35,388 bases of DNA from Prevotella sp. (GTDB lineage Bacteria > Bacteroidota > Bacteroidia > Bacteroidales > Bacteroidaceae), in contig JAFVGN010000028.1 in the NCBI GenBank assembly GCA_017474925.1, positions 1-35,388 of the forward strand, in the 5' to 3' direction. Under the pieces are notes generated by a model. It did not search any database. It saw only the letters and a program-made list of their open reading frames with translations, and was not told the origin of the DNA. The position numbers and the translations under genes were made by a program. Within the stretch, counting starts at the first letter, position 1. The number at the start of each line of letters is the position of its first letter. Below, one piece after another: positions 1 to 35,388 of this stretch.

Positions 1-112
1 ATTCCCGTTTTTTTGCCTCTTTAATGGTATATTTTGCCATCATTGCATCATAAAATTTGCAAAAATCATCTGCCATACAGAAAATTTCAGTAACTTTGTC
101 CTCGGTAAACAT
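1..112 (-). CDS. IS982-like transposase, N-terminal fragment cut by the window edge
   Basis: Reading the minus strand from the ATG at 112 gives 37 codons with no stop, beginning MFTEDKVTEIFCMADDFCKF. This opening resembles the N-terminus of the IS982-family transposases common in Bacteroidota, which I recognise by memory only. The rest of the protein lies beyond base 1, so the catalytic DDE domain cannot be examined. A TAACTTTG -7 element lies at 158-151 on the same strand, so this end has its own promoter. Whether the element is complete is unknown. It marks the left end of the window as mobile DNA. Confidence 0.6.
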   Translation of the reverse strand, partial: MFTEDKVTEIFCMADDFCKFYDAMMAKYTIKEAKKRE

Positions 113-175
113 TAGCGATATTCTTTAGTTCAACTTTATGGCTGGTACTACAAAGTTACTAAAAATATCGCTAAT
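111..175. repeat. Long imperfect inverted repeat at the transposase promoter and start
   Basis: ATTAGCGATATT at 111-122 is exactly complementary to AATATCGCTAAT at 164-175. The pairing continues inward imperfectly (TAGT and AACTTT blocks) to about 137 and 150, giving arms of about 25 bases around a short loop. The left arm contains part of the transposase ATG and the right arm covers the TAACTTTG promoter element at 158-151. A transcript entering from upstream would fold and bury the start codon, whereas a transcript from the element's own promoter would lack most of the right arm. That protective role is inference. Confidence 0.6.
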
Positions 176-239
176 TACCTAATATTCAGCCAATTATTTT
201 AAAACTATTTTCGTCGAACTCACGTTAAATAAGAAAGAT

Positions 240-380
240 ATGGCAAACAAGAAGGGAAAAATCAATTTGAACTACAATCTGAAAGATGGAAAAGCCAGCC
301 TCTCGTTTCTTCTTGCACCGAAATACGGACCATATATCTTGGGGGGAATGACTTTGTTTGGCCGTCCAAGTGTTATGTAA
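240..380 (+). pseudogene. Short ORF, possible remnant of an integrase-like gene
   Basis: An ATG at 240 opens a 46-codon frame ending in TAA at 378-380. It begins MANKKGKINLNYNLKDGKAS and ends LGGMTLFGRPSVM. The first 25 residues, basic with a DGKASLSF stretch, resemble the start of the N-terminal arm-binding region of Bacteroidota tyrosine recombinases, but this is a weak impression. If so, it is truncated after about 30 residues. No catalytic domain follows in any frame. It may instead be a chance ORF between the transposon edge and the ATPase gene. Confidence 0.3.
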
Positions 381-466
381 AGTTAAGTTTTATCACAAAT
401 AACGCTTTTTGTTTGGCCATGAAATATAAAATTGTTAATTTCGCGGCTGAATAAGACGATGTTTTT

Positions 467-1912
467 ATGAAAGGTATTGTAGGTAGAGAGGCAGAAATAA
501 GGGAATTGCAAGAGCGATACTCAAGCGACAGGGCTCAGTTTGTTGCTGTATATGGGAGAAGAAGAGTCGGTAAGACATTCTTGATTGATCAAGCTTTTGC
601 TGGACAAATCACGTTCCGTCATGCAGGACTTTCCCCTGTCGATAACAAACAAAAGAAAAACCAGATGAAGGAGCAACTGAAGAGCTTCTATTATTCACTG
701 CTAAGTCACGGCATGAAGAAGAGTAAATGTCCCACATCGTGGTTAGAGGCTTTCTTTATGCTGGAGATGCACTTGCAGAGTATAGATGACGGTTCCCGTC
801 AGGTGGTTTTTCTTGACGAACTGCCGTGGATGGATACTCCACGTTCCGGATTCATCACTGGGCTGGAATCTTTCTGGAATGGCTGGGGATGTCATCGCCA
901 TAATTTCATGCTGGTTGTTTGCGGCTCGGCAACTTCATGGATGCTTGATAATCTAATAAACAATTATGGTGGACTCTACGGAAGACTTACCTGTGAAATG
1001 AAACTGTCGCCATTTACATTGAAGGAGTGCGAGGATTTCTTCGAGAATAAAAACATCAAGTTATCGCGATATGATATCGTGCAAAGTTATATGGCTCTTG
1101 GTGGAATCCCCTATTATCTCGATTATTTCCAACGGGGATTGAGTCTTCCGCAGAATATAGACAATCTGTTCTTTGTAAAGGGTGCGAAGCTACGCGACGA
1201 GTATGACCGTCTGTTCGCATCAGTTTTTTCGCGGCCTGAAGAAATGAAACGAATCGTCAAGTTCCTCAATACAAGACGTTCCGGATTCACCCGGGAGGAG
1301 ATAGCCAAGAAGACGGGCATTACTCAAGGAGGTACATTGACAAACATGCTGAAGGCTCTTATTGGAAGTGACTTTGTCCTGAAGTATGTACCATTCGGAT
1401 GCAGCAAGCGGGAGGAACATTACAAACTGTCAGACCCGTTCTGTATCTTCTATCTTCGCTATGTGCCCGACAATAGCAGCTATACCACCAGTTTCTGGCA
1501 GGAAAGCCATACTTCACAAAGTATCGTCAGTTGGCGTGGATTTGCATTCGAGGAAATTTGCCTCAAACATATCAGTCAGATTAAGCAGGCTTTGGGAATC
1601 CAAGGTGTCAATACGAAACAGTCGTCGTGGGCACTTCGGGGAGATGACGAGAAAGAGGGAACACAGATTGACTTGATTATAGAACGTGCCGACCATATTG
1701 TGAATATGTGCGAGATGAAGTTCTATGGTGAGGATTTCTCAGTCGATAAGGTCTATTACCAAAAGCTAAACACCCGTGAGAAACTACTTATGGAACAGGT
1801 TGCCAAACGAGAAAAGGTCCATCCAGCCTTAGTCACCACATACGGATTGAAGTATAACGAGTATAGTGGTGTCTTTCAACGTGTGGTATCGATGGATGAT
1901 CTGTTTGTGTAG
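467..1912 (+). CDS. AAA-type ATPase of the archaeal-ATPase/DUF234 family
   Basis: A 481-residue protein. A P-loop GRRRVGKT lies at residues 30-37, right after a GREAEI opening motif. A Walker B-like VVFLDELPW follows near residues 112-120. The middle part (about 270-330) looks like a winged helix, and the C-terminal third matches the DUF234 region with a restriction-endonuclease-like pattern: acidic residues, then QIDLIIER and CEMKFYGEDF near residue 400. That E-x-K resembles a PD-(D/E)XK nuclease core. These proteins are widespread in Bacteroidota and archaea, often several per genome, with no settled function. The gene stands alone next to transposon remnants and carries palindromes in its 3' flank, so it is probably accessory. 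Family assignment is firm and function is unknown. Confidence 0.85.
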   Translation: MKGIVGREAEIRELQERYSSDRAQFVAVYGRRRVGKTFLIDQAFAGQITFRHAGLSPVDNKQKKNQMKEQLKSFYYSLLSHGMKKSKCPTSWLEAFFMLEMHLQSIDDGSRQVVFLDELPWMDTPRSGFITGLESFWNGWGCHRHNFMLVVCGSATSWMLDNLINNYGGLYGRLTCEMKLSPFTLKECEDFFENKNIKLSRYDIVQSYMALGGIPYYLDYFQRGLSLPQNIDNLFFVKGAKLRDEYDRLFASVFSRPEEMKRIVKFLNTRRSGFTREEIAKKTGITQGGTLTNMLKALIGSDFVLKYVPFGCSKREEHYKLSDPFCIFYLRYVPDNSSYTTSFWQESHTSQSIVSWRGFAFEEICLKHISQIKQALGIQGVNTKQSSWALRGDDEKEGTQIDLIIERADHIVNMCEMKFYGEDFSVDKVYYQKLNTREKLLMEQVAKREKVHPALVTTYGLKYNEYSGVFQRVVSMDDLFV

Positions 1913-1927
1913 AATTAAAAAATGCAG

Positions 1928-1974
1928 ACTTTTGGGCCAAAAGTACAAATTTTCTTTTGATTTGGCCCGAAAGT
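1928..1974. repeat. Nested palindromes containing GGGCC just after the ATPase gene
   Basis: ACTTTTGG-G-CCAAAAGT at 1928-1944 is an odd palindrome with 8-base arms. Its left part ACTTTTGGGCC (1928-1938) also pairs, with one mismatch, with GGCCCGAAAGT at 1964-1974, and the whole is bracketed by ATGCAG copies at 1922-1927 and 1975-1980. Two mutually exclusive folds are possible. It could be a terminator for the ATPase mRNA or an element end. Related TTTGGCC words lie upstream of the gene near 356 and 413. Confidence 0.5.
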
Positions 1975-2104
1975 ATGCAGAAATATATGAAGGCACTGGT
2001 GATATAAGTTCATAATATAGTCCCACACCCTGGGTATGCGGGATTATAATGAACACGCAAATTATCTGTTGGAGATCACAGATGCTATCGATGAGCCACG
2101 AAAA

Positions 2105-2173
2105 TACCACATCTATGTCTGCGATTTACCATATATGCGGTATTGTTGCTTTAGGAGATTATGCGTACCTTTG
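2105..2173 (+). promoter_or_regulatory. Sulfur-regulon-type promoter A with tandem operators (metY)
   Basis: The core operator TACCATATATGCGGTA (2127-2142, TACC-N8-GGTA) runs directly into TTG (2143-2145). Twenty bases later comes TACCTTTG at 2166-2173, matching the Bacteroidota -7 consensus TAnnTTTG. A second operator-like copy TACCACATCTATGTCT sits at 2105-2120, 22 bp upstream. With transcription starting near 2176, the core operator is centred at about -41.5, a class II activator position. The same arrangement recurs at five other places in this window. The metY ATG follows at 2202. Confidence 0.8.
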
Positions 2174-2201
2174 CACCCAAATATCTAAAGATAAAAAGAG
2201 T

Positions 2202-3491
2202 ATGAGTACAAACAAAAACTATCATTTTGAGACTTTACAACTTCATGTAGGCCAGGAACAGGCAGACCCCACTACCGACGCACGTGCCGTACCTATCTAT
2301 CAGACCACGAGCTATGTATTCCACAATTCCCAGCATGCTGCCGACCGTTTCGGCCTGCGCGATGCAGGTAATATCTATGGTCGTCTGACCAACTCGACAC
2401 AGGGTGTGTTCGAGGATCGTGTAGCCGCCCTCGAAGGTGGTGTGGCAGGTCTGGCTGTCGCCTCTGGTGCCGCCGCCATTACCTACGCATTTCAGAACAT
2501 TGTACAGACTGGTGCACACATTGTGGCTGCAGATAACCTTTATGGTGGTTCATACAACCTCATTACCCATACGCTGGCCACTCAGGGTATCACGAACACC
2601 ATCGTCAACGTGAACGACCTCGATGCATTGGAGGCCGCTATCCAGCCCAACACGAAAGTAGTATTCGCTGAGACTTTCGGCAATCCTAACAGCGATGTGC
2701 TTGATTTCGAGGGTGTGGCTGCTGTTGCCCACAAGCACGGCATCCCGTTTATTGTTGATAATACGTTTGGCACACCTTATCTGATTCGTCCGTTAGAGCA
2801 TGGGGCTGACGTCGTGGTCCATTCCGCCACGAAGTTCCTGGGCGGTCATGGAACAAGCCTTGGTGGAGTGATTGTGGATGGCGGTAAGTTCGATTGGAAA
2901 CAGAATGACAAGTTCCCCACACTCTCTAAGCCCGATCCATCATATCACGGTATCGTGTTTGCCGACGCTGTCGGAACCGCAGCCTACGTCACCCGCATCC
3001 GTGCCGTTATCCTGCGCGATACTGGTGCGGCCATCTCGCCCTTCAATGCCTTCATCCTTTTGCAGGGTGTTGAAACACTGAGCCTGCGTGTAGAGCGCCA
3101 TGTTGCGAATGCCCTGAAGGTGGTTGATTTCCTTGCCAGCCATCCGAAAGTGGCTAAAGTGAATCATCCTGCCCTTGAGAGCCATCGTGACCACCAGCTC
3201 TATCAGAAATATTTCCCCAATGGTGCAGGCTCTATCTTCACCTTTGAGATCAAAGGCGGACAGGAAGCAGCCTGGAAGTTTATCGATGCCTTACAGATTT
3301 TCTCATTGCTAGCCAATGTGGCCGATGTAAAGAGTCTGGTAATTCATCCATACACTACTACTCACTCTCAGCTCTCACCCGAGGAACTTGCTGAGCAGAA
3401 TATCACGCCCTCTACCATCCGTCTAAGCATTGGTACTGAGCACATCGACGACATTATCGACGACCTCGCTCAGGCTTTTGATAAGATTTAA
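2202..3491 (+). CDS. metY: O-acetylhomoserine (thiol)-lyase, MetY type
   Basis: A PLP enzyme that joins O-acetylhomoserine with sulfide (or a sulfide carrier) to make homocysteine; it may also use O-acetylserine. The Cys/Met-metabolism PLP fold is complete: IYQTTSYVF near the start, the ASGAAAITYA phosphate-cup region, the D-N-T-F motif, and the PLP lysine K211 in SATKFLGGHG. The length of 429 residues is normal for MetY. The frame is open back to 2049, but ATG at 2202 (MSTNKNYHFETL) is chosen because the promoter at 2166-2173 places the mRNA start near 2176 and the family begins here. It is monocistronic, with a hairpin after the stop. A second, diverged paralogue lies at 6677-7909. Confidence 0.92.
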   Translation: MSTNKNYHFETLQLHVGQEQADPTTDARAVPIYQTTSYVFHNSQHAADRFGLRDAGNIYGRLTNSTQGVFEDRVAALEGGVAGLAVASGAAAITYAFQNIVQTGAHIVAADNLYGGSYNLITHTLATQGITNTIVNVNDLDALEAAIQPNTKVVFAETFGNPNSDVLDFEGVAAVAHKHGIPFIVDNTFGTPYLIRPLEHGADVVVHSATKFLGGHGTSLGGVIVDGGKFDWKQNDKFPTLSKPDPSYHGIVFADAVGTAAYVTRIRAVILRDTGAAISPFNAFILLQGVETLSLRVERHVANALKVVDFLASHPKVAKVNHPALESHRDHQLYQKYFPNGAGSIFTFEIKGGQEAAWKFIDALQIFSLLANVADVKSLVIHPYTTTHSQLSPEELAEQNITPSTIRLSIGTEHIDDIIDDLAQAFDKI

Positions 3492-3516
3492 GTTCAGTCA
3501 TTCTGACTCCGGATTA

Positions 3517-3551
3517 CACGGATTTAACAGATTGTTTTGTTTATATCCGTG
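3517..3551 (+). terminator. Candidate terminator or intergenic palindrome after metY
   Basis: CACGGAT (3517-3523) pairs with ATCCGTG (3545-3551), with flanking GATT/AATC extending the stem, followed by a T-rich run. The words GGATTACACGGATT and AACAGATTG resemble an intergenic repeat I associate with Bacteroidota genomes, so it may be a dispersed repeat acting as terminator. Confidence 0.5.
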
Positions 3552-3588
3552 AAATCTTTCGTTTTATTTCAATCAAAAACTAAACGAC

Positions 3589-4236
3589 ATGGGAAAGTAT
3601 ATTTTAGCAGACAATCAGGAATTGACCCAGTTCGCGCTGGAGAGCCTGTTATGTCATCACGATGAGACAGTGGTTGGTAAAGCCACCGACAAGACGGTGC
3701 TTGTGGAATTACTGAAAGAACATGAGGATGCTGTGGTACTGCTTGACTACACCCTGTTCGATTTCGCTGATGATGATCAACTACTGATTCTTGCCGAGCG
3801 ATTCTCTCTGTCGCAGTGGATACTCATCAGTGATGACCTGACACCTCACTTTTTACGTCGTGTAATCTATATGTCCCATCAGTTCAGCATTGTTTATAAA
3901 GACGGATCTATGAAGGATATTCGCGATGCCCTCTATGCTGTAAGCCATCACAATAGGCATATCAGTCAGCGGGCGTTGGAGACTATCATCATTATTCAAC
4001 AACAGGAAGATGGCGAGCGTCCCAGTGTATTAACAACAACTGAGATGGAAATTGTGAAGGCCATCGCTCAGGGAAAGACAACTAAGGAAATTGCTGCTGA
4101 GCGTGTATCCAGCATACACACCATTACCACTCACCGAAAAAACATCTTCCGCAAACTGGGCATCAATACCGCACACGAAGTGGTGAAATACGCATTCCGC
4201 GCTGGTCTCATCGACTCTTCTGATTTTTATATTTAA
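3589..4236 (+). CDS. LuxR/NarL-type response regulator
   Basis: A 215-residue two-domain protein. The receiver domain covers roughly residues 1-125. The phospho-acceptor is probably D53 in VVLLDYTLFDF, K104 region VYKDGS supplies the conserved lysine, and the usual N-terminal acidic pair is reduced to LADNQE, with a single aspartate at D8. The C-terminal LuxR-type helix-turn-helix (about 145-205) has the signature TTTEMEIVKAIAQGKTTKEIAAE followed by a recognition helix with TITTHRKNIFRKL. No histidine kinase is adjacent. It is followed after 11 bp by the ThiD-like/AraC fusion, so the two are probably cotranscribed, next to the B6 genes. The weakened acidic pocket leaves phosphorylation uncertain. 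Targets cannot be read from the sequence. Confidence 0.85.
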   Translation: MGKYILADNQELTQFALESLLCHHDETVVGKATDKTVLVELLKEHEDAVVLLDYTLFDFADDDQLLILAERFSLSQWILISDDLTPHFLRRVIYMSHQFSIVYKDGSMKDIRDALYAVSHHNRHISQRALETIIIIQQQEDGERPSVLTTTEMEIVKAIAQGKTTKEIAAERVSSIHTITTHRKNIFRKLGINTAHEVVKYAFRAGLIDSSDFYI

Positions 4237-4247
4237 ACTAAGATGTT

Positions 4248-5141
4248 GTGAACGTCAAGCAATCCATATTGACTATAACCGGATCCGATGGCACTGGCGG
4301 TTCAGGTATTCAGGCAGATATACGTTGCATCAGTGAACTTGGAGGCACAGTCACTTCCGTTGTTACATCAATTACAGTACAGAACACATTAGGTATTCAG
4401 GAGTTCTATGATCTTCCAGCCCCCATCGTCCGCGAACAGATTGAAGCAATTTTCAATGACTTGCAGCCTCAAGTCGTGAAAGTTGGTCTAATGAGGAATA
4501 TTGAAGTGGTAGAGGTAGTGGCGGAAATGATCCGCAAATATCGTCCTAAACACATTATCTATGCTCCTGTTTTGAAGTCCACCAAAGGCGAAGAACTTGT
4601 GGAACCAAGTGTGTTTCATGCAATCAAGGAGAAAGTATTCCCTCTCTGTACCATCGTATTGGAACCTTCTGACTTGCCTATGAAAGACAGACACCACGGT
4701 CATGCCAATCAACTATCTGCTGCATTGGCTTATTATATCAGTTGTGGCGAAGACGAAAACGCAGCCTTGTTCCATGCACGCAGCTACTTGAGTCAGTTCC
4801 CCAAAGGTTATACCGAAGACAGCAGTCGTAGCGGTGAACTCTACAATCTGTTTCTAAATGCCATTGACCGTTTTCATCATCGTTATAGCGATGTGTTTTT
4901 CTATGCGGAGCAATTAAGTGTCAGCGCCCGCTATTTAGGTCAGGTAACTCGCCACATCGCCAACCGCTCTCCAAAGGCCATCATCGACGAGCGTATCACG
5001 GAGGATATCACTACGATGCTAGCCACTAACAAACCGCTCAAGGAGATTGCGCTCATGCTCGGATTTTCTTCCCAAGCCCATTTGTCACGCTACTATAGGA
5101 AACAGACTGGCAAGGCACCCAGTGAAGTTAGAAAGAGATAA
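4248..5141 (+). CDS. ThiD-like kinase domain fused to AraC-type DNA-binding domain
   Basis: Residues 1-185 match the ribokinase-like fold of HMP-P/pyridoxal kinases (ThiD/PdxK): GSDGTGGSGIQAD at 12-24 replaces the usual GSDPSGGAGIQAD. The family's catalytic GTGC(T/S) or GTGD loop is replaced by H150-G-H-A-N-Q155, and the usual DPV is APV. The domain therefore probably binds a B6- or thiamin-like pyrimidine/pyridine ligand without phosphorylating it. Residues 200-297 form an AraC-type double helix-turn-helix (PLKEIALMLGFSSQAHLSRY). The start is GTG at 4248; the nearby ATG at 4243 gives only ATG-TTG-TGA. Lying directly upstream of pdxST, it is a good candidate ligand-sensing regulator of PLP synthesis. 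Domain identities are seen; the sensing role is inferred. Confidence 0.85.
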   Translation: MNVKQSILTITGSDGTGGSGIQADIRCISELGGTVTSVVTSITVQNTLGIQEFYDLPAPIVREQIEAIFNDLQPQVVKVGLMRNIEVVEVVAEMIRKYRPKHIIYAPVLKSTKGEELVEPSVFHAIKEKVFPLCTIVLEPSDLPMKDRHHGHANQLSAALAYYISCGEDENAALFHARSYLSQFPKGYTEDSSRSGELYNLFLNAIDRFHHRYSDVFFYAEQLSVSARYLGQVTRHIANRSPKAIIDERITEDITTMLATNKPLKEIALMLGFSSQAHLSRYYRKQTGKAPSEVRKR

Positions 5142-5175
5142 CTTACCCATATTGACTTTTCGTTTATCAGAATGG

Positions 5176-5216
5176 GAACACGAATCGGTGTTCTCGTGGA
5201 TTTGCTGTTATTTTGC
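5176..5216 (+). promoter_or_regulatory. Palindromic operator candidate and weak promoter before pdxS
   Basis: GAACAC-GAATCG-GTGTTC at 5176-5193 is a perfect inverted repeat with 6-base arms. Just downstream, TTATTTTG (5209-5216) fits the -7 consensus at 7 of 8 positions, and the palindrome covers the expected -33 region. Coding starts at 5250. It could be the binding site of the ThiD-like/AraC regulator encoded upstream. It is unlike the TACC-N8-GGTA operators elsewhere in the window. Confidence 0.45.
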
Positions 5217-5249
5217 AACCGTATTCATCAACACAGAAATGAAAAGAAT

Positions 5250-6128
5250 ATGGAAAAGAACGAAAGACAAAATCTCAATCGCCAATTGGCTCAGATGCTG
5301 AAGGGCGGTGTAATTATGGACGTGACAACCCCCGAACAGGCGCGCATCGCAGAGGAAGCAGGAGCCTGTGCCGTAATGGCATTGGAGCGTATCCCTGCCG
5401 ATATCCGTGCAGCGGGTGGCGTGTCGAGAATGAGCGACCCCCAAATGATACATGGCATTCAGGAGGCTGTTACCATTCCTGTAATGGCCAAATGTCGCAT
5501 CGGACACATAGTCGAGGCTCAGATATTACAGGCTATCGAGATCGATTATATCGATGAGAGCGAGGTTCTCAGTCCTGCTGACAACATCTATCATATCGAC
5601 AAGACAAAGTTTGATGTGCCATTTGTCTGCGGGGCAAAGAATCTGGGGGAGGCTCTCCGTCGTATTGCCGAGGGCGCTACGATGATTCGTACCAAAGGTG
5701 AACCAGGAACGGGCGACGTGGTACAGGCCGTGAGTCACATGCGGCTGATGCATAGCGAAATCCGTCGGTTGATGAGTATGAGCGAGGATGAACTCTACGA
5801 GGCTGCCAAACAATTGCAGGCACCTTATGAACTGGTACGTTTCGTTCATGAGAATGGGAAACTGCCCGTAGTAAACTTCGCTGCAGGTGGAGTGGCGACT
5901 CCTGCCGATGCAGCCCTAATGATGCAACTCGGTGCAGAGGGCGTATTCGTGGGCAGTGGCATCTTCAAGAGTGGCAACCCTGCTAAGCGCGCTGCCGCCA
6001 TCGTGCAGGCTGTGACGAACTATCAGGATGCGAAATTGCTGGCCGAACTCAGCGAGGATTTGGGCGAAGCTATGGTAGGCATCAATGAACAGGAAATAGA
6101 ACTCTTAATGGCAGAACGAGGCAAATGA
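5250..6128 (+). CDS. pdxS: Pyridoxal 5'-phosphate synthase, synthase subunit
   Basis: PdxS condenses ribose 5-phosphate, glyceraldehyde 3-phosphate and ammonia into PLP in the DXP-independent route, as a dodecamer fed by PdxT. The (beta/alpha)8 sequence is highly conserved and includes [66 protein letters not shown], and the lysines in [20 protein letters not shown] and [14 protein letters not shown]. The frame is open from 5172, but ATG 5250 ([10 protein letters not shown]) gives 292 residues, the usual family length. It overlaps pdxT by ATGA. The supply of PLP fits the many PLP enzymes around it: two MetY, cysteine desulfurase, CysK and HemL. Confidence 0.97.
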
Positions 6129-6673
6129 GAATCCCAATACTCGCCCTGCAAGGGGCATTTATAGAACATGCACAGATGCTACAGCAGCTCGGTGTGGAAA
6201 CTTTCGAGATCCGACAATTAAAGGACTGGCAACAGCCAAAGGACGGTCTGATCCTGCCTGGCGGTGAGAGCACGGTGCAGATGCACCTACTCTCACAACT
6301 GGGGCTGTTGGATCCCATCCGTCAGGCCATTCTCGACGGTCTGCCAGTATTCGGCACTTGTGCCGGCATGATTCTGCTCTCTGAAGGCTATCTTGGCACG
6401 ATGGACATCCGTGTGCGTCGCAATGCCTACGGTCGACAACTTGGTAGTTTCCACTCCGTTAGCCTTGTTAATGGTATTGGCGACAACATCCCTATGACAT
6501 TCATCCGTGCTCCTTATATAAAAGACGTATTGTCACCGAAATGTCAGATATTGGCAGAGTTAGGTGGCCATGTTGTTGCAGCCCGTCAAGGAAATCAAAT
6601 CGCCACTTCATTCCACCCTGAACTGGATGGCGATTTGAGAGTACACAGCTATTTTCTTGACATGGCAAAATAG
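6125..6673 (+). CDS. pdxT: Pyridoxal 5'-phosphate synthase, glutaminase subunit
   Basis: A class I glutamine amidotransferase that hydrolyses glutamine and channels ammonia to PdxS. The 182 residues carry the nucleophile C79 in GTCAGM, the LPGGEST oxyanion-region motif at residues 44-50, and the H164/E166 pair in FHPEL; the triad is intact. The start codon overlaps the pdxS stop (ATGA), indicating translational coupling. The gene ends 3 bases from the end of the convergent metY paralogue on the other strand, so the two mRNAs probably overlap at their 3' ends. Confidence 0.96.
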
Positions 6674-6676
6674 TAA

Positions 6677-7909
6677 CTATTTCAGACTCTGTTGGACATC
6701 CTCCAATAAGTCAGTGCCGTCTTCGAGGCCAATGCTCAGACGGACAGTGGTGTCAGGGACGGACATCTCTGCACATTGTTCGGGGGTGAAGAGACCGAAG
6801 ATGGTCGAGGCAGGATGGATGGCCAGCGACTTGCGGTCGAAAAGGTTCGTGGCACGACGGATAATCTGGAGTTTGTCAATGAATGCCCACGCAGCCTCTT
6901 TCGATTCGAGGTCGATGGTAAAGACGGCACCAGGCAAGGGGCCAAATTGTTCACGAGAGAGTTCATAGAAGGGATTATCCTCCAAGCCAGTATAGTTTAC
7001 GCGCTTGATCTCGGACAGTTGCTGACACTGCTTGGCGAGCCACAGCGTGGTCTCGGCCTGACGACGAAAACGGATGTCGAGGGTATCGAGACCGAGGGTT
7101 TCCATGTAGGCTGCCTGAGGTGTCATCAGCGCACCGAGGTTCGTAATGAGTTCTGTTTTGACTCGCGCCGTGAAGGCCAACTTCTTGCCGACCTTTTTGA
7201 TACGAGCCTGTAAGGCTGGCGAGGGTGACTGCGACCAATCGAACTTTCCGTAGTCGATGAGCAGACCGCCGAGGCCTGTGCCACCGCCGGAGATATACTT
7301 CGTGCTTGACACCACCTCGATATCCACGCCAAAATCGACGGCATGGAAGGTGGAGAACGGTACGATGGTGGTATCGGCAATCAGGGGCACACCTGCCTTA
7401 TGGGCAATGTCTGCCAGCGCTCGAATGTCTGCTACGAACAACTGTGGATTGGTGATGATCTCGAAGAAGAGCGCACTGGTCTTGTCGTCGATCTGCGCCG
7501 CCACTTCCTCAGGCTTCGTGAAATCGACGAAGCGCGGCTCCACACCGAATGAACCCAGCGTGTCGCGAATGAGCGAGACGCTGTTGCCAAACAGATGCTT
7601 CGAAGCCACGATGTTGAGTCCTGCTGCACTGACAGCTGCCAAAGCATAGTGGATGGCCGCCATGCCTGTATTGAGGGCTGTGACACTTGTCGCTCCAGTA
7701 ATCTGTTTGACGCGTTCCTCCAAATAGGATGTTGTGGGGTTGGCGATGCGGGCATACGACGGTGCCATGGAGCGACCGCAAAACGCGTCGCCCATGGCCT
7801 TGGCAGACTCAAACTCAAACGCCGCCGTATAGTAGACAGGCATCGACAGAGCCCCATATACATCCGGTTTCTGGTACTTCGTCGTCAATATTGTCGTTTC
7901 GTACTGCAT
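6677..7909 (-). CDS. Second O-acetylhomoserine/O-acetylserine sulfhydrylase-like PLP enzyme
   Basis: A 410-residue Cys/Met-metabolism PLP enzyme, clearly diverged from the MetY at 2202. It has YARIANPTTSYLEERV, LNTGMAAIHYAL, an ADTTIVPF motif where most relatives have DNTF, and the PLP lysine K204 in SSTKYISGGG. The C-terminal block LAIHPASTI and VRLSIGLED match the sulfhydrylase branch. It is the last gene of the encapsulin operon. Its ATG overlaps the stop of the cysteine desulfurase gene (TAATG), so the two are translationally coupled. This suggests it uses sulfur from, or refills, the desulfurase/encapsulin system. Substrate preference (homocysteine or cysteine synthesis, or a lyase) cannot be decided here. 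Confidence 0.85.
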   Translation of the reverse strand: MQYETTILTTKYQKPDVYGALSMPVYYTAAFEFESAKAMGDAFCGRSMAPSYARIANPTTSYLEERVKQITGATSVTALNTGMAAIHYALAAVSAAGLNIVASKHLFGNSVSLIRDTLGSFGVEPRFVDFTKPEEVAAQIDDKTSALFFEIITNPQLFVADIRALADIAHKAGVPLIADTTIVPFSTFHAVDFGVDIEVVSSTKYISGGGTGLGGLLIDYGKFDWSQSPSPALQARIKKVGKKLAFTARVKTELITNLGALMTPQAAYMETLGLDTLDIRFRRQAETTLWLAKQCQQLSEIKRVNYTGLEDNPFYELSREQFGPLPGAVFTIDLESKEAAWAFIDKLQIIRRATNLFDRKSLAIHPASTIFGLFTPEQCAEMSVPDTTVRLSIGLEDGTDLLEDVQQSLK

Positions 7910-9447
7910 TATCTTCCAATAATCTTTTTCACTGCAACCACGAGCTTGTCCACGTCTTCGCGGGTGTTATAAAGTGCGAAGGTGGGACGGACGCTCATTT
8001 CGTAACCTAAGGCGCGCAGAGCAGGCTGAGCACAATGGTGACCTGCCCGCACGGCGATGCCCTCCTTATCGAGCAGCGTGCCGACCTCGGGTACAGGAAT
8101 GCCTTCGAGGACGAAACTTACGACCGATACGCGGTTCTTGGGATTGCCAATGAGCGTCAAACCAGGAATCTGGGCGAGTTGCTCGCGGGCATATTCCGTC
8201 AACTGGTGCTCGTGATGCTCGATGTTGCCTATGCCGATGTGCGAAACGTAGTCGAGGGCAGCACCCAGTCCGATAGCGTCGGCCACGTTGGGCGTGCCAG
8301 CCTCAAAGCGGGCGGGAGGCACGTTGTACTCCGTGCGTTCGATGGTCACGTCCTTGATCATGTTACCACCACCCTGCCAGGGCTGCATCTTATCCAGGAG
8401 TTCCTTGCGACCATAGACCGCACCGATGCCGTTGGGACCGTAGATCTTATGGCCGCTGAACACGAAGAAGTCAGCACCGAGCGCCTGCACATCGACGGGC
8501 GTGTGAGCGATGGACTGTGCGCCGTCTATCAGCACAGGGATGTTGTGCGCATGAGCAATCTCGATGATACGCTGCACATCGTTGATGGTGCCGAAGGTGT
8601 TGTTCACATGACCTACTGAGACGAACCGTGTGCGAGGCGTGATGAGGCGCTCGAACTCTGAGAGGATGAGGTAGCCGTTCTGGTCGGTGGGAATGGCGCG
8701 CAGTGTGGCACCTTTCTCCTGAGCCACGCGCTGCCAGGGAACGATGTTCGCATGGTGATCCAATTCTGAGACGATCACTTCATCACCAGGCGTCAGGAAC
8801 TGTCGGCCATAGGTCTGCGCTACGAGGTTGATACCCTCGGTGGTGCCACGCACGAAGATGATTTCCTCGCTGGTGGCGGCGTTGATGAACCGCTGCACCT
8901 TTTCACGAGCCTCCTCGTAGGCATCCGTCGCACGGGCAGCAAGGGTGTGCGCCCCGCGATGGATGTTACTATTATAATTACGGTAATAGTCCGAGATCTT
9001 GTCGATCACCTGGTTGGGCTTCTGCGTTGTGGCACCGTTGTCGAGCCACACGAGGTCGTGGCCGTTCACCTTCTGATTGAGCACGGGGAAGTCGCGCTTG
9101 ATCTGCTCCGAGTTCAGCGTGTCCCCCTCCTCGTAGTGCAGGTCGCGCAATTTCTGCGTTTCGGGGATTCCGATGCCGAAGCCGTCATCCTTGGGCAGTG
9201 TCGAAGTTTGGGTATCTGTATCGCCGATGTAAGGCAACTCACCATAACCACTACCCCCAGCCAGAAGCGCGTTGAAACTTGTCTCCAGTTCAGTCAGGTT
9301 TAGGGTATCGTCAGGAATGATTTCCTGACGCTCAACCTGCAACTCCTCTGGGCAGTACTTTTGAGCGATTTCTTTCAGCAGGGCAAAAGAACCACTGTCT
9401 ATGCCGTATCCATTAATGTTCTGAATATCTATCATAAGCATTACCAT
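7909..9447 (-). CDS. Cysteine desulfurase (SufS type) with N-terminal extension, probable encapsulin cargo
   Basis: Converts cysteine to alanine and leaves a persulfide on the active-site cysteine. The catalytic core starts near residue 107 (LNSEQIKRDFPVL) and has WLDNGATTQKP, the PLP lysine K334 in FSGHKIYGPNGIG, and the persulfide cysteine C472 in RAGHHCAQP. The protein is 512 residues against about 400-410 for SufS. The extra ~106 N-terminal residues (YGIDSGSFALLKEIAQKY, then a glycine-rich GGSGYGELPYIGDT) have no catalytic motifs. Cysteine desulfurases packaged by family 2 encapsulins (Synechococcus SrpI system) carry such N-terminal targeting regions, and the shell gene lies 46 bp upstream. 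Cargo status is therefore inferred from extension plus neighbour. The start at 9447 has alternatives at its third and fifth codons. Confidence 0.92.
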   Translation of the reverse strand: MVMLMIDIQNINGYGIDSGSFALLKEIAQKYCPEELQVERQEIIPDDTLNLTELETSFNALLAGGSGYGELPYIGDTDTQTSTLPKDDGFGIGIPETQKLRDLHYEEGDTLNSEQIKRDFPVLNQKVNGHDLVWLDNGATTQKPNQVIDKISDYYRNYNSNIHRGAHTLAARATDAYEEAREKVQRFINAATSEEIIFVRGTTEGINLVAQTYGRQFLTPGDEVIVSELDHHANIVPWQRVAQEKGATLRAIPTDQNGYLILSEFERLITPRTRFVSVGHVNNTFGTINDVQRIIEIAHAHNIPVLIDGAQSIAHTPVDVQALGADFFVFSGHKIYGPNGIGAVYGRKELLDKMQPWQGGGNMIKDVTIERTEYNVPPARFEAGTPNVADAIGLGAALDYVSHIGIGNIEHHEHQLTEYAREQLAQIPGLTLIGNPKNRVSVVSFVLEGIPVPEVGTLLDKEGIAVRAGHHCAQPALRALGYEMSVRPTFALYNTREDVDKLVVAVKKIIGR

Positions 9448-9493
9448 TTACTCCCTTCTCCAATTGGAAAGTAGTTAGGGGTGAGGCTTCTTC

Positions 9494-10921
9494 TTATTTT
9501 CTTTTCTGATAGTCGTGATAATAACCCACCTCGACGTTCTCTAATACAGCGATGGCATCATCGGTGAGCGCGGCTAACGAGAAGTACTTCGTGAGCAGAT
9601 ACGAGGCCACGCCGAACTTGTCGAGACCCATCAGTCGAGCACTCAGAGACGGGGCTATCTCGCCGGGGATGCCGCTCTGGTGCAGACCGATAACGCCCTG
9701 GTTCTTCTCGCCGACGCGTACAAGGATAATTTTTGTGGTACCCACGCCGCGGCCTGTCAGATACTGACCTTCTACCTCCACCTTGTCTGAAGGAATCAGG
9801 GGCACACCACGCCACAGAACCACGCGAGTGCCGAAGAGATCGGTGGTCACAGGCGGCACACCGCGCCAAGTACATTCACGCTCGAAGGCTGCAATCGCAC
9901 GTGGATGGGCGATGAAGAATGCCGGCTCCTTCCACACCAAAGACAGCAGTTCGTCGAGATCATCGGGTGTGGGCGAACCATAGCGTGTGGTGATGCGGTA
10001 GGCGGGGTTGGCAGCGGCCAACAGACCGAACTGTTTGTTGTTGATCAGCTCCCACTCCTGGCGCTCCTTGATGCTCTCAATAGAGAGACGAAGCTGTTCC
10101 TCCAACTGGTTGTAGGGATTATTATAAAGATCGCTCACGCGGGTATGCACACGTACCACTGTCTGTAGCGTGTTCAGCGAATACTCCGTCGGATTCTCCT
10201 CGTAGTCGATATAGGTCTCGGGGATGATGTTGTCCTCTTCATGACCACTGACGAGGTCGATGTGCTTTTCGCCGTTGTCGTTCACCGATGCCTTCAGGCG
10301 CAGCTGCTTGTCCACCGCTTTCTCGAACGTCTCGCGGAAGTCGGGCACCTCCTTAATGAACTTGATAAGTTCCTTCAGTTTCAGCCCAAGGAATGTCGTT
10401 GGCGTGATGGCGCGCACGCTGACGGTAGATTCCTGTTCATCCAGTAAATCAGCCTCGCCGAAATACTCACCATCGCCCAACAGGGCAATCCGCAAATCCT
10501 CGCCGTGAGGGCCTTTGCTGATGACCTCAGCCTGTCCGCTGGCCACGATGAAGAAGCGCTGCTTGTCCTTGCCCTCCTCCACGAAGAGTTTATCGACATC
10601 GACCTCTTTGGCTTCGAACGAGCTGACGAGACGGTTCAGTATCTCATCGTCAAACTCAGAGAACAGGGGGATAGCCTTGAGGTCCTTCGCCGTAAACGAT
10701 GGTACGCCATTCACATACTGAATGGGCAGGCGGTCGTTCTTACGGAGTTCGACCTTTGTGCGGTTTACGCGGAACGTGCCGCCTGAAACCTGCACCCAGG
10801 GCAATAACTTTAGTAACAGTCTCGGAGTGATGGAGCCCATCTGTGGGGCCGTCTTGGTAGTTGTCGCCAACTTCTTGGCGGTAGCAGTAGTCACACTACG
10901 CTGAAGATTTGAATCTGCCAT
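9494..10921 (-). CDS. Family 2 encapsulin shell protein with cyclic-nucleotide-binding-like domain
   Basis: A 475-residue HK97-fold nanocompartment shell protein. The N-terminal arm (LATTTKTAPQMGSITPRLL, then LPWVQVSGGTFRVNR) is the hallmark of the SrpI-like family 2 encapsulins. Residues about 80-215 form a CRP/cNMP-type jelly roll: IPLFSEFDDEIL, FFIVASGQAEVI, GEYFGEADLLDEQESTVSVRA. The remainder is HK97-like: SIKERQEWELINNKQFGLL, AFERECTWRGVPP, GRGVGTTKIILVRVGEKNQG. In the phosphate-binding cassette the arginine that normally contacts the cyclic phosphate (as in PRAAT) is replaced within EQESTVS, so nucleotide binding may be lost or altered. The shell should assemble around the neighbouring desulfurase. 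Transcribed with TusA and DsrE-like genes upstream and the desulfurase downstream. Family assignment is firm; nucleotide gating is speculative. Confidence 0.93.
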   Translation of the reverse strand: MADSNLQRSVTTATAKKLATTTKTAPQMGSITPRLLLKLLPWVQVSGGTFRVNRTKVELRKNDRLPIQYVNGVPSFTAKDLKAIPLFSEFDDEILNRLVSSFEAKEVDVDKLFVEEGKDKQRFFIVASGQAEVISKGPHGEDLRIALLGDGEYFGEADLLDEQESTVSVRAITPTTFLGLKLKELIKFIKEVPDFRETFEKAVDKQLRLKASVNDNGEKHIDLVSGHEEDNIIPETYIDYEENPTEYSLNTLQTVVRVHTRVSDLYNNPYNQLEEQLRLSIESIKERQEWELINNKQFGLLAAANPAYRITTRYGSPTPDDLDELLSLVWKEPAFFIAHPRAIAAFERECTWRGVPPVTTDLFGTRVVLWRGVPLIPSDKVEVEGQYLTGRGVGTTKIILVRVGEKNQGVIGLHQSGIPGEIAPSLSARLMGLDKFGVASYLLTKYFSLAALTDDAIAVLENVEVGYYHDYQKRK

Positions 10922-10944
10922 AATGATAATAATTTAAATTAAAT

Positions 10945-11169
10945 TTATTTTTTGATAGTTACCTTGTGTATGGTTCCTTCTACGTGTTCGACGGAAAGGA
11001 CGTTGTAGCCCTGCTCCTTGGCATTGCGTGGTACGTTGTCTAACGGTTCACCCTCGGCGAGCAGCACTTCCAGCGTGTCGTCCGGCTGGAGCTTCGAAAG
11101 CTCGATCTTTGTCTTGACGAAGGTCATCGGGCAGTGCTCCTTCGTGATGTCTAATACCTTTGTTGCCAT
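10945..11169 (-). CDS. TusA-family sulfur carrier
   Basis: A 74-residue single-domain TusA-like protein that carries persulfide sulfur on a cysteine. The conserved C13-P14 starts the helix CPMTFVKTKIEL, followed by the LEVLL strand and a C-terminal VEGTIHKVTIKK strand. In textbook TusA the motif is CPxP; here it is CPMT. It closely resembles the TusA domain fused to the sulfite reductase at 19486-21792 (CPMNFVKTKMALS), so both belong to one subgroup. It lies between the DsrE-like gene (12 bp) and the encapsulin gene (23 bp) in one operon, where it could take persulfide from the encapsulated desulfurase. The partner is inferred. Confidence 0.9.
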   Translation of the reverse strand: MATKVLDITKEHCPMTFVKTKIELSKLQPDDTLEVLLAEGEPLDNVPRNAKEQGYNVLSVEHVEGTIHKVTIKK

Positions 11170-11181
11170 ATCCTTACCTTT

Positions 11182-11662
11182 TTAAATGAATAATGTCTGT
11201 CCACCTTCGCTGAGGTTGAGGAACGACGCCACACCGAGGACGTCCTTCACCTCAGGAATAAAGTCCTCTTTCTTCAGGCCGAGCACGTGCATCGCCATCT
11301 CACAGGCGTAGAGGTTGATGCCGAGTGCCTTGGCCGCGTCGACCAGTTCTTCGAGGGTTGCCACGTTGTTCTTGCGCATCAGGTAGCGGAAGATCTTCGG
11401 ACCGGCGCCGAGGAAGTTGAAGCGGCTAGTTGGTGTGACTTTCAATCCACCCATCATGAAGCCGAAGATTTTCGTCAGCCAGTTACCGCCGGTAAAGCTC
11501 CGGCCCTGCTTCTGTTTGATAGCGTCGAGGCCCCAGAAGGTAAAGAAAATATTTACTTCATAACCTAACTGCAGCCGCGCCCGTGCCTAATGTAAATACT
11601 GCCGTCAGTTTGTCGAAATCGCCACTGAAGGCGATGATGCTGAGTTTCTTTTGTTCTGCCAT
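11182..11662 (-). pseudogene. DsrE-like sulfur-relay protein, interrupted by a one-base frameshift
   Basis: Reading from ATG 11662 gives MAEQKKLSIIAFSGDFDKLT and on to GTGAAAV, then the frame ends at TGA (11560-11558). Dropping one A (position 11566, in GTTAGGT) restores a continuous reading GTGAAAVGYEVNIFFTFWG through to the stop at 11184-11182, for 159 residues, the usual length of DsrE/DsrF/DrsH-like (DsrE2) proteins. The conserved cysteine is in NLYACEMAM. The downstream part alone could start at ATG 11457 (91 residues). Either the gene is a recent pseudogene, there is a sequence error, or the site GTT-AGG-T shifts by +1. As first gene of the encapsulin operon it would be a membrane-associated or soluble sulfur relay partner of TusA. 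Confidence 0.8.
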
Positions 11663-11687
11663 AAAAAATACGTTTGAGTTCTGGGCG

Positions 11688-11734
11688 CAAAGTTACGATG
11701 AAATCTGCACTCCTGCAATCGCATATCTCCGGTA
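11688..11734 (-). promoter_or_regulatory. Sulfur-regulon-type promoter for the DsrE-TusA-encapsulin operon
   Basis: On the minus strand, TACCGGAGATATGCGA (11734-11719) is followed by TTG (11718-11716), exactly 20 bases, then TAACTTTG (11695-11688). The proximal operator is the weakest of the set (right half GCGA instead of GGTA), but the perfect central operator at 11742-11757 lies 23 bp upstream. The mRNA start is expected near 11685 and the first ATG is at 11662. Confidence 0.72.
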
Positions 11735-11741
11735 TTTTATA

Positions 11742-11757
11742 TACCCTTGATATGGTA
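11742..11757. promoter_or_regulatory. Central shared operator of the divergent encapsulin/carrier region
   Basis: TACCCTTGATATGGTA is a perfect TACC-N8-GGTA site. It lies 23 bp from the proximal operator of each divergent promoter (11719-11734 on the left, 11765-11780 on the right), so one dimer here could serve as the upstream site for both operons. Confidence 0.7.
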
Positions 11758-11764
11758 TGCAATT

Positions 11765-11811
11765 TACCACCCCTGTGGGATTGTGGTATTAGAAAAAACA
11801 TCGTACCTTTG
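11765..11811 (+). promoter_or_regulatory. Sulfur-regulon-type promoter for the carrier/E1/protease/cysK operon
   Basis: TACCACCCCTGTGGGA (11765-11780) is followed by TTG (11781-11783), 20 bases, and TACCTTTG (11804-11811). The operator is nearly palindromic over six bases each side (TACCAC / GTGGGA). The expected mRNA start near 11814 leaves a leader of about 60 bases before the ATG at 11874. Confidence 0.8.
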
Positions 11812-11873
11812 CAGCGTGATTTGATTACAACTGAAAAGTCACTAAGATTCAAATAGATTCAAACTCGATATTT

Positions 11874-12086
11874 ATGGCAAAAATTTATGTAAATGGAGAT
11901 GCGCAGGAAGTAAGCCTGCCGCTCAACGTAAGTGAACTGATTCAGCAGCAGAACGTACAGCAGCCCGAAATGGTCAGCGTGCAGGTGAACGAAGAGTTTG
12001 CCGAGCGCGAGGACTGGGAGGGTATTCAACTGAAGGAAGGCGACAAGGTCGATTTCCTGTACTTCATGGGAGGAGGCGCGCGATGA
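11874..12086 (+). CDS. ThiS-like sulfur-carrier protein with C-terminal extension (HcyS/CysO type)
   Basis: A 70-residue beta-grasp protein (IYVNGDAQEVSLPLNVSELI, ending DKVDFLYFMGGGAR). ThiS and MoaD end in Gly-Gly, which is adenylated and converted to a thiocarboxylate. Here the glycines are followed by Ala-Arg, so the carrier is blocked until the extra residues are removed. The operon encodes both the E1-like activator (ATGA overlap) and a JAMM protease that could trim it, as described for HcyS/HcyF/HcyD in Wolinella succinogenes methionine synthesis and for related CysO/Mec systems. The presence of two MetY enzymes and CysK fits a carrier for cysteine or homocysteine sulfur better than thiamin. 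The exact cut site (after GG or GGG) is not evident. Confidence 0.85.
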   Translation: MAKIYVNGDAQEVSLPLNVSELIQQQNVQQPEMVSVQVNEEFAEREDWEGIQLKEGDKVDFLYFMGGGAR

Positions 12087-12892
12087 TAGATTTCACAGAA
12101 GAACAGATACAGCGCTATTCGCGGCACATCTTGTTGCAGGATGTTGGCGTGGAGGGACAAGAAAAGATAATGAATGCGCGTGTGCTCGTAGTGGGTGCCG
12201 GCGGACTGGGTGCTCCTGTGTCGCTTTACCTCGCTGCGGCGGGTGTAGGAACCATCGGTATCGTGGATGCTGATGTTGTCGATTTGAGCAACCTCCAGCG
12301 TCAGGTTATTCACTTCACCAAGGACGTGGGCGTGCCAAAGGTAAAGAGCGCCGAAGAGAAGATCAAGGCCATCAACCCCGACGTGAAGGTCGATACCTAT
12401 TACGAGTTCCTCGATTCCTCGAACGCACTCGACATCATCAAGGATTACGACTTCATCGTCGACGGTACGGACAACTTCCCCGTGAAGTTCCTCATCAACG
12501 ATGCTTGCGTAATGGCAGGCAAGCCGTTCTCACATGGTGGCATCCTGCGCTTCAACGGTCAGACGTTTACACACCTGCCCGGAACGGCTTGCTACCGTTG
12601 TATGTTCAAGGAACCGCCTCCCGCAGGTGCCGTCCCTACCTGTTCGCAGGCTGGTGTATTAGGGGCCATTGCGGGTATGTTAGGTACGATTCAGGCTGCT
12701 GAGACCCTGAAGTATTTCACGGGTATCGGCGAACTGCTGACGAACCGTCTGCTTACCTTCGATGCCAAGACCATGCAGTTCCGCACGGTACCTGTGAAGC
12801 ATCGTGACTCGTGCGCCATCTGCGGCACGAACCCTACCATCGACCACCTGATAGATTACGAACAGGCCGCCTGCGACCTCAAAAATCATTAA
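12083..12892 (+). CDS. MoeB/ThiF-type E1-like adenylyltransferase for the sulfur carrier
   Basis: Adenylates the C-terminal glycine of the ThiS-like carrier before sulfur transfer. The 269 residues show the MoeB/ThiF fold: opening QIQRYSRHILLQDVG, nucleotide loop VVGAGGLGAP (residues 36-45), the IVDADVVDLSNLQRQ catalytic region with its arginine, DGTDNFPVKFLIND, and zinc pairs CYRC and CAIC. The cysteine in PTCSQAGVLG matches the conserved position that in some relatives receives sulfur. There is no C-terminal rhodanese domain, so sulfur must come from another donor; TusA, the sulfite reductase-TusA fusion or free sulfide are options here. It overlaps the carrier gene by ATGA and lies 3 bp before the protease gene. 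Confidence 0.92.
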   Translation: MIDFTEEQIQRYSRHILLQDVGVEGQEKIMNARVLVVGAGGLGAPVSLYLAAAGVGTIGIVDADVVDLSNLQRQVIHFTKDVGVPKVKSAEEKIKAINPDVKVDTYYEFLDSSNALDIIKDYDFIVDGTDNFPVKFLINDACVMAGKPFSHGGILRFNGQTFTHLPGTACYRCMFKEPPPAGAVPTCSQAGVLGAIAGMLGTIQAAETLKYFTGIGELLTNRLLTFDAKTMQFRTVPVKHRDSCAICGTNPTIDHLIDYEQAACDLKNH

Positions 12893-12895
12893 GCG

Positions 12896-13294
12896 ATGAA
12901 AATTCCGAATGAAATCATTGATAAGTTGATCAGCCAGGCCCGGCAGGAAGCGCCCGACGAAACGTGTGGTTACCTGCTGGGCATTACCTCAGACGAAGGC
13001 GAATTGGTAACAGAGAACTATTGGATGGAGAACATCGACCACTCCCCCGAGCATTTCTCCTTTGCACCCAAGGATCAGTTCGCAGCATTGAAATATGCTC
13101 GAAGCAAAGGTCTGAAGATTCTCGCCAACTGGCACAGTCATCCCGCCTCGCCATCGCGGCCCTCGCAGGAAGACCTCCGCTTGGCTAACGACCCCACCAT
13201 CCGCTACGCCATTCTCTCCCTCCATGATGGCGTCCATCTGAATTCTTTCAAGATTCTGAACGGCGAGGTGAAGAATAAAGAGGTACATTTGTAA
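12896..13294 (+). CDS. JAMM/Mov34 metalloprotease (HcyD/Mec+ type)
   Basis: A 132-residue zinc isopeptidase-like protease. The JAMM signature is complete: E22 in DETCGYLLG, and H80-x-H82 followed ten residues later by D93 in NWHSHPASPSRPSQED. Family members such as Mec+ and HcyD cut at the Gly-Gly end of small sulfur carriers, either removing a blocking tail or releasing cysteine from the carrier. Both roles are possible here because the carrier ends GGGAR and cysK is the next gene. It lies in the operon 3 bp after the E1 gene and 35 bp before cysK. Confidence 0.92.
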   Translation: MKIPNEIIDKLISQARQEAPDETCGYLLGITSDEGELVTENYWMENIDHSPEHFSFAPKDQFAALKYARSKGLKILANWHSHPASPSRPSQEDLRLANDPTIRYAILSLHDGVHLNSFKILNGEVKNKEVHL

Positions 13295-13329
13295 ATTCGA
13301 AATACATAATAACAAAACAAGTAAGGATT

Positions 13330-14277
13330 ATGAGTAAAATTGCAAAGCAGCTGACCGAGTTCGTCGGCAACACCCCACTCTTAGAGCTCAATAAATATTC
13401 AACGGCAAAGGGGCTTGAGACACCCGTGATAGCCAAAATAGAGTTTTTCAACCCTGGCGGTAGCGTGAAGGACCGTATCGCACTGGCCATGATCGAAGAC
13501 GCAGAGCAGAAGGGCATCCTGAAGCCCGGAGCAACCATCATTGAACCCACCAGCGGTAACACAGGCGTAGGACTGGCACTGGTATCAGCCGTCAAGGGCT
13601 ACCACCTTATCCTTACCATGCCCGAGACCATGAGTGTAGAGCGGCGTAACCTCGTTAAGGCCTACGGTGCCGAGGTGCGTCTCACCTCTGGAAAAGACGG
13701 CATGCCAGGTGCCATCCGTGCTGCCGAGGCACTTCGTGACGAGATTCCAGGCAGTGTCATCCTCCAGCAATTTGAGAATGCCGCCAACCCCGCCAAGCAC
13801 TATGCCACCACCGGTCCTGAGATCTGGAGCGACACGGATGGTCAGGTCGACATCTTCGTTGGTGGTGTAGGTACAGGTGGCACCATCAGCGGTGCAGGCA
13901 AGTACCTAAAGGAGCATAATCCTAATGTGAAAATCATTGCTGTTGAGCCGAAAGCAAGTGCCGTCCTCAATGGACAGCCCAGCGGTCCCCACAAGATCCA
14001 GGGTATTGGTGCCGGTTTCATTCCCAAGACCTACGACGCAGATGTCATCGATGAGGTGTTCGACGTAGAGAACGACGATGCTATCCGCACTGGCCGTGAG
14101 GTGGCGCAGTCAGAAGGTCTGCTCGTTGGTATCTCAGCAGGAGCCGCCCTCTATGCTGCCATCCAGGTGGCCAAGCGTCCTGAGAACAAGGGCAAGAAGA
14201 TTGTGGTGCTGCTGCCCGATACAGGCGAGCGCTACCTCTCAACCGTCCTCTACGCCTTCGAGGAGTATCCGCTGTAA
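13330..14277 (+). CDS. cysK: Cysteine synthase (O-acetylserine sulfhydrylase)
   Basis: Makes cysteine from O-acetylserine and sulfide, or from a carrier thiocarboxylate. A fold II PLP enzyme of 315 residues: PLP lysine K47 in NPGGSVKDRIAL, substrate-binding TSGNTG at 74-79, phosphate-binding GGVGTGGTISG, and QGIGAGF. CysE, which supplies O-acetylserine, is encoded at 30266-31183. It is the last gene of the carrier operon and is followed by a strong terminator. The placement after carrier, E1 and JAMM genes raises the possibility that it takes thiocarboxylate sulfur like mycobacterial CysM, although the sequence looks like an ordinary CysK. Confidence 0.94.
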   Translation: MSKIAKQLTEFVGNTPLLELNKYSTAKGLETPVIAKIEFFNPGGSVKDRIALAMIEDAEQKGILKPGATIIEPTSGNTGVGLALVSAVKGYHLILTMPETMSVERRNLVKAYGAEVRLTSGKDGMPGAIRAAEALRDEIPGSVILQQFENAANPAKHYATTGPEIWSDTDGQVDIFVGGVGTGGTISGAGKYLKEHNPNVKIIAVEPKASAVLNGQPSGPHKIQGIGAGFIPKTYDADVIDEVFDVENDDAIRTGREVAQSEGLLVGISAGAALYAAIQVAKRPENKGKKIVVLLPDTGERYLSTVLYAFEEYPL

Positions 14278-14281
14278 ATCA

Positions 14282-14307
14282 GAAGGCAGCCCCGCGGGGC
14301 TGCCTTC
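14282..14307 (+). terminator. Strong intrinsic terminator after cysK
   Basis: GAAGGCAGCCCC pairs perfectly with GGGGCTGCCTTC across a GC loop, followed by ATTCATTTT. It sits 5 bases after the cysK stop, between convergent operons (the pstA stop is at 14331), so it may stop transcription from both sides. The outer arm GAAGGCAG/CTGCCTTC recurs in the hairpin at 32854-32885. Confidence 0.9.
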
Positions 14308-14330
14308 ATTCATTTTATGAGTGATGGTAT

Positions 14331-15182
14331 TCAGATTTTATTCTTCGAAAATCGGCTCATGATAAACCTTCCGCTTAGACTGAGCACAAGCACAATGACG
14401 GTTAGTACAACAGCAGCTGCATATGCACGGTCTTGCACTTCAAGTTGCGGTGCACTTAGTTGGAAGAACACGCTCAACGGTAGCGTCGCAGCCTGTTGCG
14501 ACAATGAGGTGGGGATGCTGTCGGAGAAACCTGCCGTGAACATGACACCAGCTGCGTCGCCAATGCTGCGTCCTACGGAAAGCAGCGTGGCCGTGGCAAT
14601 GGCAGGGGCTATCTGACGGACTACCACACCGATTGTCTCGATACGGGTGGACCCAACGCTGTAGGACGAGTCAAGCAAGTCGCTGGGAATGGTCTTGGCC
14701 ACTTCGTCGAGTGTACGGATGAGGATGGGGATAATGAGCAGCGTCTCGACGATAATGCCTCCAAGCAGTGATGCCCTCAGGCCGAAATATATCATGATGG
14801 TGAATCCGAATGCTCCATAGACAATGGACGGAATGCCGAAGAGGACGTCGTAGGCTATCCGGGCTACGTAACCAAAGCGACTGTCGGCTTTTAGATAGAC
14901 ATTCAGGTAAAATACGACAGGGATGGCTATGAGTAGGCCGATGGACGTGGACGCGATGACGATGTAGAGGGAACCGACGATGGCGTTAAGGAAGCCCCCT
15001 TCCTTGCCGATATAGAATCCTCCTCCTGGCAATGATGACACCATTTCCCACGTCAACACGGGAAGTCCGCGGTGAAGCACGGTGTAGATGACACTGAGAA
15101 CAAAGAATAGGATGACGAGTACGGATAGATACATCAATGCCTTGGCTGCTTTCTCTTCAATGAATTTGCCTTTGTATGCCAT
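14331..15182 (-). CDS. pstA: Pst-type ABC transporter permease, PstA-like
   Basis: An inner-membrane permease of 283 residues with about six hydrophobic segments. The ABC-contact EAA-like loop appears as DLLDSSYSVGSTRIETIGVVVRQIAPAI, and GIPSIVYGAFGF is typical of PstA/PstC. It is the last gene of the operon, 12 bp after pstC; no phoU follows, which is usual for phosphate-specific Pst operons. Because the operon shares its operator type with sulfur genes, the transported anion may be sulfate or another sulfur oxyanion rather than phosphate. That substrate change is inferred; the permease family is certain. Confidence 0.9.
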   Translation of the reverse strand: MAYKGKFIEEKAAKALMYLSVLVILFFVLSVIYTVLHRGLPVLTWEMVSSLPGGGFYIGKEGGFLNAIVGSLYIVIASTSIGLLIAIPVVFYLNVYLKADSRFGYVARIAYDVLFGIPSIVYGAFGFTIMIYFGLRASLLGGIIVETLLIIPILIRTLDEVAKTIPSDLLDSSYSVGSTRIETIGVVVRQIAPAIATATLLSVGRSIGDAAGVMFTAGFSDSIPTSLSQQAATLPLSVFFQLSAPQLEVQDRAYAAAVVLTVIVLVLSLSGRFIMSRFSKNKI

Positions 15183-15194
15183 AACATAAATATA

Positions 15195-16079
15195 TTAATA
15201 GTTTTTTACCTTGCGAAGTACGATGCGTGAGAACAGATTGAACACCAAGACCACGAAGAACAGAATGAAGGCTGCGAACATCAAGGCTGCTTCGTAGAGT
15301 GGCAGTGACAACATCTCGCCGTAGTTGTTGGCGATGAGAGCGGGAATGGGATAGCAGGCATCAAGCACACTACTTGGTACGATGGCCAGGTTTCCGCACA
15401 CCATCAGCACAGCTATGGTCTCACCAAGTGTGCGACTGATGGCGAGCACGAGGGCGGCAATCAGGCCTGGAAGCGTTTTTCTGACGATGACATGCTTCAC
15501 CGTCTGCCATTTTGTGGCACCGAGCGAGAAGGCTGCTTCGCGATAGTCTCGCGGAACGTTGGCAAACAATTCGATAAACAGACTGACCAACAGCGGAATG
15601 ACCATCACGCCGAGCACGACACCACCCGCCAGCACAGTGTAACCGCTGGAGGTCTTTGCAAAGTGGGGAGCAACGACCTCTGAGACCCAGGGCACAATGA
15701 GCAGTGTACCCCAAACTCCATAGATGACGGAGGGCAGGCCGGCGAGGATGTCGAGCAGCGGATAGATATACTTGCGAAGCCAGTTGCGTGAGTATTCCGT
15801 CAGGAACACTGCCATCAGCAGCGAGATTGGAAGTGCAATGGCAACGGCCAGCACTGTCACCCACACCGTACCCATCAGGAAGGGGAAGAAGCCGAACTCG
15901 TTGCGCATGGGTTTCCAGTCAGATGCAGACAAGAGAGACCAAAGCGAGTGTTCCTGTAGGATAGGTGCTGATTTCAAATAGAGCCCGACACCCATTGCAA
16001 CAACAAGCAGCAGGCTCAATGCTGACAATGCGAGCATCATGCCGCCTGCCACTTTGTCTTTCAAATATCTGTAGTTCAT
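15195..16079 (-). CDS. pstC: Pst-type ABC transporter permease, PstC-like
   Basis: An inner-membrane permease of 294 residues, partner of PstA. It has an N-terminal signal anchor (MMLALSALSLLLVVAMGVGL), AGLPSVIYGVWGTLL, and the EAA-type loop YREAAFSLGATKWQTVKHVIVRKTLPGL, then ISRTLGETIAVLMVCGN. Its length is normal. It is preceded by a 39-residue membrane protein gene after 12 bp and followed by pstA after 12 bp, so the genes are surely cotranscribed. Confidence 0.92.
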   Translation of the reverse strand: MNYRYLKDKVAGGMMLALSALSLLLVVAMGVGLYLKSAPILQEHSLWSLLSASDWKPMRNEFGFFPFLMGTVWVTVLAVAIALPISLLMAVFLTEYSRNWLRKYIYPLLDILAGLPSVIYGVWGTLLIVPWVSEVVAPHFAKTSSGYTVLAGGVVLGVMVIPLLVSLFIELFANVPRDYREAAFSLGATKWQTVKHVIVRKTLPGLIAALVLAISRTLGETIAVLMVCGNLAIVPSSVLDACYPIPALIANNYGEMLSLPLYEAALMFAAFILFFVVLVFNLFSRIVLRKVKNY

Positions 16080-16091
16080 ATCTATTCCTGT

Positions 16092-16211
16092 TTATCCGAA
16101 TAATATAGACTTGGTCAGTCCCATGGCGAGCATGGCAATGACGAGAGCCATCATGAGCCATGTCTCTTTCGGAGATAGTTTCTCCTGGTCGTCCGATTGG
16201 TATTCAAACAT
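16092..16211 (-). CDS. Small single-span membrane protein in the Pst-like operon
   Basis: A 39-codon ORF from ATG 16211 to TAA 16092, starting MFEYQSDDQEKLSPKETWLM and ending GLTKSILFG. An acidic, polar N-terminus precedes one hydrophobic segment (about residues 18-33: WLMMALVIAMLAMG). It fits exactly between pstS (17 bp away) and pstC (12 bp away), filling an otherwise unexplained 149-base gap in a tight operon. This supports a real gene, perhaps a small transporter accessory subunit. I recognise no family. Most automatic gene callers would skip it for length. Confidence 0.65.
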   Translation of the reverse strand: MFEYQSDDQEKLSPKETWLMMALVIAMLAMGLTKSILFG

Positions 16212-16228
16212 ACATTTCGTCTTTTTCT

Positions 16229-17203
16229 TCAGTCCTCCAGCTGTTTAAGGCTTGCGCTGATTTTCTCCTGACTGATGCTGATATAGCCTTGCGGAATGTT
16301 ATACTGCTGACCATCTGTAAGGATGAACTTCAGAAACTCCCGTACCACAGGGTTAGCAGGTACGCCTTTCGACACCAGATAGAGATCACGTGCAGGAGGC
16401 GATGGATAGAGACCGTCGGCTATGGCTTTCACTATCTGACTCTTCGAATCGTAGAAATTCTCCTCTGGGTCTATTTGCCCATTTCCGTTTACATCAACAG
16501 GTGCTACAAGTATGCCTGGATTGGGCTTCCCTGTTTTCGTATCGTATGCATACCCGATATTATTATATCCGATTCCATTGACATCTTTCTGTACGGCAGT
16601 AGCCACTCCTGGGTCGCCGAACACAGCCGTTCCCTGTAGGTCTTCCTGTTTTTTATCGAACCACGCTGCCCAAGTCTCAGCCGCACCGCAAGCGTCACTT
16701 CGGTTGTAGACTACTATTGGAGTTCTGTCGGCCGTCCCAATCAGTTCTCCCCACGTACTGACATCCTGTCTAATCCATAAGCGCGTCACGTCTTCCTTTG
16801 TCAGCCCACGCTTCTGTAAGTCTTTCAGCACTGGGTTGGCAGCGTTGATTGTAGGAACCACGGCATCTTTTGCCACGGCAAAACCGATGGCTCCCTTGTC
16901 TATCTCGCCCTGTCCTAACTCGCGACTCACCATGCCCAGATCCACTACCTGTGCCAATGCGTCGGTTACGCCTTTTCCAGCACCTCCGGCAGACACGTCG
17001 ACCTTTACATCGGGGTGCAACTTCTGAAACTCGTCGGCCCATTGGACGGCCAACGGATAGAGGGCAAAGGCTCCCGATAATGAAATCTCACCATGAAGAG
17101 TACCGTCAGGGGATATACCAGACGCTTTCTTTCCACCGCAAGCGATGAGCGATGCAGCCAGTGCGGTGACTGCTGCAAGTTGTAGATAATTCTTTTTTTT
17201 CAT
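16229..17203 (-). CDS. pstS: Pst-type periplasmic oxyanion-binding lipoprotein
   Basis: A solute-binding protein of 324 residues from ATG 17203; upstream in-frame codons lie in the leader. A lipoprotein signal ends in LIAC with C22 as the lipidated residue. Binding motifs are SGAFALYPLAVQWADEF, SAGGAGKGVTDAL, VDLGMVSREL and NRSDACGAAETWAAW. In E. coli PstS an aspartate (D56, in ASDAPLS) contacts the protonated phosphate and helps exclude sulfate; here the aligned stretch VSREL has no aspartate there. An EF-hand-like loop D237-V-N-G-N-G-Q-I-D-P-E-E248 suggests bound calcium. With the operon's sulfur-type promoter, sulfate binding is a serious alternative to phosphate. The family is sure, the ligand is not. 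Confidence 0.9.
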   Translation of the reverse strand: MKKKNYLQLAAVTALAASLIACGGKKASGISPDGTLHGEISLSGAFALYPLAVQWADEFQKLHPDVKVDVSAGGAGKGVTDALAQVVDLGMVSRELGQGEIDKGAIGFAVAKDAVVPTINAANPVLKDLQKRGLTKEDVTRLWIRQDVSTWGELIGTADRTPIVVYNRSDACGAAETWAAWFDKKQEDLQGTAVFGDPGVATAVQKDVNGIGYNNIGYAYDTKTGKPNPGILVAPVDVNGNGQIDPEENFYDSKSQIVKAIADGLYPSPPARDLYLVSKGVPANPVVREFLKFILTDGQQYNIPQGYISISQEKISASLKQLED

Positions 17204-17249
17204 AATCTTACTATTTTTAATAGTTTTGTTTTTGTTTTTGTATTGTTTC

Positions 17250-18314
17250 TTAAAACAGAATGTCCAGTTGGGCATCGACCAGATTATAGTTATGCTGGCT
17301 TACACCAGAGGAGATACTGCGATCGTTTACTCGTGCGTATTCAAGATTCATCCGCAGCTTTTTTGTAAAATGATAATCAGCACCAATTTCATAAAATGTC
17401 TTGCTTGTTGACCATTTCTTTTCCTCTCGATACACATCGTAGCGAGCCTTCTGCCGCCATTTGTCACCAATGGGGACTATCACTTGTGCATAATAGGCGT
17501 CAGCTTTGTCGCCAAGGTTTCTGTTTTTGCCAAATCCTTGACTGTGTATATACTCTGATCTCACTACCCACCCTTTAGCAGCATATTCTCCTGACAAGGC
17601 ATAACGATTCTTACTGAGACTACTGACGTGTTTGTCACCGTTGGCATCAGATTCTTCTATGCCGCGGCTACCAGTCCATCCGAATATGCCAATGCGGACT
17701 CCCTTGACTGGAGAAACCCACAGGCCTCCTATGATGTCTTTTCTTTGATCCACGTCCTTCGTGTTTATTCCTTGTCCGTTGAATACGCCTATTTGATAGC
17801 TCAATAATGCGTAATTCTTAGCATTTGACAAAAGATCACCTTGTAGTTGAAATCCGATGTCGCGTCCATTGGAGGCTTGTTCTCCCGTACGGTCGTTTGA
17901 GCCAGCAAGCTTGGATATGCCTTGTGATGACGACATAAAGCCTTGTGCTACAGGATTAATGGGATTCTCAAATGTGAAAGGTCGCTTAAACTGACCTACT
18001 TTTACTTTGGCAACCTTATATTTCTTCCATTCTACGAACAGATCAATTAACCTAATAGCCGTATTATCGTCCTTGGTCGTACCACTAACCTGCATCTGTG
18101 CCTTCCAATAGAAATCATTAAAGGAACGTCCCTCCAGGGCGACACGTGCCATTCGCAAATCAAAACTATTTTTCTCATTACCATCCTGATCGCTTGCCTG
18201 ATACTGTACAATACCAAAGCCACCTATCATCACGTTTTCAAACCATTTGTTCTCTTGAGCGGGAAGGGTTATAGCAGTTCCCATGATAAGGACAGTCATC
18301 AATAATTTCTTCAT
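17250..18314 (-). CDS. OprO/OprP-type anion-selective outer-membrane porin
   Basis: A beta-barrel porin of 354 residues from ATG 18314; a TTG four codons earlier is less likely. It has an N-terminal signal peptide (MKKLLMTVLIMGTAITLPAQ, cleavage near residue 20), then alternating amphipathic strands, FDLRMARVALEGRSFNDFYWKAQMQ and VKVGQFKRPFTFENPI typical of the phosphate-selective porin O/P family, and a terminal phenylalanine. It lies between the ATPase and binding-protein genes of the Pst-type operon, so it probably admits the same anion through the outer membrane. The arginine/lysine-rich strands suit an anion; the sequence does not show which one. Confidence 0.87.
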   Translation of the reverse strand: MKKLLMTVLIMGTAITLPAQENKWFENVMIGGFGIVQYQASDQDGNEKNSFDLRMARVALEGRSFNDFYWKAQMQVSGTTKDDNTAIRLIDLFVEWKKYKVAKVKVGQFKRPFTFENPINPVAQGFMSSSQGISKLAGSNDRTGEQASNGRDIGFQLQGDLLSNAKNYALLSYQIGVFNGQGINTKDVDQRKDIIGGLWVSPVKGVRIGIFGWTGSRGIEESDANGDKHVSSLSKNRYALSGEYAAKGWVVRSEYIHSQGFGKNRNLGDKADAYYAQVIVPIGDKWRQKARYDVYREEKKWSTSKTFYEIGADYHFTKKLRMNLEYARVNDRSISSGVSQHNYNLVDAQLDILF

Positions 18315-18377
18315 ACCCAAAAACAATCTTTAAATAGATTTCCTGTAATAATTAACCCTTAATGACTTAGGCTATAT

Positions 18378-19241
18378 TCAACTGAATGCACCGTTTAGAT
18401 AGCTCTTGGTCAGCTTGTGCTGCGGATTGTTGAATATTTCCTTGGCAGGTCCTTCCTCAATCACTTCACCCAAATACATGAAGATGACGTGGTCGGCAAT
18501 GCGGAGAGCCTGACGCAGAGTGTGAGTGACCATGACAATGCTATAGTGCTCTTTGAGCTGTACAAACAGTTCCTCCACCTTCTTACTCGAAATAGGATCG
18601 AGAGCACTTGTTGACTCGTCGGCAAGGAGATAACTTGGCTCCACTGCGAGACTGCGGGCAAGACACAGACGTTGTTGCTGTCCTATACTCAGTCGGTTGG
18701 CGGGGGTGTGTAGGCGGTCTTTCACCTCTTCCCACAATCCAACGGCTTCCAAATAGTGGCGCACGATTGTTTCCAGTTTCGAATGCTTACGAATGCCATG
18801 AATGCGACAACCGTAGGCGACATTGTCAAAGATGCTCATTGGGAGTGGACAAGGACGTTGCGGAACAAGACCGATGTTGCGTCTGAGTTCTGTAATCTCG
18901 CTCCCTTTTGCTGCAATAATATCGTGTCCACCAAAGTTGACATTACCACTAATTTTTATTCCTTCTGTGGTATCCACCAGACGGTTCAGTGTGCGAAGCA
19001 ACGTTGACTTTCCGCAACCTGAAGGACCGATAATACAGGTTATTTTATTTTGTGGAATGCTGACACTCACATCTTTTAATATATGGGCGTCGTTGATAAA
19101 TATATTCAATTTCTCCACGCCAAGCCTGACATCAGTAGGGCGAGTGAACTTGCTGTCCACTCGGAATGGTTCTGAAACCGTCCATAATGGACGGGCAAAT
19201 GTACGCCTTAACGGTGTTCTGATAGATGTTGCAAAGCTCAT
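18378..19241 (-). CDS. pstB: Pst-type ABC transporter ATPase, PstB-like, with N-terminal extension
   Basis: A 287-residue ATP-binding subunit. Walker A GPSGCGKST lies at 72-80, followed by the Q-loop in LVPQRPCPLPMSIFDNV, the signature LSIGQQQRLCLARSLA, Walker B YLLADESTSALD and the switch histidine in MVTHTLRQALRIADH. PstB usually has about 250-260 residues; here an arginine-rich 40-residue extension precedes the first strand, and Walker B reads ADES instead of the common LDEPT. It is the first gene of the operon, 49 bp from its expected promoter element at 19292-19285. Leading with the ATPase gene and lacking phoU differs from the classical pstSCAB-phoU order. Confidence 0.9.
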   Translation of the reverse strand: MSFATSIRTPLRRTFARPLWTVSEPFRVDSKFTRPTDVRLGVEKLNIFINDAHILKDVSVSIPQNKITCIIGPSGCGKSTLLRTLNRLVDTTEGIKISGNVNFGGHDIIAAKGSEITELRRNIGLVPQRPCPLPMSIFDNVAYGCRIHGIRKHSKLETIVRHYLEAVGLWEEVKDRLHTPANRLSIGQQQRLCLARSLAVEPSYLLADESTSALDPISSKKVEELFVQLKEHYSIVMVTHTLRQALRIADHVIFMYLGEVIEEGPAKEIFNNPQHKLTKSYLNGAFS

Positions 19242-19284
19242 AATCTACTATTTTATTAATGATACATAATCTCGAATTCGGCTG

Positions 19285-19354
19285 CAAAATTACTTCAAAT
19301 TCTCTTTATTCACAATACCCCTCGAAAGGTAAAGTTGATAACAAAACTATGGTA
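19285..19354 (-). promoter_or_regulatory. Sulfur-regulon-type promoter with tandem operators (Pst-like operon)
   Basis: On the minus strand, TACCTTTCGAGGGGTA (19331-19316) runs into TTG (19315-19313), then exactly 20 bases, then TAATTTTG (19292-19285). A second site, minus strand TACCATAGTTTTGTTA (19354-19339), lies 23 bp further upstream. This is the same geometry as at metY and sulfite reductase, and it is unlike any Pho box. It is the main evidence that the transporter belongs with sulfur assimilation. Confidence 0.78.
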
Positions 19355-19388
19355 TTTGTATCTTTTTTTCAGACCAGAAGCAAGAAAG

Positions 19389-19458
19389 TAACAAATTTGC
19401 GGTATGAAAAATACCGCGTCTTCGGGATTGTACATTTAAAAAAAAAATACGAATTTTG
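19389..19458 (+). promoter_or_regulatory. Sulfur-regulon-type promoter with tandem operators (sulfite reductase operon)
   Basis: TACCGCGTCTTCGGGA (19412-19427) is followed by TTG (19428-19430), 20 mostly A/T bases, and GAATTTTG (19451-19458), which matches TAnnTTTG at all but the first base. The upstream operator TAACAAATTTGCGGTA (19389-19404) lies 23 bp away. The half-sites between the two also form a perfect palindrome GCGGTAT-GAAAA-ATACCGC (19399-19417). The expected start near 19461 rules out the ATG at 19456 as the gene start. Confidence 0.78.
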
Positions 19459-19485
19459 CACGCTGAAACTAAACATGATTTAAGT

Positions 19486-21792
19486 ATGTATAGAATTCCA
19501 AACAGTCTGCTGACAGACATACAGTACAACCAGTCGCTTATTGAGAAATATGAGCGAGGAGAAATTAGTGGCGCACAACTGAAATCTAATCGTGTGCCGA
19601 TGGGTATCTACGAACAACGGCAGGATGGACATTATATGCTCCGTATCCGTTGTACGGGTGGGCTTATCACTCCGGTACAACTTCGCAAGGTAGCCGAGGT
19701 TGGTGCCAAGGTAAAATGTTCGCACATCCACATCACAACAAGACAGGAGTTACAACTACACAATGTCAGTATAGCTGATGTCACCACGGCTCTATTATTA
19801 TTAAAAGAGGTGGGACTATCAACACAAGGTGGTGGAGGTAATACAATCCGAAATATGCTGGTAAACGAACAAGGTGGCATAAATGACCGTCAGGTGTTCG
19901 ATCCCTATCCCTACGCCATTGAACTGACTTCGCGACTCATAGCCGAGAAGGACTCATGGACTATGCCACGAAAACTGAAGATTGCTTTCGACATCAATGA
20001 ACAGGATGCTTATTTCTCGCTTGTGGCAGACTTAGGCCTGATTCCTGTTGTGAAGGATGGTGAACGCGGTTTTAAAGTTTATCTGGGTGGTAGCGTAGCC
20101 AGCAATCCACACAAGGGTTGGCTCGTTTTTGACTTTCTGCCCATAAAAGACTTATTCCGTGCAGCCAAGGCAGCGAAGAATTTCTTCAATCTGAATGGAA
20201 ACCGAAAGAACCGTCATAAAGCCCGCATTCGCTACATCTTCTATAAAAATGGCGACGAGGCTACCAAACAACTTTATTACGACGAGTTTAAGAAACTGAC
20301 GGGTGATCCAAGCCTTGACTTCGAGGCAGTTTCACTGCCTTTTGTACATAAGACACCTGAACAGGCTCCCATTCAGGATACGACAGAGGAATTTGCCCTT
20401 TGGAAAGCCCGATACACACAACAGCAGACCGTAGGTGAGGGCTATGTTGTTGTTATTCCCTTCCTTCATGGCAACACCTCGCCTGAGCTTTTGAAAAAAA
20501 CAGCAGAATTCTTAGAAGATTTCGGTAATGATGTCATTCGCTTTACGCCACGACAAAACATGCAACTGAGGAACATCCGGGAGAACTATCTGCCAAACGT
20601 GTATAAGTTCTTCAAAGGATTGGGCTTACATCTCGACCAGCCAGTGTTGCTCAATAATCTGACTTCTTGTACAGGTGCTGACACCTGTCGTTTGGGTATC
20701 TGCCTGCCGAAAGGATTAGTAAAGGGCATACGCAGACGGTTAGAGGAGAGCTGTCTTGATCTTGATTCTATCCCTGAGATACGTATAAACATCAACGGTT
20801 GCAGCAACTCATGTGCACAGAACGCTTGGACCGATTTGGGCTTTAGTGGTCGTATCGGTCGTGTAGGAGACCATCCCTATCCAGCTTATACTGTCTGGGC
20901 ACGAGTAAACGGTAAACAGGAACTGGCCAAGCCACAAGGCTATATTGCAGCCAAAGATATTCCGCAATTCGTGGAGAACTATCTTGGCATCTATCTTTCT
21001 GAGAAGAATTCTTATGTTGATTATGACGCGTTTGTCCAAGCGAAAGGTGCTGAAGTCATCAAGCAACTATTGCTGAAATACGATAATGTTCCTTCATTCG
21101 ATGACGATAAGAACTATTACTATGACTGGGGAACCGAAGAAGTGTTCTCCCTGACAAGTCATGGGCAGGCAGAATGTTCGGCAGGTCTGTTCGATATAAT
21201 AGAATTAGATTTGTCAACCATCAAAGAAAAACAAAAAGCACTGGAATCTGATGGAGCCGATGTAGAGATACTATTACACGATATCGTGTTCTCGGCGTCC
21301 CGAATGCTACTCGTCACACGTGGTGCTGATCCAAGAACAGACGATGAAGTGTACGACAATTTTGAGAACTTGTTTATTGAGTCAGGACTTGTCTCTAAAG
21401 ATTTTTTCACTTTAATAGAGAAAGCCCGACATCATGACCTGCTCTCGCCTAACAAATCGCAAGTTGACGCTTTGGCAGCAGCCGTGATTGCGCTCTATGC
21501 ATCGATGGACGATTCCTTACAATTTAAGGCAGCACCTGAATCCATCAGTGAGCCAGCACCTACAGCAACCACCTCTTTGCAGAAAGATTTTCGTGGAGTG
21601 GCGTGTCCGATGAACTTTGTGAAGACAAAAATGGCACTATCAACACTCGCTTCCGGCGATATTCTGGAGATTCTTCTCGATGATGGCCAACCTATAAACA
21701 ACGTTCCCGGTAGTGTTCGCGGGGAGGGACATCAGGTGTTGGCCACCGAAAAAATTGATAATTACTGGAAAGTGACTATTAAAAAGAAATAG
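19486..21792 (+). CDS. Sulfite reductase hemoprotein fused to a C-terminal TusA domain
   Basis: Reduces sulfite to sulfide with siroheme and a [4Fe-4S] cluster. It has two ferredoxin-like/siroheme half repeats. The cluster ligands are C395-x5-C401 (TSCTGADTCRLGIC) and C439-x3-C443 (NGCSNSCAQNA). Residues about 535-690 form a helical linker domain I cannot name. Residues about 699-768 are a TusA-like domain with its cysteine at 707 (GVACPMNFVKTKM), closely similar to the stand-alone TusA at 10945-11169. The fusion could hand the sulfide or persulfide product directly to a carrier. The start at ATG 19486 gives 768 residues; an in-frame ATG at 19456 lies inside the promoter. First gene of an 11-gene run that also makes siroheme and sulfite. 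Confidence 0.92.
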   Translation: MYRIPNSLLTDIQYNQSLIEKYERGEISGAQLKSNRVPMGIYEQRQDGHYMLRIRCTGGLITPVQLRKVAEVGAKVKCSHIHITTRQELQLHNVSIADVTTALLLLKEVGLSTQGGGGNTIRNMLVNEQGGINDRQVFDPYPYAIELTSRLIAEKDSWTMPRKLKIAFDINEQDAYFSLVADLGLIPVVKDGERGFKVYLGGSVASNPHKGWLVFDFLPIKDLFRAAKAAKNFFNLNGNRKNRHKARIRYIFYKNGDEATKQLYYDEFKKLTGDPSLDFEAVSLPFVHKTPEQAPIQDTTEEFALWKARYTQQQTVGEGYVVVIPFLHGNTSPELLKKTAEFLEDFGNDVIRFTPRQNMQLRNIRENYLPNVYKFFKGLGLHLDQPVLLNNLTSCTGADTCRLGICLPKGLVKGIRRRLEESCLDLDSIPEIRININGCSNSCAQNAWTDLGFSGRIGRVGDHPYPAYTVWARVNGKQELAKPQGYIAAKDIPQFVENYLGIYLSEKNSYVDYDAFVQAKGAEVIKQLLLKYDNVPSFDDDKNYYYDWGTEEVFSLTSHGQAECSAGLFDIIELDLSTIKEKQKALESDGADVEILLHDIVFSASRMLLVTRGADPRTDDEVYDNFENLFIESGLVSKDFFTLIEKARHHDLLSPNKSQVDALAAAVIALYASMDDSLQFKAAPESISEPAPTATTSLQKDFRGVACPMNFVKTKMALSTLASGDILEILLDDGQPINNVPGSVRGEGHQVLATEKIDNYWKVTIKKK

Positions 21793-21794
21793 AA

Positions 21795-22262
21795 ATGACG
21801 GAATCACTCAACTACCTGCCTGTCCTTATCAATATTCGTGACGCCAATATATTATTGGTGGGCGGCGGTAAGGTGGCTACACATAAAGCACAGATAATAA
21901 GGAGATTTACCAGTCGTGCTACGGTAGTTGCGCCAGAGATAACTGAAGAATTGAGAGAATTGCCCTTTACACTCATGAGAAAAGAATTCGAAGAGTGCGA
22001 TCTGGATGGTGTAAACCTCCTCTTTGTATGTACAGGCAATCACCAACTTAATCGTGATATCAAGCAATTTGCTTCAAAGAGGGGCATCCTCACAAGCGTC
22101 TGCGATGATCCCGATGAATGCGATTTTATCTCTCCGGCCATCTACCGCAAAGGGAATATTACTATCGCTGTGGGGTCAGATGCAAAAGAAGTGAAGCGTA
22201 GTATCCGTATCAGAGACAGAATAAAAGGATTGATAGAAGATGATAAGTTACAGATCGATTAA
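21795..22262 (+). CDS. Precorrin-2 dehydrogenase / sirohydrochlorin ferrochelatase
   Basis: The N-terminal CysG-type (Met8p-like) enzyme, which oxidises precorrin-2 with NAD+ and probably inserts iron to give siroheme for the sulfite reductase upstream. In 155 residues it shows LPVLINIRDANILLVGGGKVATHKAQ (NAD-binding glycines), the aspartate-bearing CDDPDECDFISPAIYRKGN and ITIAVGSDAKEVKRSIRIRDRI. It lacks the methyltransferase half of CysG; that domain (CobA) is inside the fusion at 23129. It starts 2 bases after the sulfite reductase stop and overlaps the next gene by 23 bases. Confidence 0.92.
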   Translation: MTESLNYLPVLINIRDANILLVGGGKVATHKAQIIRRFTSRATVVAPEITEELRELPFTLMRKEFEECDLDGVNLLFVCTGNHQLNRDIKQFASKRGILTSVCDDPDECDFISPAIYRKGNITIAVGSDAKEVKRSIRIRDRIKGLIEDDKLQID

Positions 22263-23136
22263 TCAGAAGAATACGTCACTGGCTACACGTGAAAACTTGT
22301 TTTACAGTGCTGCCATGAGCATCGATGCTCCATCGGTATTCCTTCAGACCTGCAATAGGATGGAAGTGTATTATGGAAACGGAGATGTGCCTGTCGCTGT
22401 TGCCCGTCATCTATTCCGTGTGGTTTCTGGATTGGAATCTGCGCTCATTGGCGAACGCGCTGTACAAGGACAGGTGAAAGAGGCATATATGAGTGCTAAG
22501 GCGAAACATAAATTGCCGGCAGAGATGAACAAACTGTTTGAATTTGCTCTTCAAGTAGGCAAACGTGTAAGAACTGAAACCGAGATTTCCCATGGAGCAG
22601 TATCCCACAGTCTGGCTGCTATCGAGACAATCGAAGACGAACAGATAGACTTGAATAATGCGCATATCACCATTATAGGAGTGAATAAGTTGACGGCCGA
22701 TATCCTCAAATTCCTTAAAAACAAGGGCGCCAAGACCGTGTTTCTGGCCAATCGCAGTCAAGAGAAAGCACATCAGCTAGCCGACCCATTGGGAATCCCA
22801 GTGGTTTCGCTTAGTGAGAAAGATGTGCTGCTTAAGAATACCGATATTCTCATCAGTGCAACATCAGCTCCTCACACCATAATAAATGCTGAGGATGTAA
22901 AAGGCGACAAGAAACTATTGGCTATCGACCTCGCATTCCCGCGTGACATTGATGCCGCGCTGGGCAATCGCAAGGGTGTTACCCTCTATAATATACGTGA
23001 TGTTGAACAGAAAGTGCAAAAAAACATCTCCATTCGCACACGCGAAGTAACAAAGGCTGAGCAAATCATTGAAGAGGAGATTGATGGGCTCAATGAAGTG
23101 TTAGAACGAAGAAAACATTATTTGCAGCATGCATAA
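22240..23136 (+). CDS. hemA: Glutamyl-tRNA reductase, short form
   Basis: First step of tetrapyrrole synthesis: reduces glutamyl-tRNA to glutamate 1-semialdehyde, which HemL (26042) takes over. The catalytic cysteine C38 is in LQTCNRMEVYYG, and GERAVQGQVKEAYMSAK matches the conserved GExQILGQVK region. The protein has 298 residues instead of about 410-420: the long spinal helix and the C-terminal dimerisation domain are largely missing. The usual GAGEMG nucleotide loop is GVNKLT, so NADPH binding may be changed. It lies in a siroheme operon and overlaps both neighbours. The family is clear; its efficiency, or use of a different dimer mode, is open. Confidence 0.85.
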   Translation: MISYRSINQKNTSLATRENLFYSAAMSIDAPSVFLQTCNRMEVYYGNGDVPVAVARHLFRVVSGLESALIGERAVQGQVKEAYMSAKAKHKLPAEMNKLFEFALQVGKRVRTETEISHGAVSHSLAAIETIEDEQIDLNNAHITIIGVNKLTADILKFLKNKGAKTVFLANRSQEKAHQLADPLGIPVVSLSEKDVLLKNTDILISATSAPHTIINAEDVKGDKKLLAIDLAFPRDIDAALGNRKGVTLYNIRDVEQKVQKNISIRTREVTKAEQIIEEEIDGLNEVLERRKHYLQHA

Positions 23137-25123
23137 AATAAAGGTCATAGCACGAGAAAGCCATCTCTCACTACTACAGGTAAAAGAGGTGTTTGCAAAG
23201 TATCCCAGTTTGGAATACGAATTGCAGAAGGTGCAATCGTATGGCGACAAGCACCAGCGCATTTCTTTGCTCAATGGTGAGGCACCTGCCGACATCTTTA
23301 CTCGCGAACTTGACGAGGCCCTGCTACGTGGCGATGCAGATATTGCCATCCACTCGGCCAAGGACATACCATATCCACTGCCTATAGGCATTGAAGTAAT
23401 TGCTCTCTTTGATGCTTTTGACACAAGCGATTCACTGGTTAGCCTCAATCATCTGGCACTTAAAGAACTACCAGCAGGTGCTTCGGTAGGCACAAGTTCA
23501 CCACTACGCAAAAAAGAACTGCTGGCTTTGCGTCCGGATTTGAGCATTGTTGGTATTCGCGGTTGCATAGAAGAACGCATACGTCAGGTAGAAGACGGCG
23601 AGATTGACAGTGCAATTATTGCTACTTGTGCACTGAAACGACTGGGACTATCCGACAAAATTGCTGAAGTGTTGCCATTTGCCACCCACCCACTCCAAGG
23701 ATTTCTGGCCATTACGGCCCATAAGGGACGCCCGGATCTTCGCGAACTGTTTAGCGAGGGGAACCTTCTCAATCGTCAAGGTAAGGTGACGCTGGTTGGC
23801 TTCGGCCCTGGAAATCCAGAATTGTTGACTATTGCGGGCGACAGAGCTTTGCGTGAAGCAGACATCATTTTCCACGACGATTTGATAGACAAAACTTATC
23901 TTGAAACTCTTCAATGTGAGAAAATTTATGTCGGGAAGCGCAGTGGCAGACATTATGCAGAACAGGCGGACATCAACCGGCAACTGCTTATGGCAGCTCG
24001 TGAGGGCAAGAATGTAGTGCGACTGAAAGGTGGCGATCCTATGTTATTTGCGCATGCTGGCGAGGAAATAGAATTCCTTCAGAGCTGCTTCGTTGAGGTA
24101 AAGGTTATACCAGGCATCACTACAGCCTCAGCCTTGGCTGCCGATACAAAGGTGAGCCTGACCCAGCGACGGATATCATCGAGTGTAGCTTTTGTAAATG
24201 GTCACTCAGCAGAACCTGTCACCCCTGACACTGATACCATCGTTTATTATATGAGTGCTTCACGACTGCCCAGGATTGCCGCCTCTCTGATTGCACAAGG
24301 CAGAGCAGAGACAACCCCAGTGCTGCTGGTACATAACGTATCATTGCCTGATGAGAAGATATACGACACAACACTTAAACAGTTGCGCGACGGGAACTCC
24401 GAATTTTCTACTCCGCTCATTGCATTGGTGGGTGATGTTGCAGCCCTTCGCCATCGGAGTGCGGACAGCATTCGTCGCACACTTTATACAGGTCTCAGCA
24501 ACAGTAATCCAGAGTTTATTCACACACCGCTCATCGCTATTCATGAGCGTAGGGACAAGCGCGAAATACTGGAGAGTATCCATCGTTTGAATGAATATGA
24601 CTACCTGCTGTTTACCAGTCGGTATGCAGTTAAATACTGGTTTGCAACATTAAAGGAGTCGGGCCATGTGTTGACTAAAACAAAAATAATATCGATTGGC
24701 AATACGACTACCAATGCCCTGAAAGAAGAAGGGGTGACGATCATTATTCAGGTGGAGGAGGACGACTCATACGGCGTGCTTGACTATTTCTGCACCCAAC
24801 CACGAGGCAAGCGAATACTCTTCCCCCGATCTAATCTCGGACTTGAAATCTTGCCAGAAGGACTAAAGAAGTTAGGGTTCCGTGTGGATTTAGTCACTGC
24901 ATACGACAACCAGCCATCAGTCAATCCGTTGAGAGTGAATCTTGACAATATACAACGGGTGGTGTTTACATCACCTTCCACCATCGATAATTTTATTCAA
25001 TTATATGGTACCCTTCCCTCACACATAGAGTATGTGACTCAGGGTAGGATTACCGCAAATCATTTAAATAGCCGACAAAATGAAACGATTCAGAGAATTC
25101 AGAAAAGACCAGGCGACACGTGA
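23129..25123 (+). CDS. Fusion of HemC, CobA and HemD (siroheme pathway)
   Basis: A 664-residue three-enzyme fusion. Residues 1-215: porphobilinogen deaminase-like, with the catalytic aspartate D79 in HSAKDIPYPLP, VGTSSPLRKKELL and VGIRGCIEERIRQ. Residues 218-455: uroporphyrinogen III C-methyltransferase (VTLVGFGPGNPELLTIAGDRAL, VRLKGGDPMLFAHAGEEI, VIPGITTASALA). Residues 460-660: uroporphyrinogen III synthase (LLFTSRYAVKYWF, RILFPRSNLGLEIL, VVFTSPSTIDNFIQLYG). It would take porphobilinogen to precorrin-2. The HemC part ends shortly after THPLQGFLAITAHKG, about 90-100 residues early, so the third domain carrying the dipyrromethane-cofactor cysteine is absent. The gene overlaps hemA and hemB. 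Confidence 0.9.
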   Translation: MHKIKVIARESHLSLLQVKEVFAKYPSLEYELQKVQSYGDKHQRISLLNGEAPADIFTRELDEALLRGDADIAIHSAKDIPYPLPIGIEVIALFDAFDTSDSLVSLNHLALKELPAGASVGTSSPLRKKELLALRPDLSIVGIRGCIEERIRQVEDGEIDSAIIATCALKRLGLSDKIAEVLPFATHPLQGFLAITAHKGRPDLRELFSEGNLLNRQGKVTLVGFGPGNPELLTIAGDRALREADIIFHDDLIDKTYLETLQCEKIYVGKRSGRHYAEQADINRQLLMAAREGKNVVRLKGGDPMLFAHAGEEIEFLQSCFVEVKVIPGITTASALAADTKVSLTQRRISSSVAFVNGHSAEPVTPDTDTIVYYMSASRLPRIAASLIAQGRAETTPVLLVHNVSLPDEKIYDTTLKQLRDGNSEFSTPLIALVGDVAALRHRSADSIRRTLYTGLSNSNPEFIHTPLIAIHERRDKREILESIHRLNEYDYLLFTSRYAVKYWFATLKESGHVLTKTKIISIGNTTTNALKEEGVTIIIQVEEDDSYGVLDYFCTQPRGKRILFPRSNLGLEILPEGLKKLGFRVDLVTAYDNQPSVNPLRVNLDNIQRVVFTSPSTIDNFIQLYGTLPSHIEYVTQGRITANHLNSRQNETIQRIQKRPGDT

Positions 25124-26051
25124 CCGATATGCCGACGTGACAGTCACGGCCAATGACTTCATCTATCCCTATTTCGTGGTAGAAGGGAGTGGAGTCAGAG
25201 AACCTATCCCAACTATGCCAGGTGTCAACCGCTACTCCATCGACAGGCTGGTAGAGGATGTTGCTGAGGTGCAGCAGCTGGGTATCAATAAGGTATTGCT
25301 CTTCGGAGTAATCAGTGAAGAACAGAAAGACGAGCGTGGCAGTCTGGCGTATGCCGAGGATGCACTTGTCTGCCGTGCCGTGAAGGCTATAAAGGCGGCA
25401 GTGACGGGCGTGACGGTAATCACAGATGTATGTCTTTGTGAGTATACGAGCCATGGGCACTGCGGATTGCTGCACCATCATGATGTGGACAATGACGCGA
25501 CGCTGCCTCTGTTGGCTGAGATGGCATACGTCCATGCCAAGGCCGGTTCCGATTTTGTTGCACCATCGGCAATGATGGATGGGCAAATTGAGGCTATTGA
25601 TCACCGCTTACGTGAGACAGGGCTCCGAGACAAATGTCGTATCTTGGCTTATTCTGCTAAATACGCATCTGCCTTTTACGGGCCATTCCGTGATGCCGCT
25701 GACTCTGCTCCTGCTTTTGGTGACCGCAAGACCTATCAGATGGACTATCGTACTCACAATCAGGGACTCGAAGAGATTGCTGCTGATATAGAGGAAGGTG
25801 CTGACTGGACTATGGTTAAACCGGCTATGCCCTATCTGGATATGATAGCACGAGGCGTGCAATTGTTCCCTGATACGCCCATGGTGGCATATCAGGTGAG
25901 TGGTGAATATAGTATGCTTAAAGCAGCTGCCCAGGCGGGATGGCTCGATGAACAGAGAATTGTATTTGAAAGTCTTATTGCCATCAAACGGGCGGGAGCA
26001 CAGTATATCATTAGTTATTACGCAAAAGAATATCAACAACGATGGGCATAA
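25080..26051 (+). CDS. hemB: Porphobilinogen synthase (delta-aminolevulinic acid dehydratase)
   Basis: Condenses two 5-aminolevulinate molecules into porphobilinogen. The 323-residue protein shows the zinc-type cysteine cluster DVCLCEYTSHGHCG and the two active-site lysines in YSAKYASAFYGPFRDA and MVKPAMPYLDM. The start at 25080 overlaps the end of the fusion gene by 44 bases, and the end overlaps hemL by 10. It is complete and ordinary for the family. Confidence 0.96.
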   Translation: MKRFREFRKDQATRDRYADVTVTANDFIYPYFVVEGSGVREPIPTMPGVNRYSIDRLVEDVAEVQQLGINKVLLFGVISEEQKDERGSLAYAEDALVCRAVKAIKAAVTGVTVITDVCLCEYTSHGHCGLLHHHDVDNDATLPLLAEMAYVHAKAGSDFVAPSAMMDGQIEAIDHRLRETGLRDKCRILAYSAKYASAFYGPFRDAADSAPAFGDRKTYQMDYRTHNQGLEEIAADIEEGADWTMVKPAMPYLDMIARGVQLFPDTPMVAYQVSGEYSMLKAAAQAGWLDEQRIVFESLIAIKRAGAQYIISYYAKEYQQRWA

Positions 26052-27319
26052 ACGCGAGATCACTTTCACAGTCAGCCTACGAACGGGCAAAACAGGTAAT
26101 ACCAGGCGGGGTGAACAGTCCCGTCAGGGCATTACGCAGTGTAGGTACCACACCACTATTTATCCGTGAAGCAAACAAAGCCTACCTGACAGATATAGAT
26201 GATAACACGTATATTGATTTCTGTATGTCATGGGGTGTCTTTATCCTTGGTCATAATAATGTGGCCGTAAGCCGCAAGGCTGCCGAGGCTGTCGGCAGGG
26301 GGAGTAGCTACGGTATTCCAACACTTGCTGAGACGGAGTTGGCGGAACATATTCGTGGCGCTATTCCATCAATGGAGCGCCTGCGTTTCGTCAACAGCGG
26401 AACAGAGGCTACGATGTCAGCTATCCGTCTGGCACGCGGCTTTACCAAACGTGATGTGTTGGTAAAATTTGAAGGATGCTATCATGGTCATGCCGACCAT
26501 CTGTTGGTCAGTGCGGGCTCTGCCGTAGCCAATATAGGTAATGCATCGTCGGCAGGCGTACCGAATGATTTCACCCGTCACACGGTATGTCTGCCCTACA
26601 ACGATGTCTCTGCCCTCAAACGATATTTCGAGGGAAATGGTCATCGTGTAGCAGCCATTATCATAGAGCCAGTGGCTTGTAACATGGGCGTGGTGGTGCC
26701 AACAGAAGAGTTTTTGCTTGCCACACGTACATTAACAGAGCAATACGGAGCACTGCTTATCTTTGATGAGGTCATCACTGGCTTCCGTCTTTCATTTGGC
26801 GGGGCACAGCAAAGGTTTGGCATCAATCCCGACCTAACCACCGTAGGAAAGATTGTCGGTGGCGGATTCCCTGCTGCTGCATTCGGTGGACGAAAGGATG
26901 TGATGGCCCTGTTGGCTCCTGACGGGCCAGTCTATCAAGCTGGCACACTCTCTGGAAATCCCGTTGCTATGGCTGCAGGCATTGAGACACTTCATCAATT
27001 GTCATTTGATGGGTTTTATGAAAAGCTGGAAGCTCGCAGCAATGGTTTCATTGAGCAGCTGAAAGTAATCATCAAGGATAAGGATATCCAACTGAATTAT
27101 AGTGGTTCGATGTTCACGTTGTTTTTTTCGGAACGTCCCGTGCATAACTTTGCCGATGCCCGACAAACCGACCAACAACACTTTGCACGTTATTTTCAGA
27201 ATATGCTTCAGCGAGGGATCTATGTCTCACCCTCACAATTCGAAGGAAATTTCATTTCAGATTGTCATACTCCCGAGATACTCGACTATGTATTAAAATC
27301 TATTAAAGAAAGTATATAA
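26042..27319 (+). CDS. hemL: Glutamate-1-semialdehyde 2,1-aminomutase
   Basis: A PLP enzyme converting glutamate 1-semialdehyde to 5-aminolevulinate. In 425 residues it has VIPGGVNSPVRALRSVG at the start, GCYHGHADHLLV, the LIFDEVITGFR aspartate that binds PLP nitrogen, and the PLP lysine K270 in TVGKIVGGGFPAAAFGG. Together with hemA, hemB and the HemC-CobA-HemD fusion it completes a glutamyl-tRNA to precorrin-2 route within one operon. cysD follows after 2 bases. Confidence 0.96.
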   Translation: MGINARSLSQSAYERAKQVIPGGVNSPVRALRSVGTTPLFIREANKAYLTDIDDNTYIDFCMSWGVFILGHNNVAVSRKAAEAVGRGSSYGIPTLAETELAEHIRGAIPSMERLRFVNSGTEATMSAIRLARGFTKRDVLVKFEGCYHGHADHLLVSAGSAVANIGNASSAGVPNDFTRHTVCLPYNDVSALKRYFEGNGHRVAAIIIEPVACNMGVVVPTEEFLLATRTLTEQYGALLIFDEVITGFRLSFGGAQQRFGINPDLTTVGKIVGGGFPAAAFGGRKDVMALLAPDGPVYQAGTLSGNPVAMAAGIETLHQLSFDGFYEKLEARSNGFIEQLKVIIKDKDIQLNYSGSMFTLFFSERPVHNFADARQTDQQHFARYFQNMLQRGIYVSPSQFEGNFISDCHTPEILDYVLKSIKESI

Positions 27320-27321
27320 CA

Positions 27322-28230
27322 ATGACGAATAAACAGACAATTACCCATCTGAAGGAACTCGAGTCGGAGTCGATCTACGTACTCCGCGAGGTTGCAGCGC
27401 AGTTTGAGCGCCCGGTTATCCTCTTCTCTGGAGGAAAAGATTCTATTGTCATTACCCATTTGGCCTACAAAGCGTTCTATCCTGCCAAAATTCCATTCCC
27501 GCTTCTGCACATTGATACGGGACATAATTTTCAAGAAACCATCAATTATCGTGATGAACTGGCCGACAGGCTCGGAGCAGAATTGATAGTCGGGTCTGTA
27601 CAAGAAAGCATAGACCAGGGACGTGTAAAGGAAGAAACCGGCTATTATGCCAGTCGTAACAAACTGCAGACCACTACACTGCTTGATACCATAGAGAGAT
27701 ATCATTTCGATGCAGCCATAGGCGGTGCACGTCGTGACGAAGAAAAAGCCCGGGCCAAAGAACGCTTCTTCAGCCACCGTGATGACTTCGGCCAATGGAA
27801 TCCAAAGAACCAGCGACCTGAACTGTGGAATATCTTTAATGGCAGGAAGGCCGTTGGCGAACACTTCCGTGTGTTCCCCATATCCAATTGGACGGAAATG
27901 GATGTCTGGCAATACATCCTACAGGAAAACATACCGATGCCCACCCTTTATTTTACTCACGAGCGGCAGGTGTTTGAACGCGACGGGCAGTGGCTTGCCG
28001 CAGAGCCATGTATCCAGCGTAAGCCGACAGAACAAGTGGTAACCAAACAAGTGCGTTGCCGTACTATTGGTGACATTACCTGTACAGGGTTAACGCTCTC
28101 AAAAGCTCACACGCTTGAAGACATCATCGAGGAAATAGCAGCTACCAGAGTCACAGAACGTGGGGGGCGTGCCGATGACAAACGTTCTGAGACTTCAATG
28201 GAAGACAGAAAGAAAGCAGGTTATTTTTAA
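27322..28230 (+). CDS. cysD: Sulfate adenylyltransferase, small catalytic subunit
   Basis: With CysN it activates sulfate to adenosine 5'-phosphosulfate (APS). A 302-residue PP-loop ATPase: the pyrophosphate loop FSGGKDSIV is near residues 35-43, followed by LLHIDTGHNFQET, GGARRDEEKARAKERFFSH and the C-terminal RCRTIGDITCTG. It is complete. It starts 2 bp after hemL and 11 bp before cysN. Confidence 0.96.
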   Translation: MTNKQTITHLKELESESIYVLREVAAQFERPVILFSGGKDSIVITHLAYKAFYPAKIPFPLLHIDTGHNFQETINYRDELADRLGAELIVGSVQESIDQGRVKEETGYYASRNKLQTTTLLDTIERYHFDAAIGGARRDEEKARAKERFFSHRDDFGQWNPKNQRPELWNIFNGRKAVGEHFRVFPISNWTEMDVWQYILQENIPMPTLYFTHERQVFERDGQWLAAEPCIQRKPTEQVVTKQVRCRTIGDITCTGLTLSKAHTLEDIIEEIAATRVTERGGRADDKRSETSMEDRKKAGYF

Positions 28231-28241
28231 TTTTCTAATTT

Positions 28242-29543
28242 ATGGAAAGAGGTTATTTAGATATGCAACTGCTCCGCTTTTCGACTGCGGGCAGTGTAGA
28301 TGACGGAAAGTCGACACTTATCGGACGACTACTTTATGATTCGAAGTCGATATTCGAGGATCAGCTGGAAGCCGTCGAGGAAGCCAGCCGAAGTCGGGGA
28401 AACGAAGAGGTGAACCTCGCCCTGTTGACTGATGGGCTGAGGGCAGAGCGCGAGCAGGGTATCACTATCGACGTGGCCTACCGCTATTTTGCCACACCCA
28501 AGCGCAAGTTCATCATCGCCGATACTCCTGGACATATCCAGTACACTCGCAATATGGTCACGGGGGCTTCTACTGCAGACTTAAGTATCATCCTGGTCGA
28601 TGCACGTCATGGAGTGCTCGAACAGACCGTGCGCCATTCTTATATCTCCAGCCTGCTCGGCATCGGACACATTCTCGTGGCCATCAACAAAATGGATCTT
28701 GTGGACTTCAGTCAGGACGTCTATGACAAGATTGTGACCGACTATAACAAGATGGCTGGCATTTTGAATATCAGAAATGTAACATTCATCCCCATTTCAG
28801 CAAAGAATGGTGACAATGTTGTGAACCGTTCTGAATTTACACCGTGGTATGGCGGACCGGCTCTGCTGGAATTCCTCGAGACAGTGCCTGTCAGAGAAGA
28901 TTCTGACGCCACATTCCGATTCCCTGTTCAATACGTTATACGCCCCATCAGTAGCCGGTTTCCCGACTTCAGGGGCTATGCCGGCCGTGTGGCCAGTGGC
29001 ACCATTCACGTCGGCGACCACATTCGCGTGCTGCCTTCAGGACTTGAGTCAGTAGTGACCCGCGTCACCCAAGCCGAGGCAGAACTCACCGAGGCCCGGT
29101 CGCCAGAGAGCATTACACTGCAACTCTCTGATGATATCGACATATCACGGGGCGATCTCATCGTTCTGAATGACCAACCTCAGCCACAGACCGCTCAGGA
29201 CTTCCACGTCGATGTCTGCTGGTTTAATGAGCGCCCACTCCTGCCACGTGGACGATACATTGTCCGACAGGCTACCAGCGAGACCCTCGGCATCGTGCGC
29301 ACCATCAACTATCGGCGCAACATCAACACACTTGAGCGCGAACCAGGCGTTTCGCAACTCCGGATGAATGATATTGCAGACATAACCCTGCATACCGCAA
29401 ACCCCCTCATATTCGACAGCTATCAGGAAAACAAGGTGACAGGTTCAATCATATTGATTGACCCGGATACTAACGAAACCGTTGGCGCAGGAATGATAAA
29501 AACGGAAAAAGAATGGAACGAACACAGTACATACATGATTTGA
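28242..29543 (+). CDS. cysN: Sulfate adenylyltransferase, GTPase subunit
   Basis: An EF-Tu-like GTPase that drives APS formation by CysD. G1 AGSVDDGKST lies at residues 16-25, followed by the G2 region EQGITIDVAYRYF, G3 DTPGHIQYTRNM, G4 NKMDLVDF and G5 ISAKNGDNV. At 433 residues it ends after the EF-Tu domains II/III; there is no C-terminal APS kinase (CysC) as in some CysNC fusions, in keeping with an APS reductase next door. Its last 31 bases overlap cysH. Confidence 0.95.
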   Translation: MERGYLDMQLLRFSTAGSVDDGKSTLIGRLLYDSKSIFEDQLEAVEEASRSRGNEEVNLALLTDGLRAEREQGITIDVAYRYFATPKRKFIIADTPGHIQYTRNMVTGASTADLSIILVDARHGVLEQTVRHSYISSLLGIGHILVAINKMDLVDFSQDVYDKIVTDYNKMAGILNIRNVTFIPISAKNGDNVVNRSEFTPWYGGPALLEFLETVPVREDSDATFRFPVQYVIRPISSRFPDFRGYAGRVASGTIHVGDHIRVLPSGLESVVTRVTQAEAELTEARSPESITLQLSDDIDISRGDLIVLNDQPQPQTAQDFHVDVCWFNERPLLPRGRYIVRQATSETLGIVRTINYRRNINTLEREPGVSQLRMNDIADITLHTANPLIFDSYQENKVTGSIILIDPDTNETVGAGMIKTEKEWNEHSTYMI

Positions 29544-30223
29544 ATGAGCGATTCCGCGATGCGTCCGCCCAGGAAGTTGTCGGCTATTTCCTGAAGGCAT
29601 ACAAAGGGCGCATCGCCCTTTCATCATCACTCTCAATTGAAGACCAGACGTTGACAGACATCATCGTCAGTCAGGACAAGAGCACCCGCATCTTCACCCT
29701 CGACACAGGACGTCTCTTCCCAGAGACCTATCAGCTGATAGACAAGACAAACCTCACCTACGGCATCAGCCTGGAAGTATTCTTCCCCGACTATCGCGAA
29801 GTACAGGACATGGTGCGACAGGAAGGCATCAACCTCTTCTATAACTCCATAGAAAGCCGTCACCGCTGTTGCCAGATACGTAAGTTGGAACCGCTCGGCA
29901 GGGCATTCAAGGATCTCGACGCCTGGATTTGCGGACTCCGCCGCGAACAGGCTGTCACACGCAAGGACATGCAGATTGTGGAATGGGACGAGCAGCACCA
30001 ACTGCTGAAGGTTAATCCACTCATCGCATGGACAGAACAGCAGGTATGGGACTACATCAAGGCTCACCACGTACCCTATAACAAACTTCACAACCAAGGC
30101 TATCCCAGCATCGGCTGTGAGCCATGTACCCGGGCCGTCAAGCCAGGTGAGGACATCCGCGCCGGCCGCTGGTGGTGGGAATCGCCCGACCATAGAGAAT
30201 GCGGACTACATCAGAAGCACTGA
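29513..30223 (+). CDS. cysH: APS reductase (iron-sulfur type, CysH family)
   Basis: Reduces APS to sulfite with thioredoxin. The 236 residues contain the PP-loop relative ALSSSLSIEDQTLTDII, TLDTGRLFPETYQLID, the cysteine pairs C119-C120 (RCCQIRK) and C202-x2-C205 (GCEPCTRA) that bind a [4Fe-4S] cluster in APS reductases, and a C-terminal ECGLH catalytic cysteine. The CC...CxxC motif separates it from PAPS reductases, so no APS kinase is needed, and none is encoded here. It overlaps cysN by 31 bases. Confidence 0.93.
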   Translation: MERTQYIHDLNERFRDASAQEVVGYFLKAYKGRIALSSSLSIEDQTLTDIIVSQDKSTRIFTLDTGRLFPETYQLIDKTNLTYGISLEVFFPDYREVQDMVRQEGINLFYNSIESRHRCCQIRKLEPLGRAFKDLDAWICGLRREQAVTRKDMQIVEWDEQHQLLKVNPLIAWTEQQVWDYIKAHHVPYNKLHNQGYPSIGCEPCTRAVKPGEDIRAGRWWWESPDHRECGLHQKH

Positions 30224-30265
30224 TTAAAAACAGAATATTAAGAAAGTCAGACTAACACAAACGAT

Positions 30266-31183
30266 ATGGAAAAGAATGTCAATGAAACTCTTATGAGGAA
30301 CGTCGGCCTGCTCTCAAGGCTGACAGAACAGGAGGTAGGCATGATGCCGCAGACTGATGCCCAGCTGCCTTCCGTTGACCAGGTGAAGCAAATCATCACC
30401 CTCGTGAAGAGCATTATCTTCCCTGACTACTTCAACAAGCGACAGACCGACGAGACCATCCGCTCCTATTACATCGGCGTACACATGGACGAACTGCTGC
30501 GATTGCTCACAAAGCAGATTGCACATGGACTACAGTTTGCAGAGAACCGCGATGCCGCCCTGTCAACGCAGCGCATATACGACGAGGCCAGCCAACTGGC
30601 ATTGCAGGTCATCGACGCGCTGCCCGAAATCAAGCGTCTGCTCTACACCGACGTGCAGGCCATGTTCGACAACGACCCTGCTGCACTCAACTATGGCGAA
30701 GTCATCTTCTGCTATCCCGTGGTGAACACCATGACCCACTATCGTTTCGCACACAAGTTGCATGAACTCCACGTGCCCGTCATACCGCGCATCATCACCG
30801 AACTTGCCCATTCCAAGACAGGCATCGACATCCATCCCGGTGCTCAGATAGGCGAATACTTTGCCATTGACCACGGCACTGGTGTCGTTATTGGTGAGAC
30901 CTGTATCATCGGCAGTCGCGTGACGCTCTATCAGGGCGTGACGCTCGGCTCCAAGAATTTCAAGTACGACGCCCAGGGCAATATCCTCAATATACCCCGC
31001 CATCCCATCATCGAGGACAACGTCACCATCTACAGCAATGCCAGCATCCTGGGCCGTATCACCATCGGCCACGACTCCGTTATCGGCGGCAACATCTGGG
31101 TGACCCACAACGTAGCCCCGCACTCCCGCATCCAGCAGTCAAAGGCCATCGAGTCGCATTTCGAAGGAGGTTTAGGTATCTGA
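30266..31183 (+). CDS. cysE: Serine O-acetyltransferase
   Basis: Makes O-acetylserine for CysK (13330). The 305-residue protein has an N-terminal helical domain and a left-handed beta-helix of hexapeptide repeats (about 185-290): IDIHPGAQIGEYFAIDHGTGVVIGETCIIG, VTLYQGVTLGS, IPRHPIIEDNVTIYSNASILG, IGHDSVIGGNIWVT. The catalytic histidine of the DHGTG motif and the following glycine-rich turn are intact. It starts 42 bp after cysH in the same direction, probably still in the operon. It ends HFEGGLGI, close to the C-terminal isoleucine by which many serine acetyltransferases dock into CysK. Confidence 0.93.
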   Translation: MEKNVNETLMRNVGLLSRLTEQEVGMMPQTDAQLPSVDQVKQIITLVKSIIFPDYFNKRQTDETIRSYYIGVHMDELLRLLTKQIAHGLQFAENRDAALSTQRIYDEASQLALQVIDALPEIKRLLYTDVQAMFDNDPAALNYGEVIFCYPVVNTMTHYRFAHKLHELHVPVIPRIITELAHSKTGIDIHPGAQIGEYFAIDHGTGVVIGETCIIGSRVTLYQGVTLGSKNFKYDAQGNILNIPRHPIIEDNVTIYSNASILGRITIGHDSVIGGNIWVTHNVAPHSRIQQSKAIESHFEGGLGI

Positions 31184-31189
31184 AGGAAG

Positions 31190-32161
31190 ATGACGGTCAG
31201 ACATATACAGCCACACGACCAGCTACAGTTGGCTAATATCATCCGCTCCGTATTTGAGGAATATGGTGCTCCGCTGGTCAATACCGTTTATGATGACCCT
31301 CGGACGGAGCATGTCTTCGATACGTTGGCAGGGAAGAATGCCGGGTATTGGATCATCGCTGACAAGGGGATTGTTCTAGGAGGCTGTGGCTACTATCCGA
31401 CTGAGGGGCTGCCGGAAGGATATGCCGAACTGGTGAAGTTTTATCTGTCACCTGCTGCCCGTGGTTTCGGCTATGGCTCAAAGCTATTCCTGCAAGCAAT
31501 CGAAGGGGCTCGCAAGGCTGGCTATAGTCATCTGTATATCGAGTCGTTCCCGCAGTTCTCCGATGCAGTGTCCATGTATGAGCGCCACGGTTTCCGGCAT
31601 ATTCCTCAACGTCTTGGCGACTCAGGGCATACCGCAACCACCATATTTATGGTCAAGGATTTACACCCCATAAAGATAGTGCAATATCAGCCCAAATACA
31701 AACAGGATTTCATCCGTCTGAACCGTGAGTGGATCGAGCGTTTTGCTCGCATCGAACCATCCGATGAGAAAACGTTTGCTCATGTTGACGATATTGTTGC
31801 TAACGGAGGACAGATATTCCTGGCCATCGATGAAGAGAATGAGGTCGTGGGATGCTGTGCACTCGTCAGCCATCCCGAGAAGCAATGCCATGAATTGGCC
31901 AAGATGGCCGTCACTCCCAAAGCACAGGGCAGGGGCATCGGCAGGATGCTGGGTGAATCGCTTGTAGATTATGCCCGTAAGCATGGTGTCCGTCGCATCT
32001 ATCTTGAAGGGAACACCCGACTGGAGGCATCCATTGCCCTCTATCGCAAGCTTGGATTCCATGAAATTCCCCTTCAAGGTAATGCCTATGAACGCTGCGA
32101 CATACTTATGCTGTTCGACTTGGATTCCTTGTCAGAAGTTCACTTTCCGTTCTGGTGTTGA
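31190..32161 (+). CDS. Tandem GNAT-family N-acetyltransferase
   Basis: A 323-residue protein made of two acetyltransferase domains. Domain 1 (about 1-155) has the acetyl-CoA motif VKFYLSPAARGFGYGSKLF and MYERHGFRHI. Domain 2 (about 160-312) has KMAVTPKAQGRGIGRMLGESL and ALYRKLGFHEI. Both A motifs (RGxGxG/S and QGRGIGxML) look functional. It starts 6 bp after cysE, the last gene of the sulfur operon. An acylation or detoxification of an amino acid or thiol is possible, but the substrate cannot be deduced. Confidence 0.85.
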   Translation: MTVRHIQPHDQLQLANIIRSVFEEYGAPLVNTVYDDPRTEHVFDTLAGKNAGYWIIADKGIVLGGCGYYPTEGLPEGYAELVKFYLSPAARGFGYGSKLFLQAIEGARKAGYSHLYIESFPQFSDAVSMYERHGFRHIPQRLGDSGHTATTIFMVKDLHPIKIVQYQPKYKQDFIRLNREWIERFARIEPSDEKTFAHVDDIVANGGQIFLAIDEENEVVGCCALVSHPEKQCHELAKMAVTPKAQGRGIGRMLGESLVDYARKHGVRRIYLEGNTRLEASIALYRKLGFHEIPLQGNAYERCDILMLFDLDSLSEVHFPFWC

Positions 32162-32253
32162 GAATGGTTTGTGAATATTTCTTCATTTTTCAACTGCTTA
32201 ATCAGATACTCTGATACAATGTCCGTTGTTCGATAGACGTTTTATAGTTTATT

Positions 32254-32566
32254 CAAGTTTCGGAAGTGGTTTTCCGTTAACAATTAATGTTAAGAATCCT
32301 TTATAAAATAAGCAATATATACTATTAGGTGCTCAAAAAACTGTTAAATCCATTCATAACAGAGTTTGGGTTTTCAATTCAAGGACTAAGCCAAGAATGG
32401 TTAGAATGCCGAAATAAACTAAGCACTGGCATGAAACGCCAAGCTGGGATAAACTATTTCGGCCATACGATTTGTTAATGTAAATTTGGTTGAACATGAG
32501 TATATAAAGGCTTTATGAATATTTATGTTAATTTTTAACGCGTATAAAATAACTTCCGAAACTTGA
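32254..32566. mobile_element. MITE-like noncoding element with terminal inverted repeats
   Basis: CAAGTTTCGGAAGT (32254-32267) and ACTTCCGAAACTTG (32552-32565) are perfect 14-base inverted repeats. The same 10-base word ATAGTTTATT lies directly outside both ends (32244-32253 and 32567-32576), as expected for a target-site duplication. The 313-base A/T-rich interior has no long ORF; one 49-codon GTG-started frame (32329-32478, ending GINYFGHTIC) has no evident start signal. This is the pattern of a non-autonomous miniature transposable element. No transposase with these ends is in the window. Confidence 0.75.
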
Positions 32567-32607
32567 ATAGTTTATTGGGAATAATAGCGTGGCATAATAG
32601 TGGAGTA

Positions 32608-32676
32608 TACCACGTATATGTCTGCAATTTCCCATAAATGTGGTATTGCAGCGAAGGGAAAAAGTGCGTAACTTTG
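32608..32676 (+). promoter_or_regulatory. Orphan sulfur-regulon-type promoter B with tandem operators
   Basis: TCCCATAAATGTGGTA (32630-32645), TTG (32646-32648), 20 bases, TAACTTTG (32669-32676), with an upstream copy TACCACGTATATGTCT (32608-32623). Over 73 bases it lines up without gaps with the metY promoter (2105-2177), with the same spacing and long identical runs such as TATGTCTGC and CTTTGCACC. No conventional gene follows; the next coding region starts at 32987 with its own promoter. Confidence 0.75.
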
Positions 32677-32678
32677 CA

Positions 32679-32885
32679 CCGTGAAACTTTTGCCATTGTA
32701 TTTGTTTAGAGAGTAATGAATTTGAAAGAACGCGAGAGAGAATCGGAAAAGCGGGTTTACGCTTACGACCAACAAGGCAGTAATGCCGAAAGAGGCGCTC
32801 AGGTGCTCGGTGGAGAGTTCTGGTATATATAAAGCGCAGTTCCACAACCAGAGGAAGGCAGTCTGCAAGCAGCAGAGCTGCCTTC
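32679..32885 (+). ncRNA. Predicted short structured transcript with a 38-codon ORF
   Basis: From promoter B to the hairpin at 32854-32885 the predicted RNA is about 210 bases. It contains the ORF ATG 32716 to TAA 32832 (38 residues, MNLKERERESEKRVYAYDQQ to GGEFWYI) and several small perfect hairpins: AAGCG-GGTTTA-CGCTT (32749-32764), GGCA-GTAA-TGCC (32776-32787) and the terminal hairpin. The peptide has no run of cysteine or methionine codons, so it is not an obvious attenuator. It could be a sulfur-responsive small RNA, a small protein, or both. I recognise no riboswitch class. Existence of the transcript is inferred from promoter and terminator. Confidence 0.5.
32854..32885 (+). terminator. 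Candidate terminator hairpin of the orphan transcript
   Basis: GAAGGCAG (32854-32861) pairs with CTGCCTTC (32878-32885), and inside it CTGC (32863-32866) pairs with GCAG (32872-32875), giving one long stem with small bulges. The sequence after it, AATTATTTCAGTTATTTTC, is T-rich. The outer arm equals that of the cysK terminator at 14282. Confidence 0.65.
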
Positions 32886-32958
32886 AATTATTTCAGTTAT
32901 TTTCTGCACTCTAATGGACTTTTCACTGATTATCAAGTCTATTTCCGTTTTTTATTAG

Positions 32959-32966
32959 TACCTTTG
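32959..32966 (+). promoter_or_regulatory. -7 element of the tcdA promoter
   Basis: TACCTTTG matches TAnnTTTG exactly and lies 20 bases before the ATG at 32987. There is no TACC-N8-GGTA operator upstream (the aligned 16 bases at 32920-32935 do not match), so it serves as an internal control for the sulfur-type promoters. Confidence 0.7.
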
Positions 32967-32986
32967 CACGCAAATTCAGATAGACG

Positions 32987-33793
32987 ATGGCAATAAATGA
33001 TGCAATATTCAGACGTTCAGAACTGCTTTTGGGTAACGAAGTAATGGAACGGATAGCACAGAAGCGGGTAATCATATTTGGTGTGGGTGGTGTCGGGTCG
33101 TGGTGCGCTGAGAGCCTGGTGCGCAGCGGCATCAGTCGGTTGACGATTGTGGACTCAGACCGTGTGTGCATTACCAATATCAACCGACAGTTGATGGCTA
33201 CTACCAAGACCGTGGGGCAGGTGAAGGTGGAAGCCCTGAAAGAACGTCTGCTCACCATTAATCCGTCAGCAGAAATTACAGCCTTGCAGAAAATCTTCAC
33301 ACAGGAAACCGCGGGGGAGTTTGACCTCGACAGCTACGACTATATTATCGATGCCATTGACTCGCTGAAGGACAAAGCGCTGCTCATCATGATGGCAACC
33401 CAAATCTCCTCTTCCAAGTTCTTTTCATCGATGGGCGCAGCACTGAAGATGGATCCCACGCGCATACGAATAGCGGAGTTCTGGAAGGTTCAGGGCGATC
33501 CATTGGCGCATGCACTCCGCAAGAAATTCAAGTCGACGAACCAGTTTCCCAAGCGCAAGTTCTTGTGTGTCTATAGTGACGAACTGTTGACCAACCGCGG
33601 TCATAATGCCACCTGCGGCACAGAACAGTGTATGTGTCCCAAGGCCAAACTGGGACCTGGTGACCCCTCGCTGCTGAACCATGAATGGTGCTCGTCGAAG
33701 GCTCAGATCAACGGTACGATGGCCCACATCACCGCCATTTTCGGTTTCATGCTGGCAGGGCTGGTGTTAGAGGATATTAACGCCAATTGTTGA
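32987..33793 (+). CDS. tcdA: tRNA threonylcarbamoyladenosine dehydratase
   Basis: An E1-like enzyme that cyclises the t6A modification at position 37 of ANN-decoding tRNAs. The 268 residues have the nucleotide loop FGVGGVGSWCAESLVRSGI, IVDSDRVCITNINRQL, DAIDSLKDKALLI and the TcdA-type C-terminal region with the cysteines in NATCGTEQCMC. Compared with the MoeB-like enzyme at 12083 it lacks the paired zinc CxxC arrangement and the carrier-protein context. It has its own promoter and appears unrelated to the sulfur operons. Confidence 0.9.
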   Translation: MAINDAIFRRSELLLGNEVMERIAQKRVIIFGVGGVGSWCAESLVRSGISRLTIVDSDRVCITNINRQLMATTKTVGQVKVEALKERLLTINPSAEITALQKIFTQETAGEFDLDSYDYIIDAIDSLKDKALLIMMATQISSSKFFSSMGAALKMDPTRIRIAEFWKVQGDPLAHALRKKFKSTNQFPKRKFLCVYSDELLTNRGHNATCGTEQCMCPKAKLGPGDPSLLNHEWCSSKAQINGTMAHITAIFGFMLAGLVLEDINANC

Positions 33794-33868
33794 TTAAGGC
33801 CGTACCGTGAGTTTGGTATTTTTATCGCTTTTTATTGTCCGACTGCGCGGAGTTTGCCGGAAAAGCAG

Positions 33869-33876
33869 TACCTTTG
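33869..33876 (+). promoter_or_regulatory. -7 element for the ATP-grasp/esterase pair
   Basis: TACCTTTG lies 25 bases before the ATG at 33902. No TACC-N8-GGTA operator is present upstream, and no clear -33 TTG lies at the 20-base spacing. Confidence 0.6.
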
Positions 33877-33901
33877 CACGCAAAAATAAAAGATTAAGTT
33901 T

Positions 33902-35095
33902 ATGAATTTCGTATTTATATCGCCCCATTTCCCGCATACGTACTGGCAGTTCTGTCAGCGGCTCAGTCAGAACGGTGTGAGGGTGCTGGCCATTGCCGAC
34001 GTACACTACGACTTGTTGCAGCCGGAGCTGAAGGAGTCGCTGACGGAGTACTACCGCGTGGACTCGCTGGAGAACTACGACGAGGTGTACCGTGGCGTGG
34101 CCTACTTTGCCTACCGCTACGGACGCATCGACTGGATTGAGTCGAACAACGAGTACTGGCTGGAGCAGGACGCCCGGCTGCGCACGGACTTCAATGTCGT
34201 GACGGGCATACAGAGTGACCGCATTCGTAGCATCAAGGAGAAGTCGGAGATGAAGAAGCACTATCTGGAGGGCGGCATACCGACGGCACGTCAGACGCTG
34301 GCTTCGGCAGGACGCGAGGTCGTGGCTGCATTTGCCTCCGAGGTGGGCTATCCCATCATCGCCAAGCCCGATGTGGGCGTGGGTGCCAGCGGTACTTACA
34401 AGATTAACAACGAGTCGGAACTGGCCGACTTCTACGCCAAGGAAGCACATGCCAACCAGTATGTGGTCGAAGAGTTTATCACGGGCGAGATATATTCCTA
34501 CGATGCCGTCATCGACAGCAAGGGCGAGCCGCTATTCGAGTCGATGACCGTCTGGCCGCCATCCATCATGGACATCGTGAACCTGAAGTTCGACCTGTCG
34601 TACTACGTCGATAAGGAGATGCCGGAGCCGTTGCGCCAGTTGGGCCGCCGCACGGTGAAGGCCTTCGGCGTGGTGAGCCGCTTCGTACATCTGGAGTTCT
34701 TCCGTCTCGACAGCGACCGTCCCGGCCTTGGCAACATCGGTGATTTCGTGGCCCTGGAAGTAAACATGCGCCCAGCGGGAGGCTATACGCCCGACATGAT
34801 CAACTACGCTCATTCGACAGATGTCTATAAGGTCTGGGCCGACATGGTGGCATTCGACGAACTGCGCACAGAAGAGGGCAAGCCCTATTACTGCGCCTTC
34901 GCCAGTCGCCGCGACATCTACCGCTACCGCCACAGTCACAATGAGGTGAAGAATCGCTACAGCGGACAACTGATGATGTGCGAGCGCATGCCCGAACTGT
35001 TCTCGGCGGCCATGGGACAGCAGATGTACACCGTCCGTCTCAATACGATGGACGAGGTGCAGGAGTTTATTAATTATGTACACGCGAAACAATGA
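33902..35095 (+). CDS. ATP-grasp carboxylate-amine ligase-like protein
   Basis: A 397-residue ATP-grasp protein. After a Rossmann-like N-terminal part (FVFISPHFPHTYWQFCQRLSQNGVRVLAIAD), the ATP-binding subdomain has SIKEKSEMKKHYLEGGIPTARQ, PIIAKPDVGVGASGTYKI and YVVEEFITGEIYSYD. The metal-binding region is near VALEVNMRPAGGYTPDMINYA. Such enzymes join a carboxylate to an amine via an acyl phosphate; carnosine synthase- and biotin carboxylase-like relatives exist. The acceptor is unknown. It overlaps the next gene, an esterase, by ATGA, so the two act together, perhaps on a peptide-like product. Confidence 0.82.
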   Translation: MNFVFISPHFPHTYWQFCQRLSQNGVRVLAIADVHYDLLQPELKESLTEYYRVDSLENYDEVYRGVAYFAYRYGRIDWIESNNEYWLEQDARLRTDFNVVTGIQSDRIRSIKEKSEMKKHYLEGGIPTARQTLASAGREVVAAFASEVGYPIIAKPDVGVGASGTYKINNESELADFYAKEAHANQYVVEEFITGEIYSYDAVIDSKGEPLFESMTVWPPSIMDIVNLKFDLSYYVDKEMPEPLRQLGRRTVKAFGVVSRFVHLEFFRLDSDRPGLGNIGDFVALEVNMRPAGGYTPDMINYAHSTDVYKVWADMVAFDELRTEEGKPYYCAFASRRDIYRYRHSHNEVKNRYSGQLMMCERMPELFSAAMGQQMYTVRLNTMDEVQEFINYVHAKQ

Positions 35096-35388
35096 ATATC
35101 AATTACGTGAAGAAATACAGCAACGCCCTCGGGCGTGACATGGAATACAAGACCTACGGCACCGAGGGACATCCCGTGCTGGTCTTCCCGTCGCAGGACG
35201 GACGTTTTTATGACTATCAGGACTTCGACATGGTGGGTGTGCTCTCCGGCTTCATCGACCGCGGACTTATCCGGCTCATCTGTGTTGACAGCATCGACCG
35301 CGAGACGTGGAGCGACTTGCAGGGCGACCATCACCGCCGCATAGCACTCCATGAACAGTGGTTCCATTATATTGTGGACGAACTGATA
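35092..35388 (+). CDS. Esterase-like alpha/beta hydrolase, 5' part, cut by the window edge
   Basis: An open frame of 99 codons from ATG 35092 to the window end, starting MNINYVKKYSNALGRDMEYK. The stretch GHPVLVFPSQDGRFYDYQDF and LICVDSIDRETWSD resembles the Esterase D/feruloyl-esterase-like family found in Bacteroidota. The nucleophile serine and the rest of the triad would lie beyond the window. It overlaps the ATP-grasp gene stop by ATGA. Confidence 0.75.
   Translation, partial: MNINYVKKYSNALGRDMEYKTYGTEGHPVLVFPSQDGRFYDYQDFDMVGVLSGFIDRGLIRLICVDSIDRETWSDLQGDHHRRIALHEQWFHYIVDELI

Follow-up and report, generated by a model that had tools for sequence, protein, structure and literature searches.

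We analysed a window of 35,388 nt (the whole stretch of Prevotella sp. contig JAFVGN010000028.1 under study) and detected, by gene calls and profile matches, a minus-strand operon in the order DsrE2-TusA-encapsulin-cysteine desulfurase-MetY-like and a divergent plus-strand carrier operon. All five minus-strand genes lie where an earlier note had placed them, and its claim that the shell gene adjoins the desulfurase, with sulfur-relay proteins and a PLP sulfur-using enzyme in the same operon, is supported by the following features.

3589-4236, plus: response regulator of LuxR/NarL type, candidate for regulating the dyad (GerE 6.5e-13)
6677-7909, minus: MetY-like PLP enzyme, 3RI6 type, Phe107 replacing the Tyr of ordinary MetY (profile, structure-sequence match)
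7909-9447, minus: SufS-type cysteine desulfurase, 512 aa, with N-terminal extension of about 106 aa (sufS model)
9494-10921, minus: encapsulin shell, family 2B, 475 aa, with cNMP-binding-like domain (Pfam, NCBIfam)
10945-11169, minus: TusA sulfur carrier, 74 aa, Cys13-Pro14 (Pfam TusA 1.9e-19)
11182 to about 11662, minus: DsrE2-like sulfurtransferase, frameshifted here (Pfam DrsE_2 5e-20)
11688-11718, minus: predicted encapsulin-operon promoter TTG-N20-TAACTTTG (consensus match)
11730-11769: predicted 40-bp dyad operator, midway between the two promoters
11742-11757: dyad core TACC-N8-GGTA, part of the 40-bp dyad
11781-11811, plus: predicted carrier-operon promoter TTG-N20-TACCTTTG (consensus match)
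11874-12086, plus: ThiS/HcyS-like sulfur carrier, 70 aa, C-terminus GGGAR (profile matches)
12083-12892, plus: MoeB/ThiF-type E1 activating enzyme, 269 aa (Pfam ThiF 6.8e-82)
12896-13294, plus: JAB/JAMM metallopeptidase, predicted carrier trimmer (Prok-JAB 3.9e-24)
13330-14277, plus: CysK cysteine synthase, 35 nt 3' of JAB (TIGR01139 440.5 bits, cut-off 351)
19456-21792, plus: sulfite/nitrite-reductase-type protein fused to TusA, heading sulfate-assimilation genes (NCBIfam matches below cut-off)

Shell, cargo and sulfur-relay proteins

The shell protein scored 564.2 bits with the NCBIfam model encap_f2b, above the cut-off of 400, and 422.4 bits with the 2A model encap_f2a, passing its cut-off of 380 over the HK97 part only; the Pfam SrpI-like model PF19307 gave 376 bits. 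Its closest solved chains are 9bje (8.6e-116) and 9bhu, over residues 7-466. Ser165, at what we take by role and alignment to be the place of the phosphate-binding Arg, is invariant in 118/118 aligned rows, 103 of them distinct (many rows here and below repeat identical or near-identical proteins, some from one contig, and distinct numbers are given alongside). The PF00027 cNMP-binding domain lies at residues 113-190 and the main HK97 match at 209-466. The passages available from PMC8346489 define family 2B by an internal cNMP-binding domain, and the shell is therefore assigned to 2B. The SrpI/2A assignment was dropped on account of this domain and the higher 2B score, and the likening to the SrpI type made previously does not hold.

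The desulfurase matched the sufS model with 563.7 bits from residue 115, bearing out the N-terminal extension of about 106 aa described before. With f2_encap_cargo1 (NF041166, the 2A cargo) it scored 726.6 bits, under the cut-off of 800, the match starting at residue 106, which equals profile position 220. Many relatives' desulfurases begin at an internal Met, residue 5 here (MIDIQN). A diverged motif, L[RK]x[VIL]Axx[YFL]C, resembling LARLANEFF by eye, was detected in 80/88 Prevotella-type extensions, and a YYFL-like motif in 0/88 of them, versus 10/11 of the Chlorobi type and 3/3 of 2A. The short extension is likely a loading domain, and we infer that the shell assembles and cages the desulfurase through it.

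The Cys-Pro pair of TusA is conserved in 103/103 aligned rows (78 distinct) and the active Cys of DsrE2 in 100/100 (67 distinct). The DsrE2-like protein gave 27 bits with NCBIfam SulfCarrDsrE2, far under the cut-off of 210; the solved relatives of an intact DsrE2 (locus L183) are 2qs7 and 3pnx. TusA and the DsrE-like protein are both encoded in the operon, as the earlier note had it, but the DsrE frame is broken in the assembly near 11567, where the length differs by 1 nt, and the open C-terminal part (11182-11457) retains the active Cys. A DsrE match was obtained in 74 named loci; the frame is at least 158 aa long in 72 of them, and the other two (L127, L164) end at contig starts. Because the assembly consists of 66 contigs and is 63.65% complete, an assembly error is as likely as a real frameshift.

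MetY-like enzyme and carrier module

The start codon of the MetY-like gene and the stop codon of the desulfurase share one base. The best solved match of the MetY-like product is 3ri6 (347 bits, the next 257), which we take to be the Wolinella enzyme that works with a protein thiocarboxylate. A MetY-like protein from the other arrangement of the locus (collinear versus divergent, see below) also matched 3ri6 first (314.9 v 243.4 bits), and the ordinary MetY of the same window gave 262 bits to 3ri6 versus 549 to its best match. Phe occupies position 107 in 89/89 aligned rows (77 distinct), in 3ri6 and in 76/76 distinct long MetY-like ORFs, versus Tyr in 25/25 distinct ordinary MetY ORFs from the same loci, a count that leaves aside nine Chlorobi ORFs lacking the L[YF]G motif (for one of these the best score is that of cystathionine gamma-synthase). 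An ordinary sulfide-using MetY was consequently dropped as the identity; of the proposed reuse by a PLP enzyme, the sulfur-using PLP enzyme stands, but it is of the 3RI6 kind. A homoserine acyltransferase (PF04204) was found in 8/8 genomes examined.

Thiamine ThiS ends in GG and does without JAB, and the thiocarboxylate homocysteine pathway requires that JAB remove the residues after GG. FMGGG with at least one further residue ends 65/66 distinct carriers; the carrier here has GGG plus a tail and would therefore need trimming by the JAB peptidase. The JAB gene adjoins the carrier in most loci, and E22, H80, H82 and D93, presumably the JAMM metallopeptidase motif, are intact in 82/82 rows (67 distinct). 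In the E1, residues C170, C173 and R73 are present in 90/90 rows, C244 and C247 in 89/90 and C187 in 81/90; ThiF was the sole match in the Pfam search, with no rhodanese domain. According to the passages seen of PMC1779556, gene clusters of an E1 without rhodanese always include SirA/TusA, and the combination occurs here with TusA in the divergent operon. In the one green-sulfur locus examined (L109) the neighbouring carrier stands with ThiH, a thiamine setting, and was for this reason set aside as a member of the same pathway. The carrier operon, previously described as a divergent neighbour, is indeed divergent and is probably also part of the same pathway.

Shared operator and candidate regulator

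A central operator common to both operons had been proposed, and it can now be sharpened to the 40-bp dyad, whose centre lies 54 nt from each -7 box in this window; both promoters were predicted from what we take to be the Bacteroidota promoter consensus. This spacing recurs in 45/45 loci on the ThiS side and 44/45 on the DsrE side, and one dyad is common to both operons in 45/45 loci classed as divergent. In the collinear loci, the core motif was found within 400 nt 5' of the MetY-like gene in only 1/14. Genome-wide, the bare TACC-N8-GGTA shows no enrichment (32 sites versus 62 with the reversed pattern as control), and what counts is therefore its conserved placement alone. The site at 2127 was rejected as a conserved operator of the second MetY, with 0/17 relatives having a site within 350 nt upstream. 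Genes near other dyad-like matches are mixed (TonB receptor, SusD, ammonium transporter, secreted proteins without Pfam match), and we therefore draw no regulon.

The candidate regulator resembles VraR/RcsB along its length, with D8, D53 and K104 in 57/57 aligned rows (51 distinct). Its gene is present in 26/50 named loci and adjoins the system in green sulfur bacteria too. We infer the identity of the dyad regulator and its signal: both operons are probably activated together from one dyad, by the NarL-type regulator, under sulfur limitation.

A further TACC-N8-GGTA site, at 19316, lies 140 nt upstream of the sulfite-reductase-type fusion, and a site about 500 nt 5' of the fusion match was found in 3/6 relatives. 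The fusion gene, presumably a sulfite reductase judging by its context, is full length in only 6/24 shell-bearing genomes tested and was not found in 18/24.

Conservation of the locus in relatives

The survey covered 80 named relatives, with sufficient flank in 50 and too short a flank in 30. Looking for this gene order in further Bacteroidota, as suggested earlier, was successful: the DsrE2-TusA-Enc-CyD core is in order in 50/50 loci with sufficient flank, which rules out chance as the cause of the order. The MetY-like gene is kept in 49/50 of these loci and ThiS, MoeB and JAB lie within the locus in 44/50, the complete carrier module being absent from the stored locus in 6/50. The arrangement is divergent in 29, collinear in 13 (carrier module on the desulfurase's strand, 3' of it) and other in 8, so the core and carrier modules stay linked despite changed order.

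Among 200 same-genus genomes, several of them incomplete, which bears on the presence or absence of JAB and shell, we detected Enc in 46, close DsrE2 in 47 and both in 46, and close JAB in 52, together with Enc in 40. JAB without shell (12 genomes) and shell without JAB match (6) suggest that the modules are linked yet separable. The locus is also present in Xylanibacter ruminicola D31d, Prevotella aff. ruminicola Tc2-24 and Prevotella sp. khp7, which are probably isolates, as their genome records are not titled as MAGs.

Proposed sulfur route and alternatives

Protein families, active-site residues, conserved linkage and the operator and promoter geometry are read from the sequences, and they suggest a route to which we assign a probability of roughly 55%: the sulfur of the caged desulfurase would reach a thiocarboxylate carrier by way of TusA/DsrE2 and end up in homocysteine or cysteine, the two operons being switched together. 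The family 2B encapsulin would cage the SufS-type desulfurase through the short N-terminal extension, the desulfurase would convert cysteine sulfur into persulfide (or S0), and this sulfur would be handed to the co-operonic TusA and DsrE2, which would supply the divergently transcribed ThiS-MoeB module. JAB would cut the GGG-tail of the carrier, MoeB would adenylate the exposed glycine end, and persulfide sulfur would turn the adenylated carrier into the thiocarboxylate. The 3RI6-type MetY-like enzyme, possibly also CysK, would use it to make homocysteine (or cysteine), releasing no free sulfide; the order of transfers and the product are our reading of the gene set. One dyad with the NarL-type regulator would turn on both operons under sulfur limitation. 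Contact of TusA/DsrE2 with the caged enzyme would require exit of persulfide from the shell or entry of these carriers. Counting against the route, this genome has a sulfite-reductase-type gene and a frameshifted DsrE.

The Acinetobacter 2A system stores elemental sulfur, and the shell here might likewise keep desulfurase-made S0, TusA/DsrE2 only loading and unloading it, next to a separate, co-regulated and sulfide-fed ThiS-MoeB-JAB-MetY pathway. Cysteine desulfurase encapsulins are linked to sulfur storage in the part of PMC12407261 available, and the genomes with JAB but no shell fit such a store; we consider it rather unlikely, since in the 13 collinear loci the carrier module stands 3' of the desulfurase on its strand, one dyad serves both operons in all divergent ones, and a passive store has no need of an E1 or a peptidase. 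Sulfur storage in the shell is not needed by the present evidence. The thiocarboxylate could instead feed CysK, as in CysO-CysM, recycling sulfur to cysteine with the desulfurase as a safety valve. The position of CysK directly after JAB, its presence in 9/26 same-family stretches, CysE in several loci and the clusters of ThiS, E1, JAB and cysteine synthase listed in the passages of PMC1779556 agree with this, but at this place none of the 80 named loci has a CysK match, whereas the MetY-like gene is kept in 49/50, and making cysteine from cysteine's own sulfur would be futile, so that we regard it as improbable.

A general cofactor role, with TusA, MoeB and ThiS serving thiamine, Moco or tRNA thiolation and the desulfurase as supplier in starvation, appears quite improbable given the tailed carriers and the adjacent JAB, even though the operon ThiS is the sole TIGR01683 match in 6/7 genomes and one green-sulfur carrier stands beside ThiH. 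Finally, the 1-nt change in DsrE could mark a locus decaying in this strain with function lost; with the remaining genes open and active-site residues and operator intact, we give this very little credence. Within the proposed route, we tentatively suggest, as a doubtful extension, that the caged desulfurase takes the place of sulfite reductase as the sulfur source, forming a sulfide-free cysteine-to-methionine route switched by its operator as one unit. If true, bacteria without sulfate reduction would bypass transsulfuration on the way from cysteine sulfur to methionine, and the core of a symmetric bidirectional operator and a related regulator gene would be common to Prevotella-type and green sulfur bacteria.

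Comparison with known systems

Krishnamoorthy and Begley reportedly described in 2011 a protein-thiocarboxylate homocysteine synthesis in Wolinella succinogenes, with HcyS/HcyF/HcyD/MetY. This Wolinella work is cited in the portion of PMC5764234 available, and Iyer 2006 (PMC1779556, in part) gives gene-neighbourhood class 4e. The ThiS-like carrier, rhodanese-less E1, JAB, SirA/TusA, O-acetylhomoserine sulfhydrylase and nearby sulfate genes are common to these and to our locus. In the passages concerned, encapsulin and desulfurase do not figure, whereas in our locus a caged desulfurase apparently provides the sulfur and, unlike there, the sulfite-reductase fusion was not found in 18/24 shell-bearing relatives tested. 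DsrE-type protein and TusA are encoded together also in the relay pairs of sulfur oxidisers (excerpts of PMC4175335), flanked there by heterodisulfide-reductase-like genes and here by shell and biosynthetic genes.

Family 2B encapsulins with cysteine desulfurase cargo are known from 199 operons in 9 phyla (Andreas and Giessen 2021, PMC8346489, relevant passages), and our system shares with them the HK97/SrpI-like shell with internal cNMP-binding-like domain and the adjoining extended desulfurase. The most enriched accessories in those passages are serine acetyltransferase and rhodanese, in contrast to TusA, DsrE2, ThiS-MoeB-JAB and the 3RI6-type MetY here; the main text of that paper does not contain the word TusA. 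In the open-licence literature, a weak basis for absence, we found, judging the few matches by their titles, no encapsulin with TusA or DsrE, or in Prevotella. Each half, the encapsulated desulfurase and thiocarboxylate synthesis, is known, and their linkage and control appear to be new. Two further assets of the locus are a 2B shell that goes with a short predicted loading domain, and an operator that is the first for a probable sulfur regulon of a common rumen group.

In SrpI-CyD of Synechococcus (2A; PMC8049743, passages seen), a disordered N-terminus loads the cysteine desulfurase in a sulfur-starvation setting, and the N-terminal extension is shared with our cargo. That shell lacks an inserted domain, whereas ours has the cNMP-binding-like insert, and its cargo extension measures 225 aa with LARLANEFFS and AASPYYFLDG, versus about 106 aa here with the first motif diverged and no YYFL-like one. 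According to the same passages, the role of the Synechococcus encapsulated desulfurase may emerge from the fate of its sulfur, a question made directly testable here by candidate acceptors encoded together with an activating enzyme, a peptidase and an end-user enzyme around one promoter region.

Genes of the encapsulin and carrier operons

Profile searches bore out the positions and minus strand that the earlier note had claimed for the five genes of the encapsulin operon (6677-11662), which diverges from a plus-strand carrier operon (11874-14277).

Features of the window
9494-10921, minus: encapsulin shell (encap_f2b, 564 bits, cut-off 400)
7909-9447, minus: cysteine desulfurase, SufS type (profile match)
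Encapsulin operon, minus: TusA (profile match)
Encapsulin operon, minus: DsrE2-like protein (profile match)
Encapsulin operon, minus: Cys/Met-metabolism PLP enzyme, MetY-like (profile match; start overlaps the desulfurase stop)
Divergent operon, plus: ThiS-like carrier (profile match)
Divergent operon, plus: MoeB-type E1 without rhodanese (profile match)
Divergent operon, plus: JAB peptidase (profile match)
Divergent operon, plus: CysK (profile match)
19456-21792: sulfite/nitrite-reductase-type protein fused to TusA (C-terminal TusA domain)

Siroheme/heme genes, CysD-like and CysN-like genes and CysH were detected farther out by profile search, and a CysE-like gene scores below its profile cut-off. 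A phosphomethylpyrimidine-kinase-like domain fused to an AraC-type HTH (4248-5141) adjoins PdxS/PdxT and is possibly a vitamin-B6-sensing regulator.

Conservation among relatives

The named relatives are the best 80 of 427 loci from a scan of genome contigs. By title most are Prevotella, Prevotellaceae, Xylanibacter ruminicola, Bacteroidales or Bacteroidaceae, with one Alistipes and one uncultured bacterium; several titles mention compartments of the ruminant stomach. Flanks were sufficient in 50 of these best 80 of 427 loci, and the other 30, too short, were dropped. The gene-order search supported the arrangement proposed earlier, with DsrE2, TusA, shell and desulfurase in this order in 50/50. 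Among the same 50 well-flanked loci, ThiS, MoeB and JAB all lie within the locus in 44; 29 have the window's divergent arrangement, 13 a collinear one with the carrier genes behind the desulfurase, and 8 another; the MetY-like gene follows the desulfurase in 36, precedes DsrE in 13 and is absent from one; and a LuxR-type gene is present in 26. All four core genes also occur in each of 26 longer same-family stretches, in some cases with CysE or JAB in between; the two sets overlap, the shell protein in 12 of these 26 being the same as one from a named locus.

Co-occurrence was counted across 200 same-genus genomes, setting aside weak matches to DsrE (15 genomes) and to JAB (3 genomes). The shell was present in 46 and a close DsrE2 in 47 (E up to 1e-40), with both in 46. 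A close JAB (E up to 1e-39) was found in 52, together with the shell in 40; the shell occurred without JAB in 6 and JAB without the shell in 12. This patchy spread suggests block-wise gain and loss of the system.

In the window, a 1-nt length change near 11567 breaks the DsrE frame in two. A DsrE frame of at least 158 aa was found in 72 of the 74 DsrE-matching loci from the best 80 of 427, and the remaining two, L127 and L164, end at contig starts. With the genome assembled in 66 contigs and 63.65% complete, an assembly error is as likely as a mutation.

Shell protein and desulfurase extension

The shell belongs to family 2B, and not to the SrpI (2A) type that the earlier note cited for comparison; its score with the 2A model is above the cut-off too (422 bits vs 380), through the HK97 part only. 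Profile search placed a cyclic-nucleotide-binding-like domain at shell residues 113-190. At the presumed position of the phosphate-binding arginine, Ser stands in 118/118 rows (103 distinct). Such 2B shell domains do not bind cyclic nucleotides, according to PMC12407261.

The N-terminal extension reported earlier for the desulfurase is present and about 106 residues long. Across 88 distinct Prevotella-type desulfurases, window included, the residues before the catalytic domain have a median of 115 (range 85-236). Of the 88, 80 carry L[RK]x[VIL]Axx[YFL]C as a front box and 75 carry FG[IV][GD]IPE as a second box; the linker that joins the two is highly variable in length. In two relatives, L031 and L175, this linker carries large in-frame insertions, as if short repeats settle in a disordered part.

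A YYFL-like motif is known from 2A cargo (PMC8049743); it was found in none of these 88 desulfurases, in 10/11 green-sulfur ones and in 3/3 of the 2A type. Judged by eye, the front box resembles the published LARLANEFF motif and may be a divergent version of it. For the Synechococcus desulfurase, the same paper describes the first 100 residues as enough for loading, with lower efficiency, in keeping with the short loading domain predicted here.

Carrier module and MetY-like enzyme

In 81/83 rows of Prevotella-type carriers (65/66 distinct C-termini), FMGGG is followed by one or more terminal residues, so trimming would be needed. The two remaining rows, L031 and L128, share one tail, apparently lie on the same contig and are probably out of frame. 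The JAB active-site residues are kept in 82/82 rows. The operon ThiS is the sole TIGR01683 match in 6/7 genomes and may thus have a further thiamine role. The homoserine acyltransferase family PF04204 was detected in 8/8 genomes tested, and is common, being present also in 8/14 control genomes.

Among solved chains, 3ri6 comes nearest to the MetY-like enzyme of the window (347 bits, next 257); we take 3ri6 to be a Wolinella succinogenes enzyme accepting sulfur from a carrier thiocarboxylate. 3ri6 also ranks first for a relative with the collinear arrangement, X. ruminicola D31d (314.9 vs 243.4); the ordinary second MetY of the window (2049-3491) gives 262 bits with 3ri6 vs 549 for its best match. 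Phe is found in 3ri6 and in 76/76 distinct long MetY-like ORFs, and Tyr at that position in ordinary MetY ORFs (16/16 Prevotella-type, 9/9 Chlorobi). Nine further Chlorobi ORFs lack the L[YF]G motif; the single one tested scored best as cystathionine gamma-synthase, just below cut-off.

Shared operator and predicted promoters

The central operator that the earlier note had placed between the operons was recovered. Scripted classes of the best 80 of 427 loci were divergent (45), collinear (14) and unclassed (21), and the core TACC-N8-GGTA (11742-11757 in the window) lies in the central intergenic region of all 45 divergent loci, its arms invariant and its 8-nt middle variable. Conservation extends over a 40-bp dyad (11730-11769 in the window), which scores 46.1 there; 20 mononucleotide shuffles gave no score above 6.9. 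A TAnnTTTG box stands exactly 54 nt from the dyad centre in 45/45 of these divergent loci on the ThiS side and 44/45 on the DsrE side; the window has the box at this distance on either side (chance expectation about 0.04 boxes per 90 nt). The dyad looks like a bidirectional activator site just upstream of both predicted -33 elements.

The window has four core matches vs 0.31 expected (as many in 0/100 shuffles), and genome-wide no enrichment was detected vs the reversed control. The best 80 of 427 loci hold 108 matches over 1.32 Mb; in their collinear class the core lies 5' of the MetY-like gene in 1/14. A core site is found 5' of the reductase fusion in 3/6 relatives. The 2127 site upstream of the second MetY was rejected as a conserved operator (0/17 relatives). 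A fourth match (33803-33818) lies 5' of the gene at 33902, and the relative L133 has a comparable match in comparable flanks, a hint that the site is conserved. In some relatives TonB-dependent receptor and SusD-like genes adjoin dyad-like matches (L043:4216-9196, L158:3437-6520), candidates for sulfur-compound uptake under dyad control.

In 10 loci of green sulfur bacteria both the LuxR-type gene and cysK were recognised (L105 had no LuxR match). In 9 of these 10 the core stands between the two genes, upstream of the shell operon, and is the sole match in each; the tenth, L104, has no core match. The FMO protein was detected in 4/4 such genomes tested. The LuxR-type regulator (3589-4236 in the window) keeps receiver residues D8, D53 and K104 in 57/57 rows, and we infer that it binds the dyad.

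Sulfur source

Of the 46 shell-bearing genomes, 24 were searched with the reductase-TusA fusion; 11 of these 24 assemblies reach 90% completeness with contamination of 5% or less. The fusion was full length in 6/24, the other 18 matching through TusA only, so most shell-bearing genomes tested seem to be without the fusion; this scarcity points to cysteine as a sulfur source. The TusA domain of the fusion and the encapsulin-operon TusA have the CPMxFVKTK motif in common.

Pst-like ABC transporter genes and a porin-like gene (14331-19241) are divergent from the sulfate-assimilation genes; the three Pst-like genes tested fall below the NCBIfam phosphate cut-offs, and the transporter may be a sulfate importer assembled from Pst components. 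One encapsulin operon is flanked by a serine dehydratase alpha-chain family protein (L167:3660-4937), a family that includes cysteine desulfidases.

Proposed relay and known systems

The best reading is a relay in which sulfur would leave the caged desulfurase, pass through TusA and DsrE2 to the thiocarboxylate carrier and be received by the 3RI6-type enzyme. The sequence shows the families, residues, linkage and promoter geometry; a shell that assembles and loads its cargo, the order of transfer and the product are predicted parts of the relay. Against it, the shell and carrier modules are separable, the carrier adjoins ThiH in the one green-sulfur locus examined, and DsrE is broken in the window's assembly.

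Each half of the system is known. PMC8346489 describes 2B shells with desulfurases in 199 operons. The carrier half is already described, as thiocarboxylate-type clusters, in PMC1779556, with a ThiS/MoaD-like protein, JAB, O-acetylhomoserine sulfhydrylase and sulfate genes, an E1 always without rhodanese and a SirA (TusA) protein always present. In the open-licence literature searched we found no publication joining the two, and the joining of the 2B shell-desulfurase pair with the thiocarboxylate-type cluster therefore appears new.
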